Of a stretch of DNA of 64,000 nucleotides, positions 1 to 64,000 are shown piece after piece. The stretch is from Gordonia polyisoprenivorans NBRC 16320 = JCM 10675 (GTDB taxonomy: Bacteria; Actinomycetota; Actinomycetes; Mycobacteriales; Mycobacteriaceae), in NCBI RefSeq assembly GCF_000241325.1, contig NZ_BAEI01000031.1, positions 62,001-126,000 of the forward strand, given 5' to 3'. The notes beneath the pieces were generated by a model. That model saw only the letters and a list, made by a program, of their open reading frames with translations. It searched no databases and was not told the DNA's origin. Made by a program: the position numbers and the translations under genes. The stretch's first letter is position 1, and each line of letters opens with the position of its first letter.

Positions 1-376
1 GTTCGTCGAGTGAACCGACCTCGGCGATCACCGCGTCGTAGGCGAGCGCGGCATCCCGGTAGGCGGCGAGCCACTCCTCGAACGTCTCGCCGTCGGTGAG
101 CTCGTATCCGTGCTCGAGATTGTCCATGTGGATCTCGGCGTTCGGGTCGCGGTCGAGGATGGTCTGCGTGTGCTCGCGCTGCACCATCGTCAGGTGCTTG
201 AGGAGACCGCCGAGGGTCAGTTCGCTCACGGTGCTGCGGCGGCGGGCCTGCTCGTCGTCGAGATCGCGCAAGGTCACCAGGAACATCGCGCGCTGATCCT
301 CCAACAGGGTCAAGACGTCGGCCTTCTCGCCGGTGACATCGACGGAGAGGGTGACGGAGGTGTAGGTGCCGGCCAT
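1..376 (-). CDS. DinB/DUF664-family protein, 3' end cut by window edge
   Basis: The gene starts at ATG 376 and runs off the left edge, so only about 125 N-terminal residues are present. The translation opens MAGTYTSVTLSVDV, followed by a helical segment and TLGGLLKHLTMVQREH, then IHMDNLEHGYELTDGE. This is the pattern of DinB/DUF664 four-helix bundle proteins, in which such histidines bind a metal. Relatives include mycothiol- and bacillithiol-dependent enzymes, so thiol-linked chemistry is possible, but nothing here proves a substrate. It diverges from the flavin-binding gene at 505 across a 128-base spacer that holds a strong inverted repeat. Confidence 0.75.
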   Translation of the reverse strand, partial: MAGTYTSVTLSVDVTGEKADVLTLLEDQRAMFLVTLRDLDDEQARRRSTVSELTLGGLLKHLTMVQREHTQTILDRDPNAEIHMDNLEHGYELTDGETFEEWLAAYRDAALAYDAVIAEVGSLDE

Positions 377-424
377 GATGGTGCCTTTCGGAGTGGTTCG
401 CGGTCACCACCGAAGCTACGAACC

Positions 425-449
425 AATGCGGACATATCCGGTCCGCATT
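425..449. promoter_or_regulatory. Inverted repeat in divergent spacer, candidate operator
   Basis: Perfect 9-base arms AATGCGGAC and GTCCGCATT are separated by the 7 bases ATATCCG. The repeat lies between the divergent DinB-like gene (start 376) and the flavin-binding gene (start 505), about 50 bases from each start. A position shared by two promoters suits a repressor or activator site. No regulator gene for it is evident nearby, so the protein that binds it is unknown. Confidence 0.45.
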
Positions 450-504
450 TTCTCGGGAAGGGAAATCTGTTGCCGGGAGGCCGCGCGACGCGCACCATGC
501 CCTC

Positions 505-1155
505 ATGCCCGAGTCCTCCTCGTACTCCGATGAACCCGCCGAACTGTCTGCTCTGCGCCGCAAGCCGACTCGCGGTGGCGACCGCGCGTTGCTCGACGAC
601 GTCCTCGATTCGGTCCTCGTCGGAACCCTCTCGACCGTCGTCGACGGGTGGCCGTGGTCGGTGCCGTTGCTCTTCTCCCGCGACGGTGACGACATCCTCA
701 TGCACGGATCGATCGCGGCAGGCGCACTGCGTCATGTGGCCGAGGGTGCGCCGTCGACGTTCACCGTGTTCGTCCTCGACGCAATCGTGGTGGCCGACAG
801 TCTCTTCGACCATTCCGCGAACTATCGGTCCGCGGTGGTGCGAGGTATCCCCGAACGCGCCGACGACGACCTGGCCGCACTGGAAGCCTTGTCGGACAAG
901 CTGATCCCGGGCCGCGTCGCCGAGACGCCGTCGATCACCGGCAAGGAGCGTGCCGCGACGGTCGCCCTGCGGATGCCGATCGTCGACGGTCAGTGGATCG
1001 CCAAGGCCCGCAGTGGAGGTCCCGGTGTCGACACCGACAACTGGACCGGCGTCGTGCCCGTCCGCACCGTCTACGACGACCCGATTCCCGCGACGGGCAC
1101 CGAGATCCCCGAGTCGGTGCGGCGCCTGGCGAGCGGAGGCCGACGACGACGGTGA
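505..1155 (+). CDS. Pyridoxamine 5'-phosphate oxidase-like, FMN-binding (NimA-like) protein
   Basis: A 216-residue cytoplasmic protein with the split-barrel flavin-binding fold. The N-terminal region contains VGTLSTVVDGWPWSVPLLF, the strand-turn-strand that begins PNPOx/NimA-type FMN domains, followed by GDDILMHGS and a central FTVFVLDAIVVADS segment. The C-terminus (GPGVDTDNWTGVVPVRTVY) is typical of actinobacterial proteins annotated as pyridoxamine 5'-phosphate oxidase family. Members bind FMN, F420 or haem, and their substrates are mostly unknown; vitamin B6 oxidation should not be assumed. The nearest purine-rich stretch (GGGAGG, about 475) is too far from the ATG to be a normal ribosome site. 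The last residues are an Arg-rich tail. Confidence 0.8.
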   Translation: MPESSSYSDEPAELSALRRKPTRGGDRALLDDVLDSVLVGTLSTVVDGWPWSVPLLFSRDGDDILMHGSIAAGALRHVAEGAPSTFTVFVLDAIVVADSLFDHSANYRSAVVRGIPERADDDLAALEALSDKLIPGRVAETPSITGKERAATVALRMPIVDGQWIAKARSGGPGVDTDNWTGVVPVRTVYDDPIPATGTEIPESVRRLASGGRRRR

Positions 1156-1176
1156 CCTGTGATGACGGGGCCGGTA

Positions 1177-2772
1177 CTACCTCTGCCGCAGGACGAATCG
1201 CTGGATCTTGCCGCTCGGTGTCTTGGGCAGCGCGTCGACGAAATGCACGCTGCGCGGATAGGCATGCGCGGCGAAACCCGTCTTGACCAGCTGCTGCAGC
1301 TCGGACTCCAGGGCGTCGTCGCCGACCACACCGTCGGCGAGCACGACGAAGGCCTCGAGGACCTCGCCGCGCAACTCGTCCGGCCGGCCGACGACGGCGA
1401 CGTCGATCACCGACGGATGCGTGATCAGCACGCTCTCGACGTCGAATGGTCCGATCCGGTAGCCGGCCATGATGATCACATCGTCGTCCCGAGCGCTGAA
1501 GAAGTAGTTGCCGTTCTCGTCGACCCGGCCCGTGTCGCCGGTCAGATACCAACGCCGGTCCTCGGTGAACCGGGCCGCGGTCTTCTCCGGGTCGTCGAGG
1601 TATCCGGTGAACCACAGTGCCGGACTGGCCGATACATCGATCGCGATCTGTCCGTCGACGATGCCGGTGGCGAAACCGGGCATCGGTTGGCCCATCGATC
1701 CGGGGATCAGCGGTCGCCGCACTTCCGGGGCCCAGTGGTTGTTGATGAACATGCCGTGTTCGGTCTGGCCGTAGTGGTCGCGCACCTCGGTTCCCAATGC
1801 GCCTGTTGCCCAATCGATCACATCTGGCGTCAGCGGCTCGCCCGCCGACGACGCATGCCGTAGCGAAAAGCCCTCGATCGCACCGCTTTTGCTCAGCGCG
1901 CGATATACCGTTGGGGCGGCGGCGAAGTTGGTGACGCCCAGCTCGCCGAGAATGCGAGCGCTCAGCTCCGGCGTGAAACCGGCCTGCAGCAAGATGTTCG
2001 GGCGTCCGGTGGCCAGCGGACCGAGGATGCCGTAATACAGGCCGTAGGCCCAGCCCGGGTCGGCGGCATTCCAGAACACGTCGTCGTCGGTCACGTCGAG
2101 ACCGAAACGCATGTACGTGACGAACGCCGCCAGTGCGCGCACCGGCACCGGAACCCCCTTGGGCGCGCCCGTGGTTCCGCTGGTGAACAGCAGGATCAGG
2201 TGCCCGTCGCCGCCGACGGCCACCGAATCCTCCCAGGGCGCACTCGCGGCGAGCAGGGTGTCGAAATCGTGGGTGCCAGACGCGCTCTCGGCCGGACTCC
2301 CGGCACCGGCGACCACCGTGGTCAGGCCCTCGATTCCGTCGAGTTTGTCGACCTGACTCGCCTCGGTCACCACGATGTCGGCGTCGCCTCCACGTAGCCG
2401 CATCTCGATCGCCGGTGTCGCGAACGCCGTGAACAGCGGGATGTAGACGGCGCCGAGGCGGGCGAGTGCCAGCAATGTGACCACCAGCTCGACGCGCTTG
2501 CCCATCAGCACACCGATTCGCGAACCGCGCTCGACGCCGAGCCCGGCCAGGGCGGTCGTGAACTTCCGTGACTGAGCGGCCAGGTCGCCGTAGGTGATGC
2601 GGGTGGTGACGAGGTCGTCGCCGCTGGTGCCGACCGTCACGAAAGCGACGGCATCCGGGTCGTGCCGGTCGACGAGCAGGGTCGCGGCATTCGCGTCGTT
2701 CGCGCCGAACTCGGCCAGCAACGCGGCCACCTCGGCCTCGGCGGAGGGATGCGCGGGAGCGGTCTGGGTCAT
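1177..2772 (-). CDS. AMP-forming acyl-CoA synthetase
   Basis: A 531-residue ANL-superfamily enzyme that would activate a carboxylic acid to its acyl-CoA through an acyl-adenylate. The phosphate-binding loop LLFTSGTTGAPKGVP lies near residue 194. The YGQTEHGMF motif, the hinge region YLTGDTGRVDENGNYFFSAR and the C-terminal PKTPSGKIQR lysine motif are all present, so the enzyme looks intact. Length and the motif around YGQTE resemble medium-chain or acetyl-CoA-synthetase-like members rather than long-chain FadD proteins. It diverges from the GAF-LuxR regulator at 2891, which is the obvious candidate controller. The acid it uses cannot be read from sequence; an aromatic or short-chain acid would fit the neighbourhood. 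Confidence 0.9.
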   Translation of the reverse strand: MTQTAPAHPSAEAEVAALLAEFGANDANAATLLVDRHDPDAVAFVTVGTSGDDLVTTRITYGDLAAQSRKFTTALAGLGVERGSRIGVLMGKRVELVVTLLALARLGAVYIPLFTAFATPAIEMRLRGGDADIVVTEASQVDKLDGIEGLTTVVAGAGSPAESASGTHDFDTLLAASAPWEDSVAVGGDGHLILLFTSGTTGAPKGVPVPVRALAAFVTYMRFGLDVTDDDVFWNAADPGWAYGLYYGILGPLATGRPNILLQAGFTPELSARILGELGVTNFAAAPTVYRALSKSGAIEGFSLRHASSAGEPLTPDVIDWATGALGTEVRDHYGQTEHGMFINNHWAPEVRRPLIPGSMGQPMPGFATGIVDGQIAIDVSASPALWFTGYLDDPEKTAARFTEDRRWYLTGDTGRVDENGNYFFSARDDDVIIMAGYRIGPFDVESVLITHPSVIDVAVVGRPDELRGEVLEAFVVLADGVVGDDALESELQQLVKTGFAAHAYPRSVHFVDALPKTPSGKIQRFVLRQR

Positions 2773-2839
2773 GGTCTCACCTGGGCCTCATGAGTAAGCT
2801 GAATCACAGTCGCACGCATTGTCTGCCGCGACCAACGAT

Positions 2840-2870
2840 GTGTGCCACCCCCCGAAGAGGGGGCGCACAC
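2840..2870 (+). promoter_or_regulatory. GC-rich hairpin in the leader of the GAF-LuxR gene
   Basis: GTGTGC and CACCCCC pair with GGGGGC and GCACAC around a short CGAAGA loop. The hairpin ends about 5 bases before the GGAGGAGG ribosome-binding site at 2875-2882. It sits in the spacer between the divergent acyl-CoA synthetase and regulator genes. It could be a dyad operator or an RNA structure that limits translation of the regulator. Confidence 0.4.
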
Positions 2871-2890
2871 GACCGGAGGAGGTGACCGAG

Positions 2891-3697
2891 ATGCCCGAAT
2901 CTCTCGCGGCGCCGGTGACCGACGCGCTGCGCCGATTGCGCCGGGCCAGCGGCGTCTCCCTCGCCTTCGGTGGTGTCGTGCAGAGCGGGCACGGACTGCG
3001 TCTGAGCCACTTCGTCGGCCACACGGTCGGTGCGCTCAACGGCGTTGCCGTCGACATCGGGCACGGACTCGGCGGCAAGGTGGTGGCCACCAACCGGCCG
3101 ATGGTCGTCGACGACTACCTGAAGACGCCGCGGATCACTCACCGCTACAACGCGGTCATCGCGACGGAGGGTCTGCGGGCGATGGCCGCGGCGCCGGTGA
3201 TCGTCGACCGGACACCGGTGGCGGTGATCTACGGCGCGTTGCGCACCGACGATCCGCTCGGCGACCGGGCACTCGACGCCCTCGCCGTGGAGGCTCGCAC
3301 GCTCGAACAGCAGATCGTCGCCGCCCGGACGTCGGTGGAAACCGTGACCGGGCAGCCCGAGGCCGACGCGCTGCGCGTTCGGCTGACCGAGGCGTATGCA
3401 CAACTGCGTGACCTCGCGCGCTCGGTCGACGACGCCGAGGTCGCCGCCGCGATCGGTCGCATCACCGACGGGCTCCTCGACGCCGCGCCCGATCACGAGT
3501 CGGTGGCGTTGACCCGCCGCGAGCAGGACGTGCTGGCGCTGGCCGCGCTCGGCTATCCCAACGCACGAATCGCCGACTCGCTGGGCATCGGCGTCCAGAC
3601 CGCCAAGGGCTATGTGAAGGACGCGATGCGAAAGCTCGGTGCCACAAGCCGATTGGAGGCAGTGGTGATCGCGCGGCGCTCCGGTCTGCTGCCGTGA
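2891..3697 (+). CDS. GAF-domain LuxR-family transcriptional regulator
   Basis: The ATG at 2891 is chosen because GGAGGAGG ends 8 bases before it; an in-frame TTG at 2819 would add 24 unconserved residues. The 268-residue product has an N-terminal GAF-like sensor (about residues 10-150, with GHGLGGKVVATNRPMVVDDY and RHxYNAVIATEGLRAMAAAP-like segments) and a C-terminal LuxR/NarL helix-turn-helix (LTRREQDVLALAALGYPNAR, then QTAKGYVKDAMRKLG). There is no receiver domain, so it is probably ligand-responsive rather than phosphorylated. Its divergence from the acyl-CoA synthetase suggests it controls that gene. Its stop overlaps the GTG of the next gene. Confidence 0.85.
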   Translation: MPESLAAPVTDALRRLRRASGVSLAFGGVVQSGHGLRLSHFVGHTVGALNGVAVDIGHGLGGKVVATNRPMVVDDYLKTPRITHRYNAVIATEGLRAMAAAPVIVDRTPVAVIYGALRTDDPLGDRALDALAVEARTLEQQIVAARTSVETVTGQPEADALRVRLTEAYAQLRDLARSVDDAEVAAAIGRITDGLLDAAPDHESVALTRREQDVLALAALGYPNARIADSLGIGVQTAKGYVKDAMRKLGATSRLEAVVIARRSGLLP

Positions 3698-3702
3698 GTG
3701 TC
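3673..3702 (+). repeat. 30-base direct repeat, copy 1
   Basis: This 30-base stretch recurs at 4212-4241 with 29 of 30 bases identical (core GGTCTGCTGCCGTGAGTGTC). Copy 1 encodes the last residues RRSGLLP of the GAF-LuxR regulator, its stop, and the first codons of the GNAT gene. The two copies therefore flank almost exactly the acetyltransferase gene. Confidence 0.85.
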
Positions 3703-4176
3703 ATGAGCGTCCCGGGCCGCCTCGTCCGCCTGGCCGGCCCGGGCGATGCGGCGGTCGTCGGTCGGCTGCTGTTCGACTTCAACACCGAGTTCGAGAGTCC
3801 GACCCCGAGTGCCGACGAGTTCGCCGGCCGCTTCACCCGTCTGCTCGCCGGTGACGACGTGCTCGTCGTGCTGGCCGAGTCCGACGGGGAGCCCACCGGA
3901 TTCGCCTACCTGACGCTCCGCCCGACCCCGTACGGCGACGGGCCGCTCGCGCAGTTGGAGGAGTTGTACGTCGTACCCGCGTTCCGGGACGGGGGCATCG
4001 GCACCGCCCTGCTCACCCAAGCTGTCGACGAGGTGCTGGACCGCGACGCGATCGAGATGCACATCAACGTCGACGAGATCGACACCGACACCCGACGCTT
4101 CTACGAGCGGCTCGGGTTCACCAACATCGAGCCCGGTGAGGACTACCGGATGCTCTGTTACCTGCGGGAGCTCTGA
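3694..4176 (+). CDS. GNAT-family N-acetyltransferase
   Basis: A 160-residue single-domain acetyltransferase. Motif A (LEELYVVPAFRDGGIGTALL, residues about 88-107) contains the Arg/Gly loop that binds the acetyl-CoA pyrophosphate, and RRFYERLGFTN is the usual C-terminal motif B. The GTG start at 3694 overlaps the upstream stop codon (GTGA), so it is translationally coupled to the GAF-LuxR gene; an ATG three codons later is an alternative. The substrate is unknown. It is flanked by the two copies of a 30-base direct repeat, which hints at insertion or local duplication. Confidence 0.88.
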   Translation: MSVMSVPGRLVRLAGPGDAAVVGRLLFDFNTEFESPTPSADEFAGRFTRLLAGDDVLVVLAESDGEPTGFAYLTLRPTPYGDGPLAQLEELYVVPAFRDGGIGTALLTQAVDEVLDRDAIEMHINVDEIDTDTRRFYERLGFTNIEPGEDYRMLCYLREL

Positions 4177-4211
4177 TGGTCTGGCTGCGGCCGGCGGTCA
4201 CCGGCGAAACG

Positions 4212-4241
4212 GCGGCGTTCCGGTCTGCTGCCGTGAGTGTC
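4212..4241 (+). repeat. 30-base direct repeat, copy 2
   Basis: This is the second copy of the sequence at 3673-3702, with a single C/T difference. It lies after the GNAT stop and runs into the start region of the IclR gene. Reading it in the same frame as copy 1 again gives RRSGLLP followed by TGA, so it looks like a displaced 3' end of the GAF-LuxR gene. Confidence 0.85.
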
Positions 4242-4242
4242 G

Positions 4243-5046
4243 ATGGCCGGTAACACCTCGACTCCGGGCGCGTCGGTGGCGTCGCGCACGCTCGCGTTGC
4301 TGGGTACGTTCGATTCCACTCATCGGGTGCTCTCGTTGTCCGAAATGGCCGCGCGTGCAAGTCTTCCGTTGCCGACGGCGCATCGTCTCGCGGGCGAGCT
4401 CGAGCGGTGGGGTGCGCTGGTGCGCCGGCCCGACGGCCGGTACGTGATCGGCAGACGCCTGTGGGATCTCGGGCTTCTCGCGCCGATCCAGTCGGGGATT
4501 CGGGAGGTCGCCGAACCATTTCTCCACGACCTCTACGCCGCGACCACGGCGACCGTGCACCTGGCCATCCGGGAGGGTACCGCCGCGCTGTATCTCGACC
4601 GCATCTCCGGAAAGGAGTCGGTGCCGGTCGTCAGCCGGGTCGGCGGGCGGCTCCCGTTGGCCGCCACCGGCGTCGGGAAGGTGTTGCTCGCCTACGCCCC
4701 CAACGACATTCGCGAGGAGGTGATGGCCTCGCTCACGCGGATCACCCCGCACACCATCGTGAACCCGAAGCTCCTCGACGACCAGCTGCGCCGCGTTCAC
4801 GACGAGGGCTACGCGACAACCGTCGAGGAGATGACGCTCGGCGCCTGCTCGGTGGCTGTCCCCGTGCGCGGTCCCGACGGCGTGGTCGCCGCCCTCGGCA
4901 TGGTGGTGCCGTCGATCAGCGGTCGGCTACCGCGGATCGTCGCCGCGTTGCAGGTTGCCGCACAAGGGATCGGGCGCTCGCTCGGGGCGCCCACCCTCAT
5001 TGGCGGTGTCCCATCGCCTGGTGGTCGAGGTGCGGAGGAGCGTTAG
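4243..5046 (+). CDS. IclR-family transcriptional regulator, possible PobR
   Basis: About 267 residues with an N-terminal winged helix-turn-helix (LSEMAARASLPLPTAHRLAG, roughly residues 25-45) and a C-terminal IclR effector domain (LAIREGTAALYLDRISGKES, GKVLLAY, and GACSVAVPVRGPDGVVAALG). ATG 4243 or GTG 4237 could start it; neither has a clear ribosome site. It is transcribed towards pobA, and IclR-type PobR proteins commonly control pobA in actinobacteria, so that role is likely but inferred. Oddly, its last residues (GGRGAEER) and stop codon lie inside an intergenic repeat of the family also seen at 19.1, 34.6 and 36.3 kb. Confidence 0.88.
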   Translation: MAGNTSTPGASVASRTLALLGTFDSTHRVLSLSEMAARASLPLPTAHRLAGELERWGALVRRPDGRYVIGRRLWDLGLLAPIQSGIREVAEPFLHDLYAATTATVHLAIREGTAALYLDRISGKESVPVVSRVGGRLPLAATGVGKVLLAYAPNDIREEVMASLTRITPHTIVNPKLLDDQLRRVHDEGYATTVEEMTLGACSVAVPVRGPDGVVAALGMVVPSISGRLPRIVAALQVAAQGIGRSLGAPTLIGGVPSPGGRGAEER

Positions 5047-5255
5047 CGACGGAGCCTCGAGACCTGTTGTGTTGCTGCTGGTTCCGGAGTTGCGGAGTTC
5101 CAGCGTCGGCTTGCGGTGGTCTCGAGGCGCTCCGGCTCGCTGCGCTCGCGCGGGGCTCCTCGACCATCGGGGAGGAGCAGGGTGTCTCGACCAACGGAAA
5201 AGGGCGGGGCTCCTCGACCATCGGAAAGACGCGGGGTGTTTCGACCATCGCGGGG
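5021..5255. repeat. Intergenic repeat cluster (GGTCTCGAG family), copy A
   Basis: A right-type unit (5021-5064: GGTCGAGGTGC ... GAGCCTCGAGACC) is followed by a left-type unit (5118-5170: GGTCTCGAGG ... CTCCTCGACCATCGG), then by short units at 5183-5198, 5206-5224 and 5238-5255, each containing TCGACCA. The 19-base string at 5152-5170 is repeated exactly at 5206-5224. The cluster fills the junction of the convergent IclR and pobA genes and supplies the IclR stop codon. Confidence 0.8.
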
Positions 5256-5270
5256 CGGCCGCCCGGCAGA

Positions 5271-6455
5271 TCAGACCGAGGGCCAGCCCGTGTATCCCTC
5301 GGCGAGATAGGCCGATCCGGCCTCGGAGGCCGTCAGGGTTTCGAGTTCGCCGAGCTGGCGGCGCTCGTCGAAGTCCGATGCGTCGGAAGCCTTGTGCAGC
5401 ATCGTCGTCATCCAGTACGAGAAGTGCTGAGCCTTCCAGACGCGGGCGAGTGCACGGTCGGTGTAGGAGTCCAGTGCCGTCTCGTCGTCCGCGAGCAGGG
5501 TTCGCTCGATGGTCTCGGCCAACACCCGGACGTCGGCGAGGGCGAGGTTGAGCCCCTTGGCGCCCGTCGGGGGAACCGTATGTGCCGCATCGCCGGCGAG
5601 GAGCAACTTTCCGTCGCGCATCGGGGTTTGCACGAAGCTGCGGAACGGCAGCACGCTCTTGTCGATGATCGGACCTTCCTGCAACGCGAAACCGTCCTGT
5701 CCGGCCAGCCGGCGCTGCAGTTCGGCCCAGATCCGGTCGTCGGACCAGTCGTCGGGATTCTCGGCCGGGTCGCACTGGAAGTACATGCGCTGCACCGACT
5801 CCGTGCGCTGACTGATCAGCGCGAAGCCGAACGGGGAACGGGTGTAGATCAATTCGGGTGCGCTACGCGGAGCCTCGGCGAGGATGCCGAACCAGGCGAA
5901 CGGATACTCGCGGAACAGTCGCTGCGGGTTGGCGACGAGGTCGCGGCAGATGCTGCGCGAGCCATCGGCGCCGACGACGAGGTCGGCCCGGATCTCGTGG
6001 CGCCCATCGGCATCGGTGTAGGCCACACGAGGGGCGTCGCGGTGGTCGGTGACCGCGGTGTCGGCGATGCCGTAGCGGAGGTCGCCGCCGTCACGAACCC
6101 GTGCGGCGTGGAGATCGATGAACACGTCGGTCTGTGGGTAGAGCCAGCATGAGGCGCCGACGAGTTTCTGGAAGTCGATGCGGTGGCTGACACCGTCGAA
6201 GCGCAGGTCGATGCCCTGGTGTTCGTGGCCGTCGGTGAGGACGCGGTCGCTGACCCCGGATTCGACGAGCAACCGGACGCTGTCCCGCTCCAGGATTCCG
6301 GCGCGGTGGGTGGTCTCGATCTGCTCGTAGGTGCGGGTGTCGAGGACGATGCTCTCGATTCCGGCCCGATGCAGCAGGTGCGAGAGCATCAGGCCGGCCG
6401 GACCGCCGCCGACGATCGCGACCTGCGTGCGGGTGGTGCTGGTGAAGGTGGACAT
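5271..6455 (-). CDS. pobA: 4-hydroxybenzoate 3-monooxygenase
   Basis: A 394-residue flavoprotein hydroxylase that converts 4-hydroxybenzoate to protocatechuate using FAD, NAD(P)H and oxygen. The N-terminal dinucleotide motif VAIVGGGPAGLMLSHLLHRA, the THRAGILE segment and the second FAD motif LLAGDAAHTVPPTGAKGLNL are intact, and the length matches PobA. ATG 6455 is preferred over an upstream in-frame start because GAGGAG lies about 6 bases before it. It is divergent from an aldehyde dehydrogenase and convergent with an IclR regulator. No protocatechuate ring-cleavage genes are in the window, so the rest of the pathway must lie elsewhere. Confidence 0.93.
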   Translation of the reverse strand: MSTFTSTTRTQVAIVGGGPAGLMLSHLLHRAGIESIVLDTRTYEQIETTHRAGILERDSVRLLVESGVSDRVLTDGHEHQGIDLRFDGVSHRIDFQKLVGASCWLYPQTDVFIDLHAARVRDGGDLRYGIADTAVTDHRDAPRVAYTDADGRHEIRADLVVGADGSRSICRDLVANPQRLFREYPFAWFGILAEAPRSAPELIYTRSPFGFALISQRTESVQRMYFQCDPAENPDDWSDDRIWAELQRRLAGQDGFALQEGPIIDKSVLPFRSFVQTPMRDGKLLLAGDAAHTVPPTGAKGLNLALADVRVLAETIERTLLADDETALDSYTDRALARVWKAQHFSYWMTTMLHKASDASDFDERRQLGELETLTASEAGSAYLAEGYTGWPSV

Positions 6456-6514
6456 GTGACTCCTCTGGTTGAGCACACGGTAGAGAGAGCGTTGTCACAA
6501 CCACCAGACCGCAC

Positions 6515-6529
6515 TTCCACTCAGTGAAA
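6515..6529. promoter_or_regulatory. Inverted repeat upstream of pobA, candidate operator
   Basis: TTCCACTCAGTGAAA is a 15-base near-perfect palindrome (7-base arms, one mismatch, one central base). It lies about 60 bases upstream of the pobA start and about 110 bases upstream of the divergent aldehyde dehydrogenase. Size and position suit an IclR-type dimer site, so the IclR protein at 4243 is the first candidate to bind it. Confidence 0.45.
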
Positions 6530-6640
6530 GCACATGCCGATGTGCAGCAGAAGCGGGTGTCACGACTGGGCAGCTGCGGCACACTGGATTGTGACCCGCG
6601 GCACACAGCAGTGATTGCGTGGACATCTCAGGAGGCGTGA

Positions 6641-8080
6641 ATGATCACCTACGACAAACTCTTCATCGGCGGACAGTGGGTAGCCCCGGCATCGGGTGAA
6701 CAGATCGAGGTCGTGTCGTCGAGCACCGAGGAACAGATCGGTGTGGTGCCGGCTGCGGTCGAGGCCGATGTGGACGCCGCGGTCGCCGCAGCGCGGGCGG
6801 CGTTCGACGATCCGCAAGGTTGGGCGCGCTGGGAACCGTCGCGCCGTGCCGATGCGATGGAACAGCTCGCTGACATCCTCGAGACCAAAGGCGAGGAGAT
6901 GGCTCGCCGGGTGTCGGCGCAGAACGGCATGCCGATCGCCATCTCGAGTCAGCTCGAAACCGGCGTCCCGCTGACCCTGCTGCGGTACTACGCGGGGCTG
7001 GCACGTGGGTTCTCCTTCGAGGTCGAGCAGGACCACCTGTTCGGCGGGACGACGCTGGTGCGCCGGGAACCGGTCGGTGTGGTCGGGGCGATCGTCCCGT
7101 GGAATTATCCGCAGGCACTCGCGGCGTTCAAATACGGTCCGGCGCTGGCCGCCGGCTGCGCGATCGTGCTCAAGCCGTCACCGGAAACGGTGCTCGACGC
7201 CTTCTTGTTCGCCGAGGCCGTCGCCGAGAGCGACATCCCCGACGGCGTCGTCAACGTGGTGCCCGGTGGCCGGGAGACCGGCGCCTACCTGGTCTCGCAC
7301 CGCGACGTCGACAAGGTGGCGTTCACCGGGTCGACCGCGGCCGGCCGACAGATCGCGGCCACCTGCGGGCAGCTGCTGCGCCCGGTGACCCTGGAACTCG
7401 GCGGCAAGTCCGCCGCGATCGTCCTCGACGATGCCAATCTCGACCTGTCGGTGATGGGGGAGCGACTCTTCGAGAGCCTGCTGGTCAACAACGGCCAGAC
7501 CTGCTACCTCGGAACCCGAATCCTGGCCCCCGACAACAGGTATGACGAGGTCGTCGACACCTTGGCGGCATTCATGAGCAGTCTGCCGGTCGGCGATGCG
7601 CTCGACGAGTCGACGATGATCGGCCCGATGGCCAGTCGCACTCATCGCGATCGGGTGGAGGGCTACATCGAGAAGGGCAAGGGTGACGGAGCGCGCGTCG
7701 TGGTCGGCGGTGGTCGCAGCGAACGTGACCGAGGCTGGTTCGTGCAACCGACCCTGTTCGCCGACGTCGACAACCACTCGACCATCGCGCAGGAGGAGAT
7801 CTTCGGTCCGGTCCTCTCGGTGATCCGCTACTCCGACACCGACGACGCGATCCGGCTGGCCAACGACTCCGACTACGGTCTCGGTGGTTCGGTGTGGACC
7901 TCCGATCCCGACCGCGGCAAGGATGTGGCGCGGCGGGTGCGCACCGGAACCATCGGCATCAACCGGTACATGCCCGATCCGGGCGCGCCATTCGGTGGCG
8001 TCAAGGACAGCGGTATCGGACGAGAACTCGGGCCGCAATCGATGGAGGCCTACCTGGTGTACAAGTCGATCTACGCCTGA
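6641..8080 (+). CDS. NAD(P)-dependent aldehyde dehydrogenase
   Basis: A 479-residue ALDH-superfamily enzyme with a strong AGGAGG site before ATG 6641. Landmarks in order are GAIVPWNYPQ (cofactor and oxyanion region), FTGSTAAGRQI, the general-base motif ELGGKSA, the catalytic cysteine in NNGQTCYLGTRI, and [10 protein letters not shown] near the C-terminus. All catalytic residues are present. It diverges from pobA, so one reasonable inference is oxidation of an aromatic aldehyde such as 4-hydroxybenzaldehyde to the PobA substrate. The sequence alone does not fix the substrate, and terpenoid or aliphatic aldehydes remain possible. Confidence 0.9.
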   Translation: MITYDKLFIGGQWVAPASGEQIEVVSSSTEEQIGVVPAAVEADVDAAVAAARAAFDDPQGWARWEPSRRADAMEQLADILETKGEEMARRVSAQNGMPIAISSQLETGVPLTLLRYYAGLARGFSFEVEQDHLFGGTTLVRREPVGVVGAIVPWNYPQALAAFKYGPALAAGCAIVLKPSPETVLDAFLFAEAVAESDIPDGVVNVVPGGRETGAYLVSHRDVDKVAFTGSTAAGRQIAATCGQLLRPVTLELGGKSAAIVLDDANLDLSVMGERLFESLLVNNGQTCYLGTRILAPDNRYDEVVDTLAAFMSSLPVGDALDESTMIGPMASRTHRDRVEGYIEKGKGDGARVVVGGGRSERDRGWFVQPTLFADVDNHSTIAQEEIFGPVLSVIRYSDTDDAIRLANDSDYGLGGSVWTSDPDRGKDVARRVRTGTIGINRYMPDPGAPFGGVKDSGIGRELGPQSMEAYLVYKSIYA

Positions 8081-8101
8081 GACCGGCACGTCCGGCCCGA
8101 G

Positions 8102-8184
8102 TACGAATACAGATTCCACAAAGTTGGCCCAAAAACCCCGATTTTCGGGGTCCGATGCCCGCTCACGTGGAATCTGTATTCGTA
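8102..8184. repeat. 83-base palindromic element, copy 1
   Basis: A perfect 18-base inverted repeat, TACGAATACAGATTCCAC at 8102-8119 and its complement at 8167-8184, encloses 47 bases. Inside it is a smaller hairpin, ACCCCGA-TTT-TCGGGGT. It sits between two convergent genes (stops at 8080 and 8217), where it could terminate both. A second copy in inverted orientation lies at 51734-51816, also at a convergent junction. Confidence 0.85.
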
Positions 8185-8216
8185 TGGCGCGCATTGCGTC
8201 GCCCCAATGGCTGTTC

Positions 8217-8489
8217 TCAGTGGTCGCGCAGCGTCTCGATCAGTTCGTCTTTCTTCATCGACGAGTATCCGGAGATGTCGAGTTCCTTGGCCCGCGATCG
8301 GAGTTCATCGACGGTCCAGTCCTCGTATGAGCCGGAGCGACCGCCCTTGGAGCCCACCGATGAGCGGCCCTCGTTGGCGGCGGCATTGGCGATCCGCGCG
8401 GACTTCTCCTTGGAGTTGCCCTCATCGCGGAGCTTTTCGTAGAGCTCGTCGTCCTTCACCGACGGGCCGGGATCCTCTTGCTGCGGCAT
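8217..8489 (-). CDS. Small protein with C-terminal Rho-N/SAP-like domain
   Basis: A 90-residue protein. ATG 8489 follows AAAGGAG at good spacing; a longer open frame upstream is not supported. The N-terminal half ([20 protein letters not shown], then [19 protein letters not shown]) is charged and probably flexible. The C-terminal 35 residues ([20 protein letters not shown] and [13 protein letters not shown]) match the short helix-extended-helix of Rho N-terminal or SAP-like nucleic-acid-binding domains. The divergent gene at 8641 ends in the same kind of domain, including the same GYSSM-K core. Similar small proteins occur in mycobacteria with no defined role; DNA or RNA binding is an inference. 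Confidence 0.75.
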
Positions 8490-8640
8490 GGTTTTCTCCT
8501 TTCGTGCAATCCACGGTACTGACGGAGTGGGTCGCAATGCCCGGAAAGTTCGGCTTTGGGCGTGTTGAGTCCACTCCCTGACGGTCTTTCCCACTTACCC
8601 TGGTCCCCAAACAGCGGGTTGACGAGGGAGGACAGCGGGC

Positions 8641-9159
8641 GTGGGCAAGAAAGACGGGGCGGGCAAGAAGGATCGGGCGATCAAGCGACTCGAGGCGGAG
8701 ATCGGCCGCCTGACCAAGGAGCTCGCCAAGGTCGAGAAGGCCGCGCGCAAGCGCATCAGTCGCGCCGAAGGTGATGTGGCGGCGTTGCGCGCCGAGGTGT
8801 TGAAGGTCGTCGGCCTGGGTGGCGACAAGCAGGAACCGGTAGCTCCCGCAGAGGCACCGACAGCGCCCGCCAAGACGCCGACAGCGCCGGCCACGACCGC
8901 GACGGCGCCCGCCAAGACGCCGACAGCGCCGGCCACGACCGCGACGGCGCCCGCCGCGACAGCGCCTGCCAAGTCCGCGACGGCGCCCGCCAAGAAGTCC
9001 GCACCAGCCAAGAAGCCGGCAGCGCCGACCAAGGCGCCCTCACCCGAGACGTCCGGTCGCGGCCCGACAGTCGCCGAACTTCGAGCGCAGGCGAAAGCCA
9101 AGGGCATCAAAGGCTATTCGTCGATGACCAAGGCCCAACTCCTCGAAGCCCTGAAGTAA
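8641..9159 (+). CDS. Coiled-coil, Ala/Pro/Lys-rich protein with Rho-N/SAP-like C-terminus
   Basis: A 172-residue protein starting at GTG 8641 behind GGGAGG. Residues about 10-55 form a basic heptad-type helix (KRLEAEIGRLTKELAKVEKA). Residues about 65-135 are a low-complexity tail of Ala, Pro, Thr and Lys, with TAPAKTP and TATAPA repeats and PAKKSAPAKKPAAP, like histone H1 or bacterial HU tails. The last 35 residues (VAELRAQAKAKGIKGYSS, then MTKAQLLEALK) repeat the domain of the divergent gene at 8217. The layout suggests a nucleoid- or RNA-associated protein that may dimerise through the coiled coil. No family name is certain. Confidence 0.75.
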   Translation: MGKKDGAGKKDRAIKRLEAEIGRLTKELAKVEKAARKRISRAEGDVAALRAEVLKVVGLGGDKQEPVAPAEAPTAPAKTPTAPATTATAPAKTPTAPATTATAPAATAPAKSATAPAKKSAPAKKPAAPTKAPSPETSGRGPTVAELRAQAKAKGIKGYSSMTKAQLLEALK

Positions 9160-9203
9160 TACCAGGCGCTGTGTCGTTCAGGGCACTGGAGTAGTGCCCC
9201 GCC

Positions 9204-11003
9204 TTACACCCCGGAGATGCCGTACGCGTGGATCTTTCGGTACAGCGAGCTGCGCGAGAGTCCCAATGACGCGGCTGCGCGGACCCGGTTGCCGTCGCAT
9301 TCGGTGAGTGCGACGATGATCGCGTCGCGTTCGTTGGCCTCGAGCGTCGTCAGCGCGCGAGTGGTGTTCGCCCGGCAGTACCCGGGCAGGTCGTCGGGCT
9401 GGATCTCGCCGATGGGCCGCCTGCGCAGCGCCTCGGCGAGGGCCTCACGGAGTTGCGGGATGTTGCCGGGCCACGAGTAGGCGGCGAGGATGCGCATGGC
9501 CTTCGGGCTGATCCGGCTGTTGCGTTGGGGCGCCAGGGCTTTGACGACGCGCACCACGATCGTGTGGAGGTCGATACCCCGCAGCCGCAGCGGCGGTATG
9601 GTGACGGACTGACCGATGCCTGGAAGTGAGACCGCCGAGGGATGGTCGTCGGTGGGCGGCTCGATGGTGACCGCGAGAAAGTACCCCGCATCGGTGGCGG
9701 TAGCCACCAGGTCGGTCAACGTGTCCACGGTGATGGCGGAGACCTTGTCGAGATGGCGGATCACCAGCAGTGAGCAGTCGTCCACAGCCTTCTCGGGTCC
9801 GGCGACCTGTTCGCCACGTTCGACGCGTTGTGCGTCGATGACGACCACCGGTGCGTCGCCGTAGACCTCGTGGAAGGTCTCGGCGATCAGGCTCAGTCGT
9901 CCCGAGCCCGGCTCGCCGATGACCAGCACCCCGGTTCCCGATTCGAGGGCGGCGAGTGCCTCGGCGCGGGCGGCCTGCCATGCGGGACTGCTCGCCGGTT
10001 CGCTCCGCGCGATCGGCGTCGACAGCGACCGAAGTGGTTGCAGCCGAACCGAACCCGACGGCACCCCGGCATCCTCGTCGAGCAGCAGCACCATACCCAC
10101 GGTGTCGCCGTTGTAGGTGATGGCGGTCGATCGCAACCGAATGCTTCGTCCGTCATCGAGGGTGACCCGACGAGCGCCCGGATCGTGGCGAGACATCAGG
10201 AAACGAGTGAACTCCACCACGCGTTCCTGATCGGCCGGCGAAAGCATTTCTCGTGCACGCTCGTTGGCCATCACGGTGTCGGCGCCGGTGAGCTGGGGCG
10301 TCGCGCTGCCGACGGCCATCACCGCTTGGCGCGGACGGGAGTCGGCGCGCAGATAGGTCTCGAAGAGTGCGCGCTTGGCCTGGCTGCGGTCGAGCAGCAG
10401 ATTGCGGCCGATGTCGGCGGCGGCCGAGCGAATCAGCGCGTCCACCAAGGGATTCCAGGTGTCGGCGAGCATGCTGGCGTCGAGGACTCCGGCGACGCGG
10501 CCGGTCAGCGGGTCGAAGACCGGGGCACCGGCACAGGCGAACTGCACGAGCGACTGATTGAAGTGTTCGTTGCCCACCACGGTGACGGGTGCTCCGACCT
10601 CGAAAACCGTTCCGACGCCGTTTGTTCCGACGTCGCTTTCGTCGAAGCAGAATCCGCGCTGGAAGTCGACGCGGTCGAGGACGCGCCCGACGGCCGTGGA
10701 ACAATCGCGGCGGTCGACGATGCGTGCTTTGGCGTCGGTCAGGGCGATGGTAACCGGCACGTCGGACATGTCCCGGGCGAGGCGCTCGATCACCGGTTGC
10801 GCGCAGCGAGCCAACCGGGAGTCGAAGTCGATGTCCTCGAAGTAGGCCACGGTGTAGTGATCGGCATCGACGCCGGCATCGTGGCTGCGCTCCCAGGATG
10901 CCGCGACCACGTCGTCGACACCCGCGGCACCCGCCGGCCCGTACTCGAGAAAATCGGCCCGGGCGGCGGCGATGCGGAGCTGCCGCTCACGGATATCGGT
11001 CAT
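9204..11003 (-). CDS. AcoR/MimR-like GAF-AAA-Fis transcriptional activator
   Basis: A 599-residue regulator with an N-terminal GAF sensor (about 70-200, GFCFDESDVGTNGVGT and FACAGAPVFDPLTGRVAGVL), a degenerate AAA+ module (about 330-510, Walker A-like GEPGSGRLSL), and a C-terminal Fis-type helix-turn-helix (GNRVRAAASLGLSRSSLYRK). No GAFTGA loop for sigma-54 contact is visible, which fits actinobacterial AcoR/MimR-type proteins that work without sigma-54. It diverges from acmA across 191 bases holding a perfect palindrome, and so is the likely activator of the acmA-acmB-adh genes in response to a ketone, alcohol or related inducer. Confidence 0.88.
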   Translation of the reverse strand: MTDIRERQLRIAAARADFLEYGPAGAAGVDDVVAASWERSHDAGVDADHYTVAYFEDIDFDSRLARCAQPVIERLARDMSDVPVTIALTDAKARIVDRRDCSTAVGRVLDRVDFQRGFCFDESDVGTNGVGTVFEVGAPVTVVGNEHFNQSLVQFACAGAPVFDPLTGRVAGVLDASMLADTWNPLVDALIRSAAADIGRNLLLDRSQAKRALFETYLRADSRPRQAVMAVGSATPQLTGADTVMANERAREMLSPADQERVVEFTRFLMSRHDPGARRVTLDDGRSIRLRSTAITYNGDTVGMVLLLDEDAGVPSGSVRLQPLRSLSTPIARSEPASSPAWQAARAEALAALESGTGVLVIGEPGSGRLSLIAETFHEVYGDAPVVVIDAQRVERGEQVAGPEKAVDDCSLLVIRHLDKVSAITVDTLTDLVATATDAGYFLAVTIEPPTDDHPSAVSLPGIGQSVTIPPLRLRGIDLHTIVVRVVKALAPQRNSRISPKAMRILAAYSWPGNIPQLREALAEALRRRPIGEIQPDDLPGYCRANTTRALTTLEANERDAIIVALTECDGNRVRAAASLGLSRSSLYRKIHAYGISGV

Positions 11004-11107
11004 CGTCGTGCGTCCTCCTCCCGTCGGCCCCCTATTGTGACCTGCCCCACAACGGTCGATTATGCAACGCCCTCAACTGCGACGACACCGTTCAACGGGT
11101 CAGGAAT

Positions 11108-11128
11108 GGTGTCCCAATTTGGGACACC
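11108..11128. promoter_or_regulatory. Perfect 21-base palindrome, candidate activator site for acmA
   Basis: The arms GGTGTCCCAA and TTGGGACACC are exact complements around one central T. The site lies 67 bases upstream of the acmA start and 105 bases from the start of the divergent Fis-type activator. The TGTCCC-GGGACA form fits the TGT-n-ACA dyads bound by Fis-domain activators, so binding by the 9204-11003 protein is the simplest reading. Confidence 0.6.
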
Positions 11129-11194
11129 CGAGACTGCCCGGACACTCTCGACACTGGCTGGCGAACGTGAGGACCGTCACAACCAGGAGGAATG

Positions 11195-12796
11195 ATGGCA
11201 ACAACCACACTCGACGCAGCCGTGATCGGCACGGGAGTCGCCGGCCTGTACGAGCTGCACATGCTGCGCGAGCAGGGGCTCGAGGTGCGGGCCTACGACA
11301 AGGCGTCCGGCGTCGGCGGCACCTGGTATTGGAACCGCTATCCGGGCGCGCGCTTCGATTCGGAGGCCTATATCTACCAGTATCTGTTCGACGAGGACCT
11401 CTACAACGGGTGGAGCTGGAGCCAGCGCTTCCCCGGGCAGGAGGAGATCGAACGGTGGCTCAACTACGTCGCCGACTCGCTCGACCTGCGCCGTGACATC
11501 TCGCTGGACACCGAGATCACCAGTGCGGTCTTCGACGAGGACCGCAACCGGTGGACACTGACCACCGCCGACGGCGACACCATCGACACGCAGTTCCTCG
11601 TCACCTGCTGCGGGATGCTCTCGGCGCCGATGAAGGATCTGTTCCCCGGACAGTCCGACTTCGGTGGTCGGCTCGTGCACACCGCGCGTTGGCCCAAGGA
11701 GGGCATCGACTTCGCGGGCAAGCGCGTCGGCGTGATCGGCAACGGCGCGACCGGAATCCAGGTCATCCAGTCGATTGCCGCCGACGTCGACGAGCTGAAG
11801 GTGTTCATCCGCACCCCGCAGTACGCACTGCCGATGAAGAATCCGTCCTACGGTCCCGACGAGGTTGCCTGGTACAAGTCGCGATTCGGTGAACTGAAGG
11901 ACACCCTGCCGCACACGTTCACCGGATTCGAGTACGACTTCACCGACGCCTGGGAGGATCTCACCCCCGAGCAGCGGCGGGCGCGGCTCGAGGACGACTA
12001 CGAGAACGGTTCGCTGAAACTCTGGCTCGCCTCGTTCGCCGAGATCTTCTCCGACGAACAGGTCAGCGAGGAGGTTTCGGAGTTCGTCCGGGAGAAGATG
12101 CGCGCCCGCCTCGTCGACCCGGAACTGTGCGATCTGCTGATCCCGACTGACTACGGCTTCGGCACGCACCGGGTGCCGCTCGAGACCAACTATCTCGAGG
12201 TCTATCACCGCGACAACGTGACCGCGGTTCCGGTGCGCGACAACCCCATCACCCGCATCCGGGAGAACGGCATCGAGCTCGCCGACGGCACCGTGCACGA
12301 GTTCGACGTCATCATCATGGCGACCGGATTCGACGCCGGCACCGGTGCGCTCACCCGCATCGACATCCGTGGTCGCGACGGCCGCAGCCTCGCCGACGAC
12401 TGGAGTCGTGACATCCGCACGACGATGGGCCTGATGGTGCACGGCTACCCGAACATGCTGACCACCGCGGTGCCGTTGGCGCCGTCGGCGGCGCTGTGCA
12501 ACATGACGACCTGCCTGCAGCAGCAGACCGAGTGGATCAGCGAGGCCATCCGGCACATGCGCGCCACCGGCAAGACGGTCATCGAACCGACTGCCGAGGG
12601 TGAGGAAGCCTGGGTCGCCCACCACGACGAACTCGCCGACGCGAACCTCATCTCCAAGACCAACTCCTGGTACGTCGGGTCGAACGTGCCCGGCAAGCCG
12701 CGTCGGGTCCTGTCCTACGTCGGCGGCGTCGGCGCCTACCGGGATGCCACGCTCGAGGCCGCCGCGGCCGGCTACAAGGGTTTCGCACTGTCCTGA
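11195..12796 (+). CDS. acmA: Acetone/ketone Baeyer-Villiger monooxygenase
   Basis: A 533-residue flavoprotein that inserts oxygen next to a ketone carbonyl to make an ester. The first Rossmann motif (AVIGTGVAGLYELHMLREQG), the fingerprint FGGRLVHTARWP (FxGxxxHxxxWP), the second Rossmann motif (VGVIGNGATGIQVIQ) and the ATGFD motif are complete. From memory the sequence is very close to AcmA of Gordonia sp. TY-5, which oxidises acetone to methyl acetate and also acts on other ketones; this recollection needs an alignment. AGGAGG precedes two ATGs; the second, at 11195, has better spacing than the one at 11192. It is followed 42 bases later by the esterase gene. Confidence 0.92.
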   Translation: MATTTLDAAVIGTGVAGLYELHMLREQGLEVRAYDKASGVGGTWYWNRYPGARFDSEAYIYQYLFDEDLYNGWSWSQRFPGQEEIERWLNYVADSLDLRRDISLDTEITSAVFDEDRNRWTLTTADGDTIDTQFLVTCCGMLSAPMKDLFPGQSDFGGRLVHTARWPKEGIDFAGKRVGVIGNGATGIQVIQSIAADVDELKVFIRTPQYALPMKNPSYGPDEVAWYKSRFGELKDTLPHTFTGFEYDFTDAWEDLTPEQRRARLEDDYENGSLKLWLASFAEIFSDEQVSEEVSEFVREKMRARLVDPELCDLLIPTDYGFGTHRVPLETNYLEVYHRDNVTAVPVRDNPITRIRENGIELADGTVHEFDVIIMATGFDAGTGALTRIDIRGRDGRSLADDWSRDIRTTMGLMVHGYPNMLTTAVPLAPSAALCNMTTCLQQQTEWISEAIRHMRATGKTVIEPTAEGEEAWVAHHDELADANLISKTNSWYVGSNVPGKPRRVLSYVGGVGAYRDATLEAAAAGYKGFALS

Positions 12797-12838
12797 CGGA
12801 CAGTGTGATCCAGATCATATCCGTGGAAGGATAAAGCT

Positions 12839-14044
12839 ATGACCAGCACATTCTCTTCACTCGATGTCTCCGCGTTCACCAGTGCCGCCGATCGGATTCT
12901 CGCCGAAGCCGTCACCGGGGACGCCCGCGTGCCCGGCGTGGTGGCGATGGTGACCGACCGTGACCGCACCGTGTACTCCGGAGCTGCGGGCCAACGCAGC
13001 CTGGGCGGGTCGGCTCCGATGACCACCGACGACGTGTTCGCGATCTTCTCCACCACCAAGGCGATCACCGCGACCGCGGCGCTGCAGCTGGTGGAGGAAG
13101 GTCTCCTCGACCTCGACGCGCCGGCGAGCACCTATGCGCCCGCCATCGGCACCCTGCAGGTGATCGAAGGCTTCGACGACGCCGGCGAACCGATCCTGCG
13201 GGCACCGAAGTCGGTGCCGACCACCCGCCAATTGCTCACGCACACTGGCGGATTCGGCTACGACTTCTTCGACGAGATCTACAACCGGCTCGCCGAGGAG
13301 AAGGGGCAGCCCAGCGTCACCACGGCCAGCCGGGCGGCGCTGATGACTCCGCTGCTCTTCGATCCGGGCGAACGGTGGCAGTACGGAACCAACATCGACT
13401 GGGTCGGTCAGGTGGTCGAGGGGTTGCGCGGGAAGCGACTCGGTGAGGTGTTCGCCGAACGCATCTTCGCCCCGCTCGGGATCGAGAACATGAGTTTCAT
13501 TCTGCGCGAGGACTTCCGGTCGCATCTGACTGAGATCCACGCGCGTGATGCCGACGGTTCGCTGACCCCGATGGGTCTCGAACTACCGTCGCCGCCGGAG
13601 GTGGACTTCGGTGGACACGGCCTGTACGGGACCGTCGGTGACTACATGAAATTCATCCGGATGTGGCTCAACGACGGTGTGGGAGAAGGTGGTCGGGTTC
13701 TCAAGGCCGAGACCGTGGAGATGGCGCTGCGCAATCATCTCGGTGATCTGCCGGTCACCATGCTGCCGGGCGTCATCCCGTCGCTGTCCAACGACGCGGA
13801 ATTCTTCCCGGGACAGTCGAAGTCGTGGTCGTTGCCGTTCATGATCAACAACGAGACGGCGCCGACGGGCCGCCCGGCAGGTGCCCAGGGATGGGCGGGG
13901 CTGGCCAACCTCTTCTACTGGATCGACCGGCAGAACGGGTACGGCGGATACTGGGCCACCCAGATCCTGCCGTTCGGCGACCCGACCTCGTTCACCAAGT
14001 ACATGGAGTTCGAGACGGCCTTCTACGACGCCCTGAAGCCCTAA
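12839..14044 (+). CDS. acmB: Serine esterase of the beta-lactamase family
   Basis: A 401-residue cytoplasmic hydrolase with no signal peptide. The catalytic Ser-x-x-Lys is in [16 protein letters not shown] (about residues 75-90) and the Tyr-x-Asn motif is in [10 protein letters not shown], both typical of class C beta-lactamase-fold esterases such as Est[10 protein letters not shown] is the usual active-site neighbour. AAGGA precedes ATG 12839. Directly behind acmA, it fits AcmB, which splits the methyl acetate from acetone oxidation into acetate and methanol. If the BVMO acts on larger ketones, the esterase would split the corresponding ester. Confidence 0.88.
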
Positions 14045-14111
14045 CCCCTGCACGGGCCGGCCCCGGGGCCGGACGTCCGAGGAGTACCGGTGCGGGTTAC
14101 CCCGCACCCTG

Positions 14112-14141
14112 GCCCGCCATGCCATCCCCGGCATGGCGGGC
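14112..14141. terminator. Strong hairpin between acmB and adh, terminator or attenuator
   Basis: GCCCGCCATGCC pairs perfectly with GGCATGGCGGGC around the loop ATCCCC, 68 bases after the acmB stop. No T-run follows, so it is not a classical intrinsic terminator, but such hairpins often end transcripts in actinobacteria. A second GC palindrome (GGCCGGCCCCGGGGCCGG) starts a little upstream. Either the alcohol dehydrogenase gene has its own promoter or its level is reduced relative to acmAB. Confidence 0.55.
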
Positions 14142-14230
14142 TGATCACTCATGCCCGAGTCCGGGCACTGCCACACCTTCTTCCCTTTCCGAAACCACTT
14201 CTCTTTTCCCGAAACCAAAGGATGAGCCCC

Positions 14231-15295
14231 ATGTCCGCCTCGATGAAGACCTTCACGATGCTCGAGATCGGCAAGACCGCGATCGTCGAGAAGCCCATAC
14301 CCACCCCCGGCCCCAACGAGGCCCTGGTGAAGACCACCGCCTCACTGATCTGCACGTCGGATGTGCACACCGTCAAGGGCGCGCTGCCCGTCGAGAACGG
14401 CCGCACCCTCGGACACGAGTCGGTGGGCGTGATCGCCGCACTCGGCTCCGCGGTCACCGGCTTCACCGAGGGGCAGCGCGTCGCGGTGAACGCGGTGACG
14501 CCGTGCTTCGAATGTTCCTACTGTCAGCGTGGTTTCACCAGCCAATGCGGTGGGCTCCTCGGCGGCTACAAGTACACCGCGCAGGTCGACGGCAACATGG
14601 CCGAGTACTTCCTGGTGCCGGCGGCGCGGGGGAATCTCGCCCCGATTCCGGACGAGTTGAGCGACGACGCCGCGGTGTACGCCTGCGACATGCTCAGCAC
14701 CGGACTGATGGGAGCCGAGCACGCGCAGATCGAGATCGGGGACACCGTGGCGATCTTCGCGCAGGGGGCGGTCGGATTGTGCGCCACCATCGGGGCGAAA
14801 CTGCGGGGTGCGGGGCGGATCATCGCCGTCGAGTCGCGCCCCGAACGTATCGCTCTGGCACAGCGTTTCGGCGCCGACGACATCGTCGACTTCACCGCCG
14901 GTGATCCCGTCGCGCAGATCATGGACCTCACCGGCGGCGTCGGGGTGGATTCCTCGATCGAGGCGCTTGGCTTCCCGCAGACCTTCGAGGCCGCGTTGGC
15001 CTGCCTCAAGGCCGGTGGCACGTTGTCGAACATCGGCTATCACGGCGAGAACCCGGCGCCGCTGCCACTGGATCTGACGGCGTGGGGACTGGGCATGGGA
15101 GACAAGACCATTCGGACCGGATTGTGTACCGGTGGTAGTGACCGGATGTCGCGGCTGTTCACCCTGATGACGACCGGCAAGGTCGACCCGACGGTGATGA
15201 CGACCCATCGCTTCGGCTTCGACGACGTCGAGGAGGCATTCGTCATGATGGCCGAGAAGCGCGACAACATCGTCAAACCGCTGATCACCTTCTGA
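14231..15295 (+). CDS. Zinc-dependent secondary alcohol dehydrogenase (isopropanol type)
   Basis: A 354-residue medium-chain dehydrogenase. ATG 14231 lies 8 bases after AAAGGA; 14222 and 14243 are alternatives. The catalytic zinc ligands are CTSDVH, LGHESVG and the Asp in ACDMLSTG, the last being typical of the Thermoanaerobacter-type secondary alcohol dehydrogenases, as is the [11 protein letters not shown] segment. At the end of the second Rossmann strand the sequence is AVESRP; the NADP-dependent thermophilic enzyme has Gly where Glu stands here, so NAD is the likely cofactor. With acmA and acmB it completes 2-propanol to acetone to methyl acetate to acetate plus methanol, or an equivalent route for a longer secondary alcohol. 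Confidence 0.88.
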
Positions 15296-15368
15296 CCGGG
15301 GCATCCGGGTACGGGAGAAGCCGGGGCGCGGTCGTTGTCACCCCACCGCGGTCAGCCAGAATGGGAAC

Positions 15369-16616
15369 GTGACGAGCGACCCCGACGGCTGGCAACGACT
15401 GCGCACCGTCATCGACGGACCGCTGCCGGAGATCGCGATCCGGTTCTCCCGGTTCCTGACGTCGCAGTGTCCGCACGATGCTCTGGTCATCTTCACCCGC
15501 GAGTGCACCGGACGGCCCCGCAAGGTCGCCGGCGACCCGGCGATCGTCGACCGGGTCACCATCGCCGAACTCGATGCGATCAAGGACGAGACGGTCGTCG
15601 GTGAGGTGATCGAGCGTGACGCGGTGGTCGGGGGCGCGTCACGTCGGGTGCGGGTGGTGCGCGACGAGACCGACACGCTGCTCGTCCTGGTGCCCAAGCG
15701 GGCGTTGTCGGGGTCGCCGAAGTTGTTGCGCGCCTGGTTTGCGATCGTCGCGGTCTCGATCCGCCAGCAGGTCGCCCAGGCCAGCCCGGATTATCTCGCC
15801 GAGTCGCGGGCGGCGTCGAGTGAGCGGGCGCGCACCATCACCCAGCTGACCGAGACCCACGAGGACACCCTCGCGGCGATCCTGACGACGCTGCGTGCCC
15901 GCGACCTCGACGATCGGACAGCCCGCACCCGGGCCGCCGACACCGCGTCGTCGGCGCTGATCGCGTTGCGTACGGTCGGCGACGCCGACCACAAGCTGGC
16001 GACCGAGGCGCTGGGCACCGCGTTCTCCCGGTTGCGGGCCGAACTCGAACCGGTGCTGAGGCACGTCGACGCCGAGGTGGACTTCGGTGGACCGACCGCC
16101 GACGGCCGGTCGCTGCCCGGGGAGATCGCGCATGCCGCGCGGGCGATCGTTCGCGCCGTTGCGGTGGCGGTCGTCGCCCAGGCGCACCTCGTGCGGGTGC
16201 GGATCTCCTGGGATGCGGAGGGCGACGATCTGGTCGTCGATGTCCGTGACCAGGGCAGCGGCGAACTCGACGGCGACGCGTTGCGGCGCCAGCTGGCCGG
16301 ACGGCTGCAGGCGCTCGACGGGCGCCTCGAGGTCGAGACGATCCCCGGGTGGGGCAGTCGGGTGTCGGCGCACATCCCGCTGCAGACTCCCGACGCGCGA
16401 CCCGGGGAGGATTTGCTGTCGTCGCTCAATCCGCGGGAGGTCGAGGTGCTGGGTCACCTGGCCCTCGGCCGGCGCAACAAGTCGATCGCCACCGATCTCG
16501 GTGTCAGTGAGTCCACGATCAAATTCCACGTCACCTCGATCCTGCAGAAACTGCAGGTCTCCAACCGCGGGGAAGCCGGTCTGCTCGCGGCTCGGGCGGG
16601 CATCACGGCCGACTGA
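15369..16616 (+). CDS. LuxR regulator with internal histidine-kinase-like ATPase domain
   Basis: A 415-residue protein starting at GTG 15369. The N-terminal third (about 1-150) is an unrecognised sensor-like region. A helical stretch around [20 protein letters not shown] resembles a kinase dimerisation helix. Residues about 250-340 ([40 protein letters not shown]) match the end of a GHKL ATPase fold, but the N-box helix is poorly conserved. The C-terminus is a complete LuxR helix-turn-helix ([20 protein letters not shown], then [11 protein letters not shown]). It is thus a one-protein sensor/regulator rather than a kinase with a separate response regulator. It lies between adh and mscR on the same strand and could control either. 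Confidence 0.8.
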
Positions 16617-16788
16617 TCGCCCTTGGCGGTCGAGTGCGGCTGTACTTTCGTCTAGGTAGAACCATCCATTCGGGCGGATGCATGTGTTCGTCGACGCCAC
16701 AAGACTTGGGACGGGACTACTACGACTGCATGGCGCAGTCCAGCGTTGTCCCCAACCAGAGTCGTATCGAGAGGATCGAGAAGCGGAT

Positions 16789-17880
16789 ATGTCGGAGCAG
16801 ACGGTCAAGGGAGTCATCTCGCGGAGCAAGGGTGCTCCGACGGAGCTCGTCGATGTGGTGGTCCCCGACCCCGGGCCCCGCGATGTGATCGTGAAGATCC
16901 AGGCATGCGGTGTCTGCCACACCGACCTCGCCTACAAGCAGGGCGGGATCAACGACGAGTACCCATTCCTGCTCGGGCACGAGGCGGCGGGCATCGTCGA
17001 GACCGTCGGGTCCGACGTCAGTCACGTCGAGGTCGGCGACTTCGTCGTCCTCAACTGGCGTGCGGTGTGCGGTGAGTGCCGCGCCTGCAAGCGGGGCCGT
17101 CCGTGGTATTGCTTCAACACCTTCAACGCGTCGAAGTCGATGACGCTGACCGACGGCACCGAGCTCACCCCTGCCCTGGGCATCGGCGCGTTCATCGAGA
17201 AGACCCTCATCCACGAATTGCAGTGCACCAAGGTCAATCCCGAGACCGACCCGGCAGTGGCCGGACTACTCGGCTGCGGTGTGATGGCCGGTCTGGGTGC
17301 GGCCATGAACACCGGCAACGTGGGTCGCGGGGATTCGGTGGCCGTCATCGGCTGCGGTGGTGTCGGTGACGCCGCCATCGCCGGCGCGCGGCTGGCCGGT
17401 GCCACGACCATCATCGCGATCGACCGCGACCCGGCAAAGCTGGAGTGGGCCACCGATCTCGGTGCCACCCACACCATCAACGGTGCCGAGGTCGACGACG
17501 TGATCACCGCCGTGCAGGATCTCACCGACGGCAACGGGGTGGACGTCATCGTCGACGCCGTCGGCCGACCCGAAACCTACAAGCAGGCCTTCTACGCCCG
17601 TGACCTCGCCGGCACCGTGGTGCTCGTCGGCGTGCCGACCCCGGAGATGACCCTCGAGCTCCCGCTGGTCGACTTCTTCTCTCGCGGTGGCGCATTGAAG
17701 TCCTCCTGGTACGGCGATTGCCTACCCGAGCGGGACTTCCCGATGCTCATCGACCTCTACGAACAGGGGCGTCTCCCGCTGGAAAAGTTCGTCACCGAAC
17801 GTGTCGGCCTCGGCGACGTCGAGGACGCGTTCTCGGCGATGGAGGCCGGCAAGGTGCTGCGTTCGGTGGTGGAACTCTGA
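16789..17880 (+). CDS. mscR: S-(hydroxymethyl)mycothiol dehydrogenase (mycothiol-dependent formaldehyde dehydrogenase)
   Basis: A 363-residue zinc alcohol dehydrogenase closely matching the MscR/AdhE2 family of M. tuberculosis (Rv2259). Catalytic zinc ligands are in CGVCHTDL and LLGHEAAG; the structural zinc site is [15 protein letters not shown]; the NAD fold is [14 protein letters not shown]. It oxidises S-hydroxymethyl-mycothiol, the adduct of formaldehyde with mycothiol, and may act on S-nitrosomycothiol. ATG 16789 gives the family length. Its stop shares a base with the start of the metallo-hydrolase gene, the pairing seen as Rv2259-Rv2260. In this window it is the natural sink for formaldehyde from methanol (acm route) and from betaine demethylation. 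Confidence 0.95.
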
Positions 17881-18506
17881 TGCCCCTGCAGATCGAGAAC
17901 GTGGTCACCTCAGGCACTTTCAGCCTCGACGGCGGCACCTGGGACGTCGACAACAACATCTGGATCGTCGGTGACGACAGCGAGGTCGTCATCATCGACG
18001 CGGCGCACAAGGCCGCGCCGATCCTCGACGCGGTCGGCGGACGCACCGTCAAGGCGATCCTGTTGACCCACGGGCACAACGACCACATCACCGTCGCACC
18101 GGAGTTGTCGAAGGAGACGGGTGCACCGATCCTGCTGCATCCCGGCGACGACATGCTGTGGAACGACACCCATCCCGACGTAGGCCACGGCGATCTCGCC
18201 GACGGGCAGGAGATCGAGGTCGCGGGCACCGCGCTGACGATCATCAACACCCCGGGGCATTCGCCGGGCTCATCGGTGATCTACGCGCCGGAGGCCGGCG
18301 TGCTGTTCAGCGGTGACACCCTGTTCCAGGGCGGGCCCGGCGCGACCGGGCGCTCGTTCTCGAGCTTCCCGACGATCATCGAGTCCATCAGGACCAAGAT
18401 CTTCACCCTCGACCCGGAGACCAAGGTCTACACAGGTCACGGCGACGGCACCACCGTCGCCGCCGAGGCGCCCCATCTGGAGGAATGGATCAAGCGCGGC
18501 AGCTGA
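17880..18506 (+). CDS. Metallo-beta-lactamase-fold hydrolase linked to mscR
   Basis: A 208-residue protein whose ATG (17880) overlaps the mscR stop as TGATG. The metal motif THGHNDH (about residues 60-66), the later NTPGHSPGSS histidine, the FSGDTLF aspartate and YTGHGDGT complete a two-metal site of the glyoxalase II subgroup. In mycobacteria the same pair (Rv2259-Rv2260) is conserved. The simplest inference is hydrolysis of the S-formyl-mycothiol made by MscR to formate and free mycothiol, completing formaldehyde detoxification; this is inference from context. Confidence 0.9.
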   Translation: MPLQIENVVTSGTFSLDGGTWDVDNNIWIVGDDSEVVIIDAAHKAAPILDAVGGRTVKAILLTHGHNDHITVAPELSKETGAPILLHPGDDMLWNDTHPDVGHGDLADGQEIEVAGTALTIINTPGHSPGSSVIYAPEAGVLFSGDTLFQGGPGATGRSFSSFPTIIESIRTKIFTLDPETKVYTGHGDGTTVAAEAPHLEEWIKRGS

Positions 18507-18606
18507 GGTCGGGGCCCTGCGGGCCAGATGATCACGATCTATGGAGTGGCTCACAGTTGCTTGCCAGACTATTGGTTGCATGCGCAAACACTGTCACTAT
18601 TAGGCA

Positions 18607-19047
18607 ATGCTAACCTCACTTGAGAGACTCTCCCCGTGGGCGATCGGGGTCTTCCGAATCGTCGTCGGCTTCCTGTTCTTCTGCCACGGCACGTCCACGC
18701 TGTTCGCGTGGCCGGTGGCGCCGTACAGCGGTCAGACCGCGGACTTCGGTGCCTGGCCCTCGTGGTGGGCTGCGGCCATCCAGTTCGTCGGCGGGCTGCT
18801 GATCATGCTCGGCGTGGGTACCCGCGTCGCGGCGCTCATCGGATCGGGATCGATGGCCGTCGCCTACTTCTGGAAGCATCAGGGCGACGGTCTGCTGCCC
18901 ATCCAGAACGAGGGCGACTCGGCAGCGCTGTTCTGCTGGGCATTGCTGCTGCTCGTCTTCGTCGGCGCCGGCCAGCTCGCACTGGGATCGGTGTTGTCGC
19001 GCAAGGGTTCTGCGTCGGGCGAGGCAGGAGTGGCCGAGCCGGCCTGA
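18607..19047 (+). CDS. DoxX-family membrane protein
   Basis: A 146-residue membrane protein with about four predicted transmembrane helices: IGVFRIVVGFLFFCHGTSTL, WWAAAIQFVGGLLIMLGVG, the region around ALIGSGSMAVAYFW, and LFCWALLLLVFVGAGQLALG. The early FRIVVGFLFFCHG segment is the DoxX signature. In mycobacteria a DoxX protein works with a thiosulfurtransferase and superoxide dismutase in redox defence, but those partners are absent here. There is no clear ribosome site, and the upstream 100 bases contain GTTGCATGCGCAAAC, a small palindrome of unknown meaning. Confidence 0.85.
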   Translation: MLTSLERLSPWAIGVFRIVVGFLFFCHGTSTLFAWPVAPYSGQTADFGAWPSWWAAAIQFVGGLLIMLGVGTRVAALIGSGSMAVAYFWKHQGDGLLPIQNEGDSAALFCWALLLLVFVGAGQLALGSVLSRKGSASGEAGVAEPA

Positions 19048-19087
19048 GGCGTTTTGCCTGGTGATCGGAATCAGCTGCGGCGCAAGT

Positions 19088-19211
19088 GGTCTCTAGGCTC
19101 GCCGCACGCGGCTCGCACCTCGACCATCGAATGGGATGTTGCCCGCGTGTGGGCGAGTCCATCCCCCGATGGTCGAGGTGCTCGGCGCCCCGGGCGCCGA
19201 GCCTCGAGACC
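19088..19211. repeat. Intergenic repeat (GGTCTCGAG family), copy B
   Basis: A left arm at 19088-19129 (GGTCTCTAGGCTCGCC ... GCACCTCGACCATCGA) is followed after about 40 bases by an inverted right arm at 19168-19211 (CGATGGTCGAGGTGCTCGG ... GAGCCTCGAGACC). The arms are complementary at both ends, so the unit can fold into a long hairpin. It fills the junction between the convergent DoxX and IclR genes. Confidence 0.8.
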
Positions 19212-19251
19212 CGCCGCACCGATGGGAATCCGGGCCCACCGACGACCGGCG

Positions 19252-20043
19252 TCAGCCGCGGAAACCGAAGCGTGAGTTGAGTTCTGCGGCGGCACGCTGC
19301 ACAGTGGCAGCGAGGGCGGGGGCGTCGTCGGGATCGAGGCGGTATCTCGGTCCCGACACGCTCAACGCGCCGATCACGGCGCCGCTGTGATCCCGGATGG
19401 GTGCCGCGACCGCCACGAGTCCGAGTTCCAGTTCTTCCTCGGCGATCGCCCACCCGCGGTCGCGGATACGGGCGAGATCGGCGAGCAGGGCGTCGATCTC
19501 GGTGATGGTGTGTTCGGTGTAGCCGGGCAGTCCGGCGATGAAGGTGGCGCGCACCTCGTCGTCGGATAGCGCGGCGAGCAGGGTCTTGCCCGACGACGTG
19601 GCATGCGCCGGGGAGGTCTGACCGATCCAGGTGTGCAGAGCGACGCTCGAGGTGCCCTGTGCCTCAACGATGTTGACCGCCTGCGTGCCGCCGAGTACGG
19701 CGATGTTGGCGGTCTCGCCGAGTTCCGCGGCGAGCATCTCGCAGATCTCCTGCCCCTGTTTGGACAGGTCGAGGGTGGCGCTGGTCGAACTGGCCAGACG
19801 CACCACGGTGAAACCGATGCGATACTTGCGGCCGCCAGGCTCCTGCTCGACGAAGCCGCGTGCCTCCAGCGAGCCGATGACACGGGAGACCGTCGACTTG
19901 TGCACGCCGAGTTCGGCGGCGAGTTCGGTGACGCCGGCCGCCCCGTGTTGCCCGATGAGCTCGAGGATCTGCAGGGCCCGGTCGACCGACTGGACGGCGC
20001 CGGAGCCGGAGTTCTCGGACGGGTTGCTCTCCTTGGTGGGCAT
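19252..20043 (-). CDS. IclR-family regulator at the end of the betaine operon
   Basis: A 263-residue protein from ATG 20043; an in-frame GTG at 20097 would overlap the spacer and is less likely. The helix-turn-helix is GVTELAAELGVHKSTVSRVI (about residues 40-60), and the effector domain contains SSGKTLLAALSDDEV and ELELGLVAVAAPIRDHSGAV. It starts 59 bases after the dimethylglycine oxidase stop on the same strand, so it is probably co-transcribed and controls the operon by sensing betaine, dimethylglycine or sarcosine. The conserved blocks upstream of gbcA and betB are its candidate targets. That link is inferred from position only. Confidence 0.87.
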   Translation of the reverse strand: MPTKESNPSENSGSGAVQSVDRALQILELIGQHGAAGVTELAAELGVHKSTVSRVIGSLEARGFVEQEPGGRKYRIGFTVVRLASSTSATLDLSKQGQEICEMLAAELGETANIAVLGGTQAVNIVEAQGTSSVALHTWIGQTSPAHATSSGKTLLAALSDDEVRATFIAGLPGYTEHTITEIDALLADLARIRDRGWAIAEEELELGLVAVAAPIRDHSGAVIGALSVSGPRYRLDPDDAPALAATVQRAAAELNSRFGFRG

Positions 20044-20102
20044 GACCCGACCAACTCTAGCCGACCACCCCAGCGGGGGATCGAACACCGAGGTCACAGG
20101 GT

Positions 20103-22556
20103 CTACTTCCGGATGCGCGACATCGCGGGATCCACGGAGACGTCGGGGCCGAGTACCGCCCGATAGGTGGTGCGCTGGTAGGCGACGGACACCTCGACGC
20201 CATCCTCGAGATCAGCGGGCAGCCACGCGTAGGCCAGGCAGGCCCGCTGGGTCGGTGACCAGGCCGCGCTGGTGATGTAGCCGACGACCGCACCGCCCAC
20301 CGATACCGGTTCCTTGCCGAGGACGACGGCCGTGGGATCGGTGAATCGGAGGGTACGCAGGCGAGTCGTCGAGACACGTTCGGCCAGTGCACTCTTGCCC
20401 ACGAAGTCGTCCTTGCTCATGCGCACCGCGAAGCCCAGGCCGGCGGCATCGGGGGTGTGCTCGGTGGTCATGTCGGTGCCGGCCGACCGGTAGCCCTTCT
20501 CGATCCGCAACGCGTTGAACGCTATTCGGCCCGCAGGGATGATCCGGTGCTCGTGCCCGGCGGTCATCAACAGATCCCACAGGCCACGCCCGTACTCGGC
20601 GCCGGTGTAGATCTCCCAACCGAGTTCGCCGACGTAGGACACCCGCATCAGCGTGACCGGAATCGGGCCGATCGTCGTCTGTACGCACCGGAAGTACCTG
20701 AGCCCCTCGTTGGTGAGGTCGGTGGGTGTCAGTGGCGCCAGCACCTCCCGCGCCGATGGCCCCCAGAGGCCGAGGCAGCAGGTGGCGCCGGTGATGTCGC
20801 GCAGCGTCACGCCGTCGGTGGGCAGGTGTCGGGCGATCCAGTCGAAGTCGACGGGACCGTTGGCGCCGACCTGGAAGACGTCGTCGGCGAGCCGGGCGAC
20901 CGTCAGATCCGAACGGACACCACCCTTCTCGTCGAGCATGAGGGTGTAGGTCACCGATCCCACCGACTTGTCGAGATTGTTCGTGGTCAGCTGTTGCAAC
21001 AGATCGAGAGCCCCTGGCCCGGACAGCTCGTAGCGGGTGAGCGGGGTCATGTCGTACAGGGCGACGTGGCTGCGGGTGTGGGCGGCTTCGGCGACCGAGA
21101 TCGGCGACCAGTGCCGCGCCGACCACGAATCCCGTTCCGGTATCCCGAATCCGCCGGCGACGAGGTCGTCGAGCAGACCTTGGTTGGCCTCGAACCATGC
21201 GGGCCGCTCCCAGAAGCCGGCTTCCCAGAACTGCGCGCCGAGTGCGACCTGACGGTCGTAGAACGGGCTGGTCCGCACCTGCCGCGGCGCCGTGCGCTGA
21301 TCGTGCGGGTGGATGACGTCGTAGACCTCGACGAAAGACTGTGAGCTTGTGGCGAGGATCGCGTCGTCGGTCAGCCCGGCCTCCTCGAAGCGGTACAGAT
21401 CGAACTCATGGGTGTCGACGGAGGCGGCACCGTCGATCATCGACTCGGCGACGGTGCGTGCGATGCCCGCGGAGTGGGTCACCCACACGGCCTCAGCGAC
21501 CCAGAAGCCGTGCAGTTCACGGTGTTCGCCGACCACCGAATGGCCGTCGGGCGTGAACGAGAAGATCCCGTTGAAGCCCTCCTCCACCTTGCCGGTGGCC
21601 AGCTCGGGGAGCAATCGGGTGCTCTGCTCCCACGCCTGCGTGAAATCGTCGGGGGTGAACATCACCTTCGACGGCATCTCCTCGAGGGAGATCGTGGACT
21701 CGTGGTCGAGGGCGGAGACATCGGTCGGCATCGGGCGGTGACCGTAGTAGCCGATACCCAGCCGGTCGCCGTGCTCGCGGTAGTAGAGATCCTGATCCTG
21801 GTGACGCAGGATCGGCAGCGATGCCTCGGCGACAGCCGAATTGACGCCCTTCCGCGAGGCCAGCGGAGTGGTGTAGGCGTACTGGTGGGCCATCGGCACC
21901 AACGGGATCGTCAGGCCCACCCGGCGGCCGAACTCCCGGCCCCAGAACCCGGTGCAGCACACGACGATGTCGGCGTCGAAGGTCCCGGTGGTGGTGCGCA
22001 CACCCCGGACCGAACCGTTGGACTCGATGACGTCGACGACCTCCTGATGGCCCACGAACCGTGCGCCCCGTTCGGTGGCGCGAGTGGCCTGCGCCTCCAC
22101 CGCGCGCAACGCCTTGGCGAGTCCGTCGCGCGGCGTGTACAGCCCACCGAGGATCAGGTCGGGGTCGAGTAGCGGATACTTCGCGACACATTCTGCGGGG
22201 GTGAGCAACTCGTGGTCGACACCACGGGATGCGGCCCACCCGGCCTTGCGGTGCAGATCACCCCACCGGACGTCGGTGGTCGCCACCTCGAGTCCGCCGA
22301 CGTGGTTGAAACACCATCCGTCGGGATGGGTCAGCCCGGAGAACTTCTCGCACGTGTAGGCCGCCAACTCGGTCATCGTCTTCGACGGGTTGGTCGCGAA
22401 GACCAGTCCCGGTGCGTGCGAAGTCGATCCGCCGGTGGCGAACAACGGTCCGCGGTCGACGACGGTGACGTCGGTCCAGCCGCGCCCGGTCAATTCGTCG
22501 GCCAGCGAGGTGCCGACGATCCCGGCGCCGACGATCACGACTTTCGGTGTGCTCAT
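20103..22556 (-). CDS. dmg: Dimethylglycine oxidase (FAD and tetrahydrofolate)
   Basis: An 817-residue two-domain enzyme that demethylates N,N-dimethylglycine to sarcosine. The N-terminal FAD domain has VVIVGAGIVGTSLADEL and GGSTSHAPGLVF, the latter containing the histidine to which FAD is covalently bound in this family. From about residue 440 there are GcvT-like folate domains (YDMTPLTRYELSGPGALDLL, VSYVGELGWEIYT, EKGYRSAGTDMTTEH) that capture the released one-carbon unit as methylene-tetrahydrofolate. It resembles the Arthrobacter globiformis oxidase along its length, which favours an oxidase over a dehydrogenase. The open frame continues far upstream, but ATG 22556 is the homologous start, 23 bases after purU. 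Confidence 0.93.
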   Translation of the reverse strand: MSTPKVVIVGAGIVGTSLADELTGRGWTDVTVVDRGPLFATGGSTSHAPGLVFATNPSKTMTELAAYTCEKFSGLTHPDGWCFNHVGGLEVATTDVRWGDLHRKAGWAASRGVDHELLTPAECVAKYPLLDPDLILGGLYTPRDGLAKALRAVEAQATRATERGARFVGHQEVVDVIESNGSVRGVRTTTGTFDADIVVCCTGFWGREFGRRVGLTIPLVPMAHQYAYTTPLASRKGVNSAVAEASLPILRHQDQDLYYREHGDRLGIGYYGHRPMPTDVSALDHESTISLEEMPSKVMFTPDDFTQAWEQSTRLLPELATGKVEEGFNGIFSFTPDGHSVVGEHRELHGFWVAEAVWVTHSAGIARTVAESMIDGAASVDTHEFDLYRFEEAGLTDDAILATSSQSFVEVYDVIHPHDQRTAPRQVRTSPFYDRQVALGAQFWEAGFWERPAWFEANQGLLDDLVAGGFGIPERDSWSARHWSPISVAEAAHTRSHVALYDMTPLTRYELSGPGALDLLQQLTTNNLDKSVGSVTYTLMLDEKGGVRSDLTVARLADDVFQVGANGPVDFDWIARHLPTDGVTLRDITGATCCLGLWGPSAREVLAPLTPTDLTNEGLRYFRCVQTTIGPIPVTLMRVSYVGELGWEIYTGAEYGRGLWDLLMTAGHEHRIIPAGRIAFNALRIEKGYRSAGTDMTTEHTPDAAGLGFAVRMSKDDFVGKSALAERVSTTRLRTLRFTDPTAVVLGKEPVSVGGAVVGYITSAAWSPTQRACLAYAWLPADLEDGVEVSVAYQRTTYRAVLGPDVSVDPAMSRIRK

Positions 22557-22579
22557 GGGAGGGTTCTTTCGGGTCGGGG

Positions 22580-23428
22580 TCAGCTGAAGACGACGGTGCT
22601 GGTGCCGTTCATCAGAACGCGATTCTCGCTGTGCCAGCGCACGGCTCGCGAGAGGGCGAGTGCCTCGGCATCGCTGCCGACGGTGGCCAGACGTCGCGGG
22701 TCGTGGGTGTGGTCGATGCGGATCACCTCCTGCTCGATGATCGGTCCCTCGTCGAGGTCGGGGGTCACGTAGTGCGCGGTGGCGCCGACGTACTTGACGC
22801 CCCGCTGGTGGGCTTGGTGATAGGGCTTGGCGCCCTTGAAGCCGGGCAAGAATGAGTGGTGGATGTTGATCGCCCTGCCACGCAACGCAGTACACGTCTC
22901 GTCGGAGAGGATCTGCATGTACCGGGCCAGTACGACGAGATCGGCGTCGTACTCGTCGACGAGTCCGAGCAGTCGGGATTCGGCCTGCGCCTTGGTATCC
23001 GGGGTGACCGGCACGTGATGGAACGGCAAGCCGGCAGAGACCGCCATCGGCTCGAGAGCCGTGTGGTTGGACACGACCGCGACCAGGTCGCCGCCGAGGG
23101 TGCCCGAGCGCCAACGGAACACGAGATCGTTGAGGCAGTGACCGAGCGTCGAGACCATCACCAGAATGCGTTGCGGCGCGTGATCGGTGATCGTGAACTC
23201 GGCGTCGATACCGGCCGCGAGATACTCGAAGGCGCGGGTCATCTCCTCGGCGCCGGCCTCGCGCGCGCACACGAACTCCGTGCGGACGAACAACGTGTGG
23301 GTGAGCGGGTCGTCGAACTGCCGGTGATCGGCCACCTCGCATCCGTGGCTGTAGAGAAATGACGAGACGGCATGCATGATGCCGCTGCGCGACGGACAAC
23401 GCAGGGTGAGGATGAACGTGTCAGACAT
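22580..23428 (-). CDS. purU: Formyltetrahydrofolate deformylase
   Basis: A 282-residue enzyme that hydrolyses 10-formyl-tetrahydrofolate to formate and tetrahydrofolate. An N-terminal ACT domain (LTLRCPSRSGIMHAVSSFLY) is followed by the formyl-transferase-type catalytic domain, with INIHHSFLPGFKGAKPYHQA and the late GATAHYVTPDLDEGPII holding the conserved Asn, His and Asp. ATG 23428 overlaps the soxG stop by 8 bases, so it is translationally coupled. In this setting it regenerates free folate while sarcosine and dimethylglycine demethylation load folate with one-carbon units, rather than serving purine synthesis. Confidence 0.94.
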   Translation of the reverse strand: MSDTFILTLRCPSRSGIMHAVSSFLYSHGCEVADHRQFDDPLTHTLFVRTEFVCAREAGAEEMTRAFEYLAAGIDAEFTITDHAPQRILVMVSTLGHCLNDLVFRWRSGTLGGDLVAVVSNHTALEPMAVSAGLPFHHVPVTPDTKAQAESRLLGLVDEYDADLVVLARYMQILSDETCTALRGRAINIHHSFLPGFKGAKPYHQAHQRGVKYVGATAHYVTPDLDEGPIIEQEVIRIDHTHDPRRLATVGSDAEALALSRAVRWHSENRVLMNGTSTVVFS

Positions 23429-24098
23429 GGCCGGGTCCTTCTGTGCTGGTGCAGTACTCCGCTGCCGCGTCGGTGTGGCAATACTCCGCTGCCGCGTCGG
23501 TGTGGCAATACTCCGCTGCCGCGTCGAGCAGCCAGTGGGCGAGGTAGTCGGCGAAGGAGGAACGCACGAGCAGAGCGAATCCCGACGCCGGGTCGTCGCC
23601 GGAGCGATGCAGGATGACCCCGGTCTGCGCGAGCAGGGTCTGCGCGGCTTCGTCCGGGCCGAACGATTCCGGTGCGAGGTCGATCGCGCAGCCGTGTGCG
23701 AGGACGGTGCGCGCGTGCTCACCCGCCAGGAGCAGGCGGGTGCGCTGCCCGCTGGCATCCATCAGAAAGGTGCCGGGTTGGGCGTCGCCGAGTCGCCCGG
23801 TGACCTCGGCGAGGTACTCGTGGCCGGGGATCCCGGGCCGGCACAGCAGCCATTCGTCGGGGCCCAGCCAGATCGCCACCTCGCCCCGGTCACCGTCATC
23901 ACCGTCGCCATCCGCACCGCCGCGACGGACGTGGCAGGCTGCCGGCAGATCCAGACGCGCGATCGCGTTCGCGTCGGTGGTCCGGACCACCACCTGCGCG
24001 ACAGGTGACTCGCACACCTGCACCGCAGGGGCCAGGGCGGCGAAGGCGCTCGCCCAGCCGTGCAGGGGCGAGCGAGAAGTACAGGTGTGCTCAACCAT
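23421..24098 (-). CDS. soxG: Sarcosine oxidase gamma subunit
   Basis: A 225-residue subunit of the heterotetrameric sarcosine oxidase. It has the SoxG/GcvT-like pattern: SPLHGWASAFAAL near the start, then RLDLPAACHV, EVAIWLGPDEWLLCRPG, and VILHRSGDDPASGFALLVRS. ATG 24098 overlaps the soxA stop by 8 bases. The usual protein ends soon after the FADYLAHWLLDAA segment; here the C-terminus is extended by a 27-base tandem repeat coding AAAEYCHTD twice and a third AAAEYC. This adds Cys and His residues that could bind metal but may simply be slippage. Confidence 0.9.
   Translation of the reverse strand: MVEHTCTSRSPLHGWASAFAALAPAVQVCESPVAQVVVRTTDANAIARLDLPAACHVRRGGADGDGDDGDRGEVAIWLGPDEWLLCRPGIPGHEYLAEVTGRLGDAQPGTFLMDASGQRTRLLLAGEHARTVLAHGCAIDLAPESFGPDEAAQTLLAQTGVILHRSGDDPASGFALLVRSSFADYLAHWLLDAAAEYCHTDAAAEYCHTDAAAEYCTSTEGPGHV
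23455..23526 (-). repeat. 27-base tandem repeat in the soxG C-terminus
   Basis: Two identical 27-base units (23455-23481 and 23482-23508) and an 18-base partial third (23509-23526) encode AAAEYCHTD, AAAEYCHTD and AAAEYC. The unit is a multiple of three, so the frame is kept. The array extends the protein beyond the conserved domain and is likely to vary in copy number between strains. Confidence 0.9.
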
Positions 24099-26916
24099 CA
24101 CGACGAGCTCCTTCCGGATCGACGAAAACCGTTGTGGTGACCTCGACTTCGACCAGTCGATCACCGATTGGCACATCGAGGAGGGCGCCGATCCGCTCGC
24201 GTCCACCCTTGACCAGGGCGAGGGCGAACGGCCGACCGAGTTCGGCACTGCGGTAACTCGAGGTGACATGCCCGAGCATCGCGACCGGCGGTGCCGGCAG
24301 CGTGCGGTCGGCGCGGTGGGCGATGATCTGCGAACCCTCCGGGAGCTTCGTGGCGCTGTCGGTGGGCAGCAATCCCACCAGGTGCTTGCGGTTCGGGTCC
24401 TGATTCGACGGCCGGTCGAAGGAGCGTTTGCCGAGGAAGTCGGCCTTCTTCTTCGACACCACCCAGCTCATCCCGAGATCATGCGGGGTGACGGTGCCGT
24501 CGGTGTCCTGCCCGATGATCGGGTACCCCTTCTCGGCGCGCAGCACGTGCATCGTCTCCGTGCCGTACGGGGTGATGCCATACGGTGAGCCCGCGTCGAT
24601 CAGTGCACGCCACAGGGTTTCGGCGTACTCGGCGGCCACGTTGACCTCGTAGGCGAGCTCACCGGAGAAACTCACCCGGCCCAGTCGCACGGGGACCCCG
24701 TCGAAGGCGGTGTCGCGCCAGTCCATGAAGGCGAACGCCTCATTGGTGACGTCGAGGTCGGGGAATACCGCGCCGACGACCTCACGCGAGTGCGGCCCGA
24801 CCACCGGGAACGTGGCGACATGGTCGGTCAGCGACGTCGTGAACACCTGCAGATGCGGCCACTCGGTCTGATGCCACTCCTCCATCCAGTCCAGGATCTT
24901 CGCGGCGTTGCCGGTGGTGGTGTAGACGGTGTAGCGGTCCTCGGCGATCCGCATCACCGTGCCGTCGTCGAGGACCATCCCGTCGGGCCCGCACATGACG
25001 CCATAGCGCACCTTGCCGACCTTCAGGGTGCTCATCAGGTTGGTGTAGAGCAGATCGAGGAAGACCGGTGCGTCCGGGCCGGCCACGTCGATGACCCCGA
25101 GCGTGGATCCGTCGAGAATGCCGACTCCCGAACGGACGGCACCACATTCGCGCAGCACCGCCGATTCCATGTCCTCGCCGCCGCGCGGGTAGAACCGCGG
25201 ACGCTTCCACTGCCCGACGTCCTCGAAGATCGCACCGCGCTCGATGTGCCACTCGTGCAACGGGGTCCGGCGGATCGGATCGTAGAGGTCGCCGCGGTTG
25301 CGTCCGGCCAGCGCGGCGAACGAGACCGGCGTGTAGGGCGGACGGAAGGTGGTGGTACCGGCGTCGGAGACGTCGATCCCGAGGAGTTCGGCGACGATGC
25401 CGGAGGCGACGATCCCCGACGTCTTGCCCTGATCGTGGCCGGTGCCGATGGTGGTGTAGCGCTTGACATGCTCCACCGACCGCATACCCGCGCCGACCGC
25501 TCGCTCGACGTCGGCGACGGTCGCGTCGCGCTGCAGGTCCACGAAGGACGACTCCGGCTCCGACTGCGGCACAAGCCAGTACACGGCCGTCGCGGCCGGG
25601 GTGCGGTCGGCGGTGCGCGGTACACCGCGGTACTCGGGCAGCACCGCACCGAGGGCACGCAGCGCGGTGAGACCGGCCCGCCTGCCGTCGGTCAAACAGG
25701 AGCCGGTGGTCAACAGTCCGGCTGCGGCACCGGCAATATCGGTATTCGGGAGGGTGCCGGTGGGCAGGAAGGCGGCGGCGTCGGCGTCGAAGGCGATGGC
25801 ACCCCGCAGCTGACTCCACAGGTGCGCCGCCGGATTCCAACCACCCGACACCAGTACGGTGTCGCAGCCAATGATGGTGCCGTCGAGCAACTCCACGGCC
25901 TCGACGGACTCGTCGCCGATGGCGCGCACCACCGCATCGGAGGTGCGGAGGTCGATACCGAGATGTGTGGCGCGCTCGAGCAGATCCGACGAGACGTGCG
26001 GCCGCACGTCGACGAGGGCCGCGATGTGCACACCCGACTCGGCGAGGTCGAAGGCGTCGGCGTACGCGGAGTCGCAGGCGGTGAACACCACGGCTTCTCG
26101 GCCGACGAGTACCCCGTACCGGTGCAGGTAGTCGGCGGCGGCTCCGGCGAGCATCACGCCGGGAAGGTCGTTGGTGCCGAACACGATCGGACGCTCATGC
26201 GCACCGGCCGCGATGACGATCCGTTTCGCTCGGATGCGGTGCACGCGTTGCCTCGAGATCCGGGTCGCTGCCCCGAGAAGAGAGGACTCGCCGAGATGAT
26301 CCGTGCGGCGTTCCACCGCCAGCACGAAGCCATCGTCGTAGCCACCGAATGCGGTGGTGCGGACGAGTCGGGTGGTGTGCGGGTGTGCGTCGAATTCGGC
26401 GACCGCGTCGGCGACCCACGGGGCGCCGGGGGTGGCGCCCCCGGGTTCGGGGCGTTCGTCGACGAGCATGACCCGCGCGCCGGCGCGTGCGGCCATCACC
26501 GCCGCCATCAGACCGGCGGCACCGGCGCCGACGACGAGCAGCTCGGGATGGTGATGCAGCGAATCGTAACGGGCGGTGTCGATGTCGGCGGACAGCTTGC
26601 CCCATCCGGGGACGCCATGCGCGACGAGCCCGGGACAGAGTTCGATCATGGTGGCCGGCACCATCGGTTCGCTGTAGGGGGCGTCGATCCCGACCTGGGC
26701 GGTGGCATCCTCCGACCACGAGCCGGTGATCCCGCGGACCCGACCGAGATTGACGCTGCTGGTGATGGTGCGGACGCCGTTGGCCAGCAGTGCCGAGGCG
26801 AGCGTGTCGCCGGCGTAGCCGGTGTAGGTGACGCCGTCGAAGACGAAGTCGATGGGTCGGGTGCGGTCGATGCGGCCGCCGGTGGGGGTGCGGAGATCGG
26901 TGAGTGAGTGGGTCAT
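24091..26916 (-). CDS. soxA: Sarcosine oxidase alpha subunit
   Basis: A 941-residue subunit, normal for the family. The N-terminus (GVTYTGYAGDTLASALLANG) is the ferredoxin-like domain without an iron-sulfur cluster. An FAD/NAD Rossmann motif follows (LLVVGAGAAGLMAAVMAARA), then the KRIVIAAGAHERPIVFG region, and from about residue 560 GcvT-like folate-binding domains (VSFSGELAYEVNVAAEYAET, RAEKGYPIIGQDTDGTVTP). The holoenzyme converts sarcosine, folate and oxygen to glycine, methylene-tetrahydrofolate and hydrogen peroxide. ATG 26916 overlaps the soxD stop as ATGA. The frame stays open upstream, but the overlap and homology fix the start. Confidence 0.94.
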   Translation of the reverse strand: MTHSLTDLRTPTGGRIDRTRPIDFVFDGVTYTGYAGDTLASALLANGVRTITSSVNLGRVRGITGSWSEDATAQVGIDAPYSEPMVPATMIELCPGLVAHGVPGWGKLSADIDTARYDSLHHHPELLVVGAGAAGLMAAVMAARAGARVMLVDERPEPGGATPGAPWVADAVAEFDAHPHTTRLVRTTAFGGYDDGFVLAVERRTDHLGESSLLGAATRISRQRVHRIRAKRIVIAAGAHERPIVFGTNDLPGVMLAGAAADYLHRYGVLVGREAVVFTACDSAYADAFDLAESGVHIAALVDVRPHVSSDLLERATHLGIDLRTSDAVVRAIGDESVEAVELLDGTIIGCDTVLVSGGWNPAAHLWSQLRGAIAFDADAAAFLPTGTLPNTDIAGAAAGLLTTGSCLTDGRRAGLTALRALGAVLPEYRGVPRTADRTPAATAVYWLVPQSEPESSFVDLQRDATVADVERAVGAGMRSVEHVKRYTTIGTGHDQGKTSGIVASGIVAELLGIDVSDAGTTTFRPPYTPVSFAALAGRNRGDLYDPIRRTPLHEWHIERGAIFEDVGQWKRPRFYPRGGEDMESAVLRECGAVRSGVGILDGSTLGVIDVAGPDAPVFLDLLYTNLMSTLKVGKVRYGVMCGPDGMVLDDGTVMRIAEDRYTVYTTTGNAAKILDWMEEWHQTEWPHLQVFTTSLTDHVATFPVVGPHSREVVGAVFPDLDVTNEAFAFMDWRDTAFDGVPVRLGRVSFSGELAYEVNVAAEYAETLWRALIDAGSPYGITPYGTETMHVLRAEKGYPIIGQDTDGTVTPHDLGMSWVVSKKKADFLGKRSFDRPSNQDPNRKHLVGLLPTDSATKLPEGSQIIAHRADRTLPAPPVAMLGHVTSSYRSAELGRPFALALVKGGRERIGALLDVPIGDRLVEVEVTTTVFVDPEGARRDG

Positions 26917-27203
26917 CGGCGTGGCCCGGGAGCTGAGGTCGACACCGGGGCGGCGGCCGGCGTGCCGGTGAACCGGTAGGTCACGGTGTCTCGGGTGATG
27001 GTGAACCACCGTCGGCAACCGGCGCTGTGGCACCAGCGTTCGGCGAGAACACCTTTCGGGTTCGGACGGAAGAACAGATAGTTGGCCCACTCGTCGTTGT
27101 CGAGGGTCTGCGGCTGCGCGGGATACTCGACGCCCGCGGCGGCGCCGTAGTGGAACTCGGTCTCCTCGCGCGGCCCGCAGTGCGGGCAGGGAATCAGTTG
27201 CAT
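26913..27203 (-). CDS. soxD: Sarcosine oxidase delta subunit
   Basis: A 96-residue subunit with the SoxD zinc-binding pattern: CPHCGPREETEFHYG at the N-terminus and WCHSAGCRRWF near residue 60, giving three Cys and a His ligand as in the Corynebacterium enzyme. DNDEWANYLFFRPNPKG is the conserved centre. It lies between soxB and soxA, with a 53-base gap before it and an ATGA overlap after it. The C-terminal 20 residues are Ala/Pro-rich and not conserved. Confidence 0.94.
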   Translation of the reverse strand: MQLIPCPHCGPREETEFHYGAAAGVEYPAQPQTLDNDEWANYLFFRPNPKGVLAERWCHSAGCRRWFTITRDTVTYRFTGTPAAAPVSTSAPGPRR

Positions 27204-27256
27204 GGGGTTCTCCGGGCTTGTGTGGAGTCGATGGTCTGCGCTGGTGGGTCGGTGGG

Positions 27257-28573
27257 CTAGTGCGCCACGGCGGCCGCGCCGTGCTCGTCGATGAGTCGAC
27301 CGGTGGTGAACCGGTCGATGGTGAACGGGGCGTTGATCGGGTGCGGCGCGCCGGTCGCGATGGTGTGGGCCAGGCACCAGCCGACAGCGGGGGTGGCCTT
27401 GAATCCTCCGGTGCCCCAACCACAATTGACGAAGAGGTTGTCGTAAGGGGTGGCGCCGAGGATCGGGGAGGCGTCGGGGGTGACGTCGACGATGCCGCCC
27501 CAGGTCCGGAGCAGCCGGGCGCGGGCGAAGATCGGGAACAGCTCGACGGCGGCGGCCATCTGTCGTTCGATGATGTGGAACGCGCCGCGTTGGCCGTAGC
27601 CGTTGTAGGAGTCGACGCCCGCACCCATCACGAGTTCTCCCTTGTGGGCCTGGGAGACGTAGACGTGCACCGCATTCGACATGACGACGGTCGGATGGAC
27701 GGGTTCGAGGAGCTCGGAGACGAGGGCCTGCAGCGGATGGGATTGCAGCGGCAAGCCGAAGCCCAGTTGATCGGTGAGAGTGGAGGTGTGCCCGGCGGCG
27801 CACAGGGCGACGGTGCCCGCCCCGATGCGCCCGCGTGAGGTGTTGACCGCGGTCACCTTGCCGTCGGTGGTCTCGAACCCGGTGACCTCGCAGTTCTGGA
27901 TGATGTCGATGCCTGCGGTACTGGCGCTGCGTGCGAATCCCCAAGCGACCCAGTCATGTTTGGCGATCCCACCGCGCGGCTGGAAGGTCGCCCCCATGAC
28001 CGGATAACGAATGTCGGCGGAGGTGTTGACGATCGGGCAGATCTCGGCGACCTGCTTGGGGTCGAGCCAATCGGCGTCGATTCCGTTGAGCCGGTTGGCC
28101 TCGACTCGGCGAACGGAGTCGCGGACGTCCTGCTCGGTGTGTGCGAGGTTGAGAACGCCCCGCTGACTGAACAGGATCGGATATCCGAGCTCCTCTTCGA
28201 GACCCTCCCACAGTTTCAGTGCGTGTCCGTAGATGCCTGCGCTCTCGTCCCACAGGTAGTTGGAACGGATGAGGGTGGTGTTGCGGGCCATGTTGCCACC
28301 GGCAAGCCAACCACGTTCGAGGACCGCGACATTGGTGATGCCGTGATTGTGGGCGAGGTAGTGGGCGGTGGCGAGCCCGTGACCGCCGCCGCCGACGATG
28401 ACGACGTCGTAGGTGGGTTGGGGCTCGGGGTTGTGCCAGAGGAAGTCGGGGTGCTCGGGTAATCCGGCGCCGGGAGCGGAGCGAGCGGGCCGAGTGGAGC
28501 CGGCGCCGGGAGCGGAGCGAGCGGGCCGTGTCGGTTGGGCGCCGGGAGCGGAGCGAGCGGGGTCGGGGGTCAT
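27257..28573 (-). CDS. soxB: Sarcosine oxidase beta subunit with repetitive N-terminal extension
   Basis: A 438-residue flavoprotein subunit. From about residue 50 it is a normal Sox[21 protein letters not shown] binds [21 protein letters not shown] carries the histidine region where FMN is covalently held in this enzyme class, and [19 protein letters not shown] closes the FAD domain. Residues 5-40 are three copies of a 12-residue repeat, PARSAPGA followed by QPTR, GSTR or GLPE, encoded by a 36-base tandem repeat and absent from typical SoxB proteins. The start is 8 bases after the gbcB stop. The extension probably does not disturb the fold. Confidence 0.93.
28466..28561 (-). repeat. 36-base tandem repeat in the soxB N-terminus
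   Basis: The string GGCGCCGGGAGCGGAGCGAG recurs at 28466, 28502 and 28538, exactly 36 bases apart, with variable sequence between. It encodes three 12-residue repeats beginning [23 protein letters not shown] strings are common intergenic motifs in related actinobacteria, so this looks like such a repeat captured at the 5' end of a gene. Confidence 0.88.
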
Positions 28574-28580
28574 GGTGTCC

Positions 28581-29618
28581 TCAGAAATCGATGACGACGG
28601 GGGAGATGGGTTCGGAGCAGCAGAGCAGGATCTTGCCCTGCTCGATCTCGCGGTTGCGGATGCCGCCCTGATGGTTCATGACGACGTCGCCGGAGACCTT
28701 GGTGACCTTGCAGGAGCCGCACAGGCCGACGCCGCAGGTCGAGGGGAGGGTGACGCCGGCGGCCGCGGCGGCGGCGAGGATGCTGCTGCCCGCGGTGACG
28801 TTGACGCGGCGGGCGCGGCGGGTGAAGTCGACGGTGATGCCGGGGCCGTCGTCGTCGGTGGGCGTGGGCAGGACGAAACCGAAGCTCTCCTCGTGGATGT
28901 GGGCGAGACTGGCGCCGGATGCGATCAGCGCGGACCGGACGCCGCTGCGGAATTGTCCGGGGCCGCAGAGGAAGACCTCGCGGTCGGCGAGGTCGGGGCA
29001 CATGCGTAGGAGGGTGGCGGCGTCGAGGCGCCGGGGAGCGGTTGCCGACGGGTCGTCGAGGTGTGCACGGGTGAGGGCGAAGGCCACGTCGAGTCCGGGG
29101 TGGGCGACGGAGAGTTGTTCGAGTTCGGCCCGGAATGGGATGTCCTCGAGGGTGCGGGCGCTGTGGATGAATACGATGTCGGTGTGCTCGCCGGAGCGGT
29201 ACGGCCCGGACGTGGTGCCGTCGGTGGCGGCGCGGATCATCGACATGATGGGGGTGATCCCGCTACCCGCGGAGATGAACAGGTAGCGTTCGGCGCCTTT
29301 GCCCATGTAGCTGAATCGGCCGAGGGGACCGCTGGCGGTCATCGTCATGCCCGGTGTCATGTTGTCGTGCAACCAGTTCGACACGTGGCCGCCGGTCTTG
29401 CGTTTGACCGAGATGGACAGGGTGTCGGGGCGGGTCGGCGGTGAGGAGATGCTGTAGCAGCGTTGCACGGTGCGGCCGTCGATGGTGACCCCGATGGTGA
29501 GGAACTGTCCGGGGTTGAACACGAAGGTGTGGGGTTCGACGGCGCGAAAGGTGAACGTCGTCATGTCGTGGGTCGCCGGGGTGCGTTCGACGCAGACCAG
29601 AAGGTGTTCGTCGCTCAT
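28581..29618 (-). CDS. gbcB: Glycine betaine monooxygenase reductase component
   Basis: A 345-residue flavin and [2Fe-2S] reductase that passes electrons from NAD(P)H to the Rieske oxygenase GbcA. The FAD domain has [11 protein letters not shown] (RxYS motif), the NAD domain has [17 protein letters not shown], and the C-terminal plant-type ferredoxin cluster is [11 protein letters not shown] with the fourth Cys in LLCCSEP. ATG 29618 overlaps the gbcA stop (TGATG), so production is coupled. The order FAD-NAD-ferredoxin is that of GbcB and related class IB reductases. Confidence 0.92.
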
Positions 29619-30961
29619 CAGGCGCTCTCCGGAATCTGTGACACCGGTTGCGCCACTTGATGTGTGACGCCCAGTGTGGTGCGCAACGCGGTGATGTACC
29701 AGTTGATGAAGGCCTCGACCTGGACCTCGGACGGGCCGTACGGGCCGGGAAGGTAGGCGGGGTCGGCGATGCCCTGGTGGGCGAGGGCGACGAGGTCGGC
29801 GTCCTGCTGGTTGGTGATCTCCCAGACGCCGGTCAGCCGGTCGAGGTCGTAGTCGACGCCTTCGACGGCGTCGGCGTGGACCAGCCAGGTGGTGCGGACC
29901 AGTGTTTGGTCGGGGGCGAGCGGGATGGCCGAGAAGAGCACGGCGTGGTCGCCGGTGATGTGTAGCCACATGTTGGGTTGCAGGTGCATCGAGAGGCGAC
30001 CGAGTCGGCGATCGGGAAGGGCGTCGGCGAGCGGGCGGGTGCAGGCGACGGTGCCGTCGAGGGTGAACGATTCGCCGGCAAGATCCATCGGCTCACGCTC
30101 GATGTGGAAACCGGTTGTGCGCGTGTCGAGTTGAACGATCCGATCATAGGGTAGTCCGCGTCGTCGCCACAGGTCGGTCATCTCGTCGGTGGCCTGACGA
30201 TATCGGGCGGTGGCGGGACGGAGCCGTTCGGGGATGGCGTCGGAGTCGGCGAAGCCCCAGATCGGGAAGAACACGTTGAGCAGTTCCGGATGCCCACCGC
30301 AGTGATAGCACTCGCGGTTGTTCTCCATCGTGAGTTTCCAGTTGCCGTTCTCGATGAGATCGGTCTGTTTGGCGACCTTGGCGTTCCCGAGACCGTGGGG
30401 TTCGAGGTAGGGCGTGACGATCGCGGCGACCTCGTCGATGTCGGCGGGCGGCTCGTCGGCGAGGCAGATGAAGATCAGCCCGGCGATCGTGCGGAGCGCG
30501 ACCGGCCGGAGTGAGAAGCACTTCTTGTCGAAGCCGGGCGCCTGCGCGTCGGCGAACATCAGCCGGCCGTCCATACCGTAGGTCCAGGAATGGTAGGCGC
30601 AGACGATGGTGCCGGTGCTGCCGTGGTCGTCGGTGAGCAGCCGGGCGCCGCGGTGCCGACAGACGTTGTGGTGGGCACGGACGACCTGCTCGTCATCGCG
30701 GGCGATGATGACCGAACTGCGGCCGAGATTCACCGTGAGGTAGTCACCGGGCTCGGCGATCTCGGCTTCGGTGGCGACGAAGATCCACCGCTTGGCGAAG
30801 ATCTCGTCGAGGTCGCGGTCGAACCACTCCCGGTCGACGTAGAACGGGGCGGGCAGGCTCTCGCCGACGACGCGCTCGTCGAGGAGCGCTCTGGCGGCCG
30901 GGTCGAGTCGGTCGGATTCGGCTCCCGCCTCGGCGGCGCCCGCGACCATGTTTGCGGTCAT
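29618..30961 (-). CDS. gbcA: Glycine betaine monooxygenase, Rieske oxygenase component
   Basis: A 447-residue ring-hydroxylating-type oxygenase that would demethylate glycine betaine to dimethylglycine with release of formaldehyde. The Rieske cluster ligands are CRH at residues 101-103 and CAYH at 121-124. The mononuclear iron site is TMENNRECYHCGGHPELL, with His220 and His224. The assignment to betaine rather than an aromatic substrate rests on the operon (gbcB, sox genes, dimethylglycine oxidase) and overall similarity. ATG 30961 is preferred; an in-frame GTG at 30997 is possible. It is first in the operon and preceded by the conserved block at 31076. Confidence 0.9.
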   Translation of the reverse strand: MTANMVAGAAEAGAESDRLDPAARALLDERVVGESLPAPFYVDREWFDRDLDEIFAKRWIFVATEAEIAEPGDYLTVNLGRSSVIIARDDEQVVRAHHNVCRHRGARLLTDDHGSTGTIVCAYHSWTYGMDGRLMFADAQAPGFDKKCFSLRPVALRTIAGLIFICLADEPPADIDEVAAIVTPYLEPHGLGNAKVAKQTDLIENGNWKLTMENNRECYHCGGHPELLNVFFPIWGFADSDAIPERLRPATARYRQATDEMTDLWRRRGLPYDRIVQLDTRTTGFHIEREPMDLAGESFTLDGTVACTRPLADALPDRRLGRLSMHLQPNMWLHITGDHAVLFSAIPLAPDQTLVRTTWLVHADAVEGVDYDLDRLTGVWEITNQQDADLVALAHQGIADPAYLPGPYGPSEVQVEAFINWYITALRTTLGVTHQVAQPVSQIPESA

Positions 30962-31075
30962 GGGAGATGAATGCCTCTCTTGGCCAGTGATTTTCACGTG
31001 GGAATCGATATGTGGATATGCGCGCCGGGTGGGCGGGCTCCGCGAACCACCCCAGCTACCGCATCAACGTCTGTA

Positions 31076-31117
31076 GTTGCACTATGCGCAACACCGCGCA
31101 CGTGATGCAACAAGTGT
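31076..31117. promoter_or_regulatory. Conserved regulatory block upstream of the betaine operon
   Basis: A 42-base block with 36 bases identical, without gaps, to 43361-43402 upstream of betB. It contains GTTGC-N7-GCAAC, then GCGCAC, then TGCAACAAGTGT. It lies 115-156 bases upstream of the gbcA ATG and in the same orientation relative to its operon as the betB copy. The SulP gene at 31249 shares the same spacer and may also be affected. Confidence 0.7.
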
Positions 31118-31248
31118 GCGGTCTATGGCAGACGATGTCAACCGCATCGGAGATGGCCTTTTCCGAGGCCGTCCGACTTGTCGGATCGAGCAATGTTGTG
31201 CCGGGCGCATGCCACCGATTTCGGTCCGCAAACCACTAGCCTGACGGG

Positions 31249-33015
31249 ATGAAGCGGGGAGCGCTGACGCGGCTGGTTCCGCCGGCATTGGCCGGCTATC
31301 AGCGCTCGTGGCTGCGGGCCGACCTGGTCGCGGGATGCACCCTCGCGGCCGTGGCGATCCCCGAATCGATGGGCTACAGCGCCATCGCGCATGTGCCGGT
31401 GGTTGCCGGTCTGTACACGATCATCCTGCCGACGATCGTGTTCGCGCTGATCGGCTCGTCCCGGCTGATGGTCGTCGGCGCGGACTCGGCGACCGCGGCG
31501 CTGCTGGCATCGGGTATCGCCGGGCTCGGTGTGGCAGGGCTGGTGCCGGACTCGCAGGCGTGGCTGCAGTGGGCGTGCCTGATCGCGATCGTCACCGGTG
31601 GACTGCTCGCGGTGGCCCGGTTGCTGCGCCTGGGATTCCTCGGCGACTTCTTGTCCACCTCGGTGCTCATCGGATTCCTCGCGGGCACGGGTGTCACCGT
31701 CATGACCGGCCAGGTCCCCGCAATGCTGGGACTGTCGAGCACCGACGGCTCGATCTGGTCGCGGTGGTGGGCGATCCTCACCCATCTTGGCGACATCAAT
31801 TGGGGAGCGGTCGGATTTGCCGCGGTCACCTTGGTCGCGCTGCTGGCGGGCGGGCGCCTGATGCCCCGTTTCCCGGCCGCCGTCGTGGTGGTCATCGGGT
31901 CGATCGTCGCCGTCGCGGCCTTCGGATGGTCCGCGCACGTTCCGGTGGTCGGGTCGGTCCACGGTGGCCTCCCGTCCTTCGGATGGCCGGGCGGAATGGG
32001 CTCGGGAGGAATGGGATTGGGGGAGATCGCGAAGGCCACCACTGTCGCATTCGGCTGTGCGCTGGTGATTCTCGCCCAGAGCGCTGCGACCGCACGCAGC
32101 TTCGCGCAGCGGCACGGGCAGAACGCCGACATCAACCGTGACGTCCTGGGGCTGTCGGGGGCCAATCTGGTGGCGGGCTTCTCCGGCACCTTCGTCGTCA
32201 ACGGCAGTCCCACCAAGACGCAACTCCTCGACGACCAACGCGGCCGCACCCAGGTCGCGAATCTGACGATGGCGGTGATCGCGTTGCTGGTGGTGGTATT
32301 CGCCACCGGTGTGCTGGCCCGTCTGCCGCATGCGGTGCTGGCGGCGATCGTGTTCCTGATCGCGCTGCGTCTCATCGATGTCCACGGGTTCGTGCGGATC
32401 TGGCGGGTTCGGCGGGTCGAGTTCGGTATCGCGGTACTCACCGCGGTCATCGTCGTCGTGTTCGGTGTGCAGGTCGGTATCGTCGCGTCCATGGTGGTCT
32501 CGCTGCTCGAACTGGTTCGACGCCAATACCGGCCCGAACGTTTCGTGCTGGGCGTCAGCGGTGGCGGCCGGCCGCGGTACGAGTCGGCGACGCCGGGCAG
32601 TCAGTCGCTGCCGGGCCTGATCGTGTTCCGGTACGACGCGGAGCTGTTCTACGCCAACGCCGGTCGTTTCTCCGACGACGTCATGCATCTGGTCAAGCAG
32701 GCGCCGGACCCGGTGCGGTGGCTGGTGCTCGACGCGTCGGCGATGACCGATGTCGACTATTCGGCGTCAACGGTACTCACCGATCTGATCGGCTATATCC
32801 ATTCCCGCGGTGCGCATTTCGCGCTCGCCGGTGTCGATCCCGAGTTGCAGCAGACACTGCGCACCGATGGGATACTCGCCGAGTTGAATCCCGACCACAT
32901 CTTCGCCTCACTCGAGGATGCGCTGCGCGCCTACCTGCAGGCGCATCCGGAGTCCGCGCCGCCCGGTTACGATCCGTCCGCGCTCGACCTCCCACCGGAA
33001 ACCCGGGGACAATGA
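31249..33015 (+). CDS. SulP/SLC26-family anion transporter with STAS domain
   Basis: A 588-residue inner-membrane transporter. Residues about 20-420 are hydrophobic with 10-14 predicted helices; AAVAIPESMGYSAIAHVPVV is the SulP signature near the first helix, and GFSGTFVVNGSPTKTQL is a conserved loop. The C-terminal STAS domain (about 445-560) includes VRWLVLDASAMTDVDYSAST. Family members carry sulfate, bicarbonate, or dicarboxylates; the substrate is unknown. It is divergent from the betaine operon, and its stop overlaps the start of the DNA ligase gene (ATGATG), a link with no obvious functional meaning. Confidence 0.9.
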   Translation: MKRGALTRLVPPALAGYQRSWLRADLVAGCTLAAVAIPESMGYSAIAHVPVVAGLYTIILPTIVFALIGSSRLMVVGADSATAALLASGIAGLGVAGLVPDSQAWLQWACLIAIVTGGLLAVARLLRLGFLGDFLSTSVLIGFLAGTGVTVMTGQVPAMLGLSSTDGSIWSRWWAILTHLGDINWGAVGFAAVTLVALLAGGRLMPRFPAAVVVVIGSIVAVAAFGWSAHVPVVGSVHGGLPSFGWPGGMGSGGMGLGEIAKATTVAFGCALVILAQSAATARSFAQRHGQNADINRDVLGLSGANLVAGFSGTFVVNGSPTKTQLLDDQRGRTQVANLTMAVIALLVVVFATGVLARLPHAVLAAIVFLIALRLIDVHGFVRIWRVRRVEFGIAVLTAVIVVVFGVQVGIVASMVVSLLELVRRQYRPERFVLGVSGGGRPRYESATPGSQSLPGLIVFRYDAELFYANAGRFSDDVMHLVKQAPDPVRWLVLDASAMTDVDYSASTVLTDLIGYIHSRGAHFALAGVDPELQQTLRTDGILAELNPDHIFASLEDALRAYLQAHPESAPPGYDPSALDLPPETRGQ

Positions 33016-34547
33016 TGCGTTTCTCGTCGGTGGTGCAGGCGTCGGCCGCGGTTGCGGCGACCCGCTCACGCACCGCGAAAACCGCTGTGCTCCGCGAACT
33101 CCTCGCCACCGCCGCCGACGAGGTGGGTCTTGTGGTGGCGTGGTTGTCGGGTGAGATTCCGCAGGGCCGCCTCGGAATCGGCTGGCGCACCGTGCGAGGA
33201 ATCGATGTGGCGCCCATCCCCGACGAGGAGTCGCTGCTGACGGTGTCAGAGGTCGACGACACCTTCACCCGGTTGGCAACGACGTCGGGAGCCGGGTCGG
33301 TCGCTGCCCGAGCGGAGTTGCTGGGCAACCTCTTCGGCCGCGCCACCGCCGACGAACAGAACTTCTTGCTCCGGTTGCTCACCGGCGAACTGCGGCAGGG
33401 CGCGCTCGCCGGTGTGATGGTGGAGGCGATCATCGCCGTGTCCGAGCAACCTGCGCCCCTGGTCCGTCGAGCGCACATGCTCACCGGATCACTGTCGGAG
33501 ACCGCGACATCGGCGATCGACGGTGGCCGTGCCGTCTTGGAGGGCATCGGTCTGCAGGTGGGGCGGGCGGTGTCGCCGATGCTGGCGACACCCGCGGAGG
33601 ATCTCGACTCGGCGTTGGCCAGTCTCGGACCGGATCTCGTCGTCGACCACAAACTCGACGGAGCCCGCATCCAGGTGCATCGCGACGGTGATGAGGTGGC
33701 CGTGTTCACCCGCACCCTCAACGACGTGACGGCACGGGTACCGGATCTCGTTGCCGCAGTGCGGGAGCTGCCGCTGCGATCGGTGATCCTCGACGGCGAG
33801 ACCCTGACCCTGTTCGACGACGGCCGGCCCCGTCCGTTCCAGGAGACGATGAGTCGGTTCGGGTCAATGGTGGAGGAAGATCCGGGGGTCGACAGTGGTC
33901 CGCGGTTGTTGCGACCGTTCTTCTTCGATTGTCTCCATCTCGACGGCGAGGATCTGATCGACCGCCCCCTCGTCGAGCGGCTCGACGCGCTGGATTCGTT
34001 TGCGCCACATCTGCGGATCACATCGGTGCGCAATCCGACGCCCGAGCAGGCCCGGCACACCCTCGAGGCCGCATTGGCCGCCGGTCACGAGGGGGTCATG
34101 GTGAAGTCGTTGTCGGGTCCGTACGCGGCCGGTCGACGAGGTAAGGCCTGGCAGAAGGTGAAGCCGGTGCACACCCTCGACCTCGTCGTCCTCGGCGCCG
34201 AATGGGGGTCGGGGCGTAGGACCGGATACCTCTCGAACATCCATCTGGGAGCGCGTGATCCCGATGGGGGTCCGCCGGTGATGGTCGGCAAGACCTTCAA
34301 GGGGCTCACCGACAAACTGCTCCAGTGGCAGACCGAGGAGTTCCCGAAACACGAGGACCACCGCGATTCGTGGACGGTCTACCTGCGCCCCGAGATCGTC
34401 GTCGAGATCGAACTCGATGGTGTACAACGCAGTTCGCGGTATCCGGGCGGGGTGGCCCTCCGATTCGCCCGCGTCCTGCGGTACCGCCCCGACAAGACCG
34501 CCGATCTCGCCGACACCATCGATGCGGTGCGCGGGCTTCTGCGATGA
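33012..34547 (+). CDS. ligB: ATP-dependent DNA ligase LigB
   Basis: A 511-residue ligase homologous along its length to M. tuberculosis LigB (Rv3062). The N-terminal domain includes LRLLTGELRQGALAGVMVEA. The adenylated lysine is in DHKLDGARIQ, followed by motif III (LRPFFFDCLHLDG), motif IV (GHEGVMVKSL) and motif V (RRGKAWQKVKPVHTLDLVVL). The C-terminal oligonucleotide-binding part ends in VEIELDGVQRSSRYPGGVAL. ATG 33012 overlaps the SulP stop; a second ATG follows at 33015. It seals nicks using ATP and is an accessory enzyme beside the essential NAD-dependent LigA. Confidence 0.94.
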   Translation: MMRFSSVVQASAAVAATRSRTAKTAVLRELLATAADEVGLVVAWLSGEIPQGRLGIGWRTVRGIDVAPIPDEESLLTVSEVDDTFTRLATTSGAGSVAARAELLGNLFGRATADEQNFLLRLLTGELRQGALAGVMVEAIIAVSEQPAPLVRRAHMLTGSLSETATSAIDGGRAVLEGIGLQVGRAVSPMLATPAEDLDSALASLGPDLVVDHKLDGARIQVHRDGDEVAVFTRTLNDVTARVPDLVAAVRELPLRSVILDGETLTLFDDGRPRPFQETMSRFGSMVEEDPGVDSGPRLLRPFFFDCLHLDGEDLIDRPLVERLDALDSFAPHLRITSVRNPTPEQARHTLEAALAAGHEGVMVKSLSGPYAAGRRGKAWQKVKPVHTLDLVVLGAEWGSGRRTGYLSNIHLGARDPDGGPPVMVGKTFKGLTDKLLQWQTEEFPKHEDHRDSWTVYLRPEIVVEIELDGVQRSSRYPGGVALRFARVLRYRPDKTADLADTIDAVRGLLR

Positions 34548-34579
34548 GCGTGTGGGCCGATTCCAGCTCCGGCACAGGC

Positions 34580-34693
34580 GGTCTCGAGGCTCGCCGCACG
34601 CGGCTCGCACCTCGACCAGCGATTGATGAATCGGGCCGTTCCCCATCCCGGTGGTCGAGGTGCCGAGGAGCGCCAGCGACGAGCCTCGAGACC
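34580..34693. repeat. Intergenic repeat (GGTCTCGAG family), copy C
   Basis: The left arm 34580-34622 (GGTCTCGAGGCTCGCC ... GCACCTCGACCAGCG) and inverted right arm 34650-34693 (GGTGGTCGAGGTGCCGAGG ... GAGCCTCGAGACC) flank about 28 bases. Except for one base near the end, the left arm matches copies B and D. The unit lies between the ligase and the HNH gene, which converge. The remaining bases to 34832 show nothing else I can name. Confidence 0.8.
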
Positions 34694-34832
34694 CCGTGTG
34701 CCGAAGGGATTCCGGGCCACGGGCACGACCATCCCGACCATCGGGTGGGGATTATCGCTATGGAGTTCTCAAACAACAGATGCGGTCCCGGCCTGGCCGG
34801 GTGCGGGGAATCAGGTTGTGGGGCAGCGTGGG

Positions 34833-36107
34833 TCAGGCTGCTACGTCGTCGAGTCGCATGCTTCTGCGGTGATAGGACGGTATCGGTCGGCGTTTCGGGT
34901 CGATGCTGGCGGGTGGGATCAGCCAGGGGTGTCGGTCGAATCCCATGATGATGTCCCATCCGTGGTGGTGCACATCGTCGTGGCAGCTGGTGCAGAGTAG
35001 GCAGCCGTTGTCGAGGTCGGTGGGCCCACCATCGGCCCAATGGTGCAGATGGTGTCCTTGGCAGCGTCCGGCGTGCGCACCGCATTTGATGCACCCGCGA
35101 TCCCGCACCAACAACGCTTTGCGCTGGCCGAGGGTGAAGAAGCGTTTCGCCTCCCCAACACTGAGCGGTACACCGTTGGGATCGAGCATGATCTTGGTGA
35201 TCGTGGTGTCACACGACAACAGTTTCGCGGTGGCTTCGGTGATCGCACCCATGTTCTGCAAATCCCCGCCGAGTGCCGGGTTGTCCGCCGACCAGGTCCA
35301 CAACAGTCCGCTGGTGGGTTTGGCCGAGAACGTGGTGTCGGCCAAACCTTGTGCCGCCAACTCCACGATCGTTTCGAACGCGGCGGCGCAGATCTGTTCG
35401 GGTGTCCGGGGGTCGGGTGACCCATCCGGCTGAGGCTTCGGCGCCGACAAGGTTTCCATCAAAGTTCTGGTTTTCTCCCCGGCGATGATGTCGAGGTTCG
35501 CCGAGATCTCCAGTCGTCCGTCGTCGGTGATGCGGTCGGTGTAGGAGTTGATCGTCTTGTCCTCCGCGGCCGGTAACCCGCCCGGCGTCTCCGCGGCGAG
35601 CTCGTTACCCAACTGCCGCGCGTAGGTGGTGATCTCGGCGGGGGTGAAGCCGGCGAAGTAGTGCGACAAGAGTTTCCGCAGGAATTCACACCGTTGCACG
35701 GTGTCGAGGGGTTCGGGGCATCGGGTGTCGATGTGCGCCAATCCGCGGACGATGGCATCACTGTGTTCGGAGGAGATGGACCCGTCCGCGGCGTGCGCCA
35801 ACAACAGATCCACATCGGTGGTGGCGGCAACCCGCACATACCGGGCAGCGACGGCCGGTGCGCAACCCATGCTGATCAACAGTTCCCGCAAACGGGTGGT
35901 CTTGTGATCGGCCACGCCCAGCCGGTCCATCTCGCCGGTGAGGGTGGTGGCGTGGTGATCAACCAGGTTCCGCAACAACAGGACTTGTTTCATCGCACCG
36001 AAAGCTTGTGGCCCGGTCATCTCCGGATTCCATTGCAGGTCACTCAGTTGGGTGACGATGTCGGCAAAGAGTGCTTCGGCGTCAAGAGCTTCGGTGGTGT
36101 CGATCAT
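34833..36107 (-). CDS. HNH endonuclease-signature protein with DUF222 (13E12 type)
   Basis: A 424-residue protein. ATG 36107 follows GGGGAGGGG; a longer frame upstream is not needed. Residues about 15-310 are the DUF222 helical domain (LRNLVDHHATTLTGEMDRLG, TDDGRLEISANLD). The C-terminal HNH site is CIKCGAHAGRCQGHHLHHWA followed by GPTDLDNGCLLCTSCHDDVH, with both Cys pairs and the His triad present. These genes are multicopy in actinobacteria (13E12 repeat family of M. tuberculosis) and may be linked to mobility, but no transposase accompanies this one. Function is unknown. Confidence 0.9.
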   Translation of the reverse strand: MIDTTEALDAEALFADIVTQLSDLQWNPEMTGPQAFGAMKQVLLLRNLVDHHATTLTGEMDRLGVADHKTTRLRELLISMGCAPAVAARYVRVAATTDVDLLLAHAADGSISSEHSDAIVRGLAHIDTRCPEPLDTVQRCEFLRKLLSHYFAGFTPAEITTYARQLGNELAAETPGGLPAAEDKTINSYTDRITDDGRLEISANLDIIAGEKTRTLMETLSAPKPQPDGSPDPRTPEQICAAAFETIVELAAQGLADTTFSAKPTSGLLWTWSADNPALGGDLQNMGAITEATAKLLSCDTTITKIMLDPNGVPLSVGEAKRFFTLGQRKALLVRDRGCIKCGAHAGRCQGHHLHHWADGGPTDLDNGCLLCTSCHDDVHHHGWDIIMGFDRHPWLIPPASIDPKRRPIPSYHRRSMRLDDVAA

Positions 36108-36327
36108 GGGCCCCTCCCCAGTGGCTGATCGGTGTGGTGGCTCCATCGTACTCGAACATTTGAATTAAGGCAAGGGTGTTCGATGGTTCTGTGGAGGGAA
36201 AGGTGTTTGTGGACAACGGGTTTCGGGGGTGGGCTGGCGGAAGTTTTCTGTCGGTGGGGTGTGGTAGGCGGTGCGGTTTTTCGTTTGTCTTGCTCTCGAT
36301 GTGGTTGGGAAGCTTGTTGTCTCACCG

Positions 36328-36530
36328 GGTCTCGAGGCTCGCCGCACGCGGCTCGCACCTCGACCATCGGGGGAAAGACTATCGAGCACAGGGGTCTCGA
36401 CCATCGGGGGAAGACTATCGAGCACAGGGGTCTCGACCATCGGGGGGAAAGGCTATCGAGCGGGGGGAAAGGCTACCGAGCATCGGGAGAGGGGTTGTCG
36501 AGCATCGGGGAACGGCTCTCGCGGATCGGG
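36328..36530. repeat. Intergenic repeat (GGTCTCGAG family), copy D, with 36-base tandem array
   Basis: A left arm at 36328-36370 is identical in its core to copies B and C. It is followed by two perfect 36-base units (36375-36410 and 36411-36446), each containing ACTATCGAGCACAGG and TCTCGACCATCGG, then degenerate units with CTATCGAG, CTACCGAGCATCGG and GTCGAGCATCGG up to about 36530. There is no right arm. Together with 36108-36327, where I see nothing recognisable, it fills the gap between the divergently oriented ends of the HNH gene promoter region and the CBS/DUF294 gene. Confidence 0.78.
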
Positions 36531-36567
36531 GGGGAGAGTGCTCGACAGTTGGAGCGGGAGCCGCAAG

Positions 36568-38412
36568 TCAGTTGAGGGGAACCGTGATTCGGGTGCGAAC
36601 TCGACGTTGGATGTCGCTGATCTCGCGAACGCCTTCGCTGAGCATGCTGCGTTCCAAGGGGCTGAGATCGCTGAGGACGATGACGTCGCCGGGGGTGTGG
36701 CCGGCGCGGAGCTGGGTGATCTGGTGACGAAGCCGCAGGCGTTGGGTCATGGCGAAAACCTCATGCAGCAGTGAGGCTTCGGCGGAGGTGAGGGTGCCGA
36801 CGTCGACGGCGCTGTGCAGGCGCGCAGGGGTGGGAGCCGAGGTGATCCCCGCAGTCAGGCCGGCCCAGCGTGCGAGGTTCACGATGGGTGCGATGACGTG
36901 CGCCTTCAGGTCAACGGTCCCGCCGCGACGGGACAGGACGTCGCGCAGGCTCCGTACGCGCGGCCGCAGCGACAGCGCGTTGAGCAGTTGCAGGCGTAGG
37001 GCTTCGGGATGGTCGGCCGGCATCGACGAGAACGCCGAGGGCGCGGTGTGCAGGCTTTCGGGGCCGAGGATGACGCGGCCGTCGATGAGCAGCGACGACA
37101 TGATGAGACCGTGGTCGGCGAGTGGTGCTGTCAACCATCGTCGTGCTGCGAGCAGCCAGTCGTCGCAGGAGCGGGAGAAGCTCGGCGAGAAGGCGACGGC
37201 ACCGTTGGTGTCGGCGGGCAGACCGCAGTCGTCGAGGATCGTGTGTGTGCGGCGGGCCAGCGCACGGAACTCGTCCGCCGAACGGTCGCCGTCGTCGATC
37301 CAGCTGAGAGCCGAGTCGACGTCGGAGGACGGCATCGCCTCCCGCCGCGCCACGCTACCCAGGGTGATCCAGGCGAAGCCCGACAAGTCGGGGTGATCCT
37401 CTAGCGCGAGTTCGACGGCACGGCGGGCAGTGGTGTCGATGATCAACGACAGCACACCGCACGTGGATTCCGCATCGAGGCCCGCGCTCACGAGGTCATC
37501 GGCCAAACGTGGCATGGCCTGGGTTGCCGATGCGAGTGCGGCGACATCGGTGGCATGAGCGATCCGTCGCTGCAGTGAGCCGCCACGGCTCGCGGCGACC
37601 AGCAGATCGGTCTCCTCCAATACCCCGATGGCGCGGCCCCGCGGAGAACACACCGGCATGTGACGAACGCCGGCCTCCAACATCTCCAGCCAGGTGGTGA
37701 TCGCGTAGCGTCCGGCGTCGACGGAGCGGGCCGGTGCGGTCATCACCTCGGCGACCGGCACATCCGGTGACCGTCCGGCACCGACGACACGGTGGGTGAC
37801 GTCGCTCTCGGTGACGATTCCCAGTGTGCCGTCGGGCAACTCGATGAGCGCACACGATTGGCCGGCTGCACCCATCGCGCGCACCGCCTCGACGACGGGG
37901 GTGTGCGGAGCGACGAACACCGGAGCGTCGCGGATCAACGACGACACCCGCGTCGTCGACGACCAGCCTGCGGTGGGTGCGGGCCGGGCGGAGATCGACT
38001 GCCAGGCCGACTCGGCGAGGAAGGTCAGTCCCGACCTTCTGCCGAGCACGGCCCGCACCTCGTCGGCGGGCAATGCGATCGCCGACGCCGGCTCGGCAGC
38101 ACGCGCGACGAACCGTGCCTCACCGCCGATGATGAGTGGTATGTAGCCGAACAATGCTCCAGGGCCCAGGGTTTCGAACACCTCCGGGCGATCGAGTTCT
38201 GCCCCAGGAGCCGTCAGCTCGACCCGTCCGGCGCACACCATGAACACCGCATCCGCGGAGCCGTGACCGTATTCGGCGATGACCTCCCCGGCGCGAAATC
38301 GACGGACGCTCGCGCCCGCGGCGATCCGGGCCAGCTCATCGTCGGCCAGTTCCTGGAAAGGTGAATGGGCTCCCAGGAATTCGACGGTGTCGGAGTCCTC
38401 GGCCCCGGCCAT
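36568..38412 (-). CDS. cNMP-binding/CBS/DUF294 nucleotidyltransferase-like signalling protein
   Basis: A 614-residue multidomain protein. Residues about 12-130 form a cyclic-nucleotide-binding fold (RFRAGEVIAEYGHGSADAVF), about 155-285 a CBS pair (APHTPVVEAVRAMGAAGQSC, VCSPRGRAIGVLEETDLLVA), about 345-440 a DUF294 nucleotidyltransferase (LGSVARREAMPSSDVDSAL with the GS and DxD motif intact), and the rest DUF294_C. GlnD-type uridylyltransferases are distant relatives. GTG 38415 or ATG 38412 follows the codA stop directly, so it is the last gene of the choline operon. It may sense cAMP or adenylates and modify a partner such as the permease; this is inference. Confidence 0.88.
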   Translation of the reverse strand: MAGAEDSDTVEFLGAHSPFQELADDELARIAAGASVRRFRAGEVIAEYGHGSADAVFMVCAGRVELTAPGAELDRPEVFETLGPGALFGYIPLIIGGEARFVARAAEPASAIALPADEVRAVLGRRSGLTFLAESAWQSISARPAPTAGWSSTTRVSSLIRDAPVFVAPHTPVVEAVRAMGAAGQSCALIELPDGTLGIVTESDVTHRVVGAGRSPDVPVAEVMTAPARSVDAGRYAITTWLEMLEAGVRHMPVCSPRGRAIGVLEETDLLVAASRGGSLQRRIAHATDVAALASATQAMPRLADDLVSAGLDAESTCGVLSLIIDTTARRAVELALEDHPDLSGFAWITLGSVARREAMPSSDVDSALSWIDDGDRSADEFRALARRTHTILDDCGLPADTNGAVAFSPSFSRSCDDWLLAARRWLTAPLADHGLIMSSLLIDGRVILGPESLHTAPSAFSSMPADHPEALRLQLLNALSLRPRVRSLRDVLSRRGGTVDLKAHVIAPIVNLARWAGLTAGITSAPTPARLHSAVDVGTLTSAEASLLHEVFAMTQRLRLRHQITQLRAGHTPGDVIVLSDLSPLERSMLSEGVREISDIQRRVRTRITVPLN

Positions 38413-38415
38413 CAC

Positions 38416-39981
38416 TCAGGTACCGGACCGGATCAGGTCGGCGCACTTCTCGGCCATCGTCATCACCGTGATGTTGGGGTTGACGATCGGTAGGTTGGGC
38501 ATCGCCGAGGCGTCCACGACCCGTAAACCGGTGACACCCTTGACCTTCAGGGTCGGATCGAGCACCGCCATCGGGTCGTCGGCGGCACCCATTCGCGCAG
38601 TGGCGGCCGGGTGGTAGACGGTGTTGTGGGTCTTGTGGAAGTAATCGATGATCTCGTCGTCGGAGGTGACGTCGGGGCCGGGGGCGAGTTCGCGGGCCAC
38701 CCATTCCCGCAGCGGTGACTGCTCGGCGATGCGGCGGGCGAGCTTGACGCCGGCGAGCATGACGCGCTCGTCGTGGCCGTCGGGATCGGTGAAGTAACGC
38801 GGGTCGACCTTGGGCCGGTCCCGGAAATCCCGTGACCGCAGACGAACGGTCCCGCGTGATCGGCCCTGGGTGACGTTGGGGGTCAAGCAGAATCCGTTCT
38901 CGGTGGTCGGATAGCCCCAGCGCAGGGTGTTCATGTCGAAGGGCACACTGCCGTAGTGCATCATCAGATCCGAATGGTCCAACCCCTCCTGGGTGGTGGT
39001 GAACAATCCGATCTCCCACCACTGGGTGGAGTCGGTGACCATCGGGCGAGAGGCCTCCCAGAACACCAGTCCCTCGACGTGATCGTCGAGGTTCTCGCCG
39101 ACCCCGGGGGAGTCGACGCGAACGGTCACGCCCATCTCGCGCAGATGCTCGGCCGGGCCGATCCCGCTGAGCATCAACAGTTTCGGAGTGTCAATGGCAC
39201 CGGCGGTGACGATCACCTCGCGGTCGGCCGTCACTTCGTCGTATCCGGTGAGGTCGGGTCGTTGGAATCGCACACCGGTGGCGCGCAGCGAGTCGTCGAT
39301 CAGGATCTCGCTGATCCAGCTGTCGGTGAGCACGGTGAGGTTGGGGCGGGTGCCGAGAATGGGATGCAGGTAGGCGTGTGAGGTCGACATGCGCTCGCCG
39401 GCTTCGTTCGCGTTGATCTGAAACCATCCGGCGCCGTTGAGATGCCACTGGTCGCGATTGAACTGCACGGTGGGTAGACCGACCTTCGCGGCGGCGTCGA
39501 GGACAGCCTGGCCGCACGGATCGACCGGCGGGACATCGCGCAATCGGACCGGTCCGTCGTGACCGTGCGGATAGCCCTGGTAGTCGCCGTCGGCGACGTT
39601 GTTCTCGACGCGGGAGACGTAGGGCAGCACGTCGTCCGGTCCCCAGCCGGTCGCGCCGGCCGCCTCCCAGTCACGCAACCCCTGGGCCAACGGCCAGAAC
39701 GCGATACACGAGTTGTGCGAGGAACACCCGCCGAGCACCTTGGCGCGGGCGTGCCGCATGAAGCTGTTCCCGCGTTCCTGTGGTTCGACCGGATAATCCC
39801 AGTCGTACCCGGAGTCGAGCAGGTGCATCCACTCCTTGAGTACCAGGATGTTGGGATCGTCGACGTCGCTGGGCCCGGCCTCGATCAGGCAGACCGTGAC
39901 GGCCGGATCCTCGGAAAGGCGTGCGGCGAGCACACATCCGGCGGTCCCGCCACCGGCGATGACGTAGTCATAAGAGGTCAT
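38416..39981 (-). CDS. codA: Choline oxidase/dehydrogenase (GMC family)
   Basis: A 521-residue GMC flavoprotein oxidising choline to betaine aldehyde. The FAD motif is YVIAGGGTAGCVLAARLSED. GGCSSHNSCIAFW carries, at His89, the histidine that covalently binds FAD in Arthrobacter choline oxidase; the substrate-binding Glu region (EASRPMV), catalytic HNTVYHP and VNPNITVM Asn motifs are also conserved. The close match to choline oxidase through TQWWEIGLFTTTQEGLDHSD suggests an oxygen-using oxidase that could continue to betaine, rather than a membrane BetA dehydrogenase. It follows the permease by 64 bases and abuts the DUF294 gene. Confidence 0.9.
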   Translation of the reverse strand: MTSYDYVIAGGGTAGCVLAARLSEDPAVTVCLIEAGPSDVDDPNILVLKEWMHLLDSGYDWDYPVEPQERGNSFMRHARAKVLGGCSSHNSCIAFWPLAQGLRDWEAAGATGWGPDDVLPYVSRVENNVADGDYQGYPHGHDGPVRLRDVPPVDPCGQAVLDAAAKVGLPTVQFNRDQWHLNGAGWFQINANEAGERMSTSHAYLHPILGTRPNLTVLTDSWISEILIDDSLRATGVRFQRPDLTGYDEVTADREVIVTAGAIDTPKLLMLSGIGPAEHLREMGVTVRVDSPGVGENLDDHVEGLVFWEASRPMVTDSTQWWEIGLFTTTQEGLDHSDLMMHYGSVPFDMNTLRWGYPTTENGFCLTPNVTQGRSRGTVRLRSRDFRDRPKVDPRYFTDPDGHDERVMLAGVKLARRIAEQSPLREWVARELAPGPDVTSDDEIIDYFHKTHNTVYHPAATARMGAADDPMAVLDPTLKVKGVTGLRVVDASAMPNLPIVNPNITVMTMAEKCADLIRSGT

Positions 39982-40045
39982 GAGCGTGCTCAGATCCTTT
40001 CGGGGGTGATATGACGAGGCGGGATACGACCGGCAGAACAGTCGC

Positions 40046-41614
40046 TCACAGTCCGCCGCCGATCTCGTCGGCGGTGGGCAGCCTTGTTGCGGTGGAATGG
40101 GATTCGAGTACACCGATGTGGCGACGGCCGACGGTGAGGTACCAGACGAAACCGACGCCGAAGATGATGCCGATGTAGACGAAGGCGCCCCAGGTGTTGT
40201 ACCAGGGTTCGCCATAGATCTCCGAGCGTGGCCACGCCAGGTTGAGTGCCATGCCCACACCCCAGACCACGGCGACGATGTTCACCAGCAGGCCCCACCG
40301 GCCCATGGTGAAGTATCCGCCCTCGGCGAGGTCCTTCGGCGGCCATTCCCCGCGAAACCGCTTGGCCAGCAACGGCCCGGTGACGAGGAGATAGGCCAGG
40401 TAGATCATGATGATCGCGATGGAGGTCAGCACGGTGAAGATCTTGGGCTGACCGACGTTGATGACGAGAATGAGGACGGCGACGATCCCGATCACCAGCG
40501 ACGGGATCACCGGAGTTTGCCGGACGGGATCGACCTTGGCGAGTTTCTCGCCGAAGGGCAGGGCATTGTCGCGGGCCATCGCGAACATCAGCCGAATGGC
40601 CGCGGTGTGCACCGCCAATGAGCAGACGAAGACCGCGACGACGATCGCGACGAGGAAGACCTTGCTCGCCGGCCCCCACATCACCTGCTCGACGATGTAC
40701 TGCAGGCCGCCGGACGCGTCACCGAGTTTCGGATCGGACAGGTTCGGCGCGGCCATGATCGCGAATACCAGGATGGCACCACCGATGACGAACGAGGCGA
40801 GAATGGCGCGCAGGATCGCCTTGGGTGCGGTTCGGCGGGGTTCGACGGTCTCCTCACCGAGCGAACTCGCGGTGTCGAAGCCGTACATCACGTACCCGGA
40901 GGCCAGCGACGCGACCAGGAACGCACCGAGATAGCCGCTGCTCTCGCCTGCGCCGTAGCCGTTGGTGGAGAAGAAGATCTGCGGACCACGAGTGATGTTG
41001 CAGGCCAGAATGATCGCGATCAACACCGCGGCGATCAGCTCGACGAATACACCGACGGAGTTGATCAATGACATCAGCCGTACGCTCCAGGCGTTGATGG
41101 CCGTGGTCAGTGCGATGAGGATCGCGCCGAGAATGACCGCATTGACCGCGTAGTCCGTGGCATCGTCACCGCTGCCGTAGATCTGGAAGCCGCTCCACAG
41201 TCGGGGCAGATTGAGTTGCATCGCCAGGGCGACCGCCGCGAGGGTGACCACCGATGCGGTGAACATCAACCAGCCCGCCGACCATCCGACGCGTTGGCTG
41301 CCGAGTCGCTTGGCCCAGTTGTAGACCGATCCGGCCACCGGATACTTCGCGGCGAGTTCCATGAAACACAGTGCGACGCAGAGCTGTCCGACGAAGACCA
41401 TCGGCCACGACCACAGATAGGCCGGTCCGGCGTTGCCGAAACCGACGTAGAACAGCTGGAAGGTGCCGGTGAGGATCGAGATGTAACTGACGCCCGCGGC
41501 GAAGCTGGCGAACTTGCCGATGGAGCGGTCGAGGGACTCCTTGTAGCCGAAGTCGGACAGGCCGTACGATTCGTCCGCCGAATCCTTCGGCGCACCAGTG
41601 GGAGCTGTACTCAT
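40046..41614 (-). CDS. APC-superfamily permease, probable choline/betaine uptake
   Basis: A 522-residue membrane protein with about 12 predicted helices, starting in cytoplasmic sequence SYGLSDFGYKESLDRSIGKF. FMELAAKYPVAGSVYNWAKR and YGFDTASSLGEETVEPRRTA are the conserved segments of the amino acid/choline transporter branch of the APC family (yeast Hnm1/GABA permease relatives). It is not a BCCT or ABC transporter. Its ATG overlaps the betB stop (ATGA) and it precedes codA, so choline or betaine import is the best guess. Other quaternary amines or amino acids cannot be excluded. Confidence 0.85.
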   Translation of the reverse strand: MSTAPTGAPKDSADESYGLSDFGYKESLDRSIGKFASFAAGVSYISILTGTFQLFYVGFGNAGPAYLWSWPMVFVGQLCVALCFMELAAKYPVAGSVYNWAKRLGSQRVGWSAGWLMFTASVVTLAAVALAMQLNLPRLWSGFQIYGSGDDATDYAVNAVILGAILIALTTAINAWSVRLMSLINSVGVFVELIAAVLIAIILACNITRGPQIFFSTNGYGAGESSGYLGAFLVASLASGYVMYGFDTASSLGEETVEPRRTAPKAILRAILASFVIGGAILVFAIMAAPNLSDPKLGDASGGLQYIVEQVMWGPASKVFLVAIVVAVFVCSLAVHTAAIRLMFAMARDNALPFGEKLAKVDPVRQTPVIPSLVIGIVAVLILVINVGQPKIFTVLTSIAIIMIYLAYLLVTGPLLAKRFRGEWPPKDLAEGGYFTMGRWGLLVNIVAVVWGVGMALNLAWPRSEIYGEPWYNTWGAFVYIGIIFGVGFVWYLTVGRRHIGVLESHSTATRLPTADEIGGGL

Positions 41615-43170
41615 TGATCGTCCTTCTGTTGATCATCCTCGTGCGGAGTGAACCACTGCGACGCCGACGGCGCGGTGTTGTGCCAGATATGTTTGGTCTC
41701 TTGGTATTCCGCGAGACCGGTGGGACCGAGTTCACGTCCGTTGCCGGACTTCCCGAATCCGCCCCATTCGGCTGCCGGGGTGTAGTAGCCGAAGTCGTTG
41801 AGCCACACCGTCCCATGGCGCAGCGCGCGCACCATGCGTTCGCCCAGCGCGGCGTCGGAGGTGCGCACCCCGGCCGCCAGCCCGTAATCGGTGTCGTTGC
41901 CGAGGGTGAGTGCCTGCTCCTCGGTGGTGAATCGCTCGACGGTCAGGATCGGCCCGAAGGTCTCGTCGCGGACCACCGACATCGTGCGGTTGCAGTGGTC
42001 GAAGATGGTGGGCGCGAACCAGTATCCGCCGGGTGCGAGTCCCTCACGCTCGGGATGTCCACCGCCGCAGCGCAACTGTGCGCCCTCGGCGATGGCCGAC
42101 GCGACGTGGGCGTTCATCTTGTCCAGCTGGGTCTGTGACACCAGGGGACCGGTCTTGGCGGCCGGGTCGAGCCCGTTGCCCATGACGATCTGGTCGGCCC
42201 GGGCGACGAGGGCGTCGACGAAGTCGTCGGCGATCGATTCGTGGACGATGAGGCGCGTTCCTGACGAACAGACCTGGCCCGAGTGCAGGAACACCCCGGC
42301 GAGTACCTGTTCGACCGACGAGTCCCAGTCGGCGTCGGCGAAGACGATGTGCGGGTTCTTTCCGCCGAGTTCGACGGCGACCTTGGTGACGTGACGCGCG
42401 GCGGTCTCGGAGATGATCCGCCCGGTGGCGAGCCCGCCGGTGAACGAGATGAAATCGACCTCGTCGGTGTCGGTGAGTGCGGCACCCAGCGACGAACCGG
42501 CTCCCTGAACGAGATTCAGCACACCTGCAGGCACACCGGCCTCCTCGCACAACCGGACGAACGCGATGGTGCTCAGCGGGGTGACCTCGCTGGGCTTGGC
42601 GACCATTGTGCAACCGGCGGCCAACGCAGGGGCGATCTTCCACGAGATCTGCAGAAGTGGATAGTTCCACGGTGCGATCAGCACACAGACCCCGATCGGT
42701 TCGCGCACCACCCGACTGATCACCCCGGGCACCCCGGTGTCGACGGCCCGATCGGCCTCGGTCTCCACCAGACTTGCGTAATAGCGGAAAACCGACTCGA
42801 CGTCGTCGATGTCGATCTCGCTCTCGGCCAGTGTTTTTCCGGTGTCGAGGGTCTCGATACGGGCGAGTTCGGCCTTGTCCCGGACGAGGAGATCGGCGAT
42901 GCGGCGTAGCAGTGCGGCGCGTTCGGCGACCGGGGTGGCCGGCCACCGGCCGTCGTCGAAGGTGGTGCGGGCGGCCGCGATCGCCGCGGTCACGTCCTCG
43001 GGGGTGGCCTCGTCGACCCGGATGAAGCTCTCACCGAGCGCGGGGTCGATGATCTCGCGGGTACCGCCGTCGGCGGCGTGATGCCACCGCCCGGCGGTGA
43101 ACAGTTGGGCCTCGCCCAGAAGCGGTGATGAAAAGGTGTCCGACGAGACGGATTGATCGGTGGTGCTCAC
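41611..43170 (-). CDS. betB: Betaine aldehyde dehydrogenase
   Basis: A 519-residue ALDH-family enzyme from GTG 43170, which follows GGAGAGG by 9 bases; the upstream frame is not conserved. Landmarks are VLIAPWNYPLLQISWKIAPA, FISFTGGLATGRII, the general base in ELGGKNPH, the catalytic Cys in HSGQVCSSGTR and the EETFGPIL-like DETFGPILTV. It would oxidise betaine aldehyde to glycine betaine with NAD(P). First gene of the operon betB-permease-codA-DUF294. The N-terminal 25 residues and the Gln/Asp-rich C-terminus extend beyond the core fold. Confidence 0.9.
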   Translation of the reverse strand: MSTTDQSVSSDTFSSPLLGEAQLFTAGRWHHAADGGTREIIDPALGESFIRVDEATPEDVTAAIAAARTTFDDGRWPATPVAERAALLRRIADLLVRDKAELARIETLDTGKTLAESEIDIDDVESVFRYYASLVETEADRAVDTGVPGVISRVVREPIGVCVLIAPWNYPLLQISWKIAPALAAGCTMVAKPSEVTPLSTIAFVRLCEEAGVPAGVLNLVQGAGSSLGAALTDTDEVDFISFTGGLATGRIISETAARHVTKVAVELGGKNPHIVFADADWDSSVEQVLAGVFLHSGQVCSSGTRLIVHESIADDFVDALVARADQIVMGNGLDPAAKTGPLVSQTQLDKMNAHVASAIAEGAQLRCGGGHPEREGLAPGGYWFAPTIFDHCNRTMSVVRDETFGPILTVERFTTEEQALTLGNDTDYGLAAGVRTSDAALGERMVRALRHGTVWLNDFGYYTPAAEWGGFGKSGNGRELGPTGLAEYQETKHIWHNTAPSASQWFTPHEDDQQKDDQ

Positions 43171-43360
43171 GTGAAGTGGCCTCTCCGCGTTGGTGGATGG
43201 TGTTCTCACGACTGATGACGAAGACGGGGGTGACGAAAGACGGGATGAACATGACGAGACTGCGAACACGAACGAGTGCGTGGGACGCGCCCACGGTGGC
43301 GGTCAGGGCTCGCACGGGCGCGTGGACGTGCGCGAGCCCCTACGGACGGCGGGTCACAGT

Positions 43361-43402
43361 GTTGCTCTGTGCGCAACTCTGCGCACCTGTTGCAACAAGT
43401 GT
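43361..43402. promoter_or_regulatory. Conserved regulatory block upstream of the choline operon
   Basis: This is the partner of the block at 31076-31117: 36 of 42 bases are identical in an ungapped alignment. It contains GTTGCTCTGTGCGCAAC, GCGCAC and TGTTGCAACA, the last a perfect 10-base palindrome, and continues into CAACAAGTGTTG. It lies 191-232 bases upstream of the betB GTG. The rest of the 325-base gap 43171-43495 shows no gene. Confidence 0.7.
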
Positions 43403-43495
43403 TGTGCCAGCCCGGTGTTCTGTCAATAGGTGAGGAACCCATGGCTGCGCCGGCTCCCGTCACCGAGAGGACGTGAGCCGGTCTGGGCGCCATGA

Positions 43496-44314
43496 TCAGC
43501 GCAGCGGGAGCTCGGCGACGATCGAACCGGGAGACGTTGCGCCGGCGGCGGGTTCGACACTGAAGCCCAGCGCCGTCGCGTCGCCGATATGGGGGATGAC
43601 CGCAGTCGTCGATGGTGCGACGTCCTTGTCGGTCATCGTGCCGGCCAGGGTGGCGCCCTGCGGGCCGAGTAGCCACATTTGATAGACGGTGCCGGGCTGA
43701 GGTGGTGGCACGTCGTTCATCACGAGGACCGCCGCGTCGGCGCGCTCGGAGTAGGTCACCGACGCCCGACCAGTGGCCACCGACCCGGAGCTCGTCCGAA
43801 CGTCCTTGGCGCTGAACACCTTGGCGGCGGTGGGCTGTTCGGTGGTGGTCTTGCTCGACAGTCCACTGCCGATCGCCCACCCGATGGCCCCGACCGCGAC
43901 GGCGACCACCGCGGCAGCGGCGAGATAGGCAATCCGACGTCCGGTCCGGGTGACGTCGGGAGCGGCCGCAGCACCGCCCGACGCGACGGACTCCGGGGCA
44001 TCCGAGCGTGCGGGGTCGTCGGTCGATCGCGGGCGGATCTCGCGGACACCGGCGGTGCTCGGGTGGGCGGCCTCGCGGGCCTCGGCGGTGGCCGCAGCCA
44101 ACAGTCGGTCACGCAGCTCGGCGGGCGGGGTCATGGCGGTCGACGCGCTGACCGCGGCCATCGTCTCCCGGGTCGCGGCCACGAGCGCGTCGAACTCCGC
44201 GCGCACCGCGTCGTCGGCCTGCGCACGCCGGCGTCGGACCGAGTCCAGTTCCGCCGGCGACAGGGCATCGAGTCCCATCAGCGGCGCCATCGCGAGCAAC
44301 TCGTCGTCAGACAT
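43496..44314 (-). CDS. rskA: Anti-sigma-K factor RskA
   Basis: A 272-residue membrane-anchored anti-sigma factor. The cytoplasmic N-terminus (MSDDELLAMAPLMGLDALSP) is the zinc-free anti-sigma domain, one transmembrane helix follows (AYLAAAAVVAVAVGAIGWAI, about 128-147), and the extracytoplasmic RskA C-domain contains VYQMWLLGPQGATLAGTM. Its ATG overlaps the sigK stop by 8 bases. By analogy with mycobacteria it holds SigK inactive until it is cut by regulated intramembrane proteolysis. A Pro/Ala/Ser-rich linker of about 45 residues precedes the helix. Confidence 0.93.
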   Translation of the reverse strand: MSDDELLAMAPLMGLDALSPAELDSVRRRRAQADDAVRAEFDALVAATRETMAAVSASTAMTPPAELRDRLLAAATAEAREAAHPSTAGVREIRPRSTDDPARSDAPESVASGGAAAAPDVTRTGRRIAYLAAAAVVAVAVGAIGWAIGSGLSSKTTTEQPTAAKVFSAKDVRTSSGSVATGRASVTYSERADAAVLVMNDVPPPQPGTVYQMWLLGPQGATLAGTMTDKDVAPSTTAVIPHIGDATALGFSVEPAAGATSPGSIVAELPLR

Positions 44315-44879
44315 CCCGATCCCCCAGGCATTCCCGCAGACGCGCCAAACCGTCCCGGATGCGCGACTTGATCGTCGGCAGTGCGACCGAGAGCTGCTCG
44401 GCGACCTCCCGGTACGTCAGCCCGCGGTAATAGGCCAGCGACACCGACTCGCGTTGGATGTCGGTGAGACTGCCCAGGCAGTTGATGACGCGTTCACGTG
44501 CCTCGCGGACCTCGACGGCGTCGGCGACCTGATCGAAGCTGATCGTCGCCGTGGCCTGGCTGTAGGTGGTCTCCCGCCGATCGCCGGCGACCTCGGAGCG
44601 CACCCGGTCGACCGCGCGTCGGTGCGCCAGGGTGATCAACCAGCTCAGCGCCGACCCGGCCGCCGGATCGAACTTGTCGGCCGACCGCCACACCTGCAGG
44701 AACACCTCCTGCGTGGTCTCCTCGCTGTATCCCGGATCGCGCAGAACGCGAAGGACCATGCCGTACACGCGATCCCCGGTCCGGTCATAGAACTCGGCGA
44801 AGGCCGCCGAGTCGCCGTCGGCGATCCGCGCCAGCAGATCCGGCAGTGCCGCGTCCTCGCGGCCGTCGGTTGCCGTCAC
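44307..44879 (-). CDS. sigK: ECF RNA polymerase sigma factor SigK
   Basis: About 190 residues if the start is GTG 44879, which follows AGAGG by 7 bases and matches the length of mycobacterial SigK; ATG 45029 would give 240 residues. Region 2 is FAEFYDRTGDRVYGMVLRVL with YSEETTQEVFLQVWRSADKF, and region 4 is LTDIQRESVSLAYYRGLTYR with LPTIKSRIRDGLARLRECLG. It directs transcription of a small regulon including its own operon. The order amine oxidase-like, DUF1365, methyltransferase, DUF1295, sigK, rskA is the same as Rv0449c-Rv0444c. Confidence 0.92.
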   Translation of the reverse strand: MTATDGREDAALPDLLARIADGDSAAFAEFYDRTGDRVYGMVLRVLRDPGYSEETTQEVFLQVWRSADKFDPAAGSALSWLITLAHRRAVDRVRSEVAGDRRETTYSQATATISFDQVADAVEVREARERVINCLGSLTDIQRESVSLAYYRGLTYREVAEQLSVALPTIKSRIRDGLARLRECLGDRDV

Positions 44880-45067
44880 CTCGACGCCTCTGATCTCATC
44901 GCCGATCACCCTAACCCGCGGCAGGGGGCCACTCAACGATTCGGGTGTCCGGCTCGCCCGGAGATCTCCCGGTGCGGTCGCCGACGGGCCGGGCAACGGT
45001 GACACCGGGCGGCCGTCCGGCTGTGTCATCGTGCGGCCTGACGGCCGGGCCACCGCCAACCCGGAGG

Positions 45068-45925
45068 TCATGGCGTGGCGCGGGAGTCGGCCGTTGGCGT
45101 CGACGAGGGCGGCAGCGGGAAGAAGTACGAGGTGCGTTGCTGGTACTCGGGATAGCCGGGTCGCGTGCTCATCGACTTCTCCAGCAACCGGGCGCCGGTG
45201 GCGAATACGAGGAAGTAGGTCATCACCACCGGTGACAGGACGGTGAGCACGCCGGGACACGGGACGAGCGTGGGACCGGTGGTCATCGCCCCCGATGTCG
45301 CCGCCAGCAGCCAGATGCCCCACCACACCGACGCGTCGCCGAAGTAGTTGGGGTGACGCGTCCACGCCCAGAGTCCGCGATCCATGATCGCGCCCTTGTT
45401 GGCGGGGTCGGCCTTGAAGGCGCGCAGTTGCGCATCGCCGATCGCCTCAAAGCACAGCCCGAGCGTGAACAGCGCGATGCCGAGGCCGCCGACGATCCAT
45501 GCGAGTGCGGGGGTGGGGCCGGCGACCGCCGACACCTGGATCGGCAGCGACACGAACCACTGCGCGGCCCCCTGCGTCGCGAAGATCTTGCGGGCGACGA
45601 CTGTGAAACCGTTGCCGCCGGAGCGTTCCAGCATCTCGGTGTAGCGCGGGTCCTCACCCTTGCCCTTCGATTTGCCGACCATGTGCCAGGCCAGTCTCAG
45701 CCCCCACACGCTCACGCCGAGCGCCAGCAGCCAGCGGCGCGTGGGGTCACCGCCGCCGAGGATCAGCGACAACCAGGCGACGGCGACGAATCCGAGGCCC
45801 CACGTGACGTCGACGACGTTGAAACGCCCGATCCGATAGCCGATCGCGAAGGTGACCGCCTGCATCACCGCGAGCAGGACCAGCGACGACAGCGTCAGGA
45901 CGAGAAATCCCGACCAACCGGTCAT
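45068..45925 (-). CDS. DUF1295 (steroid 5-alpha-reductase-like) membrane protein
   Basis: A 285-residue integral membrane protein with about seven helices, for example FLVLTLSSLVLLAVMQAVTF at the start. LWAWTRHPNYFGDASVWWGI is the conserved active-site region of DUF1295/isoprenylcysteine methyltransferase-like reductases, and RLLEKSMSTRPGYPEYQQRT closes the family pattern. It corresponds to Rv0446c. Its ATG overlaps the methyltransferase stop (ATGA). The likely role is NADPH-dependent reduction or membrane-lipid modification working with the methyltransferase; the substrate is unproven. Confidence 0.9.
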   Translation of the reverse strand: MTGWSGFLVLTLSSLVLLAVMQAVTFAIGYRIGRFNVVDVTWGLGFVAVAWLSLILGGGDPTRRWLLALGVSVWGLRLAWHMVGKSKGKGEDPRYTEMLERSGGNGFTVVARKIFATQGAAQWFVSLPIQVSAVAGPTPALAWIVGGLGIALFTLGLCFEAIGDAQLRAFKADPANKGAIMDRGLWAWTRHPNYFGDASVWWGIWLLAATSGAMTTGPTLVPCPGVLTVLSPVVMTYFLVFATGARLLEKSMSTRPGYPEYQQRTSYFFPLPPSSTPTADSRATP

Positions 45926-47253
45926 GACCGCTCCCGGGGAGCCGTGCCGGCCGAGCTGCGGGTGAACAACAACTGGTGGACGTCGAGGTACCCCGCCCGG
46001 AATCCGGCCTCGGAGTAGGCGAGATAGAACTGCCACATCCGCATGAAGGTGGCGTCGAAGCCGAGGTCGGCGATCCGGCGCCGACGGGAATCGAAGCGTT
46101 CGCGCCAGAGCCGCAGCGTTTCGGCGTAGTGCGCGCCCATCGACAGCGAGTCGGTCAGCCGCAGCGTCGTGTGCTTGTCGGTGACGGCGCGCAGCGCGGG
46201 CAGCGAGGTGAGCTGACCGCCGGGGAAGATGTACTTGTGCACCCAGGTGTAGGTGTGGCGGGAGGCGCGCATGCGATCGTGCGGCATGGTGATGGCCTGG
46301 ATCGCGACCTTCCCGCCGGGCGCGAGGGCGCGGTCGATGGTGGAGAAGTATGTCGGCCAATACTTTTCACCGACGGCCTCGATCATCTCGACCGACACGA
46401 CGGCGTCGTAGGTGCCGTCGACCTCGCGGTAGTCGAGGAGATCGATCTGCACCTTGTCGGCGAAGCCGGCGTCGGCGACGCGACGCAACGCCAGCTCGCG
46501 CTGCTCGGAGGACAGGGTGACCGAACGGACCGTGGCCCCCCGGGCCGCGGCGCGTAGGCACAGTTCGCCCCAGCCCGTTCCGATCTCGAGTAGGCGCGTG
46601 CCCTCCCCGACACCGGCGAGATCGAGCAGCCGGTCCACCTTGCGGCGCTGGGCATCGGCGAGATCATCCCAAAGTGGATGCAGCACGGCATGTTCGGCCG
46701 AGACCCCGGGGTCGGCGAACAGTGCACTCGAATACGTCATCGTCTCGTCGAGGAAGGTGGCGAACAACTCGTTGGACAGGTCGTAGTGGCGCGAGATGTT
46801 GGAGCGGGTGTTGGCCGTCGTGTTCTCTTCGTCCTCGGGATGTTTCGGCAGCACCACCCGGCGCAGCGCCTGTAGGGGTCGGGGGACCAGCCGCGCGACC
46901 CGAGAGGCGAACGGGGTGAGGACGCCGACGAGGTCATCGGTGCTCCAGTCGCCGGCCATGAAGGACTCGCCGAATCCGATCAACCCGTGAGACCCGACCC
47001 GACGCGCGAAGTCGGTGGGGCGCCGAATGATCATGCGCGGCTGCACATCGTCGGTGCGACGGCCGCCGCGGGTGCCGTCCGGATACTCGATGCGCACGTC
47101 GAGCCCGGCGGTGGCGTGCCGGAACAGCCAGGACGCCGCGGCGCCGCGGACCCGCGCGGATCGGCCGGTGGGGATCGCGGCGGCGTCGGGCCAGCGTCCG
47201 GCGTCGGGTGGGGTGACCTCGGAATCGTCAGGCCGATGGATGTGGGTGCTCAT
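45922..47253 (-). CDS. ufaA1: Cyclopropane-fatty-acid-synthase-type SAM methyltransferase
   Basis: A 443-residue enzyme of the CFA/mycolic acid methyltransferase family, corresponding to Rv0447c (UfaA1). The N-terminal domain has GFGESFMAGDWSTDDLVGVL; the SAM site is LLEIGTGWGELCLRAAARGA; the acyl-binding and catalytic region has ISRHYDLSNELFATFLDETM and VEMIEAVGEKYWPTYF. It methylates or cyclopropanates an unsaturated acyl chain of a membrane phospholipid; UfaA1 has been linked to tuberculostearic acid in mycobacteria. ATG 47253 follows AAAGGA. It overlaps the genes on both sides by 4 bases. Confidence 0.92.
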   Translation of the reverse strand: MSTHIHRPDDSEVTPPDAGRWPDAAAIPTGRSARVRGAAASWLFRHATAGLDVRIEYPDGTRGGRRTDDVQPRMIIRRPTDFARRVGSHGLIGFGESFMAGDWSTDDLVGVLTPFASRVARLVPRPLQALRRVVLPKHPEDEENTTANTRSNISRHYDLSNELFATFLDETMTYSSALFADPGVSAEHAVLHPLWDDLADAQRRKVDRLLDLAGVGEGTRLLEIGTGWGELCLRAAARGATVRSVTLSSEQRELALRRVADAGFADKVQIDLLDYREVDGTYDAVVSVEMIEAVGEKYWPTYFSTIDRALAPGGKVAIQAITMPHDRMRASRHTYTWVHKYIFPGGQLTSLPALRAVTDKHTTLRLTDSLSMGAHYAETLRLWRERFDSRRRRIADLGFDATFMRMWQFYLAYSEAGFRAGYLDVHQLLFTRSSAGTAPRERS

Positions 47254-48041
47254 CGGTGTCCTTTCGTCGCGGTGGAGGCGAGAGTGGAATGAACGGGATG
47301 ATCGGGGCGCGGTTGGACGGGAAGACGGCGAGCCCATAATCCGATGCCCTGCAGCCGGATTCGGGCGGAGACGACGAGCGGGGCGAGCGGCGTGCGCAGT
47401 TGGGCTCCGACGATCGCGCGGGTGGTCGCCGGGCGGGCATGTCCGGTCAGGGCGGCGACGAAAGGTTCGGCTCCCGGACGGTCGAGGATGATCGAGACCG
47501 CTACGCGGCCTTGGCCATCCGGCTCGGGGACGCGTAGCCGATAGCGACCGGAGACGTCGTGGAACGGTGAGACGTAGAACTCCTTGTCCACCTCCGCACG
47601 GCCGTCCGCGTCGGGCGTCACGATGTAGCAGTGGCGCTCGCCATAGGTGTTGTGCACCTCGGCCACCACATGCGCGAGGGTGCCGTCGGCGTGGTGGCAC
47701 CAGAAAACACTGAGCGGATTGAACGTGTATCCGGCGACGCGCGGTGAGAGCAGGGCGCACACCGGGCCGTCGGCGGGTGTGACACCCGCGCCGCGCAGAT
47801 GGTTGTCGAGTCGCTGCCGCAGCGACTGCCCGGGCCGCATCGGCTCCGGGAAATGGTCGGCGGAACGGACGTCGGCGGCCAGGCGCAGCAGACCACGGAA
47901 CCGGGGTGGTTCGTCGACGTCGATGAGCCACGAACTGCTGCGGTAGGTGAACGTATGGCGCAGCGGTGAGCGCCGGGTGTGGGTGATGCGCGTGGCGACG
48001 ACGGCCGGCAACGGGGTCGCGGTGGATGCCGGGCGGGTCAT
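47250..48041 (-). CDS. DUF1365-family protein
   Basis: A 263-residue protein with the DUF1365 pattern: ITHTRRSPLRHTFTYRSSSW at the start, VAGYTFNPLSVFWCHHADGT and VHNTYGERHCYIV in the centre, and KEFYVSPFHDVSGRYRLRV. It corresponds to Rv0448c. DUF1365 genes nearly always sit between an amine-oxidase-like flavoprotein and a CFA-type methyltransferase, as here, and are thought to help the lipid modification, but no activity is established. Its start and stop both overlap the neighbours by 4 bases. Confidence 0.92.
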   Translation of the reverse strand: MTRPASTATPLPAVVATRITHTRRSPLRHTFTYRSSSWLIDVDEPPRFRGLLRLAADVRSADHFPEPMRPGQSLRQRLDNHLRGAGVTPADGPVCALLSPRVAGYTFNPLSVFWCHHADGTLAHVVAEVHNTYGERHCYIVTPDADGRAEVDKEFYVSPFHDVSGRYRLRVPEPDGQGRVAVSIILDRPGAEPFVAALTGHARPATTRAIVGAQLRTPLAPLVVSARIRLQGIGLWARRLPVQPRPDHPVHSTLASTATKGHR

Positions 48042-49408
48042 GTCGGATCATCCTGGAGAGCAACGGATTGCGCGGCCATTCGGTGTAGGGAGCCGGCCGC
48101 CCGGCGGGCGGCGCGCTCGCCGGACGCCGCGCCGTCCTCGTGGAATCCCCACCCGTGGTAGGCGCCGGCGAACACGATGCGGTCGCTCTCGATGTCCGGG
48201 AGGAGTGCTTGTGCAGCAACCGATTCGGTGGTGTAGATCGGGTGCTCGTAGGTCATCTCGGCGAGAATCGTCGAGTCGTCGACGAGGTCGGTGCGGCCGA
48301 GGGTGACGAGCATGCGGGGGTCGGCGGTGGGCAGTCGCATCAGACGGGTCATGTCATAGGTGACGGCGACGCCGGAACCATCGAGCGCGTCGGTCGGTGC
48401 GTGGTCGGCGCGGATCTGGTAATTCCACGACGCCCAGGCCCGGCGGGCGCGCGGCAGCAACGAGATATCGGTGTGTAGGACAGCGGGTTTCGCGCAGTAG
48501 GAGATGGCGCCGAGGACCCGTCGCTGTGCGGCGGTCGGGTGGTCGAGAGCGGTGAGGGCCTGGTGCGGATGGGTCGCGAGGACGACGGCGTCGAACCGCT
48601 CGGTGGGATGACCGTCGGCGGTGACCGCGACCGCGGTACCGAGATCCTCGACGGAGCGCACCGGCGCGCCGAGGCGGATGCGACCGCGATGGGCACGCAG
48701 GTGGTCGGCGACGGCGTCGACGTAGGTGATCGAACCGCCGACGACGGTCCGCCACGTGGGTGACCCGAACACCGACAGCATCCCGTGGTGGGAGAGGAAG
48801 GTGAACAAGTAGCGCGCCGGATAGGCCTGCGCGGTGCGCGCATCACACGACCACACCGCGGCGATCAGCGGGAGCAGGAAGTTGTCGACGAAGTAGTCCG
48901 ACAGCTTCTCGCGGGCGACGAACTCGGTGATCGGCTCGTCGGAGTCAGGGGTGTCGAGGACCTTGCGCGCCGCGCGATGGAAGCGCACGACCTCGCCGAG
49001 CATCCACAGATAGCGGCCCCGGGTGAGGGTGCGCGCGGTCGGGATGAGCCCCGAGAGACCCAGGGCTCCCGCGTATTCCAGACCGGTGCGCTCGGAGTGC
49101 ACCGACATCGACATGTCGGTCTCCTGGGTCGGCACCGCGAGCTCGTCGAAGAGCCGCAGCAGAGTGGGATAGGTGCGGTCGTTGTGGACGATGAACCCGG
49201 AGTCGACGGCGACGGTGCCGCCGGCCCCGGGCGGCGTGATCGAGTGCGTGTGGGCGTGACCACCGAGACGGTGATCGGCCTCGTACAGGGTGACGTCGGC
49301 GTCGGCGGAGAGTCGGTAGGCGGCAACCAGACCCGCGACGCCACTGCCCACCACCGCGACTCGGTGGGGACGGCCGGTGTGGGGTACCGGTGGACCCGAG
49401 GTTGTCAT
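48038..49408 (-). CDS. Amine-oxidase-like FAD/NAD(P)-binding oxidoreductase of the sigK operon
   Basis: A 456-residue flavoprotein, first gene of the operon and equivalent to Rv0449c. The FAD motif is VAVVGSGVAGLVAAYRLSAD with VTLYEADHRLGGHAHT; the late VFAGAYHGWGFHEDGAASGE closes the FAD site. With DUF1365 and the methyltransferase it forms the standard unsaturated or branched fatty-acid modification set, where it may supply or remove a hydride. ATG 49408 lies only 7 bases after a CCGAAC -10-like element, so its messenger may have no leader. The frame stays open for 560 bases upstream, but that part is not conserved. Confidence 0.88.
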   Translation of the reverse strand: MTTSGPPVPHTGRPHRVAVVGSGVAGLVAAYRLSADADVTLYEADHRLGGHAHTHSITPPGAGGTVAVDSGFIVHNDRTYPTLLRLFDELAVPTQETDMSMSVHSERTGLEYAGALGLSGLIPTARTLTRGRYLWMLGEVVRFHRAARKVLDTPDSDEPITEFVAREKLSDYFVDNFLLPLIAAVWSCDARTAQAYPARYLFTFLSHHGMLSVFGSPTWRTVVGGSITYVDAVADHLRAHRGRIRLGAPVRSVEDLGTAVAVTADGHPTERFDAVVLATHPHQALTALDHPTAAQRRVLGAISYCAKPAVLHTDISLLPRARRAWASWNYQIRADHAPTDALDGSGVAVTYDMTRLMRLPTADPRMLVTLGRTDLVDDSTILAEMTYEHPIYTTESVAAQALLPDIESDRIVFAGAYHGWGFHEDGAASGERAARRAAGSLHRMAAQSVALQDDPT

Positions 49409-49442
49409 GCCCGAAGTTCGGACTCGACGGCCGTTCGGATGG
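49409..49442 (-). promoter_or_regulatory. SigK-like, apparently leaderless promoter
   Basis: On the minus strand CCATCC (49442-49437), 15 bases, CCGAAC (49421-49416) and then 7 bases lead straight to ATG 49408. The reported mycobacterial SigK elements, as I recall them, are CCATCC and CCGAAT. The position predicts a transcript that begins at or next to the ATG and hence autoregulation of the sigK operon. Confidence 0.6.
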
Positions 49443-49443
49443 G

Positions 49444-49866
49444 TCAGTACCGCTGCGGTGGGGGCGGGGCGGCGATGTAGCCGGCCTGCCGTTGGTCGGC
49501 GTCGACGATCTCGGCGCCGAGTGGCAACAGTGACAGCGGCACCATCTTGAAACTGGCGATGCCCAGCGGGATGCCGATGATGGTCAGGCACATCGCGATG
49601 CCGGAGGTGATGTGCCCGATGGCCAGCCAGATCCCGGCGAAGATCAGCCAGATGATGTTTCCGATGGTCGACGCCGCACCGGCCTGTGGTTTGCGCACGA
49701 CGGTCCTCCCGAACGGCCACAGGGCGTAGTTGGCGATGCGGAAGGATGCGATGCCGAACGGGATCGTGATGATCAGGATGCAGCAGATGATTCCGGCGAC
49801 GACGTATCCGATCGCCATCCAGAACCCGCAGAGCACCAACCAGATGATGTTGAGGAGTGTGCGCAT
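49444..49866 (-). CDS. YccF-domain membrane protein
   Basis: A 140-residue protein with two tandem YccF units, each a pair of hydrophobic helices: LLNIIWLVLCGFWMAIGYVV with IPFGIASFRIANYALWPFG, then IGNIIWLIFAGIWLAIGHIT with IGIPLGIASFKMVPLSLLPL. The internal duplication is clear by eye. ATG 49866 is the homologous start; the upstream frame is not conserved. Function is unknown. Its stop lies just upstream of the SigK-like promoter of the next operon. Confidence 0.88.
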   Translation of the reverse strand: MRTLLNIIWLVLCGFWMAIGYVVAGIICCILIITIPFGIASFRIANYALWPFGRTVVRKPQAGAASTIGNIIWLIFAGIWLAIGHITSGIAMCLTIIGIPLGIASFKMVPLSLLPLGAEIVDADQRQAGYIAAPPPPQRY

Positions 49867-50006
49867 ACGCCCATTGTCCGCTGTCGTGGATGATCGTGGT
49901 GCAACGTCGGGCAACCGTCGGCCGCCATCTCGACGAACAGGGCCCGAGCCTGCGGGGTCTGCCCGATGTCATGCGTGGTGTCGTCGGCCCTGGCTAACCT
50001 GTGCCC

Positions 50007-50261
50007 ATGGCCCCCGACGCCGAGCGTGCACGTGTCACCGTGTGGTGGGTCATCACCACCGTCGTCCTGGTGATCCGTCTGCTCGCGACGATCGCGGTGA
50101 TCCTGCTCGCCATCGGCTGGGCGGTCGCGGCGATCCGGGATTCGATGAACAACATTTTCTTGTGGCCGGCCGTCGGGAGTGCGGTCGCGCTGCTGATCAG
50201 CACATATCTCTACAGTTACCTGCGGGCGAGGTACCCGCGCCGCAACGCCTGGCTTCCGTGA
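50007..50261 (+). CDS. Small hypothetical membrane protein
   Basis: An 84-residue protein starting at ATG 50007, or two codons earlier at GTG 50001. Two hydrophobic helices, VTVWWVITTVVLVIRLLATI extended to about residue 43, and LWPAVGSAVALLISTYLYSY, are followed by an Arg-rich end. No family is recognised. It stands alone between YccF and the GAF regulator and has no clear ribosome site. Confidence 0.6.
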   Translation: MAPDAERARVTVWWVITTVVLVIRLLATIAVILLAIGWAVAAIRDSMNNIFLWPAVGSAVALLISTYLYSYLRARYPRRNAWLP

Positions 50262-50392
50262 CCCCCCAGGTCGCGGTGACCCCCATCGCGGGTGCCTTCG
50301 ATGTTGTTCGGGCTGATGACAAGGCCGCCTGTAGCCCGCGTCACACCAGAGTTGGCATAATCGACAGCACAGAGGCAATCGAGAGAAGACCT

Positions 50393-51676
50393 ATGACCGA
50401 ACTCGGCTCGTCGCGCATCCGGCGTGCCTATGAGGATTTCCTCTCCGGCATCACACCGCCCTCCGACGCGGTGCGTTCCGTGGTGCGTGATTCGTGGTCG
50501 AGGTCGTTGTCGCGCGGGGTCGATCCGATCGAGGCGCTCCCCGAGGACGACACCAGCGCGAGCATGACGATGGCCGAGTTCACGCGATACCGCGAGGCCC
50601 ATCCGATCACGTCGGTGCGCCCGCTCGTGCAGTCGTTGATGCTCGACGACATCGCCGACTCCGGCGTCGTTGTCGCACTCACCGATCAGGTCGGACGACT
50701 GCTGTGGGTCGAGGGCAGCACCGACGCCGTCGACCGTGCGAGCCGCATCAACTTCGTCGAGGGCTCGGTGTGGAGCGAGGACGTCGTCGGCACCAACGCA
50801 CCGGGCCTGGCACTCGCGGTCGGCAAGGGTGTGCAGGTGATCGGACCGGAACACTTCGCGGGCTCGGTGCAGGACTTCAGCTGTGCCGCCGCGCCCGTCC
50901 ACGACCCGGTGACCGGACATGTCATCGGCGTCATCGATGTGACCGGTGGCCGCGAGGTGGCCGCACCGTTCGCCCTGGCCGCCGTCCGTTCGGTGGTGGC
51001 CGCAGTCGAACGCGAACTGCAGTCCCAGGCGGTCAACCTGGCCGACCCGGCGACCTTCGCGTCGTCGCAGGACAAGGGTGATGCGCGGCTGACGGTATTG
51101 GGCGACAACAATTATCGATGGCATCGGGAGGGTGATCCGGCCGGAGAGCGGACGCTGTCGCGCCGGCACGCCGAGATCCTGTTGCTGCTGCAGGAGTATC
51201 CCGAGGGCCTCAACACCGAACAACTCGCCATGCACCTGGCCGGCGACGGCATCGACCCGGTCACCGTGCGCGCCGAGATCTCGAGGCTGCGCCGTGATCT
51301 CGGCAACGACGTGGTCACCTCGCGGCCCTACCGCCTGACCGTCGACATGACCTCCGACGTCGCCGACCTGCGCCGGCGTATCGCCGAGCGCGGCGAACTG
51401 CCGTCGGTGATCGACGAACTCGGCCGCGGTGGACTGCTGGTGGAGTCGACGGCGCCGGGCATCACCGAGATCTTCGAAGTGGTCCGTGAGGATGTGCGGT
51501 CGCGGGTGATCGCCGAGGGAGATGTCGGGGCCCTGCGGACCTGGACGTCATCGATCCACGGTCGCGATGATCTCGTCGCGTGGCGTCGACTCGAGCACCG
51601 CCTTCCCGTGGGACATCCCGACCGCGCCGTGGTCGGCGGGCGAATCAGGTTGCTGGACAAGCGATACGGGGTCTGA
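50393..51676 (+). CDS. GAF-domain transcriptional regulator with winged-helix C-domain
   Basis: A 427-residue protein from ATG 50393. Residues about 20-220 are the AcoR-like sensor half (FVEGSVWSEDVVGTNAPGLA, FSCAAAPVHDPVTGHVIGVI), close in style to the regulator at 9204. In place of AAA and Fis domains it has a winged-helix region (RRHAEILLLLQEYPEGLNTE, VTVRAEISRLRRDLGNDVVT). It points at the aldehyde dehydrogenase gene 700 bases downstream, in front of which several GCAAC half-sites lie, so it probably controls that gene in response to an aldehyde or alcohol. Confidence 0.82.
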   Translation: MTELGSSRIRRAYEDFLSGITPPSDAVRSVVRDSWSRSLSRGVDPIEALPEDDTSASMTMAEFTRYREAHPITSVRPLVQSLMLDDIADSGVVVALTDQVGRLLWVEGSTDAVDRASRINFVEGSVWSEDVVGTNAPGLALAVGKGVQVIGPEHFAGSVQDFSCAAAPVHDPVTGHVIGVIDVTGGREVAAPFALAAVRSVVAAVERELQSQAVNLADPATFASSQDKGDARLTVLGDNNYRWHREGDPAGERTLSRRHAEILLLLQEYPEGLNTEQLAMHLAGDGIDPVTVRAEISRLRRDLGNDVVTSRPYRLTVDMTSDVADLRRRIAERGELPSVIDELGRGGLLVESTAPGITEIFEVVREDVRSRVIAEGDVGALRTWTSSIHGRDDLVAWRRLEHRLPVGHPDRAVVGGRIRLLDKRYGV

Positions 51677-51733
51677 CCCGGCCTGTGGCGCGAGGCGTCC
51701 GAGGATGTGGCCACTCCGCGTCATGGAGCCTTG

Positions 51734-51816
51734 TACGAATACAGATTCCACATGAGCGGACCGCCGACCCGAAAATCACGGCGTGTCGCGCCGGATCCGT
51801 GGAAGTTATATTCCGC
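51734..51816. repeat. 83-base palindromic element, copy 2 (inverted, degenerate right arm)
   Basis: The left arm TACGAATACAGATTCCAC (51734-51751) is identical to copy 1 at 8102. The right arm (from about 51799, GTGGAAGTTATATTCCG) is diverged. The interior TGAGCGG and CCCGAAAATC match the reverse complement of copy 1, so this copy is in the opposite orientation. It again lies between two convergent genes (stops at 51676 and 51836). Confidence 0.75.
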
Positions 51817-51835
51817 ATCGGCGTGCCCGCGGCCC

Positions 51836-52012
51836 TCAGGGCTGCGCGTCGGGCATCGAACCGATGAGCAGCAGCGCCGCCGCGATGGTGGTCACGATGC
51901 ACAGCACCACGAGCAGCAGCCCGACGCCCAATGTGACGAGCGGGTGCGGTTCGGACTCGTCGCGAGTACCGGCCGTGCCGCGTTGTGCGGGATCGTTCTG
52001 AGCGAGAACCAT
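51836..52012 (-). CDS. Small hypothetical single-helix membrane protein
   Basis: A 58-residue protein from ATG 52012 with GGAGGGTGG a little upstream. A hydrophilic N-terminus (AQNDPAQRGTAGTRDESEPH) is followed by one transmembrane helix (LVTLGVGLLLVVLCIVTTIA) ending in MPDAQP. It converges on the GAF regulator, with the palindromic element between them. No homologue is recognised, so it is a weak gene call supported mainly by the ribosome site and helix. Confidence 0.45.
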   Translation of the reverse strand: MVLAQNDPAQRGTAGTRDESEPHPLVTLGVGLLLVVLCIVTTIAAALLLIGSMPDAQP

Positions 52013-52245
52013 CGTGGCACCACCCTCCTGGCAGCTCGATCTGACATATTGCAGATACTGAATCAGATTACGAAAACTGGATCTTAGTGGTTGTGGGCAC
52101 CTTCCACGACTTGAGTACCGCGAATCGCCCTTTGCACACCAGGCAATCGGTGCGAATTCCTCTTTTCGGCGGACCCAACGTCGGGCCAACGGTGAGTGGA
52201 TCAGGCCTGCCACTCACGGCACCTGACCTGCCGTTTCGTGGCGAT

Positions 52246-52302
52246 GCAACGTTGCGAACGCGTCTGCAACGTGGCTGCAACCACAGCCCTCCTACTCTGT
52301 GG
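52246..52302. promoter_or_regulatory. Cluster of GCAAC dyads upstream of the ThcA-like gene
   Basis: The perfect palindrome GCAACGTTGC (52246-52255) is followed by CTGCAACGTGGCTGCAACC, giving three GCAAC half-sites and a GTTGC-N10-GCAAC dyad. CCACAG and CTGTGG (52281-52302) form a further dyad. They lie 90-145 bases upstream of the aldehyde dehydrogenase ATG, in a 377-base gap with no gene, and are plausible sites for the GAF regulator at 50393. Confidence 0.45.
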
Positions 52303-52389
52303 AACAGATCACACCGGCTGCCGTCGCGGCTCGGTGTGACATCCCGCAACTGGCCGACGCCTGTTACTGCACTGAGGAGCTGGACACAC

Positions 52390-53913
52390 ATGACTGTTTA
52401 CGCGAAGCCGGGTACCGAGGGTTCGGTGATGAGCTTTGAGTCGCGTTACGACAACTGGATCGGTGGTCAGTGGACCCCGCCGGTGAAGGGTCAGTACTTC
52501 GAGAATCCGTCTCCGGTCGACGGCAAGACGTTCTGTGAGGTCGCCCGGTCGACCGCCGAGGACATTGATCTCGCACTCGATGCCGCGCACAAGGCCGCAC
52601 CGCAGTGGGGCAAGACCTCGGTCGCCGAACGTTCGCTGGTGCTGCTGCGCATCGCCGATCGTCTCGAGGAAAACCTCGAGAAGATCGCCGTTGCCGAGAC
52701 CTGGGACAACGGCAAGGCGGTCCGCGAGACCCTCGCCGCCGACATCCCGCTCGCCGTCGATCACTTCCGCTACTTCGCCGGCGCCCTGCGCGCCCAGGAG
52801 GGATCGATCTCGGAGGTCGACGAGGACACCGTCGCCTACCACTTCCACGAGCCGCTCGGTGTGGTCGGCCAGATCATCCCGTGGAACTTCCCGATCCTCA
52901 TGGCCGTGTGGAAGCTCGCGCCCGCGCTCGCCGCAGGCAACGCCGTCGTCCTCAAGCCGGCCGAGCAGACCCCCGCGTCGATCCTCTACGTCATGAGCCT
53001 GATCGCCGACCTGCTGCCCGCGGGCGTGATCAACATCGTCAACGGCTTCGGTGTGGAGGCGGGCAAGCCGCTCGCATCGAGCAACCGCATCCGCAAGATC
53101 GCCTTCACCGGTGAGACCACCACCGGCCGGCTGATCATGCAGTATGCGTCGGAGAACCTGATCCCGGTCACCCTCGAGCTCGGCGGCAAAAGCCCCAACA
53201 TCTTCTTCAACGATGTGATGAGCGCCGACGACGGCTTCCTCGATCGTGCGCTCGAGGGCTTCTCGATGTTCGCGCTCAACCAGGGTGAGGTCTGCACCTG
53301 CCCGAGCCGCGCGCTCATCCAGGAGGACATCTACGACGACTTCATCGGCAAGGCCGTCGATCGTGTCTCGAAGATCAAGCAGGGCAACCCGCTCGACACC
53401 GACACCATGATGGGCGCCCAGGCCTCCAACGATCAGTTCGAGAAGATCAGCTCCTACCTGGCCATCGGCAAGGAAGAGGGCGCGAAGGTCCTCATCGGTG
53501 GCGAGCCGGCCGACCTCGGCGGCGACCTCTCGGGCGGCTACTACATCAAGCCGACGGTGTTCGACGGCCACAACAAGATGCGCATCTTCCAGGAGGAGAT
53601 CTTCGGCCCGGTGCTGGCCGTGACCACCTTCAAGGACTACGCCGACGCCATCCACATCGCCAACGACACCCTCTACGGACTCGGTGCCGGTGTGTGGAGC
53701 CGTGACGGTGCCACCGCCTACCGTGCGGGCCGCGAGATCCAGGCCGGCCGTGTGTGGACCAACACCTACCACGACTACCCGGCCCACGCCGCGTTCGGTG
53801 GCTACAAGCAGTCCGGCATCGGACGCGAGACCCACCTGATGATGCTCGAGCACTACCAGCAGACCAAGAACCTCCTGGTCGGATACGCTCAGAGTGCGAA
53901 GGGATTCTTCTAA
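52390..53913 (+). CDS. thcA: Aldehyde dehydrogenase, ThcA/acetaldehyde dehydrogenase type
   Basis: A 507-residue NAD-dependent enzyme very like Rhodococcus ThcA. It opens [20 protein letters not shown] and has [31 protein letters not shown] with the general base, and the catalytic cysteine in [31 protein letters not shown] and [15 protein letters not shown] complete the fold. It oxidises acetaldehyde and other aliphatic aldehydes to acids. GAGGAG lies 11 bases before ATG 52390. It forms a two-gene unit with the DUF779 gene 17 bases downstream, a pairing found widely in bacteria. Confidence 0.92.
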
Positions 53914-53930
53914 ACCGAAGAGGTGCAACG

Positions 53931-54356
53931 ATGACCACCGAACAGAACGTTCCTGATCGGGTGGTCGCCACAGACGCCGCCGTGCAGCTCCTGACCAAGT
54001 TGTCGGAGCTGCACGGCGGACTCATGATCCACCAGTCCGGTGGATGCTGTGACGGTTCCGCCCCCATGTGCTACCCCGTCGGGGAGTACCGAGTGGGCCA
54101 GCGCGACGTGCTGGTCGGCGAGATCGATCTGCCCGAACCCATTCCGGCAGTACGGGTCTGGATCAACGGCGATCAGTTCGAACTGTGGAAACACACGCAG
54201 TTGATCCTCGACGTGGTGCCCGGACGGGGCGCCGGATTCAGCCTGGAATCCCCCGAAGGAGTGCGATTCCTCTCGCGGGCAAGGGCTTTCAGTGAGGACG
54301 AGAATGCCGTGCTGTCGGCGAACCCGCCGTTGACCGGTGCGGCGGTCGGCGTCTGA
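53931..54356 (+). CDS. DUF779-family protein partner of aldehyde dehydrogenase
   Basis: A 141-residue protein with the DUF779 pattern: ATDAAVQLLTKLSELHGGLM, the Cys-rich MIHQSGGCCDGSAPMCYP, and FELWKHTQLILDVVPGRGAG. It starts 17 bases after the aldehyde dehydrogenase stop behind GAAGAGG. DUF779 genes travel with acetaldehyde or ThcA-type dehydrogenases, and the conserved CC and C residues suggest metal or thiol chemistry that supports the enzyme. No activity is established. Confidence 0.9.
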   Translation: MTTEQNVPDRVVATDAAVQLLTKLSELHGGLMIHQSGGCCDGSAPMCYPVGEYRVGQRDVLVGEIDLPEPIPAVRVWINGDQFELWKHTQLILDVVPGRGAGFSLESPEGVRFLSRARAFSEDENAVLSANPPLTGAAVGV

Positions 54357-54384
54357 TCGTTTCCGCGACGTACCAATCGGCATG

Positions 54385-54417
54385 TGCCCGTTGGCTCGCT
54401 CGGCGAGCCGGCGGGCA
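54385..54417 (+). terminator. Hairpin after the aldehyde dehydrogenase-DUF779 unit
   Basis: TGCCCG and GGCTCG pair with CGAGCC and CGGGCA around CTCGG, with a TT/GG internal bulge. The hairpin lies 28 bases after the DUF779 stop and is followed by TTCGTCGTGT, not a T-run. It is the expected end of that transcript. Confidence 0.55.
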
Positions 54418-54563
54418 TTCGTCGTGTCGAGAGGATGTCTGTCGTCTCATCGGGGGAAATGTCCGAAACCGGCAATGGTCGATATTTGCCGCTGTTACCG
54501 TCGAGGCTGTTGCGTAGTGCAACCAAGTCCACCAATGGCGATGTGACGGAGGCGAATTACCCG

Positions 54564-55271
54564 ATGAAACGTGTGATGACCAGTGCCCTTGCGGTCGGAG
54601 CGGTCGTGGGTGCCGCATCCCTGATGGTCCCGGCAACGGCGTCGGCGGCGCCGGTGTCGTCGGCGAACTGCGCGAGGATCGCGACACCGACGGCGCCGAA
54701 CGGATGGGGGAACAGCTTCGGTGACGAACAGGGTCAGGCAGGCAAGATCACGGCAACCAACGTGAGCGACGACGACGGATCACTGGAGTTCGCGACGAGT
54801 CCGCAGGTACCGCGTCAGGCGTCGTACCACTCGGCGGGGAAGCTGCCGTTGACCCAGCTGGCCGGAAAGCCGTTGACCTTCCAGAAGTCCACGGGCAATG
54901 CGAACTGGCAGATCCGGGTGACCGGCGCGAACACAGGTGAAGGGAATGGCTTCGCGACGCTGGTCTGGTCGGCTTCCGACGCAGCGGGTGCGCCTGACGC
55001 CGCATCGTCCGATCAATGGTGGGCAACCCGCTCCCTGGGCACGATCCCGCGGGGCCAGACCGGCACTCTTGCCGAGCTGACCACCGCCGCCAACTCCGGC
55101 GGAAAGGCCACGGTCGTCGAGGATTACGGCATCTCCAGCCAGCCAAACGGCGGCACCGGCACCGTGCACGTCGACAACGTGACCTTCAACGGCTGCACGA
55201 CCAACTTCGCGGTCCGGAGCAGCAACGGCTCGCTGGGCGGCATTCAACTCCCGAGCTTCGGATCGTCGTAA
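54564..55271 (+). CDS. Secreted hypothetical protein
   Basis: A 235-residue protein with a clear Sec signal peptide: MKRVMTSALAVGAVVGAASL, then a hydrophobic core and cleavage after ATASA (about residue 28). The mature part is Gly/Ser/Thr/Asn-rich, has two Cys that could pair (SANCARIA and NGCTTNF), and looks like a beta-sandwich (LTFQKSTGNANWQIRVTGAN, GTVHVDNVTFNGC). No family is assigned; a carbohydrate- or surface-binding role is only a guess. GGAGG lies 12 bases before the ATG. Three short repeats of CGGATCGTCGTAA run through the end of the gene. Confidence 0.72.
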   Translation: MKRVMTSALAVGAVVGAASLMVPATASAAPVSSANCARIATPTAPNGWGNSFGDEQGQAGKITATNVSDDDGSLEFATSPQVPRQASYHSAGKLPLTQLAGKPLTFQKSTGNANWQIRVTGANTGEGNGFATLVWSASDAAGAPDAASSDQWWATRSLGTIPRGQTGTLAELTTAANSGGKATVVEDYGISSQPNGGTGTVHVDNVTFNGCTTNFAVRSSNGSLGGIQLPSFGSS

Positions 55272-55319
55272 CCCGGATCGTCGTAATCCGGCGTCGTAAT
55301 CCGTTGTGACGCTGGGGTG

Positions 55320-56144
55320 TCAGTCAGCATCGAGCCACCAGCCCCGCACCATGCCGGGTGGCCGGCCGGGTTCGATGTAGTGCTCGGTGCCGAAGGCGAA
55401 CGGGAACGCCTCGACCGGGAGTGCCAGTAGCTGACGGACGTCGCTCTGGCTGGCGTGGCAGGCCAACGCTTCGCGTTTGGCCGTCACGTCGTCGCCGAGA
55501 TCGACGGCCCAATGCAATTCGGCTTCCGGTGTGCCGATCGGATTGCCGTCGTCGCCCGGAGCATCCGGGTTGAATCCGTCGGTGTTGTTCTCGCCGGTGA
55601 GGCCCATCTCGGCGGCCAGGACGAACAGCTGGCGCATGAGGTCACGATTCATCGTGACCTCCAGGTAGCGCGGTCGCTTGACGGCGAGTTCTGCTGCGGC
55701 GCGGGTGGTGTGGTGCAGCATCACGTGATCGGGATGACCGTAGCCGCCGTGCCAGTCGTAGCCGACGACGACGTCGGCGCCCTCCTCGTCGAGGATGCCG
55801 GCAAGTCGGCGAGCCGCTTGCTCGACGGGCGCGCGGGAGAAGACGCCGTCGGTGCCGTTCTGGGTCCACCCGGTCATCCCCGAATCGGCGTATCCGAGCC
55901 ACGCCACGCGCGCGGTGCCGGTGATCGCCGCCGACGCCTCGGCTTCACCGCGACGTCTCATGGCCACCGTTTCTCCGGGAGCGAGATCATCGGGCACGTC
56001 GCCGTCGCCGTGCTCTCCCGGGTCGCCGTCGGTGCAGTAGACGACGACCACCCGGTGCCCCTCACGTGCGGCGCGGATCATGCTGCCCGCGGTGGCCGTG
56101 GCCTCGTCGTCGGGATGGGCGTGGACGAAGACGATGGTGCTCAT
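55320..56144 (-). CDS. PIG-L/LmbE-family deacetylase
   Basis: A 274-residue zinc hydrolase with the family motif VHAHPDDEATATAGS at residues 6-20 and the third zinc ligand in WHGGYGHPDH. The fold is shared with MshB (GlcNAc-inositol deacetylase) and Mca (mycothiol conjugate amidase) of the mycothiol pathway. Length and the SGMTGWTQNGTDGVFSR segment do not place it firmly in either. The organism clearly uses mycothiol, so a role on mycothiol conjugates is possible. It is a single gene. Confidence 0.88.
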   Translation of the reverse strand: MSTIVFVHAHPDDEATATAGSMIRAAREGHRVVVVYCTDGDPGEHGDGDVPDDLAPGETVAMRRRGEAEASAAITGTARVAWLGYADSGMTGWTQNGTDGVFSRAPVEQAARRLAGILDEEGADVVVGYDWHGGYGHPDHVMLHHTTRAAAELAVKRPRYLEVTMNRDLMRQLFVLAAEMGLTGENNTDGFNPDAPGDDGNPIGTPEAELHWAVDLGDDVTAKREALACHASQSDVRQLLALPVEAFPFAFGTEHYIEPGRPPGMVRGWWLDAD

Positions 56145-56268
56145 GCGCTACAGCATCTCAGGTCGGGGCCCGCGGGGTGCTCGTCGCAGTACGCTGCTTG
56201 CAGCACTGCCATGAACTCACACCCGAAGCGCGTGCTGGTATGCGCAGAAGATTCGGAAAGTTGTCACC

Positions 56269-56757
56269 ATGCCCAACTCCCAGCCGCCTGCAACGGTGGA
56301 TGCCATCGACGGGAGCATCCTGGCCGCGCTCGCCGATGATCCACGAGCCACCGTCCTGGCGATTGCGGATCGGACACAACTCTCGCGGAACACCGTGCAG
56401 GCCCGGCTGTCGAAGCTCGAGCAACGGGGAGTGCTGCGCTCCTTCGAGCGCAGTATCGATCCGGCGGCGCTCGGTTACCCGCTCACCGCATTCATCCTGA
56501 CGAATGTCACCCAGAGCCAATTGACGCCGATCGCGTCGGCACTCGGTGACGTTCCCGAGGTGGTCGAGGTCCACGGGCTCAGCGGGATCAGCGACCTGCT
56601 CGTGCATGTCGTCGCTCGCGATGCGGACGATCTGTATCGAATCGCCGGCCAGATTCTCGACATCCCCGGGGTCACGCGGACGACCACCGCGCTCGTGATG
56701 CGAAAACTGGTCGACTATCGGTTATCCGGGCTCTTGGAGCGGTTGACCGCGGACTGA
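56269..56757 (+). CDS. Lrp/AsnC-family transcriptional regulator
   Basis: A 162-residue regulator. The N-terminal helix-turn-helix is VLAIADRTQLSRNTVQARLS (about residues 30-50), and the C-terminal RAM effector domain contains EVHGLSGISDLLVHVVARDA and the IPGVTRTTTALVM strand. Lrp proteins usually sense an amino acid. It lies 183 bases upstream of the transketolase/E1-like gene on the same strand and probably controls it, which would suggest an amino-acid-derived 2-oxo acid as substrate. Confidence 0.9.
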   Translation: MPNSQPPATVDAIDGSILAALADDPRATVLAIADRTQLSRNTVQARLSKLEQRGVLRSFERSIDPAALGYPLTAFILTNVTQSQLTPIASALGDVPEVVEVHGLSGISDLLVHVVARDADDLYRIAGQILDIPGVTRTTTALVMRKLVDYRLSGLLERLTAD

Positions 56758-56940
56758 CCCCAACCGGCAAGCAAGCAACCGGTTTCGAGGCTGTTGCACA
56801 TACTGCTCACCGACGATCCGGCCTTCCGAGGGATGGTGTGCACAATGCTGAGATCGCACGGCGCCGCTTGATTGATGTGCGCGCCGGTGGTCGACTGGGG
56901 GACGAGTTCTGCACCCAGAGCCGGGTAAGGATGCCACCCC

Positions 56941-59277
56941 ATGAAGTCAGCTCAGATCGTCGATCCGACCGAGCCCTCCGCCGACACCGTCACGCCGGAC
57001 GCCCTCCGCAGCATCGAGGAGCGCGTGCTGTGGTTGTCCACGGCCATCATTCATCACGCGAATCGTGTACGCCCCAACCCGTCCGGGCTGAAGGTCGGAG
57101 GTCACCAGGCCTCGTGTGCATCGATCACGTCGATCATGACCGCGCTGTGGTTCGAGCAACTCACCGACGCCGACCGCGTCTCGGTGAAACCGCACGCATC
57201 GCCTGTGCTGCACGCGATCAACTACCTCTTGGGCGACCTCGACGAGCGCTACCTGACGACATTGCGTGAATTCGGTGGGCTCCAATCGTATCCGAGCCGC
57301 ACCAAGGATCCCGATCCCGCCGACTACTCCACGGGATCCGTCGGCATCGGCGCCACGGCACCGATCTGGGGTGCCATCGCCCGTCGCTACGTCGACGCCA
57401 AGATCGGCCCGGCGGGCAAGGGACGCCAGTACTCCTTGGTCGGCGACGCCGAACTCGACGAGGGCGCGGTGTGGGAAGCCATTCTCGACCCGTCGGTCCG
57501 TGACCTCGGTGAGATCGTGTGGATCGTCGACCTCAATCGGCAGTCGCTGGACCGGGTGGTTCCCAACATCGCGGCCGGGCGGCTGGCGAGCATGTTCGAG
57601 GCCGCCGGCTGGCAGGTGATCACCGTCAAATTCGGCCACCTCCTCGAGACTTTGTTCACCCGTCCGGGTGGCGACGCGTTGCGCGAGCGCATCCTGAGCA
57701 TGCCCAACGCGGAGTACCAGAGGCTGTTGCGTTGTACCGCGCAAGAATTGCGGGCGCGGATGCCCGGTGACGACGAGCGGGCGCCGGAGATCGCCACTCT
57801 CGTCGCGGAACTCGATGATGCGACCCTGACGGCTGCGATCCGCAACCTGGGCGGCCACGACCTCGACGCGTTGCGTCAGGCGTTCGCCGACATCGACGAC
57901 ACCAGGCCGACGGTCATCATCGCGTACACGATCAAGGGTCATGCGCTGCCCACCGAAGGACACCCGCAGAATCACTCGTCGCTGTTGACGGTGGAGCAAT
58001 TCGACGAGTTGGCAACGACGATGGGGATGGATCCCGGACATCCGTGGGCTCGATTCGACCCCGAGACCGACGCGGGACGGATGTGTGTGGAGACCGCACG
58101 TCGACTGACTCGCGCGCCGATTCAGACTCATACTCCGCCAACGGTTCCCGACGACCTCGGACGGACACCGGGCGGAACGTCGACCACGCAGGCGGCCCTG
58201 GGTAGGGCCCTGCTCGCCCTGACCCGCGACGCACCGGAGGCGGCCCAACGCATCGTCACCGTGAGCCCGGACGTCAGCTCGACGACGAACCTCGCCGGAT
58301 GGCTGAACAAGGTGGAGATCTGGTCACCGGCCGAACGACGAAACTGGTTCGACGACGACGCCGAGACGATCATGCACTGGCGGGAGAAGCCGACCGGTCA
58401 GCACATGGAACTGGGGATCGCGGAAACGAACCTCGTCGGGCTGATGGGTGAGCTGGGAGCCACATGGAGCCGGTGGGGCCAGCCGCTGTTTCCCATCGGG
58501 GTGATGTATGACCCGTTTGTGGAGCGGGCTCTGGAACCGTGGTCCTACGGTATCTACGCCGGCGGCCAATCGATCCTGGTCGGTACCCCGTCGGGTGTCA
58601 CACTCGCCGCGGAAGGCGGTGCCCACCAGTCGATCACGACTCCCTCGATCGGCATGGAACAACCCGGCTGCGCCAGCTGGGAACCCGCATTCGTGATCGA
58701 CACCGAATGGACGCTGCTCGCGGCGATGCGTCTGCTGGGGCGCCCCGATGGGAGTTCGGCGTACCTGCGCCTGTCGACCCGACCGGTCGATCAGACACTG
58801 GCGGCGGTGCCCACCGATCCCGCGGCCCGGGAGCGTCGGCGCCGTCAGGTCATCGCCGGTGCCTATCCGCTGCGCCGGGTCGCCGCTCCGGTGGTCACCC
58901 TGGTCGGCATGGGCGCGTTGATGACCGAAACCCTGGCAGCTGCAGAACGTTTGGCTGCTCAGGACATCGCCGCCGACGTCGTGTGTGTCACCAGCCCGGG
59001 CCTTCTCTTCGAGGCACTTCAGGCACGGCGTGGCCTCGCCGAGGCACCCACCTGGATTCTCGACCAGGCGTTCCCGGCCGATCGGGCCACCCCGATGGTC
59101 ACCGTCCTCGACGGTCATCCGCACACCCTGGCATTCCTCGCCGGTATCCGCGGAGTCACCGGTGCCGCGCTCGGCGTCAGCCGCTTCGGCCAGGTCGGTT
59201 CTCTCGATGACGTCTACCGCCACCACGGCATCGACACCGACAGCATCGTGCGGGCCGCACTCGACCTCCTCGGCTGA
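56941..59277 (+). CDS. Thiamine-diphosphate enzyme, transketolase/2-oxoacid dehydrogenase E1-like
   Basis: A 778-residue protein resembling a shortened AceE-type pyruvate dehydrogenase E1 (usually 880-930 residues). PSGLKVGGHQASCASITSIM and SVKPHASPVLHAINYLLGDL are typical E1/transketolase N-domain sequences. The thiamine-diphosphate motif is GDAELDEGAVWEA to WIVDLNRQS. A pyrimidine domain with MELGIAETNLVGLMGELGAT and a transketolase C-domain follow. No E2 or E3 gene is adjacent, so it may act alone as a decarboxylase or ligase, or use E2/E3 made elsewhere. The adjacent Lrp regulator suggests an amino-acid-related substrate. Confidence 0.82.
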   Translation: MKSAQIVDPTEPSADTVTPDALRSIEERVLWLSTAIIHHANRVRPNPSGLKVGGHQASCASITSIMTALWFEQLTDADRVSVKPHASPVLHAINYLLGDLDERYLTTLREFGGLQSYPSRTKDPDPADYSTGSVGIGATAPIWGAIARRYVDAKIGPAGKGRQYSLVGDAELDEGAVWEAILDPSVRDLGEIVWIVDLNRQSLDRVVPNIAAGRLASMFEAAGWQVITVKFGHLLETLFTRPGGDALRERILSMPNAEYQRLLRCTAQELRARMPGDDERAPEIATLVAELDDATLTAAIRNLGGHDLDALRQAFADIDDTRPTVIIAYTIKGHALPTEGHPQNHSSLLTVEQFDELATTMGMDPGHPWARFDPETDAGRMCVETARRLTRAPIQTHTPPTVPDDLGRTPGGTSTTQAALGRALLALTRDAPEAAQRIVTVSPDVSSTTNLAGWLNKVEIWSPAERRNWFDDDAETIMHWREKPTGQHMELGIAETNLVGLMGELGATWSRWGQPLFPIGVMYDPFVERALEPWSYGIYAGGQSILVGTPSGVTLAAEGGAHQSITTPSIGMEQPGCASWEPAFVIDTEWTLLAAMRLLGRPDGSSAYLRLSTRPVDQTLAAVPTDPAARERRRRQVIAGAYPLRRVAAPVVTLVGMGALMTETLAAAERLAAQDIAADVVCVTSPGLLFEALQARRGLAEAPTWILDQAFPADRATPMVTVLDGHPHTLAFLAGIRGVTGAALGVSRFGQVGSLDDVYRHHGIDTDSIVRAALDLLG

Positions 59278-59284
59278 ACCGAGA

Positions 59285-60505
59285 TCAGATCGTCTCGGAC
59301 CGCACCATCGCCAGTCCCAGGCCGACGGCGCCCAGCACACCGACGAAGACGGCGACACCGCTCCAGCCGAAAGACGAGAACACCAGGCCGCCAACGGCTC
59401 CCACCACTGAGCTGCCGAGGTAGTAGTGGAACAGGTACAACGACGACGCCTCGGCGCGATGGGTGGTGGCCCGCGCCGACACCGCGCCGCTCGCCACCGA
59501 GTGCGCCCCGAAGAAGCCCGCGGTGAACAGGAACATGCCCACCAGCACCGACCAGAGATGTTCGGGGACAGTGACTCCCAGGCCGGTGAGCATCACCACG
59601 ATCGAGGCGGCCAGCACTGTCCGGCGGCCGATGCGGTCGGCGAGCCGGCCGGCCAGCGCCGAGGAGGCGGTGCCGGCGAGGTACATGAAGAAGATCGACG
59701 CGATCACCGCCTCACCGAGGTCGAACGGGCTCTGCAGCAACCGATAGGTGAGGTAGTTGTAGACCGTCACGAAGCCACCCATCAACACGAAACCGATGAG
59801 GAACAGCGGTAGTAGTCGGCGATCGGCGAGGTGCGACAAGAGGTTTCGCGCGGTGACCGACGGGGATACCCGACGCGGGGTGAAGAATCGGGAGGCCGGG
59901 ATCGTCCGCCAGAAGAGCAGCGCGAAACCGAGTGAGGCCAGACACGCGATCTCCAGTGCCCACTGCCATGACATCACATCGACGGCGAACCCGGGGATGA
60001 GCCGGCCGACGAGACCGCCGATGGTGGTGCCCGCCACGTAGCGACCCATCGCGGTGCCCAACGAGCGACCCTCCACCTCCTCGGCGAGGTAGGCCATCGC
60101 CACCGCAGGCACCCCCGCGCACAGAACGCCCTGGAGGGCGCGCCCGGCGAGCAGGACGTCGATCGACGGCGACCACGGCAACACGACGCCGATCGCCGAC
60201 GCGGCGACCGCGGAGATCACCATGACCCGTACGCGCCCGAAACGTTCCGACGCGACACTCGCCGGGATGATCGCGATCGCGAGGAAACCGGTGGTCAGAG
60301 AGACCGCGAGCGCCGACGTCGTCGGCGATGTCCCGAAGTGCTCCGACAGATGCGGTAGCAGGGCCTGCACGTAATACAGGGCCATGAACGTCGTCATACC
60401 GGCCGCGAACAGGGCGACGGTGGCGCGCCGATAGCCCGGTGAGCCCAGGGCGTGACGGGTCTGGGGAAGCGCGGGTGCGGCGATGCCGTCTGTTGTGGTG
60501 CTCAC
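59285..60505 (-). CDS. MFS transporter (YnfM-like drug/metabolite efflux)
   Basis: A 406-residue protein with 12 predicted helices. The loop 2-3 motif VASERFGRVRVMVISAVAAS and its second-half counterpart ALAGRLADRIGRRTVLAASI are the MFS signatures; ALYYVQALLPHLSEHFG starts the transport core. GTG 60505 is chosen; GTG 60532 is possible. It converges on the E1-like gene and diverges from a LysR regulator with an 18-base palindrome between them, the usual layout of a regulated efflux pump. Substrate unknown. Confidence 0.88.
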   Translation of the reverse strand: MSTTTDGIAAPALPQTRHALGSPGYRRATVALFAAGMTTFMALYYVQALLPHLSEHFGTSPTTSALAVSLTTGFLAIAIIPASVASERFGRVRVMVISAVAASAIGVVLPWSPSIDVLLAGRALQGVLCAGVPAVAMAYLAEEVEGRSLGTAMGRYVAGTTIGGLVGRLIPGFAVDVMSWQWALEIACLASLGFALLFWRTIPASRFFTPRRVSPSVTARNLLSHLADRRLLPLFLIGFVLMGGFVTVYNYLTYRLLQSPFDLGEAVIASIFFMYLAGTASSALAGRLADRIGRRTVLAASIVVMLTGLGVTVPEHLWSVLVGMFLFTAGFFGAHSVASGAVSARATTHRAEASSLYLFHYYLGSSVVGAVGGLVFSSFGWSGVAVFVGVLGAVGLGLAMVRSETI

Positions 60506-60561
60506 TGTTCCAGCGTGAGCCCGACTCTCCACATGCTCAAAATGAATCTTTGTAGACTTGT

Positions 60562-60579
60562 TTATTCACTAATGAATAA
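60562..60579. promoter_or_regulatory. LysR-type operator between the MFS and lysR genes
   Basis: TTATTCACTAATGAATAA is a palindrome with 7-base arms and an AT-rich centre, of the T-N11-A kind. It lies 17 bases before the lysR ATG and 57 bases from the MFS start. Its AT content is far above that of the surroundings. Confidence 0.65.
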
Positions 60580-60595
60580 GCGCAGCTAGCATGGC

Positions 60596-61492
60596 ATGGT
60601 GCATGACGAGATCGAGTGGTTCATCACCATTGCCGAGGCCGAGAACCTGACGGCGGCCGGTGAGCGGCTCGCCGTCTCGCAGCCGACCCTGTCGCGATTC
60701 GTGGGCAGGCTCGAGCGAGAGGTCGGCGTTGCGCTGTTCGACCGGCATGGCCGACGTCTGGCGCTGAACGCCTACGGCCGTGTCTACCTCGAACGGGCGC
60801 GTCGCGCGCACGCACAACTCGACGCCGCACGCCGGGAAATCGACGACATGCGACGACCGACGCGAGGTGTGGTCCGGCTGGCTTTCCTGCATTCGTTCGG
60901 CATCAGCCTGGTGCCGCAACTCATCCGGGCATTCCGCGAGCGCAATCCGGGTGCGGGATTCACCCTCGCGCAGGACTCCGTGGCCACCGTCGTCGAGCAC
61001 ATCGAGACCGGCGACGCCGATCTGGCCATCGTCGCGCCGCGGCCGATGCGGACCGACATGGCGTGGCAGCCGATCGCGCAACAGAATCTGGCGCTCGTCG
61101 TGCCGCGTGGTCACCGCTTTGCCGGCCGGACGAGTATCGGTCTGGCAGAGGCCGCCGACGAGGAGTTCATCGTCATGCAACACGGATTCGGCATGCGCCG
61201 GATCTTCGACGAGCTGTGTGCGTCCGCCGACATCACCCCGACCATCACGTTCGAGTCGGCCGAGCTCGCGACGATCGCCGGGCTGGTCGGGGCGGGCCTG
61301 GGAGTGGGTGTGGTCCCCGTCGACGATGCGAACCGGGTCGCCGACGTCGTGTTCGTCCCGCTGGCTGGTGAGACACGTGAGATCGGGTTGACGTGGTTTC
61401 GACCGCGACCACTTCCGGTGGCGGCTGAGCGGTTTCGGGTGTTTGTCGGAGAGTTTGCCGCCGGTGGTGCGGAATCGGCAGCGGGGCAGTAG
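60596..61492 (+). CDS. LysR-family transcriptional regulator
   Basis: A 298-residue regulator. The winged helix-turn-helix is IAEAENLTAAGERLAVSQPT with LSRFVGRLEREVGVALFDRH, and the effector domain covers residues about 90-295 (GVVRLAFLHSFGISLVPQLI, VGAGLGVGVVPVDDANRVAD). It starts 90 bases from the divergent MFS gene, across the palindrome at 60562, and so most likely controls the pump and itself. Confidence 0.92.
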   Translation: MVHDEIEWFITIAEAENLTAAGERLAVSQPTLSRFVGRLEREVGVALFDRHGRRLALNAYGRVYLERARRAHAQLDAARREIDDMRRPTRGVVRLAFLHSFGISLVPQLIRAFRERNPGAGFTLAQDSVATVVEHIETGDADLAIVAPRPMRTDMAWQPIAQQNLALVVPRGHRFAGRTSIGLAEAADEEFIVMQHGFGMRRIFDELCASADITPTITFESAELATIAGLVGAGLGVGVVPVDDANRVADVVFVPLAGETREIGLTWFRPRPLPVAAERFRVFVGEFAAGGAESAAGQ

Positions 61493-61652
61493 GTCTCGAG
61501 GACGGTGCATTCGGGCGGTTTGTCCGATAGTTCGGATTGACTGGTGGGCAAGGTAATTCGGTCAACCGAGGTCCATCGGCCGAGCGGCGCAATGGTGTCA
61601 TACTCGCGTGGTGGGGTGAGTTCCCCGCGAGGTGATCAGGGAGGTAAGGCCA

Positions 61653-62432
61653 GTGAACGCTCCGTTGGACCCCGTTGCGAGTGCGCGGCTCGCCGAGAGT
61701 GGTCGGCTCTTCACCTCGGATTTGTCGATCGACGAATTCGTCCTGGTCGAGTCGGCGGGATTCGAGCCGCTGGGTCTGGTGATGGGGACGTCGGTGTATC
61801 ACGTCGGCATCCAGACCGCGTCGATCCGGCAGAGCACGGAGATGCAGGTGCTCACCTCTGCGATGTACAACGTCCGCGAGAACGCCATGGCGCGGATGCA
61901 GGCCGAGGCCGACGCGCTGCACGCCGATGGGATCGTCGGTGTGCGACTGGAATGGCGGCCGCACGGCGCCTCGCCGGAGCACATCGAATACCTGGCGATC
62001 GGCACCGCGGTGCGGTTCACCGCGAAGCCCGGCGCCTATCGTCGTCCCGACGGGCGGGCGTTCAGCTCGCATCTGTCGGGTCAGGACCTGTTCAAACTCT
62101 CGCAGGCCGGGTACGCGCCGGTCGCGTTCACCTTGGGTAACTGCGTGTATCACGTTGCAGTGCAGGGATTCATGCAGACGCTCAAGCAGATGGGCCGCAA
62201 CGTGGAGATGCCGCAGTGGACGCAGGCCTACTACGAGGCGCGAGAACTCGCGATGACGCGCATGCAGTCCGAGGCCGAGCGTGACGGGGGTACGGGCATC
62301 GTCGGGGTGCAATTCTCGGTGTCCGAATGGGTTTGGGGGCCACACACATTGGAGTTCTTCGTGATCGGTACCGCAGTACGGCGAACCGGAGAGCCCACCC
62401 CGGTGCGTCCCTCGCCCGTCCTGTCCTTCTGA
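61653..62432 (+). CDS. Protein with two YbjQ-like domains
   Basis: A 259-residue protein made of two similar halves of the YbjQ/DUF74 heavy-metal-binding-like fold. The first has LGLVMGTSVYHVGIQTASIR, then ENAMARMQAEADALHADGIV and LAIGTAVRF; the second repeats it as FTLGNCVYHVAVQGFMQTLK, ELAMTRMQSEAERDGGTGIV and FVIGTAVRR. GTG 61653 follows GGGAGG by about 9 bases. The molecular role of the family is unknown. It forms a pair with the next gene 2 bases away. Confidence 0.8.
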   Translation: MNAPLDPVASARLAESGRLFTSDLSIDEFVLVESAGFEPLGLVMGTSVYHVGIQTASIRQSTEMQVLTSAMYNVRENAMARMQAEADALHADGIVGVRLEWRPHGASPEHIEYLAIGTAVRFTAKPGAYRRPDGRAFSSHLSGQDLFKLSQAGYAPVAFTLGNCVYHVAVQGFMQTLKQMGRNVEMPQWTQAYYEARELAMTRMQSEAERDGGTGIVGVQFSVSEWVWGPHTLEFFVIGTAVRRTGEPTPVRPSPVLSF

Positions 62433-62434
62433 TC

Positions 62435-62833
62435 ATGACCATCCCTGACTCCGAGAGGTTCGACGTTGATTCCGCGACAAGGGTTCTCGCGGCGGTGCTG
62501 ACATCGCCGGCGGGCGCGTGTACGGCCATCGGAGCGTTCGCCGATGTGCCCGGACTCGTCTATCGGGCCGAGCAACCCGCCAGGCTGCTCCGTGCCGCCA
62601 AGCCGCCGGTGCTACGTGCGGGGGAGTGGGAGTTCGTGGCGACGGGGCCGGGCGCGGCACCGATGGAACTGCGCCACACCGTACGCGGCATCACATTGCA
62701 GACCGAGCGACCCGCGCCGTCGGACGCGGCACGTCGACTCGCCGTCGAAGTGCTCTCCGCCGCACAGCAACTCGGCTCGGAGACCGACATCGCCGTGCAC
62801 TCGGCGCTCTACGGTCTCGCCGCGATCGTCTGA
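62435..62833 (+). CDS. Hypothetical protein linked to the YbjQ-domain gene
   Basis: A 132-residue protein starting 2 bases after the YbjQ-domain gene, so clearly in one operon with it. It is Ala-rich and soluble, with no signal peptide or transmembrane helix (RFDVDSATRVLAAVLTSPAG at the start, RHTVRGITLQTERPAPSDAA in the middle). I do not recognise a family. Its 3' end overlaps the convergent gene at 62809 by 25 bases. Confidence 0.7.
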   Translation: MTIPDSERFDVDSATRVLAAVLTSPAGACTAIGAFADVPGLVYRAEQPARLLRAAKPPVLRAGEWEFVATGPGAAPMELRHTVRGITLQTERPAPSDAARRLAVEVLSAAQQLGSETDIAVHSALYGLAAIV

Positions 62834-63627
62834 ACGCTCCGGCGGGCGGCGAGGACCTTGTCGGCCAGGTCGTCGGGATGGATGTTGCGTCGTGGGCGTA
62901 CGGCGTCCATCGTCCGCAGGCGTCCGGCGAAGCGAGACAGTGCCCGGCGGTCGGCCGCCGAGACCGTGATCCCCAACATCTGCGCGGCCACCGGATGCTG
63001 GATCGCGCGCACCGCCCGGGTCGGAAGCTGCTGGAACAGCCAATAATCCGGGCGCAGCAACTGATCCCGATACCAGTCGAGGCCCGGTACCGGATCGAGT
63101 TCGGTGGCCAGCGCATGCGTGAAGTAGTCGCCGAAGTCGTCGAGCGAGGCGGGCATCTCCCGTGCCGAGATCCCGTACCGCCGATACCACTCGCAGGTCT
63201 CGTCGTAGAGCCGACGCTTGTCGTCGGCGTCGAGACCACCGAAGAACACCTCGACACAGGTGAACAGGGCATCCACGTAGGTGGCGTGCTCGAAGAAGAA
63301 CACCGACGGATTCAGTGCGTGATACGCACGTCCGTCCGGTCGGCGTCCGCGAAACGAGTCGTGGCTGTAGCGGATGAGGCGCACCTCGTCGAAGCCGGCG
63401 TCGTATCCCGACCGGATGATGCACGGCACGGTGCGCTGTTTGTGCACGAACACCCGTCGCGGAACGATGGAGAACTCGTGCGTCGCCGCGGCGATCGACG
63501 GGTGCAACATCTGCAACGACACCGCTCGGCAGATCGACATCACGAAACGTCGATCGGCGAGAAAACGCCACAGCAGCGATGTCTCGTCGAGTCGAATGCG
63601 TGCGGCACCGGAACGTGCTGACGTCAT
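62809..63627 (-). CDS. Oxygenase MpaB-like (DUF2236) protein
   Basis: A 272-residue helical protein with the DUF2236/MpaB pattern: LLWRFLADRRFVMSICRAVS with MLHPSIAAATHEFS, VRLIRYSHDSFRG, and ALNPSVFFFEHATYVDALFT. ATG 63627 is the homologous start; the frame continues upstream without similarity. Members include latex-clearing-protein-like and mycophenolic-acid-type enzymes, suspected to bind haem through conserved histidines such as those in MLHPS. The substrate is unknown. It overlaps the convergent hypothetical gene by 25 bases. Confidence 0.82.
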   Translation of the reverse strand: MTSARSGAARIRLDETSLLWRFLADRRFVMSICRAVSLQMLHPSIAAATHEFSIVPRRVFVHKQRTVPCIIRSGYDAGFDEVRLIRYSHDSFRGRRPDGRAYHALNPSVFFFEHATYVDALFTCVEVFFGGLDADDKRRLYDETCEWYRRYGISAREMPASLDDFGDYFTHALATELDPVPGLDWYRDQLLRPDYWLFQQLPTRAVRAIQHPVAAQMLGITVSAADRRALSRFAGRLRTMDAVRPRRNIHPDDLADKVLAARRSVQTIAARP

Positions 63628-63805
63628 CGTGGCCCCCCGACCTCGTGTGAGTGTGTCCACGATAGCGCGAGACCGGGCCGAGATGGCGCGAGCCGGGGCC
63701 GCGATCGACGATGTGCGGCAATCGGGACACCGCGCGGCGGTAAGCTCACCGGCATCGACCCGGGTGCACCCGAGACCGACACGGCAACCGAGACAGGGCA
63801 CGACG

Positions 63806-64000
63806 ATGACCCACTGGTTCGACCACGCCATCGTGGCCACCGGTCGTCTGCCGCTGTTCCTGTTCCTCCTCGCGTTCATCGCGACATTCCTGTTCATCCG
63901 GATCAGCGTGCGGCTCATCCGCGCGCAGGTGCGCTGGTGGCCGGGCAACGTCACGCCCGGCGGGATGCACCTGCACCACGAGTTCTTCGGAGTCATCGCG
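63806..64000 (+). CDS. Membrane protein, 3' end cut by window edge
   Basis: The first 65 residues of a gene starting at ATG 63806. MTHWFDHAIVATGRLPLFLF leads into a hydrophobic helix (LFLLAFIATFLFIRISVRLI), then a loop ending VTPGGMHLHHEFFGVIA where the window stops. The HLHHEFFG string is distinctive and could be a metal site, but I do not know the family. It diverges from the MpaB-like gene; the 178-base spacer shows no clear motif. Confidence 0.7.
   Translation, partial: MTHWFDHAIVATGRLPLFLFLLAFIATFLFIRISVRLIRAQVRWWPGNVTPGGMHLHHEFFGVIA

Follow-up and report, generated by a model that had tools for sequence, protein, structure and literature searches.

A predicted start-site operator shared by the betaine and choline operons of Gordonia polyisoprenivorans, and its likely IclR-family regulator

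The window analysed here, a 64-kb stretch of Gordonia polyisoprenivorans DNA, carries a predicted betaine operon and a predicted choline operon, both on the minus strand. The betaine operon begins with gbcA (29618-30961, start codon picked by eye), whose product resembles the oxygenase subunit of glycine betaine monooxygenase (NF058607, 401 bits, below the cut-off of 670). It is followed by the reductase subunit-like gbcB (28581-29618, start approximate; NF058606, 290 bits, below the cut-off of 500) and by the sarcosine oxidase genes, in the order soxB, a soxD-size gap, soxA, and soxG (23421-28573), where TIGR01373 scores above its cut-off and TIGR01372 and TIGR01375 score below theirs. Next come the formyltetrahydrofolate deformylase gene purU (22580-23430, start approximate; TIGR00655 above cut-off) and a gene labeled dmgD here (20103-22556), for a dimethylglycine dehydrogenase/oxidase-like flavoprotein with the Pfam domains DAO, FAO_M, and GCV_T. 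The last gene, iclR (19252-20043, start possibly at 20097), encodes the candidate repressor and has its ATG about 60 bp downstream of the dmgD stop. Its product belongs to the IclR family, with HTH_IclR (PF09339) at 60 bits against a cut-off of 22 and IclR_C (PF01614) at 136 bits against a cut-off of 24.

The choline operon begins with betB (41611-43170, start codon picked by eye), a betaine-aldehyde dehydrogenase-like gene (TIGR01804, 558 bits, below the cut-off of 669). An APC-type permease gene occupies the interval between betB and betA (40046-41614; TIGR03428, 534 bits, below the cut-off of 740). The betA product is a choline dehydrogenase-like GMC oxidoreductase (38416-40260; PRK02106, 391 bits, below the cut-off of 605) with GMC domains. 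At the operon end lies a gene for a cNMP-binding/CBS/DUF294 nucleotidyltransferase-like protein, assigned by Pfam (36568-38415). A gene of this kind also adjoins betA at one locus of another genome (L103, in G025).

Each operon is preceded by a copy of the same 42-base block, at 31076-31117 and 43361-43402. The preliminary description had reported that the copies agree at 36 of 42 bases without gaps and face the same way with respect to their operons, and that both contain GTTGC-N7-GCAAC and a second shared string; pairwise comparison confirms all of this at those coordinates. GTTGC-N7-GCAAC is exact at 31076-31092 and 43361-43377, and TGCAACAAGTGT is exact at 31106-31117 and 43391-43402; neither occurs elsewhere in the 64-kb window. 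Pairs as similar as these two are expected by chance about 3.5e-5 times per 64 kb, given the base composition of the window and bases taken as independent. The flanks had been called unrelated. That description stands beyond the hexamer TTGACA, where a comparison by eye finds no obvious likeness, and fails for the hexamer itself, which lies exactly 18 nt 5' of both blocks.

This hexamer gives the block a predicted promoter context. In front of gbcA, an exact -35 hexamer TTGACA (31136-31141) is followed after a 17-nt spacer by a predicted -10 hexamer, CACACT (31113-31118), which overlaps the block. In front of betB, TTGACA is again exact (43421-43426) and the predicted -10 hexamer is AACACT (43398-43403). 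Read along the operon, the block thus consists of a -10-like element and then two tandem 17-bp palindromes of the GTTGC-N7-GCAAC type, one of them imperfect, with centers 19 bp apart. Candidate operator site 1 has a degenerate right half in both copies (GTTGCATCACGTGCGCG at 31095-31111 for gbcA and GTTGCAACAGGTGCGCA at 43380-43396 for betB), and candidate site 2 has exact palindromic halves (GTTGCGCATAGTGCAAC at 31076-31092 and GTTGCGCACAGAGCAAC at 43361-43377). All of these features are on the minus strand. The site centers lie 123-142 bp before the gbcA start codon and 199-218 bp before that of betB, as chosen by eye.

The same layout recurs in all 13 Gordonia block promoters compared (9 gbcA, 1 soxB, and 3 betB). 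TTGACA stands exactly 18 nt 5' of the block and C/A-A-N-N-N-T stands at the fixed -10 position in every one, and a candidate site overlaps the predicted promoter in each, the start site being itself a prediction. Across eight diverged promoters, the invariant alignment columns are confined to the -35, the -10, the palindromes, and a T at block position 5, and site 1 keeps its GTTGC and GC. Palindromes over a predicted transcription start form a repressor layout. Such a promoter around the block suggests that the element is likely a start-site operator and that its regulator is likely a repressor.

Conservation within Gordonia ties the block to the operon's IclR. All 13 Gordonia genomes with a gene for a close relative of this protein have tandem sites, and TTGACA accompanies them in 12. 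Of 37 Gordonia genomes, 10 have the pattern with at most one mismatch, and these are exactly the 10 with an IclR of 61% identity or more. Three of the 37, with an IclR of 54-55% identity, were searched for sites 18 bp apart and have them, before dmgD in two genomes and heading a cluster with choline genes in the third. Operator and iclR are also retained where genes have been lost or moved: the order is block-soxBDAG-iclR in G027 and block-gbcA-gbcB-iclR in G003. Against the link, iclR and block are on different contigs in G009 and G034. The preliminary description had proposed aligning the regions upstream of gbcA and betB orthologues. On the gbcA side the block is conserved before orthologous operons in Gordonia; on the betB side a separate block is limited to the three closest genomes (G000, G001, and G029). 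The betB orthologue of G006 (81%) lacks it, and in G009 and G017 betB comes after the betaine operon without a block of its own.

Similar tandem sites lie near iclR genes of 44-53% identity in Arthrobacter, Brevibacterium, Nocardioides, and further actinobacteria, ahead of gbcA, soxB, dmgD, betB, or a BCCT-transporter gene, as in Pseudarthrobacter for the last of these. Across 20 fetched loci (341 kb), tandem pairs matching at least 16 of 20 positions number 24 at 19 bp, 3 at 18 bp, and 1 at 17 bp, with none at the remaining spacings between 10 and 30 bp; many of these loci were picked for pattern matches, which inflates the spacing counts. Shuffled sequence gives 0.1 tandem pairs for 18 and 19 bp. 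The promoter context is mostly shared as well. In 33 of 40 tandem operators, TTGACA (at least 5 of 6 bases) lies 20-29 nt upstream, against 4.0% of random positions, and in 29 it lies at 23-25 nt, against 1.2%. The other seven, the G025 site included, have no TTGACA-like hexamer at the right place.

A further sample was anchored on GbcA and made up of the best 80 of 559 confirmed relatives. A matrix of the 42-bp block scores at least 14 in 3 of these 80 loci (Gordonia oryzae, Gordonia aichiensis, and Nocardioides astragali). A looser tandem-site search of the other 78 loci found 11 places, 10 of them in eight loci with an IclR of 44-47% identity; the eleventh, at L150, looks like chance. Over the 80 loci, the tandem site is present in 8 of 12 with an IclR of at least 44% identity versus 3 of 68 others, and two of these three exceptions are Gordonia loci where the fetched stretch does not include the full iclR. 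Moving the cut to 43% gives 8 of 15 versus 3 of 65, and to 45%, 6 of 8 versus 5 of 72. Four loci have an IclR of at least 44% and no tandem site at threshold (L142, L152, L158, and L174), L152 having a pair at 15 of 20. On the IclR tree the tandem-site label is clustered, with 6 changes versus a shuffled mean of 16.7. A sister clade of 14 IclR proteins, encoded near other GbcA-like genes, has no tandem site at threshold; one member, L186, has two pairs at 15 of 20. A quick palindrome search upstream of gbcA at nine sister-clade loci found no convincing operator.

The architecture of the sites is that of known IclR-family operators. In the survey by Suvorova and Gelfand (2021, PMC8222616), GTT-11-AAC sites with tandem spacings of 18-22 nt characterize many IclR-family groups, and such tandem sites are common in Actinobacteria. 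The Gordonia elements, 17-bp GTT-N11-AAC palindromes in tandem, fit this description: the GTT/AAC ends are exact in site 2 of both copies, with the right half of site 1 degenerate, and the spacing is 19 nt in both window blocks. They depart from it in three respects. The published consensus, GTTYCRYW3RYGRAAC, has a pyrimidine at the fourth base of each half, where the Gordonia sites have G. A published correlation links His27 with G/C at motif positions 10/22, whereas the window's IclR has His in our own alignment and the site has T/A. Most of the surveyed sites lie 20-80 bp before the start codon, and the Gordonia site centers fall outside that range for the chosen starts. The predicted targets here are choline and betaine genes, and both words are absent from the main text of the survey. 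The same source describes TtgV of Pseudomonas putida (PDB 2XRO) as an IclR-family regulator of efflux transporters. Its recognition-helix region aligns with that of the window's IclR (PRST-x-QR against HKST-V-SR), although TtgV controls efflux pumps and the Gordonia protein would control amine catabolism. TtgV binds as a tetramer, and two adjacent dimers on one operator would likewise explain palindromes two DNA turns apart, a spacing compatible with this arrangement. The best NCBIfam match of the window's IclR is BhcR (NF045644), nearly full length at 187 bits, far below the equivalog cut-off of 350; BhcR, the IclR-type regulator of the beta-hydroxyaspartate cycle, serves a different pathway.

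Taken together, the conserved tandem sites near related iclR genes and their IclR-type architecture make IclR the likely regulator, most probably a repressor. The preliminary description had argued for a single regulator, with the betaine-operon IclR as the best candidate; block conservation and co-occurrence with iclR in Gordonia support this proposal, as do the tandem sites of the same type in other genera and their likeness to IclR-family sites (PMC8222616). As judged from sequence, the block is likely an operator at which this IclR would repress both operons. Transcription would start near 31106 and 43391, placing the palindromes at about -5 to +31. Two IclR dimers bound adjacently, as a tetramer, would block RNA polymerase and keep the gene sets for choline to betaine and betaine to glycine off until such substrates arrive. 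Since iclR is apparently the last gene of an operon it would control, negative autoregulation would follow. In the weakest step of this scheme, a pathway intermediate would release IclR. The best-fitting candidates are sarcosine or a range of N-methylglycines, because of which genes accompany the retained operator and iclR: sarcosine oxidase in one genome where dmgD and gbcA were not found, and dmgD in two genomes where soxB was not found. A broader proposal, tentative and somewhat doubtful, is that the members of this IclR clade of actinobacteria serve as dedicated master repressors for the whole choline-betaine-dimethylglycine-sarcosine route, including import, acting from Gordonia to Arthrobacter, Brevibacterium, and Nocardioides through one start-site tandem operator and sensing sarcosine or N-methylglycines rather than choline or betaine.

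Choline and betaine are abundant sources of carbon and nitrogen and serve as osmoprotectants. To our knowledge, the known regulators of their breakdown belong to the AraC and TetR families and come from proteobacteria. GbdR of pseudomonads (AraC family) and BetI (TetR family) act, as the Gordonia candidate would, on genes for choline to betaine and onward; the candidate differs in being an IclR-family protein and a single protein that would cover both halves of the route. Searches of the literature turned up no account of an IclR-family protein regulating this route in actinobacteria. Should the prediction be right, a single small operator would flag choline and betaine genes in several genera of actinobacteria and so aid their annotation. 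It would also provide a test set for DNA recognition by IclR proteins, setting the clades that have the motif against a sister clade that lacks it, both near GbcA-like genes.

Repression by IclR has to be weighed against other readings of the block. IclR might bind it and activate, turning both operons on once a pathway compound is bound, and PcaU, PobR, and MhpR are indeed activators of this family. The imperfect -10 hexamer CACACT would suit an activated promoter, and by eye both window blocks are followed at 18-21 nt by a GTAG. The GTAG is GTCG in G029 and is missing at this place in the other gbcA and soxB promoters; it was dropped as a -10 when the orthologue alignment retained TTGACA upstream instead. 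That consensus hexamer, at a fixed distance in all 13 Gordonia block promoters and near the same distance from most operators elsewhere, puts the palindromes downstream of the predicted -10, where a bound protein would obstruct transcription, and makes activation improbable. A different regulator inherited with the operon might bind the block, leaving IclR to control something else, as the IclR-linked loci without a site and the departure from the His27 rule could suggest. This is less probable still, given that motif and iclR have remained associated despite gene losses, rearrangements, and varied neighbors across genera, that the sites belong to the IclR tandem type (PMC8222616), and that the sister clade near GbcA-like genes lacks it at threshold.

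The blocks might also be alike without being operators, as copies of a common dispersed repeat, ends of a mobile element, or motifs of an RNA leader. The window does contain further dispersed repeats, and a repeat search places the blocks in a family, D10, whose third member (56669-56710) is merely 64% alike. In 6.28 Mb of the genome, however, the 19-bp tandem pattern with at most three mismatches matches solely at the two block places (the reversed control matches once), a scan of 18500-44500 gave no match to an Rfam family at its gathering score, and the bases that are conserved form palindrome halves whose place behind TTGACA is fixed. All three of these origins are extremely improbable, and repression by IclR is the preferred reading.

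Single sites do not extend the predicted regulon in the same way. Exact GTTGC-N7-GCAAC occurs nine times in the genome, against 12 for the reversed control pattern. Two of the nine are the blocks, and six appear to fall inside long open frames. A proV-type ABC ATPase gene (TIGR01186 above cut-off) has the ninth about 29 bp ahead of its start. A single-site regulon was rejected. The proV site retains 9 of 10 bases in G029, the 79% orthologues in G032 and G036 have no such site upstream, and by eye no TTGACA precedes it at a fitting distance. It is kept as a lead only.

Two predicted minus-strand operons carry the 42-base block. The betaine operon (30961 down to 19252) holds gbcA, gbcB, the sarcosine oxidase genes, purU, dmgD (our working name for a dimethylglycine dehydrogenase-like flavoprotein gene) and iclR, and the choline operon (43170 down to 36568) holds betB, a permease gene, a choline dehydrogenase-like gene and a gene for a cNMP/CBS/DUF294 protein. 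Because several gene names in both operons scored under curated cut-offs, the substrates of the products are likely, not certain, to be those named.

The preliminary description reported that the gbcA-side (31076-31117) and betB-side (43361-43402) blocks match at 36 of 42 bases, and direct alignment bears this out; 3.5e-5 pairs as alike are expected by chance. In the operon direction, each block reads ACACTTGTTGC...GTTGCG...GCAAC. Aligning orthologues revealed a further element at a fixed place that is hidden in a single genome: TTGACA lies exactly 18 nt 5' of the block in all 13 Gordonia block promoters (nine gbcA, one soxB and three betB). Across eight diverged promoters, the invariant columns are this TTGACA, C and A at -1 and 0, T at 4 and 5, and, in the palindromes, GTTGC at 6-10, T at 12, GC at 18-19, GTTGC at 25-29 and CAAC at 38-41. 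Mean information per column, without small-sample correction, is 1.36 bits in the block, 0.42 farther upstream and 0.38 downstream. On this evidence the block resembles a promoter start, in which a putative -35 is followed by a -10 fitting C/A-A-N-N-N-T and, immediately after, by two palindromes. Transcription would start near 31106 and 43391, about seven bases past the -10, and the palindromes would then cover roughly -5 to +31.

When the upstream regions of gbcA and betB orthologues were checked, conservation held throughout on the gbcA side and in part on the betB side. The block is present at 8/8 GbcA orthologues (72-97%) in other Gordonia genomes; a separate betB-side block is kept only in G000, G001 and G029. 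It is absent upstream of the G006 betB (81%), and in G009 and G017 betB lies downstream of the betaine operon without a block of its own. Gene order varies as well: G003 has the block, then gbcA, gbcB and iclR; G017 has betB, permease and betA genes between dmgD and iclR; and iclR and the block are on different contigs in G009 and G034.

Ten of 37 Gordonia genomes contain the block, as judged by a 38-base pattern allowing 0-1 mismatch, and these ten coincide exactly with those whose IclR is 61% identical or more. Three more (G025, G026 and G036) have an IclR 54-55% identical and no match to the 42-bp matrix at a score of at least 10; a tandem-half search found sites 18 bp apart in all three. 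In two of them the site precedes dmgD, with TTGACA; in the third, a site without TTGACA heads a cluster that runs from a GbcA-like gene through betB and a permease gene to betA. The remaining 24 genomes were scanned with the 19-bp pattern, and counts there refer to 0-1 mismatch.

Tandem sites also occur in relatives belonging to the same order, near IclR genes 45-53% identical to that of the window; they lie in front of dmgD, betB or purU, or in the interval separating iclR from a divergent gene. Others are found in Arthrobacter and Pseudarthrobacter (L162, L163, L166 and L169), Brevibacterium (L157, L168 and L190, where a dmgD-like gene lies 138-191 bp away) and Nocardioides astragali (L175). 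The L163 site, the sole one of those four Arthrobacter and Pseudarthrobacter loci checked for its target, precedes a BCCT transporter gene (PF02028, 575 bits). A site at threshold (16/20) is absent in 4 of 12 named loci with an IclR of at least 44%. In a 341-kb set partly picked by pattern matches, pairs are spaced by 19 bp (24), 18 bp (3) or 17 bp (1), against 0.1 in shuffles, with none at other spacings from 10 to 30. A TTGACA-like hexamer lies 20-29 nt 5' of the first GTTGC in 33/40 tandem sites (4.0% of random positions), 29 of them at 23-25 nt (1.2%), and is missing from that range in seven. A further tandem site with TTGACA occurs at L092:14259 (G054) and L094:12368 (G039), about 2 kb past a second Rieske oxygenase gene (28% to GbcA) that is itself beside an IclR paralogue.

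On a tree built by a quick method from 51 IclR proteins, with SH-aLRT as the only branch support, tandem-site presence requires 6 changes versus 16.7 in shuffles. No tandem site at 16/20 or better occurs in the loci of a 14-member sister clade (support 99), whose members include paralogues from G003, G025 and G028 as well as IclR genes of Streptomyces that lie close to GbcA-like genes; about 3.7 kb was scanned in each of L083, L087 and L089. Since the sister clade is near GbcA-like genes without sites and site presence clusters on the tree, the tandem site is tied more closely to the IclR clade than to GbcA-like genes in general. One sister-clade locus, L186 of Nocardioides luteus, has two weaker pairs (15/20, 18 bp apart) before iclR and gbcA (L186:8740 and L186:9854), and this clade may use a variant site. 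The IclR protein encoded at 19252-20043 had been put forward as the regulator; its co-occurrence with the site in Gordonia and the clustering on the tree support that prediction.

Gene content offers a clue to the effector. G027 keeps the block, followed by soxBDAG and iclR (near a contig end), and this fragmented, 98% complete assembly yielded no close gbcA (the best hit has E 2e-19), while searches for betB at 1e-140 and for dmgD at 1e-80 found nothing. G026 and G036 hold the site, iclR and dmgD, with no soxB match at 1e-80. Sarcosine is the single intermediate common to both gene sets, so our best guess, which we infer from gene content, is that IclR responds to sarcosine or a range of N-methylglycines. 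Within the effector domain, the tryptophan W139 is shared by all 13 aligned members.

Tandem IclR sites of the same architecture have been described for many groups in the main text of PMC8222616, where the consensus has a pyrimidine at a position at which the sites described here carry G; the His27 preference given there does not hold here in our own helix alignment. The words betaine, choline, sarcosine and Gordonia are absent from that main text, and no paper on an IclR-type regulator of this pathway was found among listings and abstract openings, a coverage that mostly excludes subscription journals.

A single exact GTTGC-N7-GCAAC lies at G000:C84:27760-27776 (L113:1061-1077), some 29 bp upstream of where a proV-family gene for a betaine/proline/choline-type ABC ATPase starts. 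It is kept at 9/10 in G029 and is absent upstream of the 79% orthologues in G032 and G036. The proV-family gene is a possible third target, concerning import. The cNMP-binding, CBS and DUF294 nucleotidyltransferase-like gene at the end of the choline operon (36568-38415) is likewise next to betA in G025 (L103), a hint of a connection with the choline pathway. Dispersed repeats of the form GTCTCGAGGCTCGCCGCACGCGGCTCGCACCTCGACCATCG occur in the window at 19072-19133, 34564-34625 and 36312-36373, and also at 19165-19236 and 34647-34718; one of them sits just past the 3' end of iclR.
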